From Cliona cf. orientalis (Eukaryota; Porifera; Demospongiae; Clionaida; Clionaidae): a DNA stretch of 64,000 nt. Positions 1 to 64,000 of the stretch are shown piece after piece (positions within the stretch are counted from its first letter, which is position 1; each line of letters opens with the position of its first letter). Under the pieces are notes generated by a model. That model saw only the letters and a list, made by a program, of their open reading frames with translations, did not search any database and was not told the DNA's origin. Where the stretch lies: the NCBI GenBank assembly GCA_963930775.1, contig OZ005690.1, positions 11,682,411 to 11,746,410 of the forward strand. The letters are read 5' to 3'. Made by a program: the position numbers and the translations under genes.

Positions 1-106
1 CACCAAAACTATGCCCTACTGTCATGCGCCTTGTAAATTTGCTTCAGGTGAACACTGGGATATCAGCATCTTTACTATGATAATGATTAATTGTAATATT
101 ATTTAG

Positions 107-3100
107 AGCCTACTGACGTTGTTTTAACATCATCACTGAAAGAAGATATGGTTGCTGTTGCTCTACAACCGATTATCTTTACGTGTATCACAAGGAATAC
201 CGGCATTCTGGAATGGAGGAGCCGGGAGTACATTGGAGATGGGAATATTCTACAGCTCTTGTCAATAAACTGTATCGGAAATAATGCAACAAGTGGCAAG
301 AAATTGGCAGTAGCTACGTGCAAAGAAATTACATATGATCATGGAGTTGAAGTTATTGAATCAGAACTTTATCTCGAAGCATTAGTACAATTTCCAATAT
401 CTACAGTGACTTGTACTAATAATGGTCGCGGATCATCAGCATCAATTCAATTTCAAACAATAATTGGTAAGTACATGTACATATTTAGATCAAGCTATAG
501 TGCAAAGTTTAAGTAGTATACTCCTAGATTATATAGGAATGGAATTTGTCATAAGTACATGATATAATTTGTAGCACTTGGTCTGAGAAAAGAGCCACTG
601 CTTATAGTACAGCTGAGTATTGTGTAACAGTGTGTAATCAGCACTAATGAATGCATTGATGGGTACAGTCGTCATTCTGTGTGTGAGTGTGTGTGTGTGT
701 GTGTCTGTTACCACGCTAACTGCTACATACCTGGTTTATTCGATGTAAACAAGGTGCCACTAGGCTTTTTACGGCATTTTCAAAAGTTCTGGCAATATTT
801 GCTGACCACCATGGCCTTCTTCGCATCTTGACGAGCTCTCGATCGATGAAAGAGACAGCGATGGCACGATTAGTAGTGTGTAGCTCTAGCGATAGTTCTT
901 GTAACTTAACTGACTCATCACAGCTAATATACTATTATGTAATTCCATGCAATCAGTATTAGTGCATTCTTGTGATTACTCTCAAAACCAGATACACTAT
1001 ATTGCAGTGTTGCTTGGCTTAGCTTGCAAATTTGCAATAGCTACTGCTATTGTGCCAAGGGTTTTGCACTGTATATAGCGTTTCATTGCTGACAGTATTG
1101 CTGATTTAGCTTGCAACTTCACAACATGCCTAGGATTTATAATAATATAAATTTAATTTTGACATAAAAAACGGCAAGTAATGCAAATTATTTATACAGC
1201 AGCTTAGACGTTTGTTATGACAAGACATTTTTGCTTTATCACTGTTATTAGAATTAATTTTTAAGAAATATGGGTGCAGGGGCGTGTCCAGCGGGGGGGC
1301 TCAGGGGGCTCGAGCACCCCCCTAAGGTCTGGCACAACAGCCAACTTAGTAGCTGTGTGACAATTATTGTTACTGATAAGCAACAACTGGTAGCTAAGAC
1401 CAACAATAAACTTACTGGACTCGCTCGAAACAGCAGTTTCTCGTCGCTACTAGGCCTAAAACAGCCTTCTTTGTCATCAAGCTGTGTTCAAGAACGCGTT
1501 AATGAGGGGCGTGGCTAAAATTTTTGCGCGCACACTTTGCGCACATTTGGCACAGCACCTACCTTCCTCAAATCCTGGACACGTCGACGACAATCTTCGG
1601 TACATGCTCAAGAAAAAGATACCGATAAATGAAGGATCGAGAGCCTTCATGATGCGTAGAAAGTCGAATGCCCAGCAAAGTGAGCCTCAGCGCTAGCTGA
1701 TTTGAACATAATATAATATGCAAACTCTAATTGATTTTCCACGTGACTGGCACTTAGTGCATAAGTACACAGAAATGGGATGCATTAATTTAATGGATAA
1801 TGCATTTCATAGGAATCATCCTTTTACTCTCTGATGGACTGCGATAAAAATATCATCGTACAGGCCTATATATAGCTGTTTTTTTACTTGCACCATGACA
1901 GTAATTTATTCACTTCGATTGAGTTTGTTTTTTAAATATTGTACACCAACTTTTCTTGAGTGCTATATACAAACTAGCACATGCACAACCACATTTTAGG
2001 CTTGTGTATACTCATAGAACCAGAGGAGAAATGCATGTAAGATGTCCCAGGTACTTATTTATTTTTTTTGCACACCTGGCATGTAAAATAATCTGTTAAG
2101 AAAATTATTGCCTTTGAAACGTGACTATATAATTAAAATTTATGAAGATTGAATTTCAAGTGGAACTTAAAATTTAATTTCTTGGTATGCACGAAATTAT
2201 ATTATCACTACACTAAGCTTGTATGTAAATTTCTGTACGAAAGGACCTTTTGAAATTTTTCTTGTGATAGTTTGCGTATTCAGGCCAGCTAAGAATAAAG
2301 AATTGAGTGAAGATTCATGATTATGTGTTGTAGTTACATATAATTTTATACCCTTAAATTAATGTGTATTAATTGACATGATTATTGCATATGTACTATT
2401 TGTATGCATACATATGCATGTGTGTCTAGAACAACCTCAAACAACAAGGAAACCTGAGGCAGAATCAACAACAATGAAACTGGGTGAAACTACTACTTCC
2501 TATACTCATCCAAGTGATAATGTTGCTAATAAAAACAGTAAGTTGTGGTGATCAGATTATTGTAGGCTGATATTAATAGTGGTAATAATAATATTGTATA
2601 GATTCAGTTTTGGTATTACACAAAAACTAGAGCTCTGTAGAGCACATACCCCGTGCGCCCTGTAGCCACTGTAGCGTAGTATTGCAACACTCAGGGGCAT
2701 AGCTGTTTCATGACTTGACGACCCTTTCCAAAACTGAGCTTGAGCATGCACAGTCACTCCGCATACTACCGTATAGCCGGAAAATTTGGCGGGGAATTAA
2801 ATTTGGCGGTTTGGCGGTCTATTATTACAACCGCCAAATTAAAATCCGCCAAAATTTCCTACTCGCATATGTACATATGGCGATCCCGTACCGAACCGCC
2901 AAATTTAAATCCGCCAATATTCTTTCAACAGCGATTTTGGGCTCAACCGCCAAATTTAACATTTCCGGCTATACGGTATTATGCTAAAAGAGTGGGTGTG
3001 GTCGATAAACCACAGGCATGCATGCTGAACAGAAAATGCACAATTTGTAGTACTTAGTCTAGTATATAAGCCTTTTTGAGAAATTCGAAGCGCGTACAAA

Positions 3101-4962
3101 CCAGTTTTTCATCGATATCTACCGATTGGTTGTGTTTATAGCACGCACAGATGCCTAGAACTCGAGATCTGGCAATTATTGTGCCGACAACGACGATAAC
3201 GACAACGACGACAATAATGACAGACAGACAAACCGATTGCTTTACCCCTTGTGCAGGCGCGCAAGGGGTAATGAACGTTTGCACTGTACTATAGTGAAGC
3301 TGATACCAACAAGCAGAGGAACACGCATATTGCTGCTACATGTACATGTAGCTATGTCATAGACTGGACAATATACGATGATTATACTCATTGACAACTA
3401 AGCAGTAATGCTAATGTAGTCTTGTTATCCTACATAATACTTTACATATGCAGCTTGTACTATTTACAACCCACTAATAAATTCCATTTGTGTACTGCCC
3501 TGCTATATACCGTATTTCTTCTAAAAATTCGGCATGAAAATAATAATATTGCTTTAGCTTCGCCGAATTTTTAGAGGTTAATATCTCAACATTCTGTCTG
3601 TGTGCGCATTCCATTCCCGTTTATAGCATATACGCATGACGATCTTTGCCGAAAAATTAGAGACTATATTCAATCATTCGGTAGAGGGTGCCGAATAATT
3701 AGAAGGGCCGAATTTTTAGAAGAAATACGGTAACCTCAGCCAGCTGCTATATACAATTGCATTTACATGATCAAAAGATACTCGGTACAGCCTTGCACAG
3801 CTGTTCCCAGTCTAAACGCACTCAGCCACCAACCGTTAGTTTTTAGAATTATTATTGACAATGTACATATAGAACAATGCAATATGGTTTCATTATAATT
3901 GACTTCTGTTTAAAATTATGTAGATATTTCTGTTATGATCATCGTAACAGTTATAATCGTGATGGTGATCATGATCACAGGAGTGATCACAGGAGTGATT
4001 GCACTCAGGCAGTACTTAATACTTAATCGCAAACTTAAACCTGAAGGTATTGATTATAATAATAATTGTGTTATGATAATAATTATATATTACTATTAAA
4101 TGCATGAAACATACACTGTTGAGAATTAACTCTATACATGGCGTGAGGTTGGGCACATATATACGTAGGCTCAAATTTGCAATTTAAGGTTAGCTATTGC
4201 CTTAAATGTAATACAATGCTCATATTTCTGTACCCAGTGTTCCCCCCAGCATACCTGAATCAGGGTGGGCCACCCAGTTTGACTTTGGGCTAATATCAAA
4301 GAAATGGGTGAAGTTTAAAGCCATAACTTAATAGCCCTAGTATGAATATCATTAAGACCCCATTTGGATTCTGTTCTGGGGGGATCCCTGTGTACCACAA
4401 CACTAAGTGCGTTTTATGTAGCTATAATATTGCCTGCTCAGCAAACCTCGTGCAGACAAAACTTAGGTCCCAAGCCTTGAATATCAGGGATAGTAGGTTG
4501 TGTACGTTTCCGTGATGTTCTTTTGCAAGAAATTAATTAATGTAGCATGTTCTAACTGGTGTATGAACAAATGTGTAAATTGCTGCTATGCATTACTGTC
4601 TGAATATAGTAATAATACAATAATAATATATAATAATCGCTGTTGAATAGAGATCTCAGTTTGATCATGCAATCATCTATTGAGACTGACAAAATTAATG
4701 TATCTGATTAGATCACAATATGGAGGAAATTCAAAACCATGGTATACAAGAGAAGAAAAGAAGTGCAAATGTAAGTTATATACAAGTTAACTAGTGCATA
4801 TTTTATATTAATTGTAGGATTCCTAATACTATAGTGATCACATGCTTTAGCTTAGCATAATATACACGTTAGCGATTTGTTATGTATTGTGATCTGTAAT
4901 GGATATCGTTTCAGAACTCGACATCAACAACAGAATCACTGGATATAGAAGCAGATGGGTAA
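107..4962 (+). CDS. Gene A: Ig-domain transmembrane receptor, 5' part outside window
   Basis: Five exons can be joined with GT/AG borders: 107-466 (Ig-like domain), 2430-2537 (Thr/Ser/Glu-rich stalk), 3924-4046 (membrane segment), 4712-4770 and 4915-4962 (short charged tail ending in TAA). The first three are symmetric 1-1 exons. The Ig exon shows the Cys...Trp...Cys pattern (FTC, LEWRSREYIG, STVTC) and matches the three Ig exons of gene C, including the WxSxxYIG motif. The TM exon gives about 25 Ile/Val/Met residues followed by RQYLILNRKLK, a basic stop-transfer. The tail (HNMEEIQNHG...SLDIEADG) has no tyrosine, unlike genes B, D and F. A possible upstream exon ends at 47 (tcag|gtgaac, phase 1), but too little is visible to identify it. 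Signal peptide and any further Ig domains must lie before base 1. Function is inferred as a cell-surface recognition protein; the ligand is unknown. Confidence 0.72.
467..2429 (+). other. Long intron of gene A
   Basis: AT-rich intron of about 2 kb between the Ig exon and the stalk exon. It holds a TG microsatellite (about 679-704) and a GC-rich patch at 1275-1330 with runs of G and C. Short open frames at 1270-1696 have no recognisable product. No second Ig exon of the A/C type was found in it. Confidence 0.5.
679..704. repeat. TG microsatellite
   Basis: An imperfect run of TG dinucleotides interrupted by one GAG, inside the first visible intron of gene A. Confidence 0.8.
2626..3275 (+). repeat. 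Dispersed repeat R1, copy 1, hairpin 3' end, interrupted by a MITE
   Basis: The left end carries TAGAGCTCTGTAGAGCACA and the right end a hairpin, TTACCCCTTGTGCAGG with CGCAAGGGGTAA. The same two ends recur at about 32780-33250; the right-end motif alone recurs at about 14850-14890, and a weaker trace is seen at about 9835. Copy 1 is interrupted by the 212-bp MITE at 2767-2978, so R1 is the older insertion. No coding capacity is seen. The 3' hairpin recalls Helitron-type ends, but no CTRR terminus follows it, so the class is open. Confidence 0.5.
2767..2978. mobile_element. MITE family M2, copy 1
   Basis: 212 bp bounded by inverted ends TACCGTATAGCCGGAAA and TTTCCGGCTATACGGTA. The interior contains several smaller inverted pairs built on TTTGGCGG/CCGCCAAA, so the whole element can fold on itself. 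The ends carry TA, compatible with a TA target duplication. A second copy lies at 34012-34224 inside an intron of gene F. Confidence 0.85.
3508..3735. mobile_element. MITE family M1, copy 1
   Basis: 228 bp with inverted ends of about 26 bp (TACCGTATTTCTTCTAAAAA...). The internal sequence matches copies at 8866-9089 and 9602-9832 nearly throughout. It has no open frame, so it is a non-autonomous DNA transposon. It lies in the gene A intron before the TM exon. The end shares TACCGTAT with family M2, which may mean the same transposase class. Confidence 0.88.
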
Positions 4963-7900
4963 TTGGCAGTGAATGAAGTAAGTGGCACATATAAAAATTA
5001 TACACTATTGGGTCAACTAACAGCCAGGGTGTGTTCAAAATATATAATAAAGGGCTGAGAACCATAATGCATGGGCTAACCCACAATGTGACTTAATTAG
5101 CCCACCCCTCCTGACGAATCCTGAAACTATAGTGGCAGCTTGGTGGAGTACAATGTGTACTCTTTGGACAATTCTCCACTTTTGGCTTAGCCTAGTGTTT
5201 AGTTGTGCTGATATTCGAAAATAAACTGCCTCCCCAGTCTAACCTTAGTTATAATAATAATATTGTATGCATGCATGTATATTAAGCCACTCCAAATGAG
5301 AACGTAGTTTCCCGTCCACCGCCCGCCTCTCTCTGATGCTACTGCTTCGTTTGACCATTATGTCCATTATTTATGGTTGTAGCTAGCTAGGAGCAGTACT
5401 GCTTCATGAATTTGAAGCTAGCAACCCACGGTGATGTGTGTATACTTACCTTGCTTTCATATGCTAATAATGCCCCTTCTTGTCAAGGTGCTGCTATCAG
5501 TGTGCACTAGCTAGCGATAGTGCTGACTAGGGCTTAGCTAGCTCTCCTTGTATGCACGTGCACAGTTGTGGGATAAAGAATTTTAATTATATTCATTGTG
5601 CTCATAATGATATTCGTAATAATGGTTAATGGTAATGGGCGCCTGCCTGCATGTAAAATGCAGGAATCCAGGACGGGAAACGGTATTCCCATTTGGAGTG
5701 GCCTTACATATACATGTAAACATCCAACCCCATAATATTTTGTTGGTTTGCATTGTTACATTCAAATTCCCAGCTATTTTTTATCTGCAGTGTGGTAAGG
5801 AATATTCCGTGTAGTGGCTACGGTTAATATGCTATGACTATAGCATATTAACCATAGTCATAGCATAATATTAACCGTAACCAGAAAATAGATAGTCAAA
5901 GTTCACTAATGTATGCCCTTCAACGTCCATTTGTCAAGAATCTCATCTTATCATAACTCAGATCTTCTTTTAATCTCACTCGTTCGAGTGAAAGTGAGAG
6001 TAGCAGATAATTATCTATAGAGTACGTACTATACTCTTGCTACCATGAACTTAGTAATTACGTAATTACCTCCTAAATGCAACTAAAACACCTGCTTGCA
6101 TAGTAAAAAAAAAAGTTCAATATCCACCTGACAATGGTGCCGTATTGCTTCTATAATGTTCATTGTGCATGAATATGTGGCATGGGTGTCGTTTAGGGCA
6201 GGGACAAAATTTTTGCTCACACTTCACACGTGATTGGTATATTATATCCCTACTGGAAACCCTGGATCCACCACTAAACTATAGTTATGCATTTATCAAT
6301 CCAGATAGTATAATCATGTGTCCGTAAATAATAATATATATTATACATGTATTTGCAGGCTGAACTCTGACAATCGTGCATAAAAGCTATTCATTTTGTA
6401 TTCTTAGCTGATTATGATTGTACACCCTTATGTGATTTTTATAGTAGTCGATATGTTAGTCATCCAGATCTGCTGTCGAGAGTTTGTAACCTATAAGACT
6501 GTAAGACTTCTCGTTCAAAATATTGTCATGAAGAATTGGTGTTACATATAGAGATTTTGTTGGAAGTATTGTGCATTAATTACAAGGTAAATTTTCAAGG
6601 AATTAGTATAATTAATGCCAGAAAACACTTGACAATGTATTTTCAATAGGAGACACAGGCTATGAACTCCCAGGCACTGATTACTAACTTCTCAATTTCT
6701 CTCATACACTGCCATGGTTCAGTAATAAGTACCTTGCAATTGGAAGGTGTTATAGACATAGTACATGGGCTTGGGAAAAGTACTTGTGTACAGCCATGAT
6801 AAAATCACAGATACTCATATGCAGCTGTTTGTTGGCAGGGGGGTGCTTGAGTCACAGATTGATAAATCACTGTATCTGTGGACCTCAGTCAAGTATACAC
6901 ATAATCATATTATATACATAATTAGCCAGAATTGCCCAGCTGGCTGTGGTTTGGTGGTTGTTACAGCACATGCATTTGACTTATAATTAGGTTTACTATC
7001 TGTACACATACTGTTGGGAGTTGAAAGTTCATAAACTGATAATTGTTATGCACAAGAGTGGTGAAAAGCTCCACCTCTGGTCTTATTAAATTTAAATTTG
7101 TTCATCCCCATTCCAGAAGAGTTTGGTTACATTAATTTTTATGGGTTTCTCGGCTCAACTGGTGGTCAAGGTCAGTTATTGTGGGAGTAGTAGGGAGGAT
7201 AACCATATCCCAATATAAGGCCACACAGAATATATGTTATAGTTAATACACCCCTACTAGTGCTGTATGGAATATAATGCACGAGTGCAGTAACCATGTG
7301 GTGTCTGAGCCTGACCACTGGGCCAGGTACCTATAGTAGTCAGCTGTACCACAGGGCAATATCCAGTATACTGCCCTGGCGGTAGCTTTGATCTACGTCA
7401 TAGGTGGGATACAATGTTTGTTTGAACTACATCTTACAGTCAGTCGGGTTAGTTCAAACAAACAATGTCATTTAATTCTGGGTGGCCTGATGTTAATATG
7501 AGACATGAGGAGATTCAGATACACTATCATAGAGTGAAGCCATTTCAATTTTATATGTGTTCGGATTTGAAAGTGGGTAGTACCAGCTGATTGATTAACC
7601 CTATACGAGTCCATAATGATTGTAGTGACTGTCCGGGTGTCAATTAACAGCTACTTGAATTATTATTGTGTGCCCTAAATTCTCAAGATTATGATAATTA
7701 TGCCAGTTGATGCCTATAATGCTAGCATAACTCTCAAATGCTTCCACACACCTATTATGCTCAAAATTATGCCGGCATAGTTTACCTATAGCTACACCTA
7801 CCCACCACTCCAATGATCTACGTATATACCCCTTTTCCGCATAAAAATTAATGACTATAATTATTGAAACCTTGTATTTATCAATCAATGTACTAACCTA

Positions 7901-8865
7901 TTATGTGAATCACTATAATTCTAATATTGATAGCCATGCAAATGCATGATAGATCAATAACTATTATACTCCATATGTATAGCTAGAATCTGACACCTGG
8001 TCAACAGATCCGCTAATAATAATAGTGAACTCGAGATACTGTCTAACTAGTGTCAGATGGTTGTTTATTGTTATCTTTAAAAGGGATAGAGATCTGATAC
8101 ATTATATAATATTATTATATATTATTATAGTGTACTGTGGTGGATTTTCTGCATAGAGACCAGCAGGGTGTTTCCTCTCCAATTGCAAGAGGCATCTAGA
8201 TCTGTTTCCCCCCCCTCCCCCACCCAAGTTTATAGAATATTAATTAAAATTCATGAAAATGTTGCTTAGATGGATTTTTGGGAACACTAGTATCAACTTT
8301 AGCTTCGAATATTATTCCTGCACTTTGCTTTCCGCACCCGCCCCCTTGAGCCGCCAAGCTGACCCATTAGTCCAGCAAAACCTTCCCTGTTCCCCCCCCC
8401 TCCCTAAATTTTCGGGCCAGATAAAACCCTGGTGCTGCCAATTTGATCCTATAATATTACATTATATAATTATATGAGTTGCAGCAGGAGTATACATTAC
8501 TAATTTTAATGTACTTCTGTCTGCGGTAATAATTAAGATATTTCCCTTCCATCTTGTATCACGTAATTTAATATTACTATAGAGTATTAATTTTTGTTAA
8601 GGCAGTGCATATTTGCAGCTATACACCATGAGTCGTGACGGTGCATAATAATAGGGAATTTAAATCAGTATTTAAGTCTAATGTAATAAATAAGTTCTTA
8701 TTTCTTAATTATTATTATTACCTTCTATTAATCTTGTTATATAGCTAGTGGGTACATACTCGTATTAGCTTTTGCTATTTTATGTATCCATGCATATCAT
8801 CATGCAAAATTACAAAAAAAAGAAAAGAAAAGAATTGAATTTGCAGATAAAAGATGATTTATGTA
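4963..8865. other. Intergenic, no gene seen
   Basis: About 3.9 kb of AT-rich DNA after gene A. I see only short open frames without recognisable domains, one foldback at 5814-5882, a stem of 13-14 bp at about 7410-7466 (TTTGTTTGAACTA and its complement), and pyrimidine-rich patches at 8200-8220 and 8390-8405. Confidence 0.5.
5814..5882. repeat. Short foldback (palindrome)
   Basis: GGTTAATATGCTATGAC followed by its complement, twice overlapping, bounded by GGCTACGG and CCGTAACC-like ends. It would form a near-perfect hairpin of about 30 bp. It could be a minimal MITE or a double MITE end. Confidence 0.6.
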
Positions 8866-9089
8866 TACCATATTTCTTCTAAAAATTCGGCATGAAAATA
8901 ATAATATTGCTTTAGCTTTGCTGAATTTTTAGAGGTTAATATTCAACATTCTGTCTTCGTGTGCATTCCATTCCCGTTTATAGCGTATACGCATGACAAC
9001 CTTTGCCGAAAAATTAGAGACTATATTCAATCATTCGATAAAAGGTGCTGAATAATTAGAAAGGCCGAATTTTTAGAAGAAATACGGTA
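8866..9089. mobile_element. MITE family M1, copy 2
   Basis: 224 bp, same ends and interior as the copy at 3508. The left end reads TACCATATTTC (one base change in the terminal repeat) and the right end is intact. It lies in intergenic DNA between genes A and B. Confidence 0.88.
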
Positions 9090-9601
9090 TTATAATTATA
9101 AAGTAATAATTAAACAATGGCTGCATGTACATGTAGTGTTATCTGGATCAATGATAACAATAATACTACTCTAAGATAAGAGCACTTGATTAAGTTATTG
9201 TTACATCATCACTATCCAAGTTGTATTGGGATGATCCCTTTCAGGCTGAGCCAAATGACTAAGTGTTAATTGGTGTACATTCACTTGGCTAATTGTTATA
9301 ATGATATTATAATTCATAATTCTGATAGCTTTTTCCTGCATATACTCATTATGGTCTATACAATGCATATTCCTAATTAGGTTGTGCAATAATAATAGAA
9401 TACTATTATCAATACTACAAATAATGAGTAATTCAATATTGCACAGCCTTCTAAATAGAGCACATACTGTGCTCGTGAGCCTTGCCAAATAATTCAGGTC
9501 ATAATGAAGGCTGTTTCAATGATTTCAATGGATTTGTTGTGTTTAATTACGAGTCATTCATATCTCGAAAATAATATGATTATTATGCTGACAAACAGAC
9601 A

Positions 9602-9832
9602 TACCGTATTTCTTCTAAAAATTCGGCATGAAAATAATAATAAAAATTATTGCTTTAGCTTTGCCAAATTTTTAGAGGTTAATATTCAACATTCTGTCTG
9701 CGTGCGCATTCTATTCCCGTTTATAGCATAACATGCGTGACGACCTTTGCCGAAAATTAGAGACTATTTTCAATCATTCGGTAAAGGGTGCCGAATAATT
9801 AGAAGGGCCAAATTTTTAGAAGAAATACGGTA
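9602..9832. mobile_element. MITE family M1, copy 3
   Basis: 231 bp, same family, in the same orientation and only about 510 bp from copy 2. It has a short internal AT insertion. Both ends are intact. Confidence 0.88.
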
Positions 9833-12498
9833 ACCGATTGCTTTCCTCCTAGTGCATGCCATGACACCTATATAATGCGAAAAATAAGCTTAGTGGAAAG
9901 TTCCTTGTTCATGTAGTCACTAGTACTGATTGGAGATAACAAATATTTACTTTTGTGTGGTTATGAAGCATAATATTATTAAGTATGATAATTATGAACA
10001 GCCTCGATGGAGCCTTAATTATATTTCTAGGACTTCAAAAGTGCTAATGTATATTATGACATTTGTAGAGTATATCTGACGTATGTATCCAGTGAATACC
10101 TTGCAAGCTGTGTGCTACTTTCTGACACTACTATGGCCAGTCAAACTTTGGCTTATATAATCTAGCCTGCACAATAACATAACACACAGCATGCTTGCAC
10201 ACAAAATGTATATGCAGCTCTGTGATCATCTATCACTATTGATACTAAGAGTCAGTTTCAAATTCCTCCGACAACCCTATGCGAAAAAGTGTGCATGTAA
10301 CATGCATGTTGCAACAACACTCGTATACCCTGCATGTTACATGAATGTAACATGCATGTTAGTACAAACATGCATGTAATTTCCTGTAACATGCATGTTA
10401 CATGCACACTTTTTCGTATAGGGAAGCTTTACCAAACATGTGCTGTTATTACTACAATGCCGCTACAAGAATATGCCGCTACAAGGATATGGGTTGCAAT
10501 AACAATTACAAAAGCACCAAAACAGTATTTGTTTTTCATCTTAAGCGTGTTTGGTGTTTTTTACTAGAAGATATTGGATACTATAGTATTATAGTACCGT
10601 CATATTATTCCCGGTCTCTGCATGCATGTCATGTACCATGGGATGTAGAGATTCTGAAGCAGATGGTCAATCATTTGTACGTCCAGTTTGTACCCACAGT
10701 GACGAAGTGGGTCTTCAGAAGATCTATATACAACTCATTTTGCATGGTATCCCATGGTTGTAACCTCAAGTTCAGCTGGTGTAATACATGAGCCCTCAAT
10801 ATCATAAATGAATTGAGAGCCATCCTACGTGTGCCAGCCTAACCATAGCTAGCTATATATGCAGAATCATCATGTTTCGTTTACACAGTGATCATACACG
10901 TGGCTGTGTGGTTGCAGGTGTGCTACTAGTACGTATACATAGTGTCTGACTAGAGCTACCCCACCAAGGGCTACCGTGCAGTATTATTCATAGGCTTATG
11001 GCCAGCCACACAGTTTTCAAAAATCATGTACTTGTACAGCATTTATCTGGTATCTACTACATGTTGTGACGCCATCATCACACTGCATAAGTGCAATACT
11101 ATGAAATAATAATATACATATTATGCACTTTCTCTCAGATGACCCCTTTCCCTAGCTACCAATGACCCTGACACATGCAAACGATTATAGTAAACCTTCC
11201 GCCTACACTTATTTATTGACCTATTACATTCATGCCTTTATTGGTCTCAATTTATGCTATGATGATCATCCTAGCTGTTCTCGATTATTAGCAGCTATCA
11301 TACCATATGCATGCTTATAAGCAGCTGCAACTATTTCAGTTTCGTCTTCATTGTATGACATTGTATAGTTTTGTCATTAATCCACTGCCACTGATCCTGA
11401 CAGTAACAGGCACCAATGGAGTGGTACCTAGTACTAAACTAAGTGTTTATGATCTACAATCAGAGAAATATATCATGCAGCTATGCTATTATACATATCC
11501 GTTAGCCTTATGTGTCCATCTGTGCTAGGCGCTATTTCCAGCTAAATTTAAAAGACGGCAGAACATAAAGCTTGAGACACCAGATGAGAGCTGCATGATG
11601 TGATATTATAATATTATATGAATCAATATTATTATTGTGCATGCTTACGTAAGCTAGTAATGCCACTATGAACTTCAACTGAGTTGATTTTCTTTGTATA
11701 CGTAACCATATCAACAAACTTCAAACTTGAGGAAACTTGGGTTAAATCAACTATGATCCCTCACGAAATATTCTCCCGATTAAAAGGCCTTAGGTTCTGC
11801 CAAAACAACAACTGTGTACATAATAATATTATTATACAGTCATGCACGTTTTATCGTTACATACAGTATATTAATAGTCTGGTATTCTTCAGCTATAGTA
11901 CCATTATGAATGATGACATATGTATGCTGCTTATCATTATAAATTTTGATAATGATCGAGAGGCTGATTATTGTGTTAAATGGTATACCAGTAACCCAGC
12001 AACCGATAACACATTTTTGGCAAAGCACACTGCATAATAATATTTAATTTAAATTTTTCCCACCGTATCACTTCAACCACATGCATCCATGCATTGCCTC
12101 ACTAATATTCAAAAGACAGTATAATAATAACTATTATCATCAGCATGACATTAATATAATAATATACTTGTTGCCAACTAAGAACTTCAACATACATTGT
12201 TTAATATCGCACATTTCATTTTCTGAATAAAAATGAGTCCCAAGGCTTATTCTATTCAGTGAGATATCATAATAAGAAATATAAGAAACACAAAACTTAC
12301 AGTGCTATGAAAACAGCATGATGATTTCTCAGGCTTGATCTTTTAGCACGTGCAAGCTCTGAGCATGCTTGCATGCGCGGTGGCTATAAGATAGTTGGGT
12401 AATGATCGTTATCCACGGACTATATAGTACCCCTACGTATTATAATGTGGCACTATGTAACTGTTGCCATTCACTCAAGTCTGATAGTCATAAAGAAC
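9833..12498. other. Intergenic, no gene seen
   Basis: AT-rich stretch upstream of gene B. It contains the foldback at 10275-10423. The open frames at 10334-10791 and 11307-12037 have no domain resemblance, biased composition and no consistent splice context. A promoter for gene B should lie at the right edge, but I cannot point to a specific element. Confidence 0.5.
10275..10423. mobile_element. Small foldback MITE
   Basis: 149 bp with inverted ends of about 34 bp: CCCTATGCGAAAAAGTGTGC on the left and GCACACTTTTTCGTATAGGG on the right. The interior is a run of ATGTAACATGCATG-type palindromes. I see no second copy in the window. Confidence 0.7.
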
Positions 12499-15400
12499 AT
12501 GGAAGCATCACAAAGACTGCATGCTGTACTAGTTGCCCTGTCACTTTTGTGCAATGGTCATATTATAAAAGGTATGACATTATATTTGTTATCATGTCAA
12601 ACTAGCATACTATTATGACAGTGTATATTTGACAGGTCAGGAACCAGTCATGCTTTATCCTCCTGGTATGGCTCCAGTTTGTCGAGGAAATCGGCTGGAA
12701 ATGACATGTATCGCAACAGGGGCAATTTTGGAATGGAGAATAACTCTTAGTAGAGATTATTCACGGCTTATCTCAAGTACCAGTCTTACATCAAACTTAA
12801 CAGTTACTCTATCAACCAGTACTGTTTTGTTCACTTTCTCACGAGAGTCAATTTTGCACGATTTGCCACTGATATCGATATTATCAATTGGTCGTGCAAA
12901 CGATGACCTAAATGGAACTGTGGTGAAGTGTTTAGATAGCACAGCAAGCAATTCAGTGTTCACTGTCATACACGTCATCAGAGAGCATTCTCACGGTAGC
13001 TATAAATAAAATTACTTAATTAATAGTATAAGCCGCATATACATACACAGAGCATTCTATCAAGATTATTAAAAAATAGCGTCTTCTCATTGTATGCTTA
13101 TTCTTCATGGATGTATAATATGCATAAGGCCATCAGAACTAACCTGACCCACTAGCTGTAAAATTTAATGCATCCAATAGCTGAGTTTACTACAGGCATA
13201 TTATACTGACTCAGACTTTTAATAGGACTGTTTATTTTTAAGCTACCACACAGCACAAGCCCTCTAGATAGCTGGAATACTACAAGTTTACATAGAAACA
13301 CTGACACTTGTAATTTTTGGTTAAATTATCATCCGCCCGACCAACCGACCCTACTATTTCGTGGTCATGTTAGTTATTAAATTTTATTCTGTGTGGCCTA
13401 AATTATATTATATACCGTAACACAGTGTGCTTTGCTGGTCTGAAAAATATAAATAGGCAGCATTAATGGCTCCTATACAAGTGCTCATTTCCGTATCATA
13501 GTAACTGTATGCTATGTCACGATTATTATTATAGCCAGCTATAGGTGTCTTATAGATCATGTATGCTTGCACTAATCTGCAAAGGACAGTACAGTTTAAC
13601 ACATGTTTTTCTCTTTAGGATTTGGATTTGTGGTTGCATTTGAAATATGAACATCGTGCATATATTATATAATATGTTATGTTTGCATAACCACAAATCC
13701 AAAGAGAGTTACTCGGTATTTTATCTAGGATTGGAATTTCGGGGGGGGGGGGGGGGGGGGGGAGGGGAATGTACAGAATAGGGGGTGAATTGCATGTGTG
13801 TCCGCCATGTGCTACAAATACGGTCTCAAAGGGGATAATTATTGCATAATTGCATAATAAATATGTAGTCTCAAAGGGGGTATTACTAAATCATTACTTT
13901 ACTTGTAGCCATGATGGTTGCTACATAAAGTAACGTACACAATGCTGGTGTACACACAGATTATATTATATACAATATTATATTACAGCAAATTTTAGGG
14001 GGGGGGAAATAGAAAGTTTGGGGGGGGGAAATCCCCCCCTAAAGGCCCTGGATAAAACACTGGAGTTACTGTAGTTAAGTTTGTATAATAACACATTTCT
14101 CATAAGAGTGATTTCACGATAAACAAGTTTGTTTTCATCAGATTCACAGGTTAATATTTCATTGCTGCCTGAACAGTTTGACAGTGATGGTGCTTTAGTA
14201 ACCCTGAAGTGGATTCATCAAAACTTCTATTCATACAATGTCAGTGTCGTTCCACATTTGGAATACAGTGTTGTTGAAATTGGCATAATTCAGTTGAAGA
14301 TCAATTACAATATGTTCTACAATGTTACTATCACAACATTACCTGCATGTGGAGAAAACAGTACCATTGATTTCATTGGATTATACTACTGTGAGTAAAA
14401 TTATTATAGTGCTGTATATATAATATTATTATTGATAAATATGTTTAGTCAGCTGTAGAACCCCACTCTATAATAGTTCCAAAGTAGAAGTGATTGGCCT
14501 AAGGTATCCAGCAATAGAGGGAACTATCATAAATTTCAATTGTCCTCCTGGTAAGATGCTCAGTGGACACAATATATCTGTGTGTACAAGGAATGGAGAA
14601 TGGATACCTGACCCTGACATTGTAGACTGTAAAGGTTGGTCTTGTGCTGAGTGTTTATATTTTTGACATTGTATACGCTCTAGATCTCCAGTTGCTATGT
14701 CTTAACAGTTATCATAGGCATATATTGTTGGCCATAGCTACAGTGCTGCAGAGCAAGAGTACAAACTTTATTATGTCTAAGCCAAAACACAATAGTAATT
14801 GCGTACTAATTGACAGCACATTCTTACACGATGACAACAACGATAGACGGACAAACCGATTGCTTTACCCCTTGCGCATGCACACGGGATAAAAACATTT
14901 GGCATAAGAATTGCTACTTCCACTTCCTGTTATTAAGAGTCCACATTTTAGGTACATGTATATCTAGAGGCTGTAGTGACATAATAATACTATCAATGGT
15001 ACCAGATAAGATGTCCAGATTAGCTTGCCTTCAGTTGCAATTGAAGTCAAATTTTCAAGATTTTTGCTGAAAAGCTATAATATAACCGCACTTGTATTGC
15101 TTCTATAATAATTGAACTCTATGGGGAAAATTGTGAAACATTTTTTGGCCAAATAGCAACAATTATTTTTTGGATGCTTACAAAGGAAATTAAAAGTTTT
15201 GCTCTCTTACTCCGTAGCACTGTAAGTGTTTGAGTTTATTAATTTTAGTTTGCTTGCAATGCAGCTGCAGTTTCACCAACTGACACAGATTATGATCATA
15301 AACTCCCAGGATCATTAATAATGATAATTGTGATTTCCAATATAATGATGTGTTTACTGTGTTCTGTACTTGTCATTATTGGAGTTTTTTGCCGGCATTA

Positions 15401-15554
15401 TTGCCACTCTCCACTGAAACGAAAGCAACAGGTCAATCTGCAGCATGTAGTGCCACCTGCTCCTACACAGGAAAAGGAAGGTACTCCACTGTATCAAGAA
15501 ATTCAAGATGTAGAATTTCAACAGAATTCAGCATATATTTCAGTTCGAAAGTAA
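12499..15554 (+). CDS. Gene B: Ig-FN3-CCP transmembrane receptor with ITAM-like tail
   Basis: Five exons: 12499-12571 (signal peptide, MEASQRLHAVLVALSLLCNG), 12636-12995 (Ig-like: VCRGNRLEMTC, LEWRI, NGTVVKC), 14142-14390 (FN3-like: VTLKWIH, YSYNVSVVP, YNVTITT), 14449-14634 (CCP/sushi: FSCRTPL, NFNCPPG, VCTRNGEWIPDP, VDC) and about 15265 or 15271 to 15554 (TM and tail). All joins are phase 1. The TM segment (MIIVISNIMMCLLCSVLVIIGVF) is followed by a basic stop, RHYCHSPLKRK. The tail has YQEI at 15492 and YISV at 15534 with 10 residues between, close to the ITAM pattern YxxI/L-x6-12-YxxI/L except for Val at the end. It ends TAA. The extracellular order matches genes D, E and F, but with one CCP. 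Likely a type I immune-type receptor; signalling is inferred. Confidence 0.8.
13738..13763. repeat. Poly-G tract
   Basis: A run of more than 20 G residues in the intron between the Ig and FN3 exons of gene B, with more G-rich patches at 13998-14045. Such runs are prone to length errors in assembly. Confidence 0.7.
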
Positions 15555-16320
15555 CACCCAGCAGGGTTATTATTGTACTCAGATACAATAATAATATAAT
15601 AATCATAGTATTATAATTGTTATAATATTATAGCTACTGTTAGTGACAATGATATATAGTCATAATTATTTGTACAGCAATTATTGCATATGATTCTCTC
15701 TCATGACGTTTTTGTAGCTACTGCATTATCAACAGACTGATTATGATCATAGTATAATATTATATTCTTGTGGTTGAACCGTGAGCTCAAAAAGTTAATA
15801 CACTTGTACTCAAACACACACACAATTTCTTTCATTCACTCAGCCGGATTGCAAACTCAAAGACTTTCTGATCAGTGTTAAATCTCCCGAAATGTTGTGA
15901 TATTAATTAAGAGGGCCGGGGAAAGGAATTTGGAGGGGTTAAAAAATCATGACAATAATTTTTCCACAAGAAGTTTGGATAAGCCCCCTTATTAAATCTA
16001 TAGACCTAAAGGGATTGTCAAAATAAATATTATTATAATATAGCAGTACTAGTCTAGTACAGCTGTGGCCCCATAGGGATTATCAATGATTATTGCTGCT
16101 TCTACATTTTACTTATTAAATAAAGAAGACTGATCATGACTACTCTACATAGGCCTTTATTAGGCCCAATAATACTAGGTGACCGTCCACGACAAAATCT
16201 AGCCTCGTACTATGGGTACGAGGCTAGACAAAAACAACAAGGGGAAACTGCTATGCTTAGACTACTGCAGACTGCATGCCTTATTTACAAACGGTCATAA
16301 ATTATAGTACTGCAATTCGT

Positions 16321-16675
16321 TTTTTTTAATACAAGGAGACCACACACCAAGCAGAAAAAAATGTCCGGAAACCACGACGTAGTTGAGCTGGATGCTTAGT
16401 AGAGCCATACAATGCAAGCAGACTGCCTATGGCCAAATTGGGTAAAGGTCGTCAAGTCTATGTACGCGCGTAGCCCCGCCCCTCACGCAGCGCGTGAGCG
16501 GAAACATTGCAAATGCATGCTTCCTATATAAACATATGGGAAAACTTCAAAGGGCCATAACTTTAATTGAACCAAAAATCTGTCCGGTCAAATCTCTTTA
16601 TTTAAATTTGCTTTTTTTCTACTTAGTGTATAATTTGCAGATCTGTAAACGATGGGATATAAAGAGTTATTTTTT
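16321..16675. mobile_element. CACTA-ended MITE (family M3), copy 1
   Basis: Begins with CAAGGAGACCACACACCAAG and ends TTTTTTCTACTTAGTG. The interior carries the conserved blocks AGAGCCATACAATGCAAGCA, CGCCCCTCACGC and ACTTCAAAGGGCCATAACTT. The same element occurs at 35041-35475, 44249-44651 and 44656-45040, and reversed at 46935-47336, 47337-47552 and 55808-56083. The consensus ends CACTAAGYAGAAAAA and TTTTTCTACTTAGTG fit the CACTA type. No transposase is present. It lies just upstream of gene C. Confidence 0.7.
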
Positions 16676-16707
16676 GTCGCAGCACTATTTGCAGGACCTC
16701 GTATAAT

Positions 16708-18916
16708 ATGTTACGGTATAGGTTACATAATTATTGTATGTATGATCTCTTACTCTATATATTTGTTATACGTGCAGGAATTACACAATCAAAGGTGACA
16801 CTGACAAGCAACCTGGACGAGAGGACTGGGAATATTGCATATCGCCACCAAATAGTCACCTTTCAATGTATTGCTCGAGGTAACGGCACACAGATTATCT
16901 CTTGGTTAAGCGAAGACTATATTGGATCAGGGGAAGAGACATTGCAGATAACATCTATTCAAAGAGTTGGGCACAAAACAAATAATTCCCAAAATCCAAG
17001 CACCATTGCTACTCTTGTTAATATCACTATTATTGATTCTGATACTGAATCAGAACTTAACGTTAGTGAAATTGTCTCAGAGCTTCAGCTTACAGCTTCT
17101 GTGCATCACCCTGCAGTGTCTTATGTCAGGTGCAGACTAAATGGCAACGGTGAATCTAGCACCATCACTTTCAGTAAGGCTGATATAATTTAAAAGGGCC
17201 GGATGTAATAATTATTAATATTAAGAGTGCCATTTTGGACTATGATGGTAAAATCAAGAATCTGTATATTAGTCAGATTCTGTTGTTAACCATCATTTTT
17301 TTTATTATAATATTATATAGGTGTAATAATATCACATGTAACACTAACAAATAATCTAAATGGAAGCAGTGCATATGCTGGTCAGAAAATAACCTTCAGA
17401 TGTATGGTAGAAGGCGTCAGTCGAATCCTCACTTGGAGAAGTGATGACTATATTGGCTCTGGACAGATACAGCTTCATAATCAAGGGCAAATTAGACATG
17501 ATCAAACATCTTCCACTGTTGCACATCTCATTAGCACCACTACTAATAATGATACTCGTGTGACTAAGGCAGTGTCATATCTTAACATCACAGCTTCTTT
17601 ACAACATCCAGCCTCTTCTGTCTCCTGCAAACTTAACAGTCATGGGACACCGAACATCTCTAATTTTTGTAAGGCTGATAGACTTATATGTAATAGTTAT
17701 TGACCAACTCCCGAGGTTTGTATGCAGTATAGAAGCACAAATCCCGAGGGCAAAGCCCGAGGGATGAGTGCTTCTATACTGCATACAAAGCGAGGGATTG
17801 GTCAATAACTATTTTCTAGCCCATTGTTTCCATGGATACAATAAACATGTTTTTAGCCCTCAAGAACTGTATGAATGTTTGCCCTGGCCCTCAGGAACTG
17901 TATAATAGTAAACATATGGACATGAGCCCTACAAGGAGGGACTGTATCACATATACAGTACCTTGTATACCTTAGTAACCACATAGCAACGGGCTAGAAA
18001 AATTATAATAATTATCTCTTGCCAGTATTATTAAGTTATGTGGATGTAGCAGCATGCAATTATTGTATACCGGCGATGCTTATAATTATTCTCGTTAATA
18101 TTGCAGCTGTTGTGAGATCAGATTTGACTTTGACAAGCAACCTGACTGAGAATAGGACAGCATATGATACACAGACAGTTATCTTTCAATGTGCTACCCG
18201 AGGAACTGGAAAAACTTTCTCTTGGCATAGTGATGCTTATATTGGATCAGAAAATTTGCAGTTTACACATCGTAGTCATTCTGGGGCTCATAGAATTAGC
18301 CCAACAAACAAAAACACTGTTGCTACTCTCATAAATATCACTACCGATGATGATACTGGAATAATAGAGTTTATATCGGAACTTAAAATCACTGCTTCTC
18401 AACAATATCCAAACTCATTTGTGATATGCAGACTTAATGGTGATGGAGCACGTTCTGAAATCCTTAATTTTTGTAAGGCAGATCAATACTGTTAGCTCTT
18501 CAATTTTTAAAAAAATTGCTATTTTAAATTTCTAGCAACTACTATTCTCAAGACAGTGGTAGAAACTATTAGTACCAATGCCATTACTACTGGTACTGAT
18601 AAGATGGAAAGCAATACCGCAAAACGTTAGTTGCATTGTGATTATGCATCTGGTACTTACAACAAGCAGAGAAAGTCGTGGAGTATCTAGATTTCCAAAA
18701 TTATTAGTGCATGCCTTTTGATTTTAGTAATAATTAGCATAGTCACACTCCATACTAGTCTCCATCTAGAACCAATTCAGGAACTGTATTAATTTTGATT
18801 CGGCCACTTAGTCTAATATAAGCAAAATTCATTTATGATTATCTTTTAATTAACCTATAGGCCCATCCTGCACCTCATTAGTCCTGTTGTTGGTGATGAT
18901 GATGGTGCACTATTAA
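16708..18916 (+). CDS. Gene C: three-Ig receptor with stalk and short hydrophobic C-terminus
   Basis: Three paralogous Ig exons, each symmetric 1-1: 16778-17173, 17321-17668 and 18107-18472. Each carries VTLTxNL or LTLTSNL, a Cys, W.S..YIGSG or YIGSE, and a second Cys before RLNG or KLNS. They match the Ig exon of gene A. A Thr-rich stalk exon follows (18536-18625) and then 18861-18916, which adds TSLVLLLVMMMVHY and TAA. The protein would therefore end inside a hydrophobic stretch with no cytoplasmic tail, as in GPI-anchored or tail-anchored proteins. If the GTTAGT donor at 18626 is not used, the frame stops at once (KR-stop) and the product is secreted. The start is uncertain: ATG 16708 reads through a hydrophobic leader (MYDLLLYIFVIRAG) straight into the first Ig, or a separate leader exon lies upstream. 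A second hydrophobic leader-like run precedes the third Ig (MLIIILVNIAAVVRS). Confidence 0.62.
17693..17812. mobile_element. Near-perfect 120-bp foldback in a gene C intron
   Basis: ATAGTTATTGACCAA at the left and TTGGTCAATAACTAT at the right, followed inward by TTTGTATGCAGTATAGAAGC and its complement, with a small loop at CCCGAGGGCAAAGCCCGAGGG. It is entirely non-coding and lies between the second and third Ig exons. It could be a MITE or, if transcribed, a strong hairpin in the pre-mRNA. Confidence 0.75.
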
Positions 18917-21432
18917 ACCTGAATCTGCTCTTTGAGGGACTTTACTATCCTAACTACTGATTGTACGTTCGTCCCATATATATATACTACATGCTCTCAC
19001 AAACATGTAGACGTTGACTATGCATACTGCCTTATTTGGTGTTGATTGTGCAGTTGGTATTATTAATAGTGTCAAAATTTAGCAGTATAATAATATTATA
19101 GTATTATGAGTATGAATAGTAAGTTAACTTTGTGTGGTCCTAGTAAATTGTGTGATGGCATGTTAGTGCATTACATGAAGGTCAGATCTAGATAAATTCA
19201 TGATTGGGAGATGATTGTTTTTCCTAGTGTTCCTTAAGCGATTCAGGAATTGGATTCATGCTGCTACTACATGATAGATCATCAGAATTGGACAGACATC
19301 TGGGCTCTCTTATTTTTTTAATCATGGTGTGCAATTAATTTTGAATTTATGACAAACCAAATAAATTTAAAATTTGCAGGTGTCGAACTTAAAATTCATT
19401 ATCATTATGAATTTTACACTTGAATGCTATTGGTAACATCTGTCATTGCACCTAGATGGCTATGGGCTAATGCCCACAGCATAACTGCAGTCATAGTTTG
19501 AGATATGCATGATATGCCCCATGCCCCCTTTGTAACCCCCCTTTGAGAAAGAAAGGCTGCGTAATGCAGTGTGTGAATCTGCCATGCCCACTTCTCCCCC
19601 AGAATTTTTATCCTGGATGAAGCTTGCAACTACTCATACATCAACATGTATGCTGCATTCGGGGTCTGGGGCATGCTCCCCCAGAAAATTTTGGAAATCT
19701 TGACTCTTGAGGGAAATTCTAAGGAATTCTGACAGTCATTAATTATCACTTGAATTTTGCCACCTTCACCTTGATTAAATACCCTATGCTGTACTACAAT
19801 ACCTACACTGCTCATACTACTACTAGCTAGCTCTAGCTGTACTGCATGCATATTATAGCTATTGCAATTGCACATCTGGTGTGCGTTATTTGAAGAGCAA
19901 TGGTTAATTATGTTTGCGTAAAGAAGCTAAGTAGCCAAAGGGGGGGTCCATCTGAACGTACTCCCTTGAACCCCCCCCCCCCTCCCCCCGTGTATGGGTC
20001 TATGCATGTGTCCCCTCTTTCTCATGCAGTTAACCGCATTGACATGGATTACTCTTGCATGGTTATCACTGAGATATTATGTTGAACTGCATGAATTCTT
20101 TTAGCTTTAACATTTGAGTAATAATTAAAGATATCTAGCCAAAGGATCTGAGCCACCATGGCCATAAAATTAGGTTTTACATATTGACTGAGTGATGCCT
20201 CAATCATTCACTACATGAGTGGGTTAGCAAGTTACCACATCAACTTGTGAGGCTATAGCTACCATATAAATGAAATCAAATAGCTGTATATATTCATTGG
20301 TCAACACTAATTAACCATTAATATGTCATTTTAAAGCCACAGGAGAGTCTACAAAGGTACTGCTAATGTTATGATTGTGATGGAAATTATTTAATGTAAG
20401 CTACAATTTGAGGCTCATTCTGAAAGTATGCAACATTGAAAAGTATTTCCTGCCAGCTGAGCAATAGTTCTGCGACTTACAGATATCTTGGCTAGCTGGT
20501 TGCTCTCTCTTCAAAAGTTTTATAATATACTAGTTAGGGGAAAGTAGTTGCATGCTGTAAATCTGGTAATGGTCACCACGCTAATTTGCGAGTAATCAGG
20601 TAATCAACGTTGCCTGCAGCACACGTGCAGAAGGAATGTAAACAAACGCAACACCTAAAACCTTGCCGCGCGCCAGTGACTGCACAATACTGGAGTAGTA
20701 AGTGTGACGACCTATACCCAATACTAGTGAAACGCTGCGTTAGACTATAGTAGTTCAATGCATATGACCAGAGACTTAAGCAACTGGCATAATAAACAGC
20801 TTCGGGACAAGTTAATGTTATCATCATGGTATTCGTAAACTCCAAGAAAAATAGCTGAAATAATAATTATTATGTGTAAGTCCACTAAGCTATCTGTACA
20901 TTGGGTATCTGAAAGTAAACAGTATGACATTTCTAAGAGGTATTATATATTTGTTGGGTTGTTATGGATTCAGAAGATGTTTTAAAATACTTAGTGGAAC
21001 TGATACTCCATAAAAATTATCCTGTTTTAAATTACAAATTATTAGCTGTGTTTTACAGCCATTAATATACTTTTCAGAGTGACAATCCAAGGATTCAGTG
21101 CAATAATTTATCAATATTTTATGTATACTAGCTATATTAAATAATAATATTATTATTATCATAGAAATTAGTCACCTCCTTCCTTCCCTTATAATTAATG
21201 AACACCGTTTCAACCCCTACCATGAAGATAATATGCCTAATAATAATTTCTATAATATTATTTGTAGTTTATTGGCATGTAACAGCTAATATACAAACAC
21301 AGTACTTCCCAAGATAATAATTATTATGATGATCTAGCTAGCTTATATTGTGTGTATAAACAGCTAATATAAACATTTTTGTGGCTCAAAATTGCACACA
21401 ACTGAACAAAGGTCAGTCTAGCGTACCTGATC
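18917..21432. other. Intergenic between genes C and D, no gene seen
   Basis: AT-rich with a C-rich patch at 19971-19988. Open frames at 19414-19875 and 20573-20930 show no domains. The last 100 bp (from about 21330) is the proximal upstream region of gene D and has a counterpart upstream of E at about 27500-27600, so it is probably the duplicated promoter. Confidence 0.45.
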
Positions 21433-23644
21433 ATGATGGTCGATACCATGGCTAATTGTCTCAATTTTTATAATAATATTATTATGTGTATTGGGTTGTT
21501 GGTGAGCTGGACACATACTCAAGGTAGGATGATCTGGTTATAATATTAATTATGCCAACATTCATTATAACACTAGAATAATATTATAGCATGATATTAT
21601 TATGGTTGTGGTTATCGGTTATCAAACTTTCACAAGGTGCTGTGATCATCTCTCCTTCTGGGGTAGCCACAGTGTGCAGTGGAGGTCAACTGGAGTTGAA
21701 CTGTACTATTACTGACACTGGGAGCTTCGCTCTACTGGTGTGGAACATCATTCTGGTTCCCATACTGAATCTCAGCCAAGCAGTGTCATCCTCCAGTCCA
21801 AGTGATCAGGAATTCCAAAATTTCATCAACTCTACCAAACTCACTTTCTCAAGAATTTCCTCTCAAGGTAGTTCTCCACTCATATCAAGGTTATTGATCA
21901 GTGCCGTGAGCGACCATCTGAATGGCACTCAAGTGAACTGTATAAACTCCTTGACCTCAGAAACATCTTCTTTTACATTTGTTAATATCTCAAATGGAAA
22001 TCCAATCCAAGGTATAGTATCATAGTACAGTGGAACATAATTATTCATACCAGCTTCATTCCTCTTCCCTTGGATCTAGAGTCTACATGGGTATGAGGAT
22101 ATATAAATGACGTGTAAACATAATATTATATCTTCTATGGGGTGGTAATGGAATAATAGTGAAATGGTCCTAGCTTAGTAATGCTGAAATTCAATTAATT
22201 TTGGTAAGCTGAATGCCTATCATAGTAATTAATGTTCCTTGAGTTAAAGTTGCTAAGTATTCTGAACTTGCCAACTCACCAAAATAGAAATCTCGCCCAA
22301 AATGGCTCCCTGGCATACATGTAAAATTGTGTACTTGTTATTTACAATGGTTTAGAAATCAATGGAATAAATTTGATGGAGCAGTATCCATTTGACAAAG
22401 ATGGTGTTATCTTGACATTGCAATGGAATAAAACTGACTCCACTTACTCTTACCAAGTTACTGTTGTCCCAAATCTACCACTGAATTTTTCTACCACCTC
22501 AAGAGTTCACATAAAGGTCCCTTACAACTCATCACACAATGTGAGTGTCACAGTGTCATCTTGTGGGCAACATAATACAACCATCTTCTACAAAGAAGTG
22601 TCTTATTGTGAGTTAAAGATTTCTGGTTGATAGCATGCTTACTAAAGTTATATACCTCCAATACAGTGCTAGCTACTTGTGGAAATCCACAGGATCAGAC
22701 TAATGATCTTGTACATGTTCTTGATTTCACGGAACCAGCAGTAGAGGAAAGCATTGTGACTTTTGTTTGTCCTTTGGGACAAATACTCAATGGATCTAAT
22801 ATTTCAACATGCATTAATGGAAGTTGGTTTCCAGACCCCAGCATTCTTCAATGCTCAGGTCAATAATAATGCCGTTCACAAATAATGTTTTACTTTAAGC
22901 CAATTCTTGCAGTTGACTGTCACTCTCCTTCCCCACCTCCGAATGGATATATTCTTCCTTATACAAGCACTCTTGAAGGAGCTACGCTGACGTATGTATG
23001 CTGGAGTGTCCAACGTGGAACAGGACTATGTGGAGAAGTCAATAAAACAGCTGTTTGCAATGAGAGAGGACAATGGGAGCCAAGTGCAGATGATATCTGT
23101 ACACAGTCTAAAGGTGTAATAATGTCTTATAATATTATTATTATTCCCAAACATTAAGAGCATGAGTCCATACACACAAAGCCTAAGTTAAGAGCACACA
23201 ATAAGCTATATATAGACACCCTCACTATTGATTTTTGTTACTTATTACTCCTCATAATACCATTAGCACCACTAGCTTCTTGGCGTGAGCTCCTGAATTC
23301 ATGCACCACATACTTTGTTAGTCTTGTGAACCAGAAGGTCTGGCTCGCAAAACTAATACTTCGTTAACTTCATAATAGTCCTCATTTCTTACTACTATAT
23401 TATAGGAACTATGCTGAGTCAAGATGCCATAATAGCAGTTGCTTCATTGCCGTCAATTATTGTACTTGTTATTTGCTCAATTGTGTTCTTCATGTTTGGA
23501 TACTTTTGTGGCCACCATCGTAAACTGCAAGAACAGAGTTCTGTAGCTAGACCCCCAGTGTATGAAGATGTTCCTTCACATCACCGTGTAGAAGATCTGG
23601 AGTTAAACTCCAACATTGCTTATGCAATGCCTGTCATAAGATAA
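21433..23644 (+). CDS. Gene D: Ig-FN3-CCP-CCP transmembrane receptor
   Basis: Six exons: 21433-21523 (leader, MCIGLLVSWTHTQ), 21637-22011 (Ig: ISPSGVATVCSGGQLELNC, LVWNI, GTQVNC), 22356-22607 (FN3-like: LTLQWNK, YSYQVTVVP, HNVSVTVSSCGQH), 22673-22858 (CCP: TCGNPQD, TFVCPLGQ, CINGSWFPDP), 22913-23113 (second CCP: DCHSPSPPPNGYILP, TYVCW, GQWEPS) and 23406-23644 (TM and tail). Joins are phase 1 and four introns are 54-113 bp. The TM (ASLPSIIVLVICSIVFFMFGYFC) is followed by GHHRK. The tail has YEDV at 23561 and ends NIAYAMPVIR, similar to E and loosely to B. An alternative start at 21591 (MILLWLWLSVIKLSQG) reads in frame into the Ig exon. Many N-x-S/T sites fit an extracellular glycoprotein. Ligand unknown. 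Confidence 0.83.
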
Positions 23645-24822
23645 CATTGTCAAATCAAAGTGCTCATGAATTGTAATTCCAGATCTGCTCAAACACCATG
23701 TTGCATGCTTTGAACAATATATTATAGTATTATATGATACATAATGATGCATTTTGTAATGCAAACCAGCCGATAAAGATAATGTCATGTTTTGGTAAGC
23801 AAAATGTGTAGGAAATCTCAGTATCTTATATGTACCAGCTCCCAAGATGCTAAGCACGTTCACTTTAATATAATATTTTGGACATGTCGTTTTCTCAACT
23901 TCAATGTGTTGACATGATTCAAAGATGTACAAGTTTACTCACAAGTATCTCCCAAAATGAAGCATGATATAGAGAATATTATATTATAATCAAAACATGA
24001 AAGTAATGCATCAATATTATAATAATAGAGACAACTTTTGCGGATCAGCCTGCAGAGGGATTTTAGAAGTAGAAGCTTACTATCTCATGCAGGAATCACT
24101 GAAGTTGACGTTGTGATTGAATATACGGACACCATTTTTCCTGATCAAATCGGAATGGGATGATATATAATATATGTGATCCCTCGTCCCTCATGAAAAG
24201 TATTATACCGGTCGCACTACCATTAATACTGACCTTGCCGCCAATGTCGACAAACTGCGCATGCTCCATTTTGCACAATAGTGGGATATCATATACTCTA
24301 GATTATACTTGATGTCATCATACTTCACTGTTTTATATTTTTGGGAAATCTCTTGTGATAGATAATAGTGGGATATCATAATAATAATATTATACTCTAG
24401 AATACACCATAATGATGACATCATACTTCACTGTTTTATTTTCTTTAAATTTTGGAAAATCTCTTGTGAGTAAATTTAAATCATGTCAACAGACTGAAAT
24501 TGAGAAAACTACTCATAAGTTTGTATGCATACAAGGGACACATCTCCCTTAGCATACTTAGTATTTTGGGAGCATATAATATATATGAGGCTGTGGTGAT
24601 CACATGTTATTAGAAAATTTGGAGACTCTGCTCAACAATTTCTCCCTAATAATTTTTTCTATCATTGTAGAGTATGCAAAGTAGCTTCAGTAAAAGACAC
24701 AATCATTAAATTTTATTAATGATCATGATGTAGTTAAAACGGTAATATGATATTGAATGGAATTACCAATCCATGAGACTTTAATATAGTTTGACTTAAT
24801 AATAATCATAAGAATGTGAAAT
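23645..24822. other. Spacer between the tails of D and E (inverted-duplication centre)
   Basis: AT-rich DNA separating the facing 3' ends of D and E. It contains a tandem duplication at 24278-24476. No open frame with recognisable content. The breakpoint of the head-on duplication must lie here. Confidence 0.5.
24278..24476. repeat. Imperfect tandem duplication, about 100 bp x 2
   Basis: Both units start ATAGTGGGATATCAT, contain CATCATACTTCACTGTTTTAT and end AAATCTCTTGTGA. The second unit has an AT-rich insertion and further changes. Confidence 0.65.
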
Positions 24823-27500
24823 TTATTTTAACACGGGCTTTGCATAAGCAACGTTGGATTTTAACTCCAGTTCCTCAAGCTCTGTACGTTGATGTGGTAC
24901 AACAACATCCTCGTATGCAGGGTATCTTGTTACAGGATTCTCTTCTTGCAGTTTACGATGGCGGCCACAAAAGTATCCACACATAAAGAACACAATTGAG
25001 CAAATAATGAGTAGAGTGATTATCAGCGATGAAACAATAGCTATTATGGCATCTTGACTCAGTATAATTCCTAGTAAGGAAAAGAAAGGACATGAATATT
25101 ATACCTATAGCTAGAGCTCAGAATTTGATAACTAAAAATATACAATAGCTAGGGTACATTCAGGAGCTCATACCAACCAGCCAATGGTACGTAATGATGA
25201 AATAAATATGCTGCTATACCGTACTATAACAGAGAGGACATACTTGCTATCTAGCTGACGAGCTGATCATGAGACTTAGTATATTCATGTTACTGGTGAA
25301 AATTTATATTGTGGCTTTAAGTTTGTAGGGATGCACATTCCTCTACAAACGTTTGGATGCATACATGCATGAGGTGCATTCTGGAACGCCCAGGATATGC
25401 ACAGTTGTAGCTACCAAACATAGAAAATGAAGGGGAGGTGGGGTACCCCCTTCTGAAAAGTGGAGGGGGCAACCGCCCCCAACCCTCTATATAATGTAGA
25501 ATATATGCTTAATAAAAATAGCTAATGAGATAATAATATTATATAATATAATATTGCTGTAACACCTTCAGGCTGTGTACAGATATCATCTCCACTTGGC
25601 TCCCATTGTCCTCTCTTAGTGCAAACAGCTGTTTTATTGACTTCTCCACATAGTCCTGTTCCATGTTGGACACTCCAGCATACATACGTCAGCATAGCTC
25701 CTTCAAGAGTGCTTGTATAAGGAAGAATGTATCCATTCGGAGGTGGGGAAGGAGAGTGACAGTCAACTGCAAGAATTAGCTCAAAGTAAAAAACATTATT
25801 TGAATGGTATTATTATTCACCTGAGCATCGAAGATTTCTGGGGTCTGGAAACCAACTTCCATTAATACAAGTTGAAATATTAGATCCATTGAGTGTCTGT
25901 CCCAAAGGACAAACAAAGGTCACAGTACTTTCTTCTACTGCTGGTTCCATGAAATCAAGAACACGTACAAGATTACTAACCTGATCCTGTGGATTTCCAC
26001 AAGTAGCTGCATATGAAATAATGGGTAATTTATAAAGCATACCAATACCAAAGTCTTTAACTCACAATAAGACACTTCTTTGAAGAAGATGGTTGTGCTA
26101 TGTTGCCCACAAGATGACACTGTGACACTCACATTGTGTGGAGAATTATAAGGGACCTTTATGTGAACTCTTGAGCTGGTAGAAAAGTTCAGTGGTAGGT
26201 TTGGGACAACAGCAACTTGGTAAGAGTAAGTGGAGTCAGTTTTATTCCATTCCAACGTCAAGATAACACCATCTTTGTCAAATGGATACTGCTCTGTCAA
26301 ATTTACTCCATCAACTTCTGGAGTGTTAATTGTAGATATTTATACCATTAAGTTTATAGTAGGAAATTAAGTTGGCACGGATTTCAATTAATTTTGGCAA
26401 TTAGTAATAATTAATTTTAAAGATCACCAATTTAAGATAATTATTATTATAGTTACCTTAATGCGCTCACAGCTATGGTACATGGAATAATTATCATAAG
26501 CATTCAGATATCCAAATTTGAATATCAACAGTGACGTTAACATGTTTTAATTAATATACAATTCAAGGGAGGGAGGTGGCCAATTAAGAGGAAAGAGTGA
26601 AAGTGGTAATGAGTCCCCCATTTTAAAGTTAAGCATATTGAACTTCAGAAAAAGTACAAAGGTTTGTATAAAATCATGTTATGACACCTTATTCTTATGA
26701 ACACAGTTGCCCGGATTTGAGCAAGGGAGAATGCGTACATGTACTCTGTATGTGCTAAACCCTTCAAATTAAATTTTTATACAAGGCACATATATTATAC
26801 TCAGATTACTATAATAATATTTTTAGCTTTTGTTATTATAATAATCTTTACGTGAATAAGAATCTCTGAATCAGCTCCTCATGATCATCATTATTATTGT
26901 GCACACGCATTTCCATATAGTGTCATACCTTGGATTGGATTTCCATTTGAGGTGTAACAGAAGATGTGTCTGAGGTCAAAGAGTTTATTCATTTCACTTG
27001 AGTGCCATTCAGGTGGTTGCTCACGGGACTGATCAGTAATCTTGATACGAATAGAAAACTATTTTGAGGGGAGATTCTTGAGAAAGTGAGTTTGGTAGAG
27101 TTGATCACTGTTTGGAATGCCTGATCATTTGGACTGGAGGATGATATTGCTTGGCTGAGATTCAGTACGGGAATCAGAGTAATATTCCACACCAGTATAA
27201 TAGTGAAGCTCCCAGTGTCAGCTATAGTACAGTTCAACTCCAGTTGACCTCCACTGCACACTGTGGCTACCCCAGAGGGAGAGATGGTCACAGCACCTTG
27301 TCAAAGTATGATACCCGATAACCACAACCACAATGTCATGCTATAATTCTAGTGTTATAATGAATGTTGGCATATTTAATTATAACCAGATCATCCTACC
27401 TTGAGTATGTGTCCAGCTCACCAACAACCCAATATATACACATAATAATAATAATATTATTATAAAAATTGAGACAATTAGCCATCATATCGACCATCAT
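24823..27500 (-). pseudogene. E: inverted, broken copy of gene D
   Basis: Exon equivalents on the minus strand: 27500-27400 (leader), 27296-26929 (Ig), 26317-26066 (FN3), 26006-25821 (CCP1), 25766-25566 (CCP2) and 25070-24823 (TM and tail, ending NVAYAKPVLK then TAA). Order, phases and sequence follow gene D. Three lesions are visible. The leader exon has 10 extra bases relative to D, which shifts its splice phase. A TGA at 26991-26989 replaces the codon of the second conserved Ig cysteine (D and F have TGT there). About 10 bp are missing shortly after, shifting the end of the Ig exon. The FN3, CCP and TM exons remain open, and the tail keeps YEDV and a conserved AYA.PV ending. Either a recent pseudogene or a gene using another start downstream of the Ig exon. 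Confidence 0.8.
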
Positions 27501-27860
27501 GATCAGGTACGCTAGACTGACCTTTGTTCAGTTGTGTGCAATTTGAGACGCAAAAATTGATGTTTACATTATTATAGCTGTTTATGTAAGCTAGCTAGAG
27601 CCTCATAATTATTATAGTAGCTACTGTATTTTGTAAGCTTTTACATGCCAATAAAATAATTATTGATATCACTGTGACCAAGAGTATTATTATAATTATA
27701 CTCTTGATTGTGACCGAGTTGGGGATTAAGACCATTCTGAGGGGGAGGAATTTGAAGGAAATTTTGATGCCCCCTACAATAATTATATATAGCTATCTAA
27801 TCATGATAATAGGAATACCATAATAACAATAATGTACAAACTTATTACATACAGGCACAG

Positions 27861-28000
27861 AGGAAACAAGTATTGGTGTTAGACTGGAGCAGTTCGAGAT
27901 CTACAGTGATGGTATAATACTTCTGGGATGGATTCATACTATCATGTATGTCACAGTTACTCCTGATGTGGCACTGTGCATATGGAAGTTGTCAACTTAG
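27861..28000 (+). pseudogene. Orphan FN3 exon remnant
   Basis: After an acceptor-like CACAG the frame reads RLEQFEIYSDGIILLGWIHT, then MYVTVTPD, then stops at TAG. This parallels the FN3 exon of gene B (PEQFDSDGALVTLKWIH, NVSVVP) with a few residues missing and no second half. No partner exons are found next to it, so it seems to be the relic of another receptor copy between E and F. Confidence 0.5.
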
Positions 28001-28304
28001 AATTATTACTACAGAATTAGCAAAAAATTTATGGCAATCCTGCCAATGGCATTCCAATGCTATAATAATATTATTAAATTTTATTATAGAAGTAATAGAC
28101 TTGTTCATTGACGTGTATCAAAAGTGGGAGTGGAACAGATCCTAGCTAGAGAAATGCACTGCATACACAAATTGGAGGCATTAAAGTGTCCCATCAGGCC
28201 AAATTATCGGTAATAGTGAACTGCACCCTTCTGGAAAATACACTCTAGTACTTACCCATCAGCTCTCAAAAATTCATTAAAATTGCCCTTCAGACCTTTA
28301 ATAC

Positions 28305-28465
28305 TTTTTTACTGTACTCAAGTCTCATCCCCAGCCCCCTAGCCTGTCTTTTATGTTCACGGCATGCGTACGCGTGAAAGGACTACTCATCCTCTGAATC
28401 TGAAGACACTACGATCGCAGATGGTCACAATGAGTATGAATACATATTATTATATCGTAGCAGGC
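28305..28465. repeat. Direct repeat R2, copy 1
   Basis: Shares a block running from ACTTTTTACTGTACTCAA through GTGAAAGGACTACTCATCCT to TATATCGTAGCA with 29243-29403, differing at few positions. The frame reads SSSESEDTTIADG, which recalls an acidic N-terminus, but no gene can be built around it. Confidence 0.65.
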
Positions 28466-29242
28466 CACTCCAATGATATTCACTCCAATGATATTCATTG
28501 TTCTGCATCACCCTTCCTCCTATTTTTTTGAGCAGTACTTCTAAGCTTATTCATTGTTGGTGCCTGTTAGTTATGAGTGAGCCACCTGAGCAGTGCAAAT
28601 TCTTAGTGCGCATGCTCAAGAACACAATTTTAGGTAATGGTCGTCAAAACGTAAAGCCACAAGTGCTAAATATTGTGTGATATGGAATGTGCTAAATTAA
28701 ATTGGATACTGATGAATCGATGATCGCCCTCATGCGCATCCTCCTAGCCTCGTCCCCAGGCCACTCCCACGTTTTCAATGTTACTCGGAGTGGCCTTATG
28801 GCTCTTCAGTGCACTTACGGTGGGGTGGGGTTACCCGATAAGTGCATTCTCTAGTAGTTTGACGACCTTCTCCTAGCGATTTCCAACCTCCTGATTTTTC
28901 CGCGGATTATCTATCAGTGGAATATCAATGTTCGAGTATCAGAAGGTAGCTCTCCACGAGCTCTATCCAACGGTGTTTGTAACGTGTCCGTAGATAAAAC
29001 CGTTACGTAGCCACGCCCACCTGAACTTTCCTCATAGAAACGTAATACAATAAAAAAAAAAAAAACTAAGCTAGCAGCGGTTCCGCGGAACCGATTTGCA
29101 CGGTTAAGGCGTCAGTAGATAGCTCATTCAGTGAGCTATCCAGCGAATTTTTTTTCCGTGAGCGTACTTCTAGCCAGAGCTGAGATATTTTCGATTTACT
29201 GGAGGTTGGACATCGCTACTTTTCCTAAAACTTTTTACTGTA

Positions 29243-29403
29243 CTCAATGCTGTACTCGAGTCTCGTCCCCAGCCCCCTAGCCTGTCTTTTATGTTCACGG
29301 CGTGCGTACGCGTGAAAGGACTACTCATCCTGTGAATCAGAAGACACTACGATCGCAGATGGTCACAATGAGTATGAATACATATTATTATATCGTAGCA
29401 TGG
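29243..29403. repeat. Direct repeat R2, copy 2
   Basis: Second copy of the block at 28305-28465, with a short extra piece near its start and a shared right end at TATCGTAGCA. It lies about 100 bp upstream of the Ig exon of gene F, so duplicated regulatory sequence is one possibility and a solitary transposon end another. Confidence 0.65.
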
Positions 29404-29503
29404 GTTCTACTATTGCATACCTCACGCTTATTAAACAGTGAGGCATGCATGATCGTGGCATCATAGGCCTTGAATAGCTAGCTACCTATGTTTTTCCACA
29501 CAG

Positions 29504-32500
29504 GTGCTGTGACCATCTCTCCTTCCGGGGTAGCCACAGTGTGCAGTGGAGATCAACTGGAGTTGAACTGTACTATAGCTGATACTGGGAGCTTTGCTGT
29601 ACTGGTGTGGAATATTACTCTGATTCCTGAAAATGCAGCTACCTCGAACTCTATTAATCATAGCCGAGCCATAGAGTCTGCTGGTCCAAGTGATCAGATA
29701 CTCCATTTACTGATTAACTCTACCAACCTCACTTTTTCAAGAATCTCCCCTCAAAGCAGCTTTCCACTCATATCAAGATTACTGATCAGTCCCGTGAGCA
29801 ACCACCTGAATGGCACTCAAGTGAATTGTATAAACTCTTTGACCTCAGAATCATCTTCTATCACAGTTATCAACATCTCAAATGGAAATCCAATCCAAGG
29901 TATGACACTATACAGCGTTGCATGAAGTAAGAAATATGCATGCAATGATTATGATGAGGGACTCTTAAAAACTTGAAAGGGACTTGCACTAATTTGGCCC
30001 CACATCCTTCATCTCCCTAATTGGCATATTGTGGTAAATAGAGAAATTAAGACGTATATAAGATGTACTACGCAGCATTGTATTTGGGCTGGGGGGGGGG
30101 GGGGGGAACTTCATACTAGTAGTGGGCAAGTGTTTTGATCTAAACAGATACCCAATACTAATTGAGGCTCACTTCTGGCCAGCGCCACTGAATTAAATAG
30201 CTTTATTGTCGAGATACTAGCATTATTGAAAATAATTTGATGTTGATTGTATAACATTTTTTAGCCACGTGGTTATCTTATTCATGATTGGGTACCTTCA
30301 CACACACAATTATAATATTAAACTGAAATCTCAGAGACTATAATTATCATAGAGTCGGTATAGACTCTATAAGTAGGGATGGCACGGATATGCCATATAT
30401 GTAATACATTACAAATACCCAAATATCTCAAAACAGGTAACTTCATAAAATTTCTAAGTGTGAAAATCAGAATCTATAGCAAGTTATCTAATAAGACCAA
30501 GATCATTCATCAACTCAATTGTATATGCGAGAACCAGATGTTCAAAAAATGGTCATTTGTCAATCTTTCTTTCTTTCTATATAGTTTCAAAGGGCTAGCT
30601 CAAGATTGCCTTGATCTCTCATCTTTGTTTGAGTATAAATCCATTCCATTTAGTAGCGTACAGTGCAGTGGCACGCTAATTTCGCATTATCTTGACATTT
30701 ACGTAATAATGGGTATGTACGGCACATTGACAACACTGGGCGTGTCTGATACGCCATTTTGTGATATAATGCGCATGCTCAGAATGTGTTGCCATGGTGA
30801 AGTCATGTGATAGCTCCCTGGCCCTCGGCGATTCCCCGCTCCTCGAGCCTTGCACAGGCTCCATGCCATCCATGATCTATTCAGCTGAGCACTAGCGCTG
30901 CACGCGCTAGCAAGTAGCTCGCTTATGCCTAGCACCTAACTTGTTCATTAAGCACCCTTGACTTGCATGTGGAAGATATTACTGTTTTTGCACCCCTCAA
31001 AAAGCAAGTGTAGGGATGTATAGTGGATATGATTATCCCTACAATCTTATTTATGTACTTTTTGACCCTGCCATCCCTACTTCATCCTTCAATTTTATTC
31101 AATTGTTTTTATACTTGTAATTTATTATAGCGGGGGTATTGATCACATTTATATTCGAAACATGAACAGCATGATAGTTCAAAATACAGGGGTGGCCAAG
31201 GTACTGAAAGTCATGGGCCAACATCTCAATATTAAAATACACGTCGGGGCCATTTCAGTACATCACCAAATATAATGTATAGTATGATAGCTAGCAATGT
31301 GTGCTGTGACCCACCTGACTGCAACTACATTAAAAGGTGAGGTGCGGTTAACAGATATTAATCACCGATTGTATTTCAAGCTTGAGGTATATAGCTATAC
31401 ACTTGAATCAATCCATAAGGAGAGCTGTTTCAAAGGATCACATCATTTCAATAATTAACAATTGCAGCTCTATTTCATACACAGTATATAGCTAGCTACT
31501 AAGCAGTATGATCATGGATATGTGCAGACCACATCCATTTCAGATAGCTATGAGTAGCTAGAGTACACTATTTCATGCATAGCACAACTACTGTCAGGGG
31601 CCATAAAAAATTGGTCAGGGGCCACAAACGGCCCCCGGGGCCGCATTTGGCCATTCCTGAAATATTGATAGGTAATTTTTTAATTTTGTACAACCAATTG
31701 TCAGAGGAGTTTGTGGGTGTGGCCTTGGTCATGTGCTGAGCAGCCCCTGCTATTGACAGTTGATCATGATACTTCACCTAAAGTAAAAATAACGGAAGTG
31801 CCAATAATGCTCCATGGGGATTTCAATTTCTTACTACCACAGGCATGTGTGTATGGTGAATTTGCTGGATAATTAGTTGCCAAAAATAGCCAAATTTTAA
31901 TTAAAAACCTCTCCAAAGGTACACACTACACGATAAACAGACTGAGTGTAATTTTTTCTATAGAAGTTGATGGAATAAATTTGACAGAGCAGTATTCATT
32001 TGATAAATATGGTGTTACCTTGACATTGGAGTGGATTAAAACTGACCCCACTCACTCCTACCGAGTTGCTGTCGTCCCAAACCTACCACTGAATTTTTCT
32101 ACCAGCTCAAGAGTTCACATAAAGGTCCCTTACAATTCTCCACACAATGTGAGTGTCACAGTGTCATCTTGTGGGCAACATAGCACAACCATCTTCTTCA
32201 AAGAAGTGTCTTATTGTGAGTTAAAGATTTCTGATTGATAGCATGCTTACTGAAGTTATACCTCCAATAATATAGCTACTTGTGGAAATCCACAGGATCT
32301 GGTTAGTGATGTTGTACAAGTTTTTGATTTCATGGAACCAGCTGTAGAAGAAAGTACTGTGACCTTTGTTTGTCCTTTGGGACGGACACTCAATGGATCT
32401 AATATTTCAACGTGCATTAATGGAAGTTGGTTTCCAGATCCTTCAAGAGTGAATTGTGCTGGTATTATTATTATTATTGTTACAGATTTCTGTGTAGCTT

Positions 32501-34944
32501 GTGACATTATAATAATATAACAGTGTGGTTTCTATCAGGTACGACCACTGTGACAACAACAACTGCTTCACCGCTCCCACAATTCCCACTTGTTGGCACT
32601 ATAGTGGGAAGCTTGTTTGGAGTCATTCTACTCAGCATCTTTTTTGTGATTGTGGTGATTGGTCTTCTCTTTAGGGAGAAAATCAGAGGTACACTAATGC
32701 ATAAACTAGAAACCTAGCTTTTTAGAGTATAACATATCTCACATATGCAATTGCACCTTGAAAGAATCCCTTACATGTAACTAGAGCTCTGTAGAGCACA
32801 TACCCTGCGTGCACATTGCTCAATCTCTTTCTGTACATTAGTATAGCTATATCTTACATTATGATTTGGTTCCATAGGGCTTTGGATTTCAGTCAGTGGA
32901 TCCGGACAGTAGCCATAGCTTTTGTAGCTAGCACAAAGCAAAACATTCGATCTTTAATTTATCAGTCACATACCAGATGGTGGGCACATGAGCATAATTA
33001 ATGGGCATGCATTATGCATTGAGTAGGCACTGTTGATAGGCGTGGCTACGGTGGCCAACAAAAGTGATGCTCGTGTACCATGCTCCTCGATTTAAGGCAC
33101 ACTGAAGCCAGTTTTTTGCCAAATTCGATTGATTTGTTATGCTTATGAGTCGCTTAGACGCCTACATCTTGAGATATGGCGATTTTTGTGCTAATGACAA
33201 CAACGATATCACAATCGATTACTTTACCCCTTGTGCATGTGTGCGGGGTAAATATCATGTATTATGATTAGATGGAGTACATGTTGCTTCCTAATATAGG
33301 GTGGTCTGCCTTGCACAGAACTTGTAAACCAGAATTTGAAAGGTAACTAGATAGTGTAAGGATAGCTACAGCCTCGTACCTTGTTTCATGATCAGTCCAT
33401 TCTAAAACATGGGGCTTGCTTACTGATAATATTATGCAACTGCATGTATACTCCTGGTGGCTTAGTTATCTGTATCTGGTTGCGGTAAACCACATGTTTA
33501 TACAAGTAATTTTTCTGTGTGCTTATACGTAAATAATTATTGTAGTCATTTCTGGCTGTTGATAACAATGGTTCACTGTTGGGGGGCACATCGCATACAT
33601 CAAAGCCATGATGTTACTTATAATGTGTGGAATTATAGGCTCTATACTCCCAAGAGCTAGCATGTGACTTTGCTTGTTTTGATAATAATGATTTGGATTC
33701 TCAGTGTCAATACAGATGTTGAATTAAGCCCTCCGCATACATACAGTGATAACGTTAACAACAATTTCAATGTAAGTTATACACTTCATATACTTGATAA
33801 TATTACTATTAATTATTTTGGACAAAAGACTGCTGAGAGGGGTCTGGTGTATGCAGATATTGGTCAGTCGTCCTTTAATCGATTGCAACGCCCTCTGCTC
33901 AGTATTCCTGCTCTTGAAGATACTCCCATCGAATACGCCAGAATAAACCACAAATCTCTCTCAGATAAACAAAGAAATTCACCAATCACTTTTGATGGTA
34001 CAACACCAATATACCGTATAGCCAGAAAATATGGCGGAGAATTAAATTTGGCGGTTTAGCGGTCTATATTATAACCGCCAAATTAAAATTTCCTACTCGC
34101 ATATATTATAAGTATGGCAATCCCATACCAAACCACCAAATTTAAATCTGCCAATGTTCTTGCAATAGCGATTTAGGGCTCAACCACCATTTTAATTCCC
34201 ACCAATATTTCCGGCTATATGGTATAGTAAATTTGCATTAATTGTCATCATTAAGTAATACCAACCCTCTGGGGTCTATAAGCCCTTGGTAATACATGCT
34301 CTTACATGCTATAGTAGTTGTGAGGCATCAATGTTTTGTTGCACATGCAGATGAATCACTTCGTGTTAATCTGGATAATCTACTGATTCAACTACGGCCG
34401 CAAGTAGGTCCTAGATGGTACCAGTTCGGAGAGGCTGTAGGAATAAGTAAAGATGTGCTGGATAAATTTGTTAAGCAATGTTCTCCCGAGGATTGCATTA
34501 TTGAAATGCTGGACTACTGGCTGAGAAGTAGCACTAAACAACCAACTTGGAATGATATAGCAAAAATTCTGAAAGCAGTCAACCTTCCACAATTGGCACA
34601 TGATATTGAAAATGTCTACTCCACTGGTATAATAATAATAGTAATAACAATAATGAAATACCTGACTGGTATCAATGCATGCAGGCAAACTACCGATTGA
34701 GGTAGAAGCAACTTGGATCCCACCATGCCCAGTTCAAGATGACGACTTTATTACTGCAGAATTACCACCACCAATTCCACCAAAGTCTCTGATCTCAACT
34801 GAATCAGTTAAATCTTTGTCTCACAGATCTCAAGGAATTGATTGTACCCGACAAAAGATGCCAGTGACCGTGGAGAATGAGCCAATACCAGCATTGCCTC
34901 CAAAACCAAATATGCTTAATATTCCACCTAGGCCACCCAAATAA
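29504..34944 (+). CDS. Gene F: Ig-FN3-CCP receptor with ITIM-like tyrosines, Death domain and SH3-ligand tail
   Basis: Exons: 29504-29899 (Ig), 31964-32215 (FN3-like), 32276-32461 (CCP), 32539-32688 (Thr-rich stalk and TM), 33716-33771, 33829-33997 (cytoplasmic), 34351-34626 (Death) and 34685-34944 (Pro-rich, TAA). Ig, FN3 and CCP are close to gene D. The TM (FPLVGTIVGSLFGVILLSIF...) is followed by REKIR. The cytoplasmic part has LVYADI (Tyr at 33850) and IEYARI (Tyr at 33934), both matching the ITIM pattern [ILVS]xYxx[ILV]. The Death domain shows RWYQFGEAVGI, LDYWL and PTWNDIAKIL. The end carries PPPIPPK, PALPPKP and PPRPPK, typical SH3 ligands. All splice phases agree. The leader exon is not found. 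The architecture suggests a surface receptor coupling to both SH2/SH3 and Death-adaptor pathways; this is inferred, and I know of no named family with this order. Confidence 0.8.
29900..31963 (+). other. Long intron of gene F
   Basis: Contains a G run at about 30090-30107 and a sequence shared with 35491-35550 (30349-30400: AGTAGGGATGGC, GGATATGCCAT). A 143-codon open frame at 30379-30810 is rejected as coding. Confidence 0.5.
32780..33250 (+). repeat. Dispersed repeat R1, copy 2
   Basis: Starts with TAGAGCTCTGTAGAGCACA and ends with the hairpin TTACCCCTTGTGCATG/GCGGGGTAA, as copy 1 at 2626-3275. Lies in the intron of gene F between the TM and cytoplasmic exons. Confidence 0.5.
33716..33997 (+). 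other. Juxtamembrane exons of gene F with optional 57-bp intron
   Basis: Exon 33716-33771 ends at a good donor (AAT|GTAAGT) and the next starts at AAAAG|ACTGCT (33829). The 57 bases between are a multiple of three and have no stop in frame, so both the spliced and the retained form would keep the ITIM-like tyrosines and the Death domain in frame. Gene A has a comparable phase-1-to-0 exon (4712-4770) after its TM segment. Confidence 0.55.
34012..34224. mobile_element. MITE family M2, copy 2
   Basis: 213 bp, ends TACCGTATAGCC and GGCTATATGGTA, interior matching copy 1 (2767-2978) with scattered changes. It lies 14 bp after the donor of the last ITIM exon of gene F. If that donor (GATG|GTACAA) were skipped, the frame would run about 20 codons into the MITE and stop, giving a receptor without Death domain. 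Confidence 0.85.
34351..34626 (+). other. Death-domain exon of gene F
   Basis: A single 1-1 exon of 92 codons encodes the whole six-helix Death fold: a Leu-rich first helix (LRVNLDNLLIQLRP), the conserved Trp (PRWYQFGEA), VGISKDVLDKFV, a fifth-helix LDYWLRSS and PTWNDIAKILKAV. Death domains bind partner Death domains in apoptosis and NF-kB adaptors. Because it is a self-contained symmetric exon it could have been inserted by exon shuffling. Confidence 0.85.
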
Positions 34945-35800
34945 TCAGAGATTAATACATTGTAGATATTAGATCCATAATACTGATAAACAAAATTAAT
35001 TGTGCATATGCATGGTGTGATCCATATTAATGTGTAAAGTAACTTTTTTTTCAAGGAGACCACAAACTAAGCAGAAAAAAATTTGTCCGAAAACCACCGC
35101 ATAGTTGAGCTGGATGCATATAATAGTAGAGCCATACAATGCAAGCAGGCAGCCTATATTATATATAGATCAATTATGACCAAAGTGGGTAATGGTCGTC
35201 ACGTTGATGTGCGCGTGTGGCCCCGCCCCTCACATAGCACGTGGGCGGAAAACATTGCAAATGCATGGCTTCCTATACAAACCTATGGAATAACTTCAAA
35301 GGGCCATAACTTCAACTTTAAGTTGTGAATCGAAATATTCCCCATTGTCAAAAGTAATCCTTAGTTTCGACCAATTCTGCATGCTCATATAAAAATTGTG
35401 GCATAATATGCTTTATAGACCCCTAAGACTTTTCTTCTTCCCTATTCCTTTTTCAACTTAGTGTATTAACTACTTACTCTGAGGTGTAGGTATCATAGAG
35501 TCAATAGACTTGAGCTCTATAAGTAGGGATGGCCTGGATATGCCATGTAATAAAACCGTTAATAACTCAGAGCAACTTAAAAGTTAATTAAGATTTTTAA
35601 CTTCAATATTCATGATCTACACTACCTATCACCCACCATTCATGGAAATGATCAACAGCAAGCAAAAAATGCAAGGTGGAAGATTAATTGGGGCGAGCCC
35701 CACACTAATCAGTACTACAAGAAAATTCCTGTACTTATAATAACATGCATTGTATGTTTGTATGCATGTAGTGATACGTCGTCCACGGGATTTACTCTTT
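34945..35800. other. Downstream of gene F, no gene seen
   Basis: Gene F 3' flank, then an M3-type element at about 35041-35475 and the sequence shared with the gene F intron (35491-35550). The open frame at 35629-35889 has no domain. Confidence 0.5.
35041..35475. mobile_element. CACTA-ended MITE (family M3), copy 2
   Basis: Same blocks as the copy at 16321: CAAGGAGACCACAAACTAAG at the left, GCCATACAATGCAAGCAGGC, GGCCCCGCCCCTCACATAGC, ACTTCAAAGGGCCATAACTT and CAACTTAGTGTATTAA at the right. Confidence 0.72.
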
Positions 35801-38090
35801 TCACCCCTCATGCCGGCAGTATGACCACACCCACCAATTAGTATCTGTTGTTCATGTTGAGTGCAAGTGTATGTATCATTGTCAGACATCAGCTAGCAGT
35901 GGCATGATTGTCTTTACAGGGGGGGGGGGGGGGGGGCTAGCTGCTTGATAGCTAATTGACCTGGGCCGGGATTAGTTGGGCTTTGAAAGAGCTAGCTATT
36001 AAGCTGCATAACCCCCAGGCTCCCCATTTCAATTTTCAAATCAAACAATATTGCCAACAGCGGCTGTTAATATTTGATTAAAAATGCTCAAGCAAGTAAG
36101 GGGGAGGGATGCCTAGTAATATGGATATATAATCTATGGAATGAGACATAGTTTCAAGTATGATTATTGGATTGATTTTTCAAATTAATTTTGGGGTTTT
36201 CTGTAGCATAATATTATGGACTCAAATCCTGTGCCAAACTGCTTGAGACATGGACCTGACTATGAGACTCTTATCTTCCTCTCCAGTTTTGATTTTACTA
36301 TGAGTCTAGCTGGCCAGATGATTGCATGATGTAGAACACCAGGGGTTAGAATAAGACGGCCTAATGGTCTTTGGCCTTAAGCTTGTGGCTTTATGGACAA
36401 ATGCATATGGCAATTTAAGCTAAGCAAGCAATTTATCTCTATTAATTTTTGATGTGGGATAAATTAGCTACTTTAGCCTGTCCCTAGGTCTCTTGCTGGG
36501 AATGATCTTAATGTTAAACTATGAGTATCTGATCATTGAAAATAAATTATAGATACACATGCACTCATTTGATCATGCTGGTGCAATTGCTAAAAAGTTC
36601 TGAGATCCATAATAATGGTATCCTATCCAGGTGCACAACAATTGAGTCCAACTTAACGTCAGCAACATGTGTCTACCTACATGACAGGGTAACTCCAATA
36701 ATTTAGCTACTCAGCTGCGATTAGAAATCGTACAATAACAATAATGGCATTAGCTAATAATATTATGAGTAAATGACATCTCATTATCAATTTTGTGTCA
36801 TTTTGAGTACTGGCCATAATTTGTGGGGGCATTGGATGTTGCTACCATAATATTAAATTAACAAGATTTAGGAGTTCAGGCATGTACCAGTGTTTAATCA
36901 CAGATGCCCAAGAATGATACTGTCATGTATACGTATTCAGAATGACACAAATATATTACTGACGTTAAGTTGGACTCAACTGTCGTGTAACTTGATAGGA
37001 TACTGTTGTAGGAGCGATATGGGCCTCCCAACGATATAGGCCCCCCTGTTATGTACAGACATCAGTGATCCTACGAGAATTTAGAAATATTTCAACAAGT
37101 GAAAGTATAAAGTGAGATTCAAACCCGCTACATTCTGTTCCACACACAAGAGTCCCAACCACAACACCACCGCTGTTGTCACTGCATGCTGCCAATCACT
37201 ATTTTCCCCCTTTCATAGACAAACCCTAGAGACTAACCCTGCTAACCATTGGCAACCCATCCCCAACCCCCCCAGCCCCTCCCACAATACCAATGCGCGT
37301 GTGATTGCGTCATAATCACGCGCCGATAATCTAATTAGGATATCTGTACATAACAGTGATATGACTCCTGGGGGGCATGTATCCCTAGAGATATGGGGCC
37401 GAAGGGGACCCCAAAAGGTGGGGGCCTAGATCGCTACTACATGTATGTACACCGTTATTATGGGGACTAATTATCTCAGAAGAATCTAATTGCACCATAG
37501 ATAATAGCACCAGCATGATCAAACGAATGCATGTGTACCTGCTCTTTTCACTGATCAGCAAGAGATCTGGAGTAGTAGTCCTTCCCACCTCAAACAGAGA
37601 TAAATTGCTCGCTTAGCTTATAAGGCCATTTGGCCATAGTCACAAGGCCAAAGGTCATTAGGCCATCTTACTCTATAACCCGAACATCACAGGTTGATAG
37701 TATTGAAAGTGCTGAATGGGGTGGGGCAGCAAACGGTTAATATTAATTTGAAAAATCAATCCAATGTACATGTATTTCAAATTCTAAGCTCATACTTGAA
37801 ATTATGTCTCATTTCATAGATTATCCACATTCCTTCCTCCTTTTTAGGTTTACCATCAAACATTAACAGCCAATGTTGGCAATATTGTTTGATTTGAAAA
37901 TTGAAATGGGGAGCCTGGGGGTTTATGCAGCTTAATAGCTAGCTCTTTCAAAGCCCAACTAATCCCGGCCCAGGTCAATTAGCTATCAAGCAGCCCCCGC
38001 CCCCGTTGAGAACAATCATGCCGCTGCACCAAAAGCTAGCTACAGGTATTAATTGGTGGGTGTGGTCATACTTCCGGATGAAGCGGCGTG
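35800..38090. mobile_element. Large foldback element FB1, about 2.3 kb
   Basis: The left arm (about 35800-36400) and right arm (about 37615-38090) are inverted complements. Matching pieces include TATGACCACACCCACCAATT with AATTGGTGGGTGTGGTCATA, GACCTGGGCCGGGATTAGTT with its complement, and TGGTCTTTGGCCTTAAGC with its partner near 37620. A further inner pair lies at 36640-36665 and 36958-36985 (AGTCCAACTTAACGTCAGCA). The centre holds a tRNA-like stretch (37111-37182). The left arm has a G run at 35919-35936 where the right arm has a C-rich run. No transposase frame is visible. Confidence 0.75.
37111..37182 (-). repeat. tRNA-derived SINE-like head
   Basis: On the minus strand it reads a box-A-like GGTGTTGTGGTTGGGACTC and, about 33 bp on, a box-B-like GGGTTTGAATCTC. 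This is the internal pol III promoter layout of a tRNA. It does not form a clean tRNA, so I call it tRNA-derived. Confidence 0.5.
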
Positions 38091-38117
38091 ATATCGATCT
38101 AGTCCCCAGACCCCACC

Positions 38118-41100
38118 CTCAAGGTTCGTCCGATCCGAGCGTATTTTTTTTTGAATCCCGTTATGTACCGAGAAACCCGCGCGTGAAGATGACGTTTTAT
38201 TGATCACGTGTGGCGCGCGCCTCCCTCACTTAGAAAATTTCCAGAGTATAAAGGAAAAAAAAAGAAATTGAATGAATAGAGCGGGGTACATGAATCCATA
38301 CACCAAAGCCCTAACCACTGCACCACCGTGAACGCCTCTGCCAGGTGCTCTTTTGTCACGACTTTAAAGACAATAGTAGTACTAACCCTTGTGTGCCAAA
38401 CCCTACCCTAAACCAAAACCCTACCTAACCTTAGCCGTTCATATAATACTATGCAATTTAGCCCAGCCCCCTACGGGGGCTGGGCCGTGCGCCTATGGCG
38501 CGCGGGTTTCTCGGTACATAACGGAATTCTTTTTTTTTTTGGACGCACTTTCGACTTAGACTTTTCTCCAAGTCTAGGGTCAAAGGTCAAATGTGGGCGT
38601 GTTTAACCCTTTCGTGACGATTAATGATTCTGGGCTCATTGGATGTCCAGAAAATCGCTGTGAAGCTACTTTGAGGATGTACAAAGACACAGGGACAACT
38701 AGCGTCGTGTTTTATGGACTGTACATAGAATTCTGCGTTTCGATGACTCCATGGTACCTCACATGAAACTGCACTTCGCGTTTAAGGGGATGTTTGAACT
38801 CGCTTGAGTCTCGGTTTTTTGTTTCGGCAGCAGGGAAAGAATTCAGCGGTACTTAATCCAGCTGATAGTCCAAATCAAGTCTCTATCTAGTGCAAACTGT
38901 GAGACAGACTGATTGGGTAATCGAAGATGGACCAGTTGTCCTTCCAATCCTCAACAGGCACCAAACAGTGTCTTCTGACGCCGACTAACACCTGAAAGAA
39001 CACTTTCTCAAGCAAGATTATACACTTATAGGAGCTCTACAATTTACTGCAGATGCAAAGCAAGACCAAACAGAAGTATGAATGCTGAGTAGATACATGA
39101 CGAGCTCCATGCTCCCCTTGAGACAAAGAGTAATAACTACAGGTAGTACACGAGGATCTCTACAAGTCTCTTCAGATGCAAAGCTGAGTGTAAATGTCGG
39201 ATGAACCCCACAAGCCTCTGATGGAACTACAGATGCAGTCAGAGATACATGATTAGCTCCACGAGCCTCTTCAGACGCAGAACAACACCCAAGAGAACAT
39301 TCAAGCTGAGTGTAAACATTGGATGATCTTCACAAGCCTCTGATGGAACTACAGATGCCATCAGAGATATATAATTAGCTCCACGAGCCTCTTCAAATGC
39401 AGAGTAACACCCAGCAGAACTAAAAGTGCATTCAAGCGGAGTAAAAATACAGGACAAACTCCACAAGCCTCTTCAGACACTGAGTAACACCTGATGGAAC
39501 TACAGATGCCGTCAGAGATACGCTATTAGCTCCACAAGCTTCTACAGATGTAGAGCAACACCCAAAAGAACAAAAAGTGCCTTCAAGCTGAGTGTACGAG
39601 GTCCACAGGCCTCTTCAGACACAGACTGTTCTTACATACACTCAAAGGATGTCATGAAGGAAGCACAACAGGAAGAACTATTAACTGTTATTTTGGGTTG
39701 TCAGTTTGTGATTATTTACACACTCTGTACATGCAATGATGGCAGCTAAGAATAGTCAGAAGAATTAAATGAGACCAGGGGTTTCTAAATTAAGATATTC
39801 GTGTGGTGTTTAATACTTGTATAAGTAATTATGACTTCCTACCATGATAATGTGCAACAGGATAACACACAGCCTAACAAGAAGAGTTCAATAAAATCAC
39901 TGTTGATCATATCATCAACTCTAAGTGGTTACTGTGAGAGGAGTTATAATATTATGCTCTTGAAGTTTTGAGCGCTAACGAGTTACTGTTGCAAACTTGT
40001 TTTCATCGCTGCATCTCAATTGCTAGCTATTTACTATATAAGTGTTACAGTATCAGTCAGTGAAGAGGTTATTACTCATAGGTTAGGTTATCGTGAAGAC
40101 CCTGATATGTCTTTAATTTCTGTGCGTGAGTCTCAAAGCATTTGTAGTAGTTCTGTTAGGTGTTGCTCTGCATCTCTAGAGGCTTGTGAAGTATCTCTGA
40201 TAGCATGTGTAGTTCCATCAGGTGTTACACTCTGTGGCTGAAGAGGCTTGTGGAGCTCATCCTGTATTTTTACTCAACTAGAAGGCACTTTTAGTTCTGT
40301 TGGGTATTGCTCTGCATCTGAAGAGGCTGTGGAGCTAATCATGTATCACCGACGGCATATGCAGTTCCATCAGAGGCTTGTGGGGCTCATCCGACATTTA
40401 CACTCAGCTTGAATGTTCTGTTGGGTGTTGCTCTGCGTCTGAAGAGGCTCGTGGAACTAATCGTGTATCTCTGACTGCATCTGTAGTTCCATCCGAGGCT
40501 TGTGGGGTTCATCCGACATTTACACTCAGCTTTGCATCTGAAGAGACTTGTAGAGATCCTCGTGTACTACCTGTAGTTATTACTCTTTGTCTCAAGGGGA
40601 GCATGGAGCTCGTCATGTATCTACTCAGCATTCATACTTCTGTTTGGTCTTGCTCTGCATCTGCAGTAAATTGTAGAGCTCCTATAAGTGTATAATCTTG
40701 CTTGAGAAAGGCTTTTAGTGTTCTTTCAGGTGTTAGTCGGCGTCAGAAGACACTGTTTGGTGCCTGTTGAGGATTGGAAGGACAACTGGTCCATCTTCGA
40801 TTACCCAATCAGTCTGTCTCACAGTTTGCACTAGATAGAGACTTGATTTGGACTATCAGCTGGATTAAGTACCGCTGAATTCTTTCCCTGCTGCCGAAAC
40901 AAAAAATCGAGACTCAAGCGAGTTCAAACATCCCCTTAAACGCGAAGTGCAGCTTCATGTGAGGTACCATGGAGTCATCGAAACGCAGAATTCTATGTAC
41001 AGTCCATAAAACACGACGCTAGTTGTCCCTGTGTCTTTGTACATCCTCAAAGTAGCTTTTCTGGACATCCAGTGAGCCCAGAATCGTCACGAAAGGGTTA

Positions 41101-41190
41101 AACACGCCCACATTTGACCTTTGACCCAAGACTTGGAGAAAAGTCTAAGTCGAAAGCGCGTCCAAAAAAAAAAATACGCCCGATCCGAAG
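38118..41190. mobile_element. Large foldback element FB2 with internal tandem repeats
   Basis: Arms of about 650 bp or more: 38530-39200 is the inverted complement of 40500-41175 with few differences (for example TAGCGTCGTGTTTTATGGAC and GTCCATAAAACACGACGCTA). Inside each arm follow imperfect tandem units of about 120 bp that repeat CTGATGGAACTACAGATGC and AGCTCCACGAGCCTCTTCAG, from about 39170-39620 and again inverted at 40100-40540. A unique centre lies at about 39640-40020. The left tip is split by a 374-bp insertion (38156-38529). Without it, the sequences CGATCCGAGCGTA and the poly-T on the left pair with the right tip. No transposase; short frames inside are by-products of the repeats. 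Confidence 0.78.
38156..38529 (-). mobile_element. tRNA-derived SINE-like insert, copy 1, nested in FB2
   Basis: Bounded by GAATCCCGTTATGTACCGAG at the left and its inverted form CTCGGTACATAACGGAATTC at the right, both next to T runs. It contains a minus-strand tRNA-like head at 38276-38329 (box A GGTGCAGTGGTTAGGGC). Box B is lost relative to the copy near 43130. The right part is CCCAGCCCC...GGGGCTGGG, a short palindrome. Confidence 0.6.
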
Positions 41191-41384
41191 TTGTGTGACA
41201 GTGAGTCCAGTACGCAAGTTCAAGTGCATTCAGATCAGGATCACTGTAGGCTGGCCTCTTCGTACAACCATGAAAATGAACATGTCCAGATATTAAAGTG
41301 GCGTAATTTGTGAGTGATTTACCTTCTCGTTACGCGGCGTAGCCCACTTAAATATCCATCCTTCTTCTGACTGCACAGCCTCTA

Positions 41385-41631
41385 TTAAGGTACCATTTAA
41401 TTGCGTGGGCGTGAGCGTCAGGAATGGCTAATTCAATTAGCGAATCGTGAAGGGGCGTGGCCGAAGAGGCCATACGAGTGCTTTTGGTCGAAGGTGGGCG
41501 TGTCCAGAATCGGCCAGGGATGATTATGCGCGTGTAATTAGCGACCGGAAGTGGCCCCTGAAGAAAAGGCCGGTAATTGCCCACATCAAAGCAAGATCAA
41601 AGCATTTTTGCTTAACTATTAACCGCAACGA

Positions 41632-41666
<35 letters not shown>

Positions 41667-42408
41667 ATTAGGCCTAATTAAGCATGTGGGCGTGTTCCTG
41701 GCACTGTGTGGAGTGTGTGCGTGTGCGTTAATGCAGGTTTTATTGCTTCCGATTGGGCGTGGCTTCACGGGCCAGTGCTTGGACATCGGGGCCGGGGACT
41801 TGGCTGCGGCGATAGGTGGGCGTGTCCCGGATGCGGTGGTGACCTTTGAACCCGTCCAGGAGGCTTTGGGGGCGTGGCAGGAGGTGAAAGGTGAGGCCAT
41901 GTCTGTTAATGAGGCACTGTACGGCGGTGCGATCGAGGGGTCTGTACGGCCGTGCGGAAGCTGACGATGGTTTGAAGCGGATGTGGTTGCGATGACGTGT
42001 TGTTACTCCGCCCACACAGGAAATGAGGTGAGCTCTTGCGTGGGCGGTGTGGCAGAACGGCCTCCAAGTGTTTGTGTGTGTTTTGGCCTTGAGGAAGCTG
42101 TGTGTTTTAATTGGGATTGATTGTGGGCTTCCGGTGGACATCCGGTGGTTAGTAGGCACTTGATTGAGAATGGTGGTCCTTGGGGAACAGGGTGGGGCTG
42201 TTTTGGGCGTGGCCTGGCCCCTCCCTTCCGGCTCGGCTTCCGGTCCATGGAGGATATTAAATGAACACTTCCGGCTCTAGCAGCCACACCCCTGAGACCT
42301 GTGCAATTAAAAGGGCGTGGTTACACAACATGCACCTCACTAATGACTTTGATGTGGTTTGGGGGTCATATCCCCACCTCACGCCCACGCAATTTAATGG
42401 TACCTTAA
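41385..42408. mobile_element. TTAA-flanked non-autonomous transposon T1, copy 1
   Basis: 1024 bp from TTAAGGTACCATTTAATTGC to its inverted complement ending GGTACCTTAA. TTAA at both edges is the target-site signature of piggyBac-like elements. An almost identical copy lies reversed at 57218-58240. The interior has an A run of about 30 (41632-41662) and at least ten GGGCGTG motifs. Open frames (for example minus 42287-42003) are shared by both copies but resemble no transposase. Probably mobilised in trans. Confidence 0.82.
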
Positions 42409-43030
42409 ACTACTCGTGTATTTATAGCTAAGTTCGGAATGAACGTGTACTTTTTCTCTAGAAGTTTCCCTGTTGTACAGGTGGAAGTTATGGCCGACTG
42501 AAAGCCTCAAAAGTTTTGGTGAAATCGCGACCGTTTGTGTGCGATTCTCTCCAGATGGCCACCCTTCAAGCCCAAGAAAACAAACTATAACTAGATGTAT
42601 TCACAGAACTTCAACATTTAATATCTGTTTATGATCTCAATTGCACTTCACAGTTTCGTCATGATGGTACACTGTTTCGGTGGGCCGGCCATGCCTCGAG
42701 TTCTGGCGCTTCGTACGATCATATACCTTCATAATTTCCCACAAGCTGCTGTTCTTCAGATTAAGACTAACTCCGTCTGGTCTTGATAACTTTAATACCA
42801 ACTTGGACAAAAGTGGACTCCATGTATCCATACTATCCTAGTTGTGGCCATTTTGGCGGGACTTGCGCCGCGCCTACAATTACAGTTGACCAATCAAAGT
42901 GCATATTGATGATGCAATAGTAAAAGACGCGCGAACACTTGCGCGCGCAATTCTTTTAATTGTATTATTATTATTATATCGGTTATCCGGTACGCGGTAC
43001 GCGGCGCGGTATAATATAGTATAGTATACG
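42409..43030. other. Short unassigned stretch between transposons
   Basis: Contains a minus-strand frame of 64 codons (42831-42637) with protein-like composition (LKLSRPDGVSLNLKNSSLW) but no recognised family, and a GC-rich, CpG-rich patch at 42840-43020 with GCGCGCAA-type palindromes that could be a promoter remnant. Possibly the first exon of a lost gene. Confidence 0.25.
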
Positions 43031-43330
43031 AATCCCGTTAACGCGTTATGTACCGAGAAACCCGCGCGCGCCTCCCTCACTTAGAAAATTTCCAGAGTAT
43101 AAGGGAAAAAAGAGAATGAATGAATTGAGCGAGGATCGAACTGGGTACATCAATTCGTACACCAGAGCCCTAACCACTACACCACCGTGAACGCCACTGC
43201 CAGTTGCTCTTATGTCACGACTTTATAGACAATAGTAGTACTAACCCTTGTGTGTCAAACACTACCCTAAACCCAAACCCTACCTACCCTTAGCCGTTCA
43301 TATAGCTAATACTATGCAATTTAGCCCAGC
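43030..43330 (-). mobile_element. tRNA-derived SINE-like element, copy 2
   Basis: Begins GAATCCCGTTAACGCGTTAT and ACCGAGAAACCCGCGCG, as in the insert at 38156. The minus-strand tRNA-like head at 43127-43189 has both boxes: box A GGTGTAGTGGTTAGGGCTC and box B AGTTCGATCC, about 33 bp apart. The body matches the 38156 copy through ACTAACCCTTGTGTGYCAAA. Confidence 0.62.
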
Positions 43331-43960
43331 CCCCGCAGGTAGGGTCCGCAAGGTGAAAACTTGACCTCCGAATTTCTGATAAATTATAATTGGCGCAACA
43401 AGAGCTCATCGGTACTTAATCAACTGCACCCCAAATCCCCTCCTTACATCTTCCTTTGAGGGAGAATTGCGTGATTTGCCGCCGATCTGAGAATAAAGTG
43501 GGCGTGGTCACGAGACAACGCACCACAAATTTGTTCTAATTAAGCGAGCATCTAGCCTAGGTACTAGCGCTACAAATGCGCCCCTGTGAACCAGCAAAGT
43601 CCTTCGTTTTCGGTGCTGGCAGGGCTGTTTTATCTGTAGGTAAGTGAGAAATGGAGAGATCTGGGGGCGTTGCGGTTAAATGGGTGTGGCGTTTCGATCC
43701 CTACCACTTGCGTTTTATGGGATATGGTCCACATATTGCATGTAGCAGATGAGATGAGATTCGGTGAACCCTTGCAATCTGGCTGGGAGCACTATACTTC
43801 TGTCTATAGATAGCGATGTCTAACCAACATTGAAACCTTAGAAATGCACTTCACTCACATCTCATGGAACCGAAAATTTCTGCAGATCATTTTGGTGAAA
43901 GTTTCATCTTCATATCTTCTTCTTGAGTGAAGTTATGATGCAAAGTTTACAATGAAATCT
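43328..43960. repeat. Direct repeat R3, copy 1
   Basis: From CCCAGCCCCCGCAGGTAGGG to the TGATGCAAAG region near 43940. It matches 45340-45445 plus 46188-46690, with blocks such as CAGCAAAGTCCTTCGTTTTC and TTTTATGGGATATGGTCCAC. No coding content recognised. Confidence 0.65.
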
Positions 43961-44248
43961 GGAATTTTATCACGGAACACCAACAGCAGGGACTCCTCTA
44001 ACCCTTTTGGTCACAGAAAATTCATGAGCTCACCCAGCAGGCCTTCGTTAGGTACAGGGTCGACCAGGCTGCGGTTGTTGCCGGGAAACCGAACGAGCCA
44101 CGCCCCAATTATCGATCTCTGCAAACGGTTGCTCAAGATGCAGCTCAAATGCAGCCCAGAGAGGGAATGCAAGCAAAGTAATCGAGTCATGAGACAATAC
44201 TAACACATACATCGCCTACAAGACCACTCTTTTGCTTTTTTTTTTTTT

Positions 44249-44651
44249 TTTTCAAGGAGACCAGAACACTAAGCAGAAAAAAAAGGCCGAAAACCACCAC
44301 ATAGTCGAGCTGGATGCATAGTAGAGCCATACAATGCAAGCAGGCAGCCTATACATCAATTTTGACCAAAGTGGGTAATGGTCGTCACGTTGATGTGCGC
44401 GCGTGGCCCCGCCCCTCACGTAGCGCGTGGGCGGAAAACATTGCAAATGCATGGCTTCCTATACAAACATATGGGGGTAACTTCAAAGGGCCGTAACTTT
44501 AATTCTAAGGCGTGAATCAAAATTCCCCAGGATCAAATCTCTAGTTTCGACCCATTCTGCGTGCCCATGTAAAAATTGTCCTCCCAAGTGCTCCCAAACC
44601 CCCCATGAATTAGATTATTTATTTAAATTTGCTTTTTTTTTCTACTTAGTG
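44249..44651. mobile_element. CACTA-ended MITE (family M3), copy 3
   Basis: The most complete copy: CACTAAGCAGAAAAAAAAGG at the left, TTTTTCTACTTAGTG at the right, with all internal blocks. It forms the outer left arm of the mirror structure at 44249-47552. Confidence 0.8.
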
Positions 44652-44655
44652 TTTA

Positions 44656-45040
44656 ACAAGGCGACCTGAACACTAAGCAGAAAAAAATTTTTCAAAAACC
44701 ACCATATAATCGAGCTGGGTGCATAGTGGAACCATACAATGCAAGCAGGCAGCCTAAATTTCAATTTTGACAAAAAGTAGGTAAAGGTCGTCACGTTACT
44801 GTGCGCGCGTGGGCGGAAACATTGCAAACGCATGGCTTCCCTGTACAAACATATGGGGAAACTTCAAAGGGCTGTAACTTTGATTCTAAGGCGTGAATCA
44901 AAATTCCCCAAGGTCGAATCTCTAGTTTCGACCCATTCTGCGTGCCCATGTAAAAATTATCTCCCCAAGTACTCCCCAACCCCCCAAACATTAATTAATT
45001 ATATAAATTCTTTTTTTTTTTCTACTTAGTGTTTAATTAG
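44656..45040. mobile_element. CACTA-ended MITE (family M3), copy 4
   Basis: Head-to-tail with copy 3, separated by only a few bases (TTTAACAAGGCGACCTGAA). It lacks the CCCCGCCCCTCACGTAGCG block. Confidence 0.78.
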
Positions 45041-45339
45041 TGTTTAATAAAGTGATCAAAGCATAGATGAAAGCTTCTTCAAAGCAAAACCACTTTGACG
45101 TCATCATTTCAAAGTGCCAACGGGACCGCGACTATTGTGTGGGCCAGGTTTTCTTATCGGTAGCCTAACCGCCGCCAATGAATTATTCATATCTCTATTT
45201 AGCCGAAACACGGTCCATGCAAAATTGTTGTAAATTTACAACAATTTGTGACCGAAAGGGGTATACTATGAATTCCGTTTACGTATATGTACTATGTACC
45301 GAGAAACCCGCGCGCCATAGGCGCACGGCCCAGCCCCCT

Positions 45340-46690
45340 ACAGTAGGGTCCGCAAAGTGAAAATTCGACCTCTGAATTTCGGACAAATTACAGCTGGTGC
45401 ATCAAGGGCTCACCGGTACTTAATCAACCGCACCCCAATCCCCGTCCTTAGTGCTTCCTTCATATCAAGAAGTGTGTACTATAAAGTGATCATCACACCT
45501 TTGTAGTGTCAATGCATGTTAATAAGCTCTATGGGGGTGTGGCCACTGCTGTGATATAGTACACTAGAACAGGGCAGTATAGCTAGTAACATAGTAAATC
45601 ATACTGGATGATTTTCTAGCTTTAGAATCATTGTATATAGGCAGTTGCTGATAACCTAATCATATAGTACTCTGTTTCCCATTCTTTTGTGGCTTTAATT
45701 TGGCTGATCTGCACTTGTTACTATACATCTGGCAACTTCAACCCAAAAATGACGCGGCTTAACAATGGTTAATTCATACACTTAAGGTATCAAATTGATC
45801 AGGAAAGATCAAATATTATGGTACTGACTTGTGATTTTTGATATTTTGGTTATATTTTTAGATATTCATAAAGTTTGGATGACCCCAAAATCATTCCCTA
45901 TACTTGATAATGTAAAAAAAGTACGTAGTGGATAATTTCGACCCAAAAATGACGCAAGATAACTTTAACAAAAGCACACAGTTTTAGTATCAAACTGATC
46001 CAAAAAGGTTGAATTTTATGGTTCTGGGTTGTGATAGTTGAAAATTCAGTTCTACTGTGAACGAGAAGCAAAAGTAAGCCAAAAACCAGTAACTTTTAAA
46101 GCAAAATTGCACCTAGAAACGTGTCAGTAGCTGTTAATCTGTGACAGTATTCATACCTCTATGCAAAATGATCACTAGTTCTTCATATGTGCGGGAGAAT
46201 TGCACGATTTGCCACCGATCCGAGATTGAAGTGGGCATGGTCATGGGACGGCGCAACACAAATTTATTCTAATTAAGCCAGCAGCTAGCCTAGGTGCTAG
46301 CGCTGCAAATGCGCTCCTGTGTACCAGCAAAGTCCTTCGTTTCTGGTGCTGGTAGGACTGTTTTGTCTGTAAGTAAGTGAGAAATGGAGAGCTCTGGGGG
46401 CATTGTGGTTAAATGGGTGTGGCCTTGCGATCCCTACCACTTGCGTTTTATGGGATATGGTCCACACATTGCATGTAGTGGATGAAATGAGATTCAGTGA
46501 ACCATTGCCATCTGTCTGGGAGCACTCTAGTTCTGTCTATTGATAGCGATGTCAAACCAACATTGAAACCTTAGAAATGCATTTCACTCTTGCATCTTAC
46601 AGAACCGAAAATTTCTGCAGATCATTTTGGTGAAAGTTTCATCTTTATATCTTGTTCCTGAGTGAAGTTATGATGTTAAGTATGTGTTGA
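45340..46690. repeat. Direct repeat R3, copy 2, split by about 730 bp
   Basis: The R3 sequence resumes at GGGAGAATTGCACGATTTGC (46188) after stopping near 45460. In copy 1 these parts are contiguous (CTTCCTTTGAGGGAGAATTG). The extra 45461-46187 segment is AT-rich, without open frames, and contains an internal repeat of GACCCAAAAATGACGC (45950) and ACCCAAAAATGACGC (45748). Confidence 0.6.
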
Positions 46691-46934
46691 AGTCTCATAA
46701 CTGGCCTTGTCAATTCTTTATCCCTTTCGGTCACAAATTGTTGTAAATTTACAACAATTTTGCATGGACCGTGTTTCGGCTAAATAGAGATATGAATAAT
46801 TCATTGGCGGCGGTTAGGCTACCGATAAGAAAACCTGGCCCACACAATAGTTGCGGTCCCGTCGGCACTTTGAAGTGATGACGTCAAAGTGGTTTTGCTT
46901 TGAAGAAGCTTTCATCTATGCTTTGATCACTTTA

Positions 46935-47336
46935 TTATACACTAAGTAGAAATTAAACACTCTAAGTAGAAAAAAAATAAAATAAAAATTCACGGGGGGT
47001 TTGGGAGCACTTGGGGAGATAATTTTTACGTGGGCACGCAGAATGGGTCGAAATTAGAGATTTGACCCTGGGGAATTTTGATTCACGCCTCAGAATTAAA
47101 GTTACGGCCCTTTGAAGTTACCCCATATGTTTGTATAGGAAGCCATGCATTTACAATGTTTTCTACGTGAGGGGCGGGGCCACGCGCGCACATTAACGTG
47201 ACGACCATTACCCACTTTGGTCAAAATTGGTATACAGGCTGCCTGCTTGCATTGTATGGCTCTACTATGCATCCAGCTCAACTATGTGGCGGTTTTCGAA
47301 CAATTTTTTTTCTGCTTAGTGTTCTGGTCTCCTTGT
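46935..47336. mobile_element. CACTA-ended MITE (family M3), copy 5, reversed
   Basis: Reverse orientation: starts CACTCTAAGTAGAAAAAAAA, ends TTTTTTCTGCTTAGTGTTCT followed by GGTCTCCTTG. Internal blocks as in copy 3, with part of the GC-rich block missing. Confidence 0.78.
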
Positions 47337-47552
47337 TACACACTAAGTAGAAAAAACAATAAAATAAAAATTCACGGCCAGTTTGGGAGCACTTGGGGAG
47401 ATAATTTTTATGTGGGCACGCAGAATGGGTCGAAACCAGAAATTTGACCCTGGGGAATTTTGATTCACACCTTAAAATTATAGTTATGGCACTTTAAAGT
47501 TTCCCCATATGTTTGTATAGGAAGCCATTAATTTGCAATGTTTGCTGCCCCA
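47337..47552. mobile_element. CACTA-ended MITE (family M3), copy 6, truncated
   Basis: Starts ACACACTAAGTAGAAAAAAC and follows copy 5 for about 215 bp, then breaks off after ATTTGCAATGTTTGC, directly before the Helitron 5' flank. The Helitron region may have been inserted into or beside it. Confidence 0.65.
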
Positions 47553-47786
47553 CTGTGCGTTATTTAGAATGTACTTGCATATAAGCGCATGTGCGCATGC
47601 GTAGCGCTTTGGCGTTCTGTTCCTCGTGCATGTATTCTTGACTGTCAGTTTCTGAAAAGAATCAAGACCAGGAGTGCACAATCGAACTTTTCTTCGTCTA
47701 CCAACTGTTGTAAGTGTGAAATAAAGTAATCATTTGACTACTTGTTGATAATTCACGGTGTATTAGTATAGACCATAGCGATACTA
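47553..47786. promoter_or_regulatory. 5' flank of the Helitron coding region
   Basis: About 230 bp between the truncated M3 copy and the Rep ATG. It should hold the Helitron 5' end and promoter. I could not assign the terminal TC or a terminal inverted repeat with confidence. Confidence 0.3.
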
Positions 47787-50234
47787 ATGCCTGTACCTGC
47801 AAAGCTGTGTAAATCATGTGGCGAAGCGAACAATGTTCGCGCAATGGTTTGTATTAGTTGTGGGGAGTGTTTTAGGAAGCGAGGTCGTCCTAGTGGTACT
47901 ACCCAACAAGCTAGGCGATGCCCCGAGTTTCACAATGCTATAGAGCTTCCACGTGATTGGTGTCACTCAAATGAATTGGTGAACATTGACGATGAGCTCC
48001 TAGATGCATGTTCTCGTAGAATTTCACAGCAGCGTACCTTTGATCAAAAGCCACTGGGTTTAGCTGTGTGTTACGGGTGTGGGCATCTGTTGTGGCATGT
48101 TGTTGATACTGTCCATACCTTCCTTGTGGACAAACCCAGTGGCATGAGTGAAGATGAGGCGCCTGCAAGTGCTTATTTGCGAGCTGTACCTAGCTGTACT
48201 GCGGGATTTGTTTACACTGAGAGGGGTACATCAACTAAAGAGCGATGGTACTCCTGTGCCTATTGTAGGTCCAATACTATTCCATCAAACCAGCATGTTG
48301 GGTGTGTCTTTGATCCTAATTTAAAAGTGAAGCCTGTCAGTGAATGGGATATGAGCTTTCCCACAGAGATACAGTCTCTAGCAAACCAATATGAACGTGG
48401 ACAAATGTCTGTCTGTGGCTTATTTTCCAGTACTGTCAGGGAGGCAAGCATGACTCAATATCGCCATCTTCAAGGTGAAGTGAATGCTATCACCAAACTC
48501 GATAAGCATTACCATGGTCTGTTTGGTTTCCTAGCTGTTAAAGACAGTGACATCTGGGAGAAGAGTCCCTCACCTGCATCGTCCTTGCGTATCAAAAGGG
48601 CAGTACAGTGGATGCATGCAAACAACCACCTTTATTCCAAATTTTTTTCCCAGTATAAGACACTTATGCGATACTGTAAGCCCAGCTTCATCAATCCCAA
48701 GCTTTTAGAGGACCAAAGTATATCACTTGAAAAGCTTTTGGAAGATGAGGCTGCTGCCATGGCATTCCCTTTGGATGCAAAATACTTTGATGATTTTCCT
48801 GTCATACGGGGTGATATGCACGATGATATTGCGGGCCGTCAGTATCCCCGTCCTGAATTAGCAAAAAGCATAGTTAACCTATGCAAGGCTAAGTATGGAG
48901 AAGAATTCCTTGATTGCAAGGCTTTTCCACACCTCCACCCATGGGGCTATGGGGGATGGTATCACAAGTGCCCCATTCCATTTAACGTCCATGTTAAGAT
49001 GAGGCTCTTTGATGTGCGTGGGTTTTATGCAGAGGATCGTTTGTATCCTTTCTTTAAGTATGACTACATGCTGAAAGTCCGCCTCCGCATGCATGAGGCC
49101 CGTAAAGTTGTAAAAGTACAAAGTCTATCTGAGCCCCTGACTGCAGAACGAGTATCTGGCCCATCTGATCCATACTCAGTCTATGGGACTGAAATTCCAA
49201 GGATTATTCCTGGTAGCAAGGAGTTCTGGAGGTCATTTGGCCTTGATCTTGTAGCCTTTGTAGAACAGAGGGGTTTGCCTAACTTTTTCCTCACCCTCAC
49301 AGCCTATGATGGGTGGCCCCAAGTGCAAGCCACTTTAAGAGATGGGTGGGGTGCATGTGCTAGTGAGCTTGAGGTGCAAGATCTGGCCAAAGACCTCTCT
49401 GATAGGCAGACTGTCGGATTCAAACCTCAAATCTCTGTACTAGCTGCAGAGAAGAGATATGACTGGTTTATGAGCATTTTAAGATCACCAGAAGGTGGCC
49501 CACTTGGAGTAGTAACTGATTCTATTGTCAAGAAAGAGTACCAGCGCAGAGGTGCAGTTCACTGGCACATGTTGATCTGGGTAGAGCCAGGGACTGCACC
49601 TCCGCATGCTGTGATGGCAGAGATGCCACGTGCAGCTGATACTAGTGATGTGAGGGCTGCCTACCTTAGGAAACTTGTTGAAAACATGCTCCAGCACAAA
49701 ACATGTTACCCATCCCGTTGTTTCAAGGGTAGTCATGGGAAGGTACTGACCAAGTGCAAGTATGGGTTTCCATTTGAAGTCCCCCATGAAACTGTCTGTC
49801 TTGATGAAGATGGAGTTAGGTACTTGTATGTGCGTCGACATGACGAAGATAAAAATGTAGTACCTTACAACCCCGAGATAGCTATCCTCTGGGGTGCAGC
49901 TCACAACATACAGATTGTGTCCATGTACTTGGCCAAGTATATCTCAAAACCTGAGCCTAGTCTGAAGATAGAGCTCCCAGAGAAGTGCAGTGATCCACAG
50001 AGATTTCTCAGAACACGTGTTGTTGGCTCAGTGGAAGTGCTTGATGTGCTCATGGGCTTCCACCAGAATCAAATGTCTAGGCAAGTGATATTTCTGCAGA
50101 CTGAGCTCAATCCTTGCCAAAGAATGCTGAAGCCAAAGTTTGAACTTGATTCGCTCTCTGAGGATAGTGAGGACATTTACTTGCAGACCAAGCTAGAAAC
50201 CTACCTGATCCATGAAGAGGCCTACTCAGCTTGA
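47787..50234 (+). CDS. Helitron Rep (HUH nuclease) portion
   Basis: 815 codons. The N-terminus has a CxxC-x10-CxxC zinc-ribbon (Cys 8, 11, 22, 25), followed at once by an AT-hook-like KRGRPSG. The Helitron N-domain follows. Rep motifs: FFLTLTAYDGWP at about 500-511, the HUH pair in GAVHWHMLIW (His 592 and 594), and the two-tyrosine motif YLAKYISK (Tyr 714 and 718). All key residues are present, so the nuclease is intact by inspection. The frame ends in EEAYSA-stop; the expected continuation (LTYPEFYQWW) is in the next frame, which shows a one-base frameshift near 50205-50215. No intron signals are seen. Confidence 0.88.
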   Translation: MPVPAKLCKSCGEANNVRAMVCISCGECFRKRGRPSGTTQQARRCPEFHNAIELPRDWCHSNELVNIDDELLDACSRRISQQRTFDQKPLGLAVCYGCGHLLWHVVDTVHTFLVDKPSGMSEDEAPASAYLRAVPSCTAGFVYTERGTSTKERWYSCAYCRSNTIPSNQHVGCVFDPNLKVKPVSEWDMSFPTEIQSLANQYERGQMSVCGLFSSTVREASMTQYRHLQGEVNAITKLDKHYHGLFGFLAVKDSDIWEKSPSPASSLRIKRAVQWMHANNHLYSKFFSQYKTLMRYCKPSFINPKLLEDQSISLEKLLEDEAAAMAFPLDAKYFDDFPVIRGDMHDDIAGRQYPRPELAKSIVNLCKAKYGEEFLDCKAFPHLHPWGYGGWYHKCPIPFNVHVKMRLFDVRGFYAEDRLYPFFKYDYMLKVRLRMHEARKVVKVQSLSEPLTAERVSGPSDPYSVYGTEIPRIIPGSKEFWRSFGLDLVAFVEQRGLPNFFLTLTAYDGWPQVQATLRDGWGACASELEVQDLAKDLSDRQTVGFKPQISVLAAEKRYDWFMSILRSPEGGPLGVVTDSIVKKEYQRRGAVHWHMLIWVEPGTAPPHAVMAEMPRAADTSDVRAAYLRKLVENMLQHKTCYPSRCFKGSHGKVLTKCKYGFPFEVPHETVCLDEDGVRYLYVRRHDEDKNVVPYNPEIAILWGAAHNIQIVSMYLAKYISKPEPSLKIELPEKCSDPQRFLRTRVVGSVEVLDVLMGFHQNQMSRQVIFLQTELNPCQRMLKPKFELDSLSEDSEDIYLQTKLETYLIHEEAYSA

Positions 50235-51717
50235 TTCACTCACTTACCCCGAGTTTTATCAGTGGTGGCGTTCTGCCAACCAAGATGAGCAGAAAAAAGC
50301 AGCACGGGCAAATAGTCGGCGTGTTATCAAATGCAAGGGTGCTGATGATTTCAGTGGTTACTTGGATGCCAAATCAGCCTTAGAATCAGCTCAGGCACTT
50401 CTTGCTGATTTACTCTCTGAATGTAGCTTCCAGATTCATCTTTTAGCCTTGAAAAGGTGCTTGAAGGCACATGATGTAGCCCCCATAGTGGTTGAAGCTG
50501 TTGTGCAGTTTTATACTGAGTCTGGAATACATGTAGATGAACAGAGTGAGGAATGTAATGATTTCCCCCTTGAATCCATTATTACTGCAAATGGCATTTT
50601 TGAAGTAGTTGATTTTTACCACCCTGACCTAGAGAGTGGTCTGAATTCAAAACACTGGCTTATGGAAGCCAATCCCAGTGATGAAGTGGTGTCTGTTTTG
50701 AGCACATATCCCCCTGGTACCATGTTAGCCGACAGAGTGGGTCACTATTGGATTAGGCGGGCCAAAATGGTCATTACTAGACACCGATTCATCAGTTCCA
50801 TTGGTGATGATACTGAGAAGTACTATCAACAGAAGTATCTACTCAGTGTGCCCATGACAGAACACCATGAGGTTGTTTTGAATCCTCCCAAGTCTTGGGT
50901 AGAGCTCTGTGCCGAAAGTGGAATGTGTGATGCCCACCTTGATGCACTATCTTGCTTGCAGTCAGCAATCTCAAGGGGTTTCACACAGACCAGTTGAGAT
51001 CCTTAGCACAGTTGTATATTGAGCATGGCTTCTTATCTGAAGAAGAAGCGGACATATTTTTGAGTGATATTCCTGTCCTTGGTGAGCAGGATGAGCCTGA
51101 GGCTACTGTATCTGACCATATGTTGAATCACCCTCACAGTGATATGGGTGACCTACTCCCTACCAGTTTTGGTGCTGATTTGAGCATCCTTGTTAATACT
51201 TTTACTGAGTCCCAATTAAGGGCCTACAGGTGGGTGGAGGGTCAGTTCAACCAGAACAAACTGGTCCATGCAGCCATAGTGGGGCCAGCTGGAACTGGTA
51301 AGTCCTATCTATTGAAGGGTTTAATTGAGTTAGCCAGGTCCAAAGGCCTAGTTGTTACAAAGGTGGCTCCTAGTGGTGTTGCTGCTCACCTCATAGGAGC
51401 TACAACTCTTTTCCTTGGATATTGAGTGCCAAAGCACATTAGAGAATGGCACTGTGGAGGTAACCAAATTGAGGAAGACTGATGTAATAGTCATTGATGA
51501 GTTCAGTATGCTGGACTATTACCTTTTCCGTGTAGCAGAGGGTCTCTGTAGAAAGTTTGCCAAACATGGTGCATCAAGGCTACCTTGGGGTGGCAGGCAT
51601 GTTGTTATGCTTGGGGACCCTGCCCAGTTGCCTGCTGTGGGTAGGAGTGATTTGTTTGGTACCCATCTTTGGCGTACATTTTCAATTTTAGTCCTCCGAG
51701 AGATCAAAAGGTCCTAG
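50212..51717 (+). pseudogene. Helitron linker and helicase N-half, frameshifted
   Basis: Made of three frames: 50212-50997 (LTYPEFYQWW, typical Helitron linker), 50952-51425 (Walker A GPAGTGKS, then VAPSGVAAHLIGATTL) and 51415-51717 (Walker B VIVIDEFSMLD and VMLGDPAQLPAV). The second join overlaps within the same stretch (SAISRGF versus SNLKGFHTDQL), consistent with a single-base indel. At the third, the sequence between GATTL and LDIEC is shorter than in related helicases, consistent with a small deletion. The last frame ends in TAG at 51715 and continues in the same frame as DPVLTSVLTKV, so this is a nonsense change. The order of Pif1 motifs is otherwise correct. Confidence 0.82.
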
Positions 51718-51738
51718 GATCCTGTACTTACTAGTGTC

Positions 51739-53937
51739 TTGACTAAAGTCAGGATGGGTGTGTGTGACCAAGAAGTCACTGATGTTCTGAGAAGTATAGT
51801 TCAGCCTCGGGATATGGATAACATACAGTTAGATAGGACTGTTGTGATCTGTAGCACTAGAAAGGAGTGTGATGAGGTTAATGATCTCTGTATCAACAGA
51901 ATTGATGGAAGAGAGAGTGTGTATGAAGCCTTAGACACTGACCATCATGGCCACCCACTAAGAGAGGCCGACAAGCAAACAGTTCTTAAGTATCGTGAGC
52001 GACTTCCCGATGAATTAGTTCTCAAAGTGGGTGCCCGTGTTGTTTTAAGGCGTAATATCAACATTGATGGAGGTTGGGTCAACGGTACTCTAGCTGTTGT
52101 CACCTCCCTCCATCCTAGTTGCATTGTTATAGCCAAGCTTGCCAATCCAGCCCACAAGTATCCTGTCCCTAGGTTCAGACAGCGGATTGAAATCCGTGGG
52201 GCATCTTACAGCATACTACGTCAGCAGTTTCCCCTTCAGCTAGCCTATGGTGTGACAGTGCATCGAGTTCAGGGCTGTACTGTTCAAAAGGCAGTAGTAT
52301 GCTTGGGTGAGAGATTTTTTGCCTCTGGCCAAGCCTATGTAGCTTTAAGCAGAGTCAGAAATCTAAGTGATCTAGTTTTATGGGAGTTTGATCCCTCTGC
52401 CATCCACCTTGATCCCTTCTATCAACAGCTATTGCAGTGGTGTGATAATGTTGATGTGATTCGTCCCACTCCTCCAACTGATGTAGTTGAGTACCCAGGG
52501 AGATCTCATGACTTGTTGAGTAATGAACCCATTCCAGAGCCATCTATGAATGATGATAACCCTAAATCAGGGTCCATGCAATTTGATTTTGATCCTTCAA
52601 ATGTTGATACACAGTGTAACTCAACCAAGCGAGGGAGGGGACGTCCCCATAAAAATAATATTCCATCAGATACATCCATCCAAACACAGCCTAAACGTGG
52701 TAGGGGACGTCCTCGCAAATCAGATCAGCCTGAATCCAGGTCCATACAATTGGATTCTGATACTTCAGATGTTGATCCACAGGGTACCTCAATTAAGCGA
52801 GGCAGGGGTCGTCTCCGTAAAAATATTCCTTCAGGTTCATCCACTGAAACACAGCCTAAACGTGGTAGGGGACGTCCTCGTAAATCTCAGCCTCCTGATA
52901 GTACTCAGTGTAATGCTACATCTACCATTGATACAGCATGCCATCCAAAGCCACAGGTTCCTGACAGTACTCCAAAGCGGTGTCCACCTAAGAGAGCCAA
53001 TAGTGATAGCAGTGGACAGCCCCTTAGTAAAGTGCTTAAGGTGAGCACTCCCTTTAATACTTCCACAGATGAGCCATTGGTTCATACTAATGTAATTAGT
53101 GCCTGTGTTCATTTGCTACAAAGAGTGCAACAGTTACTTGGTGGCTCTCCACAGAGTGTGCTGGCCACTACACTATCATTAAATTCCATACAGGAGGTAA
53201 TTGATTCTTTGAATGGTATGCATGAGGCCTTTGAAGCCATTGCTCAAGCTGTTAATGCACTACCTCCAGTCTATGCTTCTCATTTTTCAGCTCTACCCAC
53301 TGCTATGTCTGTTAGCAACCAATGCCACCCACTAATGTTACAAACATACAAGCCTGTGTTGACAACAGGGGATGGGGACTGCATGTACCATGCCCTCTCT
53401 AGAGTTGTGTGTGGCAGTGAGCAACTTTCAAGGATTTTCAGATTGTTGATTGCATATGCAACTGTGAAATACAGGGACATCCTAATTCAAGCCCTACAAC
53501 ATGCTTTTCCTACAGACCCCTACGAGAATCATGTCTGTAAAGCCAATACCCTAATTGTACATGCATTACGAATTGGAACCTGGGGAAGTGATTTCCACTT
53601 ATTTCCATTGTCACTACTCCTTAATAGGCCAATATTCACATATGTTTATTTCTACACCACTAGTGAGGACTGCGTGAGGACACTCATGCTAGCTGATATT
53701 GACAATGTTCATGTGTTTGCTCAGAAATTTCTTGCATTTGCTTCAGGTACAAGACAACACCTACAGTGGTGCAGTAGTGCACTAAGAGCCTTGCTTATGT
53801 CAGGTGATGTTACAACACTACCACACTTGCCACTAGCACTGTTTTTTGCACACAGTCACTTCACAGCACTAGTGCCTTTGTCATCTGCTGTCCTCCAGCA
53901 TGTACCCATCCCATTTGGTAAAGTCTTGGATGACTAA
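51739..53937 (+). CDS. Helitron helicase C-half, AT-hook linker and OTU protease
   Basis: 732 codons, open to TAA. The first part completes the Pif1-like helicase: GARVVLRRNINIDGGWVNGT, LAYGVTVHRVQGCT (motif V) and AYVALSRVRNLSDL (motif VI). A linker follows with four AT-hooks (three KRGRGRP-type and one KRGRGRL), arranged as two tandem copies of a unit of about 45 residues that begins SMQFDFD or SIQLDSD. The end is an OTU cysteine protease: GDGDCMYHAL (Cys 548) and HSHFTALVP (His 707). OTU enzymes remove ubiquitin; here it is probably a transposon accessory. AT-hooks bind AT-rich minor grooves and may aid target choice. The true start is upstream; the reading begins after the TAG at 51715. 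Confidence 0.88.
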   Translation: MTKVRMGVCDQEVTDVLRSIVQPRDMDNIQLDRTVVICSTRKECDEVNDLCINRIDGRESVYEALDTDHHGHPLREADKQTVLKYRERLPDELVLKVGARVVLRRNINIDGGWVNGTLAVVTSLHPSCIVIAKLANPAHKYPVPRFRQRIEIRGASYSILRQQFPLQLAYGVTVHRVQGCTVQKAVVCLGERFFASGQAYVALSRVRNLSDLVLWEFDPSAIHLDPFYQQLLQWCDNVDVIRPTPPTDVVEYPGRSHDLLSNEPIPEPSMNDDNPKSGSMQFDFDPSNVDTQCNSTKRGRGRPHKNNIPSDTSIQTQPKRGRGRPRKSDQPESRSIQLDSDTSDVDPQGTSIKRGRGRLRKNIPSGSSTETQPKRGRGRPRKSQPPDSTQCNATSTIDTACHPKPQVPDSTPKRCPPKRANSDSSGQPLSKVLKVSTPFNTSTDEPLVHTNVISACVHLLQRVQQLLGGSPQSVLATTLSLNSIQEVIDSLNGMHEAFEAIAQAVNALPPVYASHFSALPTAMSVSNQCHPLMLQTYKPVLTTGDGDCMYHALSRVVCGSEQLSRIFRLLIAYATVKYRDILIQALQHAFPTDPYENHVCKANTLIVHALRIGTWGSDFHLFPLSLLLNRPIFTYVYFYTTSEDCVRTLMLADIDNVHVFAQKFLAFASGTRQHLQWCSSALRALLMSGDVTTLPHLPLALFFAHSHFTALVPLSSAVLQHVPIPFGKVLDD

Positions 53938-55648
53938 GCATTACCCACCTGCTAGTTACTTCAGGTGCAGACAATTATGTCACAAGATGGCGATCGCCAC
54001 CATGCATGCACACACACTGCTCTCTGGGGACCATGTACCTGGATATGAGTGGCTCGCCTCTATCACCTGATATTGAGAACAGAGGCAGATCTCTTGTGAA
54101 TCATTGTCACATCTGTGTGCTCCAACTCTTATTGCCAGCACAAGTGCAGTTACATCTGTAATCTTTTCACATGTACATGTACCTTCATGTACCTTAACTA
54201 ATATTACATCTAGTTTGAGCCCATATTGTACTATATTATGCTCTGTGTGTATTTCTGTCATTCTGTCAGCCATGCAGATCATGCTGCTTCTGGGGTGAGA
54301 GCTGTGTTTACCCAGATTTGTTCTTTCATGTGGTGTCTACAATAGCACCACTCACTCTGGCTGCCCAGTACTCTCATTAATGTGGCTCAATATTGTGCAC
54401 TGTTTCACCTGTTTACCGCTACTAATAAACAAGTATATGTGCACTGAGCAACAATGATTGAGTACCCTCTCTAGTCGGTACAACTAGATTGAGGCTGGCA
54501 GCCAACCATTCCCAACATTCTTTCACATACAAATACTTAGTATTACACAGGTACGTACAGAATGTTGTATTGTATTGTATAGAAAATTAAATGTGATTTT
54601 ACTACAGATTAAGGAGGCCTACCCTGATGGTATGTGTACATAATATTTTAATCACACTTGCTTTGTGCTTGCCCTGAAACCTGCATACAAGTGTACATAC
54701 ACACACGCGCACACACACACCCTGGGATCGAAACTGAATGTGTACTACTTATACTAGACTATCTAGTACAAACATACACCAGTTACAGGTTTTCTCCAGT
54801 GAGAACAGTGAGGTCACTTAAAAATTTCTGCCAGTGGACATCCTTCATGCAGTGATACAGACTACCGAATTTTGTTGTATCCTCATTATAGTACTTTCAT
54901 GTATGCTGGTAGGTCGTACTGACGAGCTCCAAAAAGAGCGAAACACACTGACCTGAAGGCAGTGTGTCTACGACTCCAGCTGTAAGTGGAGCACCAGGGA
55001 TAATTAATACCATGTGACTAGTACTCTCCCACGTGTATAACCATACTGTAGGATGGAGTACCACTCTCTAGCTGAGTGCTGTCACACAATATTATTTCAA
55101 ATTTAATTAACTGCTCAGGCAAAATTAATTATAATAGTTTATTTCTCTGATCCACTTGTATATCTGTCAAACTTTAATTATTCATGAGTGATGTATGTTG
55201 AAGGTGTAGCTCCCATTTCACTGATAGATATTTGCTCATACCCTACCATGGTATTTCTGCTGATCACAGTCCAGGATATCCGTTCACTCTAAAATTCATG
55301 TGAACATCATCAACTGAATCGCTACATGCCACGTCTCACCGTTGTCAACCGGATACCTGATAGTCTGTGACCCTTCATCAGGTCCACTTTTAGTGCTAAT
55401 ACTGTGCAAGCTTGCCTCAGTGAGTGGATTTGACTTTCATGAACCACAGCATGGACAACACTTCCACCACACGATTCTGTAATACACCTCAATATTAACT
55501 TAAAATTTTTGTATTAACTTAAAATCTATTTAAATTAGCACTTACCACCACATGATTATATCTATGGTCAACACAGTGGTACTAAATTGATCTGCATGGT
55601 AAAGGGTCACTAGCATTAATACTTGGGATGGTGTGTGAATATTGGTAC
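53938..55648. other. Helitron 3' flank and intergenic DNA
   Basis: No coding content recognised. Includes a CA repeat (about 54699-54722) and AT-rich DNA. The Helitron 3' end should lie in the first part. A GTACC...GGTAC stem with AACTAG after it at about 54467-54490 was considered but is not convincing. Confidence 0.4.
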
Positions 55649-55770
55649 TTAGTCTAGCGAGTTATACCCTCTCGCTCGCCGCTTAGTGGGTGTGCGGAGA
55701 GCGAGAGTCACGCTTTCAAAACCATACCCACTAAGCGGCAATGAAGAGAGGGTTTATCTCGCTAGACTAA
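55649..55770. mobile_element. Foldback MITE, 122 bp
   Basis: Ends TTAGTCTAGCGAG and CTCGCTAGACTAA. Further inverted pairs inside are TACCCTCTC with GAGAGGGT, and CGCCGCTTAGTGGGT with ACCCACTAAGCGGC. Almost the whole sequence can pair. Confidence 0.75.
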
Positions 55771-55807
55771 CTGTTCTATATAATGCATGCTTCTAATTAT
55801 GTGCCGC

Positions 55808-56083
55808 TCTTTTTTTCTGCTTGGTGTGCACGGTAGCTTGAAAAAAGCAAATTTAAATAAATAATCTAATTCATGGGGGGTTTGGGAGCACTTGGGGGGA
55901 TAATTTTTACATGGGCACGCAGAATGGGTCGAAACTAGAGATTTGACCCTGGGGAATTTTGATTCACGCCTTAGAATTAAAGTTACGGCCCTTTGAAGTT
56001 ACCCCATATGTTTGTATAGGAAGCCATGCATTTGCAATGTTTTCCGCCCACGCGCTACGTGAGGGGCGGGGCCACGCGCGCAG
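55808..56083. mobile_element. CACTA-ended MITE (family M3), copy 7, reversed and truncated
   Basis: Starts near TTTTTTTCTGCTTGGTGTGC and contains GGGGGGTTTGGGAGCACTTG, CACGCAGAATGGGTCGAAAC, the GGGGCGGGGCCACGCGCGCA block and the TATGTACC end motif. It stops abruptly at about 56083. Confidence 0.7.
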
Positions 56084-56229
56084 GGTTATGTACCATATAA
56101 TCCATCACGAAATGTTCTTTTAAATAGAAACATTATAGTACTAATATACGGTCTCATTAATTTTATAAAAATATACATGTTTCTTCTGCTCCCCAGCACA
56201 ATCTGAAGCTGCTAATGCACCTTTGGCAT

Positions 56230-56705
56230 TCTACCATTCTCCAGTTCTCCATGTGTTCTATGTTTTCCACTGTTCTCCAGTACAAACTTCAAATGTAACC
56301 CAACTAGCTAGATAGTATAATTCCACGTTCTCCTGTTCTCCATGTGCTCAGAATTCTCCACTGTTCTCCAGCACAAATTTCAAATGTAACCCAACTAGAT
56401 TGTATTCCACCGTTCTCCTGTTCTCTCTGTGCTCTGTATTCTCCACCGTTCTCCAGCACAAATTTTCAAATGTAATCCAACTAGATAGTATTCCACGTTC
56501 TCCTGTTCTCCATGTGCTCAGAATTCTCCACCGTTCTCCAGCACAAACTTTCAAATGTAATCCAACTAGATAGTATTCCACGTTCTCCTGTTCTCCATGT
56601 GCTCTGTGTTCTCCCTGCACTGTTCTCCAGCACAAACTTCAGTGTACAACTTAGTCTAGATAGTTCTCCTGTTTTCCAAGTGCTCTATCACGGTTCTCCA
56701 GCTCA
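56230..56705. repeat. Minisatellite, about 86-bp unit, 5-6 copies
   Basis: Each unit carries GTTCTCCAGCACAAA, TCAAATGTAA followed by CCAACTAGATAGTATTCCAC and TTCTCCTGTTCTCCATGTGC. Unit starts are spaced about 83-90 bp. The minus frame 56635-56348 is a by-product of the repeat. Confidence 0.8.
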
Positions 56706-57060
56706 ATAAGGCTATAATATTATTATTCTCCATGCGGTTCTCTGTGCTACGCTATCTTCTATGCATGTTTTTCCACTGTTTACTGCAGCATTCACGAAGG
56801 CTTCAGATGCTACCAAACTATAGGATTCCACGTTCTCTATAATTATGCTCTAGATGCTCGGGACAAACTTCAAATAATATAGCTAATTATGATTTATAAT
56901 ATGACATTGTTATGATCTGACCTGCATCAGGCTGTATTATAATATGCCATGCTGCGCATGCTCCTTACTGAAGGGCGTGTCCATTTCGGCTTTTGTGGCC
57001 ATGCATGCGCGCGGATGTCTCATTTCCAGATCTTCTCGCGATCGCTTATCTCTTACGGCC

Positions 57061-57199
57061 ATGGCTGACGAACCGGTATACAGTGACTCCGAGCTAGAAT
57101 TGGAAGCTGCATCGTCTGGCATCAGCTCATTTTCGGGGCAGCACAGTCGACCTAGCACACCACGATTTGGCATCCGCTGTCGTCCAGTCGATGTTCAAA
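57061..57199 (+). CDS. Possible orphan first exon of an unknown gene
   Basis: ATG in an excellent Kozak context (GCCATGG) starts MADEPVYSDSELELEAASSG and runs to a consensus donor CAAA|GTAAGT at 57200, phase 1. The upstream DNA has GC-rich CpG-containing sequence (CGCGCGGATG, CTCGCGATCGC), like a promoter. The composition (acidic, Ser-rich) is protein-like. Only 18 bp beyond the donor the 1-kb TTAA transposon begins, and no following exon is found before the gypsy element. Either a gene whose downstream exons lie outside or a truncated gene. No family recognised. Confidence 0.35.
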
Positions 57200-57217
57200 G
57201 TAAGTGATAAACTGAAT

Positions 57218-58240
57218 TTAAGGTACCATTAAATTGCGTGGGCGTGAGGTGGGGGATATGACACCTAAACCACATCAAAGTCATTAGTGAGGTGCATGTT
57301 GTGTAACCACGCCCTTTTAATTGCACAGGTCTCAGGGGTGTGGCTGCTAGAGCCGGAAGTGTTCATTTAATATCCTCCATGGACCGGAAGCCGAGCCGGA
57401 AGGGAGGGGCCAGGCCACGCCCAAAACAGCCCCACCCTGTTCCCCAAGGACCACCATTCTCAATCAAGTGCCTACTAACCACCGGATGTCCACCGGAAGC
57501 CCACAATCAATCCCAATTAAAACACACAGCTTCCTCATTGCCAAAACACACACAAACACTTGGAGGCCGTTCTGCCACACCGCCCACGCAAGAGCTCACC
57601 TCATTTCCTGTGTGGGCGGAGTAACAACACGTCATCGCAACCACATCCGCTTCAAACCGTCGTCAGCTTCCGTCCAGCCGTACAGGCCCCTCGATCGCAC
57701 CGCCGTACAGTGCCTCATTAACAGACATGGCCTCACCTTTGACCTCCTGCCACGCCCCCAAAGCCTCCTCGCGGGGTTCAAAGGTCACCACCGCTCCGGG
57801 ACACGCCCACCTATCGCCGAGGCCAAGTCCCAGGCGCCGATGTCCAAGCACTGGCCCGTGAAGCCACGCCCAATCGGAAGCAATAAAACCTGCATTAATG
57901 CACACGCACACACTCCACACAGTGCCAGGAACACGCCCACATGCTTAATTAGGCCTAATAAGCTTTTTTTTTTTTTTTTTTTTTTTTTTTAAGTCGTTGC
58001 GGTTAATAGTTAAGAAAGAATGCTTTGATCTTGCTTTGATGTGGGCAATTACCGGCCTTTTCTTCAGGGGCCACTTCCGGTCGCTAATTACACGCGCATA
58101 ATCATCCCTGGCCGATTCTGGACACGCCCACCTTCGACCAAAAGCACTCGTATGGCCTCTTCGGCCACGCCCCTTCACGATTCGCTAATTGAATTAGCCA
58201 TTCCTGACGCTCACGCCCACGCAATTAAATGGTACCTTAA
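57218..58240. mobile_element. TTAA-flanked non-autonomous transposon T1, copy 2
   Basis: 1023 bp, opposite orientation to 41385-42408, with the same terminal inverted repeat GGTACCATTAAATTGCGTGG and TTAA at both edges. It has a T run at about 57963-57990. Both copies keep the same 94-codon open frame (57340-57624; reversed at 42287-42003), which recognises no known protein. High mutual similarity indicates recent movement. Confidence 0.82.
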
Positions 58241-58980
58241 TACTATTGGAGTTTCAGTAATTATTATTAAACACAACTTTCTTACATGCGTGCGTGCAGC
58301 AATTGTCCATACATGGGTTGCGTCGGTTGTGTTCATTTTCATGACGTTTTCCCTACTCACCCTGAATTGTGGGATGGAGATGATAGAGGATCACCAAATG
58401 TAGCTTAAAGCAGCAATTTTTGTGGTTTTAATGCAAATTGACTGTGCATGGGAGGGAGAGAGAGTGGTGTATTATGTGTATGTATACATAATATTATGTG
58501 TACGTACCAGCCTGGTGTGTGTGCCATGTATAATATATTATAGCTAGTATTATAATATGTGTGTGTGTGGGAGATCTGGAGAGAGAGAGAGAGAGCAAGA
58601 GCCAGAGCCATTGAGAGGATTAATATCCTACTAGTCATAGGCAGTGCCTGGAGGTCTGGGCCTACCAGAGTCCTGAATGTTCACATTTGCATGCATCCTA
58701 CACCCCTAACAATAGGTATAATATTATAGCTATGGGTAGCAATGGAGGAAACACTTGTTTGCCATGCCTAAGCATAATTAAGTTGTTTTCCATCCAGTGA
58801 TCCTTCTCCCACTTCATGCTTAATTAAATTTTTACCAACATACATGGGCTACAGGTTGTACCTGATTGTACAGTAGGGTGCTTTAGAAGAGAGCTAGGAG
58901 AGGCACCTGCCTATGTCACTATATAAACTGAAAGCCTTATGATGCCTATAGGTTAACTGAATTATGCATCTGAGAGCCAA
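58241..58980. other. Flank of the gypsy LTR, no gene seen
   Basis: Contains TG and GA microsatellites (about 58555-58600) and a small GTGTATGTATACATAATATT palindrome. No open frame with recognisable domains. Confidence 0.5.
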
Positions 58981-59159
58981 TGTGTAACGGCATGCAACCG
59001 TGCGAGCCAACCCCAGTGCTAGCTATCCCGGTACAATCGACTAGAATCACAGCACAAGAGCAGACTGTTTCATTTAAGGAAGTACATAAGCTTAAATACA
59101 TAGTAAAGAATGTAATTAATGGTAATAATGTGACATCATTTCCTGTGTGACATGACACA
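58981..59159 (-). repeat. 3' LTR of the gypsy element, 179 bp
   Basis: Directly after the purine tract the minus strand begins TGTGTCATG and ends GCCGTTACACA, giving the usual TG...CA with a 5-bp inverted repeat TGTGT/ACACA. A TATA-like TATTTAAGC lies inside. The target duplication cannot be checked because the 5' LTR is not in the window. Confidence 0.6.
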
Positions 59160-59430
59160 TCCCCCCACTGAGGATGAACTTGCCCTCAAGTGGTTCACAA
59201 AAATCAAAAACTCTCAAGTCACAAAAATCGAATTCAACAATCCACACATGAAGATTCAAACAATATCAATACACAAAACACTTTAAATTAAACTCAATAC
59301 TGCATGACTAGTAAAGTCACTCATGACTTGCACAAATCAATAAACCATAAATAACATACTGTAGGGACAGCAATGACTGAAATGCATTCATGACTTGCAC
59401 AAATCACTAACAAACAATGCATGATAACTA

Positions 59431-60648
59431 CTAGTCACTTGAAGTACCTGTCTTGGCAGCTCGTGCCATTGACCTAGTCACAGGTCCTTCTCGACGAGGT
59501 GAGTTCTGTGTTTGTGAGTCCGATCTCTCCTGTACTCGACCAGAACGGCGTTTTCGCTTAGCTTTCTTGTGTCGGCCTGTCCATGAAACATCACTGGGAA
59601 TTTCAGGATAGCATCTCCTCAAACGGCTTATGGCAACAAACAGTGTAGGATCACTGGGCCTCTCTATCAACTGAACTTCTGCGTTCGTAGGAGTCAAGCT
59701 GATGATGCGGTATGGACCATGATACGGTCTTGCTAGTTTCCAATCTTTTCCAGTGATATCTCCAGGCATATAGGTCATCACTCTGTCACCGATCCGGTAC
59801 TTCGGATTCTCACTCGCTCTGTCATAGAACTCTTTCTGTTTACTTTGCGCTTTTCGAATGTTCTCCAGTGCAAGTTTCTGAGCTTTGGCTAGACTAAGCA
59901 AGAATTCACTTCGATAGTCCTCCATGTCAACTAAATAGGCTGCATTTGTAGTTCCAAGTACACTCTCTGTGGGCAAGCGAGGGTCGCGCCCATACAATAG
60001 AAAGAAAGGGCTTTCTTTGGTAGATTCTTGAACCATAGATCGATACGCAAACAACAAAGTAGGTAGTTGCTGATCCCATTCTAGAGTCTTACTGTCTGAA
60101 CATTTGGACATCATTCCCAATAATGTAGAGTTAAATTTCTCCACTAACCCATCCGTTTGTGGGTGGTAGCCACTAGTGTTTAGCTTTTTGATGCCAAGAA
60201 TACGACAGATCTCCATCATTAGATCAGACAAGAAATTGGATCCTCGATCGGATAGAAGTTCCTCCGGCACCCCATGTCGGCAAATTATGTTATCCACCAG
60301 CAGTCTCGCAATAGTTGGGGCTTGTTGATCGGGTACAGCGAAAGCTTCAGCCCACTTACTGAAATAATCCATAAATACGACTATGTACCTGTTTCCACGG
60401 GAGGTAAGTGGCATTGTTAGTACATCAACAGCTATGCGATGAAACGGTTTCTTCACTGGAATAGGATTGAGAGGGGGCCTTACGGCTCTGCCAGGTCCCT
60501 TACGGGATGCACAAGTGATACACGCTCGGCAAAATCGTCTCACGTCGGCTCTCATCCCACGCCACCAGTACTGTCGACGAAGTCGCTCGTAAATCTTCCT
60601 TTCTGAGAAGTGACCACTGAAAATACTAGAATGAGCTTCAGATAGCAA
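59431..60648 (-). CDS. Gypsy integrase portion
   Basis: 405 codons in the same frame as the upstream pol. The zinc finger (HSSIFSGH, then CRACITC), catalytic DDE core (VDVLTMP, LLSDRGSNF, HPQTDGLVEKFN) and a GPY/F-like module (ARPYHGPYRIISLTP) are all present. It inserts the cDNA into the genome. It is separated from RNase H by a single TAA at 60654-60652, immediately before the zinc finger. The tail is basic (KKAKRKRRSGR). There is no chromodomain. Confidence 0.88.
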   Translation of the reverse strand: MLSEAHSSIFSGHFSERKIYERLRRQYWWRGMRADVRRFCRACITCASRKGPGRAVRPPLNPIPVKKPFHRIAVDVLTMPLTSRGNRYIVVFMDYFSKWAEAFAVPDQQAPTIARLLVDNIICRHGVPEELLSDRGSNFLSDLMMEICRILGIKKLNTSGYHPQTDGLVEKFNSTLLGMMSKCSDSKTLEWDQQLPTLLFAYRSMVQESTKESPFFLLYGRDPRLPTESVLGTTNAAYLVDMEDYRSEFLLSLAKAQKLALENIRKAQSKQKEFYDRASENPKYRIGDRVMTYMPGDITGKDWKLARPYHGPYRIISLTPTNAEVQLIERPSDPTLFVAISRLRRCYPEIPSDVSWTGRHKKAKRKRRSGRVQERSDSQTQNSPRREGPVTRSMARAAKTGTSSD

Positions 60649-60651
60649 CTG

Positions 60652-63600
60652 TTACAGCTGACGCAGATCACTCGGAACCACCACACACCACTGACTTGAG
60701 TCCACCGGATTATCATGATGAAGAATTCCATCTATTACTTCGAGTTTCTCGCACTCCAAGACAATCCTCCGAGATTCTGTCTCACTGGTAGGAAGTTTGT
60801 GCTCCTCCAGATACTGAAAGTAAGGTGTCAGTGTGGTGTCCTTCAATTGTAGCTCACGGATTTCTCGTGTAGCTTTTTGCATACAATTGCAATCAGAAAT
60901 AATTTCTTTAGGATTCACGATAATTTCATCCTTTTTTATTTCATCATTTTTCATTTTTATTTCATCATTTTCATTCATAGAATTCACAGAACATACAGAT
61001 ATATTGGGGCTTTGCCTAGAAATACATTTACTGGGCTGAGGGGTACCTATGCATGGGATGCTCTCATTACAATCGTCACTAGGGCTTGGAACGCCTGCAT
61101 TTTCACTAGCGGCACGCTGGGGTACGGGGTGACGTGATAGCGCATCCGCGTTAGTGTTGGATTTCCCAGGGCGATGTTTAATCAATAAATCCATCTCTTG
61201 GATGGTCAAAGCCCATCGGGCTAATTTTCCAGAAGGTCTGGGATGGTTTAGCAAAGAGAGACAAGCACTGTGATCAGTAAAGACTGTTGTTTTATGGCCA
61301 AGCAAGTAAGGGCGGAAGTATCGTACAGCCCACACCAAGCCAAGTGTCTCAAGCTCCGTGACTCCATACTTTTTCTCATGGACATTTAAAGATCGTGAAG
61401 CATAAGCTATCGGGTGTGCTTTACCATCCTCCTGTTGCTGCGACAAGACAGCTCCAAGACCAACATAACTGGCATCGGTTTCAAGAATAAACTCACTATC
61501 AGGGCCGAATTTCGGATACACAAGAACTGGTGATGAAGTAAGAGCATCTTTAAGCAAGTTGAAAGCTGTAGTGCATTCAGTAGTCCACTCGAAAGCATTC
61601 TCCTTCTTCAGCAAAGCATGTAAGGGGGCAGCTATTTTTGCAAACTTGGGCACAAAGCGCCGGTAATAGGACGCTAAGCCTAGGAATCTGCGAACTGACG
61701 TAACATCAGTAGGGGTAGGAAAGGATTTCACCTGGTTTGTCTTCTCTGGATCAGGAAGGACTCCATGAACAGAAATTACGTGCCCCAAGTATTTCACTTC
61801 TTTGCACAGGAACCTACACTTCTTAGGCTTTAGTCGCAAGTTAGCTGCTCTCAATCGATTAAATACTTGTTCAAGATGTTGGAGGTGCTCCTCAAAGGTA
61901 GCAGAGGCGATAAGTATGTCATCAATGTATACGAAGCAATCTCGCCACTCCAATCCCGCCAAGACTGACTGCATCGCGCGCTGAAATGTTGCTGGCGCGT
62001 TACATAAACCAAATGGCATTCTCACAAATTCGTAAAGTCCCTTGTGGGTGGTAAAGGCAGTCTTCGGTATAGCGTCATCGTCAAGTGGTACCTGCCAGTA
62101 CCCTGAAGCTAAGTCCAAGGTGGTGAAGAATCTGGCATTCCCCAAAGTATCCAGGATATCGTCCACACGAGGAAGTGGGTAAACATCTTTTTGTGTGATA
62201 CTATTAAGCCTCCTAAAGTCTACGCAAAAGCGCAAGCTCCCATCCTTTTTAGGAACCAAGACTACGGGGCTAGCCCAAGGGCTAGAAGAAGGCCGGACTA
62301 TTCCTCGTTTCTCCATCTCGTTCACCATCTGGGTTATCTTATCTCGGTAAATAATGGGCGTTCGATATGGCATCTGTTTAATCGGTTGATGATCACCGGT
62401 ATCAATTCTGTGAGAGGTTACATTGGTACAACCAAGCTCACTATCATCAAGAGCAAAGATATCTGTAGATTTTTTCATTAATTCATTAAATTCTTTCATT
62501 TCAGAAGGGTTCACATCATCTGGCAAGTCCAACACTTTCATTAACGTGGCGTAGCGCTCTGGGGTATTGGGTAATGCGTTCACGCATGCGCAGGTACTAT
62601 CACGCTGCCCTTGCGGAGCAAACCCCAGTGTAGGCTCTGGATTAGACTCAGGCTCTTCTGATCTGGGTAAGTCACACAGACTTGCTACACCTAACTGTTC
62701 TCCCTCTGCCAGCTTGACAGAAATCCCTTGAAAATTCTGAATTGGTAGTAAAGCTTTCCCACTGGGCTGCACTGCTATTAAGGATTCTTGTGCCCAGATT
62801 CCTAACTCACTCAATTTCTGATGCTCAGGCTCAAATAAAAGCTGGTCTCCCACACACCCATCACTCTCTACTTGCACTTCAACTACCCGTCCCTTCTGCC
62901 CAGGGATTGTGGTTGTCTGTATCAACCTAACTTGTGCTACTTGCTCAGCTATAGCATGCAGAGGCTTCCCATTAGCTCTCCTCACTGTAATGCCTAGGAA
63001 CGGAATGACATTCATACCTATGAGGCAGTGTTGTTCACTCTCAGGCTGGATAAAGGTGGGGACAGTGACCTTGCGGCCATCACAAGAAAAGGTAAGCATA
63101 ACTTGAGCTGTAATGTCTAGGGGTTTTCCCTTAGTCCCTTCTTTCCCATACAAAGGCATACAGGGCAACTCTAGTTTGGGAATAGGCTTGCCTAGAGACT
63201 CTAAATGACGCTTTATGCTATGTAACATTGGTCTGGAAATAATAGTGGAATTGGAAGCAGTATCAACAACAGCAGTAGCTTGCAAACCCTCAACAAAAAG
63301 CTCTAGCATTAGGGTAGGCCCCACAGCTCCCTTAACAACATTCACCTTACCCCCATCACTAGGCTCAGGGTCAGTTAGCAAGGCCTGTTCCCTGTTCAGT
63401 CTACGACTAGCTAACTCTTGCTCTAGCTGTTGGTCAGTCATATCTGTGACAGTGCTCAACACTTTGTTGGGCAGGCTACTTCTTCCAGTGGCCTCAGCTC
63501 CACCCCCCTTTCTACCTTTCTTAAAACAGTACTTTGCAATGTGGCCATGCTTCCCACAGTAAAAACATACATCTGATCTGGATTGTTTCTGGCCAGCTCC

Positions 63601-64000
63601 CTCACTAAGAGTGTTAGTAGCCTTTCCTGCTGCACTCTGACCTGCAGGCTCACTAGAATCCTTGTCACTACTCTTTTTCTTACTACGAGGCTCATTCTTG
63701 TTGGCTGCTGACTGGCTAAACTGTTGATCATGACACTCTAGTGTTCTGGCTCTGGCGTACAGCTCTTCAAACGTCTCCTTAGGCTTAGGTGCATCTAACT
63801 TACGCTGCCACTTAGTTGCCAGGCAATGGAAAAACCTTCCCTTGAGCAGTCTGTCCCACTCCTTGCCTACTAAACTGGGAAAGGCCTTCCTAGCTGTAGT
63901 CTGCAACTTGATCCCCATCTCTTCTACTGTTTCAGTGGTTTGGGTCATTTGATAAAACTCTGCCCCTCTAAGCTCCTCAATATCCACTGGTTGGAACCTT
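60652..64000 (-). CDS. Gypsy gag-pol (Gag end, protease, RT, RNase H), open at window edge
   Basis: The frame runs in from beyond the window (RFQPVDIEE...). Counting from the GTG at 63987: CCHC knuckle at residues 141-154 (CFYCGKHGHIAKYC), protease with DTA at 242-244 (AVVDTASNSTIIS), RT with LRFCVDFRRLN, TTLDLASGYWQ, MPFGLCNAPATFQ and the catalytic VYIDDILIAS, then RNase H with ILETDASYVGLGAVL and VFTDHSA and the NADALSR linker. A low-complexity NDEIK stretch follows RNase H. All catalytic residues are visible, so the element is recent. The frame ends in TAA at 60654-60652. Confidence 0.9.
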   Translation of the reverse strand, partial: RFQPVDIEELRGAEFYQMTQTTETVEEMGIKLQTTARKAFPSLVGKEWDRLLKGRFFHCLATKWQRKLDAPKPKETFEELYARARTLECHDQQFSQSAANKNEPRSKKKSSDKDSSEPAGQSAAGKATNTLSEGAGQKQSRSDVCFYCGKHGHIAKYCFKKGRKGGGAEATGRSSLPNKVLSTVTDMTDQQLEQELASRRLNREQALLTDPEPSDGGKVNVVKGAVGPTLMLELFVEGLQATAVVDTASNSTIISRPMLHSIKRHLESLGKPIPKLELPCMPLYGKEGTKGKPLDITAQVMLTFSCDGRKVTVPTFIQPESEQHCLIGMNVIPFLGITVRRANGKPLHAIAEQVAQVRLIQTTTIPGQKGRVVEVQVESDGCVGDQLLFEPEHQKLSELGIWAQESLIAVQPSGKALLPIQNFQGISVKLAEGEQLGVASLCDLPRSEEPESNPEPTLGFAPQGQRDSTCACVNALPNTPERYATLMKVLDLPDDVNPSEMKEFNELMKKSTDIFALDDSELGCTNVTSHRIDTGDHQPIKQMPYRTPIIYRDKITQMVNEMEKRGIVRPSSSPWASPVVLVPKKDGSLRFCVDFRRLNSITQKDVYPLPRVDDILDTLGNARFFTTLDLASGYWQVPLDDDAIPKTAFTTHKGLYEFVRMPFGLCNAPATFQRAMQSVLAGLEWRDCFVYIDDILIASATFEEHLQHLEQVFNRLRAANLRLKPKKCRFLCKEVKYLGHVISVHGVLPDPEKTNQVKSFPTPTDVTSVRRFLGLASYYRRFVPKFAKIAAPLHALLKKENAFEWTTECTTAFNLLKDALTSSPVLVYPKFGPDSEFILETDASYVGLGAVLSQQQEDGKAHPIAYASRSLNVHEKKYGVTELETLGLVWAVRYFRPYLLGHKTTVFTDHSACLSLLNHPRPSGKLARWALTIQEMDLLIKHRPGKSNTNADALSRHPVPQRAASENAGVPSPSDDCNESIPCIGTPQPSKCISRQSPNISVCSVNSMNENDEIKMKNDEIKKDEIIVNPKEIISDCNCMQKATREIRELQLKDTTLTPYFQYLEEHKLPTSETESRRIVLECEKLEVIDGILHHDNPVDSSQWCVVVPSDLRQL

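Follow-up and report, generated by a model that had tools for sequence, protein, structure and literature searches.

According to the accessible text of a recent review, the proteins proposed to act in allorecognition show no conservation among sponges, cnidarians, and ascidians, while signalling of the ITIM/ITAM type is a recurrent feature of the systems of cnidarians and ascidians (PMC12065747). The fuhc FcoR receptors of Botryllus are clustered Ig and sushi receptors that carry ITIMs or hemITAMs and are encoded beside partner receptors, and in these respects they resemble the sponge gene family described here. They differ in the order of their domains (V-Ig, sushi, and two C2-Ig), and the accessible part of their description, with which the family was compared, does not mention a Death domain (PMC12065747). 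The Alr genes of Hydractinia likewise form a large IgSF cluster of 41 genes (PMC11999971) and bear ITIM/ITAM motifs (PMC12065747), and no Death domain is mentioned in the accessible parts of these two descriptions, on which this comparison is based. In primates, SIGLEC11 and SIGLEC16 are opposing Ig receptors encoded head-to-head, with an ITIM tail on one partner as in the present family, and gene conversion maintains the similarity between their N-terminal Ig exons, according to the accessible text (PMC5701461). The sponge Ig-TIR receptors and an Ig+CARD gene resemble the present gene in joining an Ig ectodomain to an innate-immune signalling domain, but this domain is TIR or CARD and not an ITIM pair with a Death domain, and single or six genes are reported in the accessible text (PMC6208332, PMC12909245).

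No described Ig-ITIM-Death receptor was recognised in the open-licence PMC literature on such an architecture or on sponge immune Ig genes, within the accessible parts of those texts. To our knowledge, no receptor with Ig domains, ITIMs, and a Death domain is known. Here we analysed a stretch of 64,000 nucleotides (the window; C2:11682411-11746410) in the 216.8-Mb genome of the sponge Cliona cf. orientalis, which contains a gene, designated gene C, whose predicted product has this composition. By analogy, gene C would function most like the paired receptors of vertebrates and the receptor clusters of Botryllus and Hydractinia. Our main reading of the sequence, which we hold with about equal belief and doubt, is that gene C may be one member of a paired-receptor-like complex with an unusual output through ITIMs and a Death domain. 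The gene C family is a candidate system for the recognition of self and non-self or of microbes. If this is true, ITIM/ITAM signalling would recur in a clustered Ig family of a sponge as well, here through canonical ITIM pairs, and recognition would be coupled directly to cell fate by the fused Death domain. The named loci allow polymorphism to be compared with graft outcome.

When the full-length gene C protein was searched against 5.8 billion proteins, no match at E 1e-3 was found among the 7994 candidates sharing most words with it. A profile of the Death exon detected 678 relatives among 1858 candidates in the protein collection. Since some of the best 120 are the same animal's own records, one of them being the window, we claim no other species from these relatives. 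Fifteen of the Death-relative proteins were read, and P0086 was the sole one with the second ITIM and the Death domain. It duplicates the letters of L024, a Death locus described below, and is therefore not independent evidence. Among viral contigs, 156 stretches fitted the search pattern, and no relative of gene C was found.

Gene C was modelled on the genomic sequence by splice sites and phase. Its exons span 29359-34944 of the window on the forward strand, are joined at AG/GT junctions, and chain in phase into a predicted 625-amino-acid type I protein. The order is a leader exon (29359..29437), a V-like Ig exon (29504..29899), an FN3-like exon (31964..32215), a sushi exon (32276..32461), an exon for a Thr-rich stalk and the transmembrane segment (32539..32688), a short juxtamembrane exon (33300..33342), a short cytoplasmic exon (33705..33771), a two-ITIM exon (33829..33997), a Death domain exon (34351..34626), and a proline-rich C-terminal exon with the stop (34685..34944). 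The Ig, FN3-like, and sushi exons are all of phase 1-1. The two short exons were placed by splice sites and phase, and the signal-peptide-like leader and the transmembrane segment were assigned by eye from hydrophobicity. The original prediction had placed one type I protein built of phase-consistent exons at 29504-34944. Nine exons were indeed found there, each with an AG acceptor and all but the last, which closes with a stop, with a GT donor, and the frame is unbroken through to the TAA at 34942-34944. That extent had missed the tenth, upstream exon, which adds a hydrophobic leader along with the start; it closes in phase 1, and its donor is GTGAGG. Since this phase-1 end fits the phase-1 Ig exon, the leader exon completes the model. 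Gene C as a predicted sequence is thus confirmed as real and slightly longer than first given. A 151-nt direct repeat (97%) was found at 28312-28462 and 29250-29400, covering the region just upstream of the leader start, the start included. Because it reaches over the start of the leader exon, the 5' end of gene C is partly duplicated.

The ITIM-like tyrosines and SH3-ligand tail that had been proposed were also read from the sequence. The two-ITIM exon encodes LVYADI and IEYARI, both of which fit [ILVS]xYxx[ILV] and are cytoplasmic, behind the transmembrane segment of the predicted type I Ig protein. The proline-rich exon encodes PPPIPPK, ALPPKP, and PPRPPK, motifs found by eye, and this PxxP exon recurs in the paralogs.

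A search of the genome with the gene C tail gave at least 130 matches, about 120 of which were Death-exon places on several chromosomes (53 on C2). With the ectodomain, at least 158 matches were obtained, and among the Ig matches listed nearly all were on C2. In a 1.67-Mb region of C2 (10.98-12.65 Mb), the related places numbered at least 109 for Ig and at least 32 for Death. Among the matches listed, 11 of these 32 Death places had no Ig in the 12 kb upstream; of the remaining 21, 20 share their strand with the nearest upstream Ig, and one has its nearest Ig on the opposite strand. Within 10 kb of the Death places, again among the matches listed, a same-strand Ig lay upstream of 20 of the 32, an opposite-strand Ig lay upstream of 6, and a same-strand Ig lay downstream of 7. 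Because adjacent genes are often on the same strand, this agreement of strands is support and not a clean test. By its sequence, gene C belongs to a large family of predicted germ-line recognition receptors, which is clustered and has a recurrent ITIM-Death tail. The gene itself had been correctly perceived at the outset, but its setting had been drawn too narrowly, missing both the megabase cluster and two short-tailed ectodomain paralogs alongside. Other clusters of related Death exons were seen on C3 (about 4.25-4.36 Mb), on C10 (about 7.57-7.63 Mb), and elsewhere; almost no Ig match was listed there, and these genes may have different ectodomains.

A large and diversified family also suits a sensor of microbes or symbionts, in which the variable Ig domain would bind microbial ligands, the Death domain would drive defence, and the ITIMs would merely tune the response, with no self/non-self role between individuals. 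This account fits with the accessible reports that sponge immune genes, NLRs among them, commonly contain Death domains and that Ig-TIR genes exist (PMC12909245, PMC6208332), and with the exploitation of mammalian CEACAM paired receptors by pathogens, as stated in the accessible text (PMC5112662). On the other hand, the ITIM pair and the sushi/Ig make-up resemble those of the Botryllus FcoR allorecognition receptors, as far as they are described in the accessible text (PMC12065747). We consider the microbial sensor possible, if somewhat unlikely.

The complex in which we would place gene C includes its two neighbours. Gene A (21433..23644, forward strand) is a paralog with a leader, Ig, FN3-like, and sushi exons, a further sushi-like exon that falls short of the cut-off (19.6 vs. 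20.7 bits), a transmembrane segment, and a short tail (YEDV...NIAY). Gene B (24823..27544, reverse strand) has the same layout and lies head-to-head with gene C; the exon ends of both genes are approximate. At the protein level, genes A and B are 77-79% identical to gene C in the Ig domain and 81-90% in the FN3-like exon, and reading of both genes found neither an ITIM pair nor a Death domain. Their shared ectodomain and differing tails indicate that gene C combines an A/B-type ectodomain with a different membrane and signalling part. The short tails of genes A and B bear YEDV and N[VI]AY, and tyrosines are conserved across the seven short tails compared. The gene A short tail matched 75 places at E up to 10, of which 71 were on C2 and 30 reached E 0.001. 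The short tails do not fit the ITAM pattern, and any activating role for them is therefore putative. In gene B, a TGA at 26989-26991 replaces the second Ig cysteine, so that gene B may be a pseudogene and gene C's own partner may be dead. At 12640-15554 of the window (forward strand), a further family Ig exon (about 12640-13000) and a transmembrane segment with a short tail (15249-15554; tyrosines PLYQEI and SAYISV) probably represent another short-tailed gene. A short-tailed paralog resembling gene A was also seen on C5 (8080116-8082295; identities of 72% in Ig, 77% in FN3-like, and 73% in the tail).

Among the matches listed, seven adjacent Ig places were arranged head-to-head within 6 kb, and six of these pairs were examined. 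The Ig exons were more alike than the next exons in three of the six. The Ig and FN3-like identities were 86% and 23% in the L069 pair and 93% and 32% in the L070 pair, and an inverted repeat of 312 and 360 nt, respectively, covers about the Ig exon. The difference was less sharp in the L076 pair, in which the Ig DNA was 96.6% identical over 378 nt and the FN3-sushi part 86%. The relation was reversed in the window pair of genes B and C (FN3-like 90% vs. Ig 79%). No preference for Ig was seen in the L074 pair, whose Ig and sushi pieces were both about 88% identical, or in the L075 pair (Ig 78%, FN3-like 77%, sushi 79%), in which both genes are short-tailed. Gene conversion of the putative ligand-binding Ig exon is a reasonable reading of the L069, L070, and L076 sequences, for which SIGLEC11 and SIGLEC16 offer a precedent (PMC5701461), and not a general rule here. 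Related ectodomains with differing tails were found in the L069 and L070 pairs as well as in genes A and B compared with gene C. SIGLEC11 and SIGLEC16 differ from this arrangement in having no Death domain and in forming one pair and not a cluster; in the sponge, homogenisation of Ig is seen in three of the six pairs examined, and an activating role of the short tail is putative.

A bolder form of our reading is that the region would be a megabase paired-receptor locus for self and non-self, a simple animal's counterpart of the leukocyte receptor complex. The inhibitory arm would carry its own Death domain, loss of ITIM-SHP signalling would directly license the death of the contacting cell, and the Ig exon would be shared by gene conversion in some opposing pairs. 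We regard this form as doubtful. The broken partner of gene C and the restriction of the Ig effect to half of the pairs lowered our confidence in it and in the main reading alike.

The Death domain predicted at 34351-34626 was borne out by a domain search. Pfam Death (PF00531) scored 28.2 bits on the 599-amino-acid gene C chain and 33.4 bits on the exon alone (cut-off 22.6), and it matched 19 of 21 family Death exons. The gene C exon was absent among the best 150 places of a generic Pfam Death scan of the genome. A single-sequence structure model of the exon had a pLDDT of 79, and its Foldseek matches were headed by the Death domains of FADD, RIPK1, TNFR1, TRADD, and ankyrins. The FADD Death domain, at rank 2, gave a TM-score of 0.81 and an rmsd of 1.9, the E-values being modest (best 0.033). 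In a profile search, Fas was the best match (E 0.037). These data suggest that gene C shares the Death fold of Fas, TNFR1, FADD, and RIPK1 and that its Death domain is most similar to those of Fas (by profile), FADD (by structure), and RIPK1. Compared with the Fas/TNFR1 class, gene C has Ig, FN3-like, and sushi domains in place of the TNFR cysteine-rich repeats, and has an ITIM pair in addition. TNFR repeats, ZU5, TSP1, and TIR were all absent from a Pfam scan of the 599-amino-acid chain at E up to 1, and assignment of gene C as a TNFR, UNC5, or Ig-TIR receptor was excluded by this domain content.

UNC5 receptors have extracellular Ig domains, TSP1, ZU5, and a cytoplasmic Death domain, and are not known to have an ITIM pair. 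Gene C resembles them in that a single protein combines Ig on the extracellular side with Death on the cytoplasmic side, and YxxV/I motifs can act as endocytosis signals, so that gene C could be conceived as a developmental or adhesion receptor of the UNC5 or dependence type, whose Death domain signals without ligand and whose tyrosines act in trafficking and not in SHP recruitment. The size of the family, the diversity of its ectodomains, and the lack of ZU5 in the scan argue against this view, as does the position of the UNC5 Death structures at rank 38 and lower, under FADD, RIPK1, and TNFR1. We judge it improbable.

The ectodomain had been predicted to contain Ig, FN3, and sushi domains. 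The sushi domain stood, with 17.5 bits on the 599-amino-acid chain (under the cut-off) and 23.0 bits on the exon alone vs. the cut-off of 20.7. Gene C alone gave no Pfam Ig match, and the Ig assignment is carried by the family: Ig_3 was matched by 6 of 18 Ig members (best 6e-6), and a profile of the 18 matched antibody V domains in PDB (best E 3.9e-5). The FN3 part of the claim is weak. Since fn3 was matched by only 1 of 12 family members (E 0.0014) and the best PDB match had E 0.14, the exon at 31964..32215 is called FN3-like only. A structure model of the Ig domain from two window sequences had a pLDDT of 37 and was discarded as unusable.

Five paralog stretches, picked for an Ig place upstream of a Death place and by similarity to gene C, were fetched for comparison. 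The order Ig, FN3-like, ITIM exon, Death, and PxxP exon on one strand was found in all five, in agreement with the single protein first proposed. Judged by similarity to gene C, one of the five (L071) has a recognisable sushi exon before the tail and two (L070 and L071) have a recognisable transmembrane exon; the L069 gene has a transmembrane-like exon by eye. The median pairwise identities among the six genes (15 pairs each) were 40% for Ig, 34% for FN3-like, 48% for ITIM, 62% for Death, and 39% for PxxP. These values indicate that the recognition and linker parts are more variable than the Death domain. The donor of the Death exon is of phase 1 in all six genes, with a nearby phase-1 acceptor in five. 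The architecture of gene C exceeds chance, as its order and strand recur in five of five paralogs and the Death-exon phases also recur.

Recurrence of the tail was evaluated at 28 different Death places, each with a flank of 1.5 kb (L009, L011-L021, and L023-L038; L010 and L022 are gene C again). The two-motif ITIM exon of the family was present upstream within the flank at 21 of the 28. With L016, whose ITIM exon lies about 1.7 kb upstream and was seen in the longer stretch L071, and with L024, the total was 23. No ITIM exon was found in the flank examined at the other five (L018, L021, L025, L027, and L028). At 20 of the 28 places an ITIM exon reached a similarity score of 45 or more, and all 20 exons retained both tyrosines. 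The two tyrosines are the sole invariant columns of a 20-row alignment (mean column identity 35%); this outcome is favoured by the choice of rows, most of which also matched a tyrosine motif and which were picked once that motif had been seen. In L024, divergent ITIM-type motifs (CIYADV and VEYAEI) and the Death domain occur in one open frame of 166 residues, and we rely on this locus because merely 29 residues part the second motif from the Death domain. An open frame in L015 runs through a likely intron and was not taken as one exon. The original prediction had raised a separate transcript for the Death exon; the unbroken phase, the paralog order, and the single frame of L024 make this unlikely. 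That the Ig-sushi and ITIM-Death exons belong to two adjacent genes merged by our model is highly improbable: the model was read from genomic DNA, introns of 2064 and 611 bases divide parts of gene C, and an ectodomain near-identical to those of genes A and B could be a recent duplicate adjoining an unrelated tail, but the phase is unbroken and the same order is kept in all five paralogs even though the Ig identities between the genes are 32-66%.

The paired-receptor-like reading calls for effectors, and candidates were found in the genome. The best tyrosine-phosphatase place is on C8, where two SH2 places precede it on the same strand (SH2-SH2-PTP). An SHP-type protein can be read from the frames at this locus, whose second SH2 stretch matched human PTPN11 structures at E 3.4e-62, the first four residues of the query being inexact. 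The genome is thus predicted to encode an SHP-2 relative. Two more SH2-SH2-PTP arrangements on C4 (7445030-7460998, and 7505653-7513694 on the reverse strand) are possible additional genes for SHP-type phosphatases. The genome also contains 65 DED places, and several frames contain two.

For the gene C receptor, we infer the ligand, phosphorylation, partners, direction of signalling, and biological role as follows. The diversified V-like Ig domain, which the FN3-like and sushi modules would hold out, would recognise a ligand carried by a microbe or another cell, and clustering by the ligand would allow Src-type kinases to phosphorylate both ITIMs. The predicted SHP-2 relative, with its SH2 domains in tandem, would be recruited to the phosphorylated pair. 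Clustering would also gather the Death domains, which would nucleate a FADD/RIPK-type complex with a caspase or NF-kB output, and SH3 adaptors would dock on the proline-rich tail. Most probably, the Death output would be gated by ITIM-SHP signalling, which would place brake and effector in one and the same receptor. The short-tailed relatives with related ectodomains, some of them head-to-head with a Death gene, would form the opposing or tuning arm of the paired-receptor system. The link from contact recognition to cell death or NF-kB signalling that had originally been suggested is retained here as a conjecture of this kind.

Other elements of the window were noted as well, the open frames among them by eye. 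Open frames at 97-516 and 16663-18495 (forward strand) resemble exons of another Ig-like family (LTLTSNL...YIGSG...). A 406-amino-acid open frame at 59431-60651 (reverse strand) resembles a Gypsy-type retrotransposon integrase, and long open frames at 47772-53937 (forward strand) are Helitron transposon-like (replicase/helicase-like). The Helitron-like frames are bracketed by inverted arms at 41383-42375 and 57252-58242, which are 97-99% complementary and about 15 kb apart.
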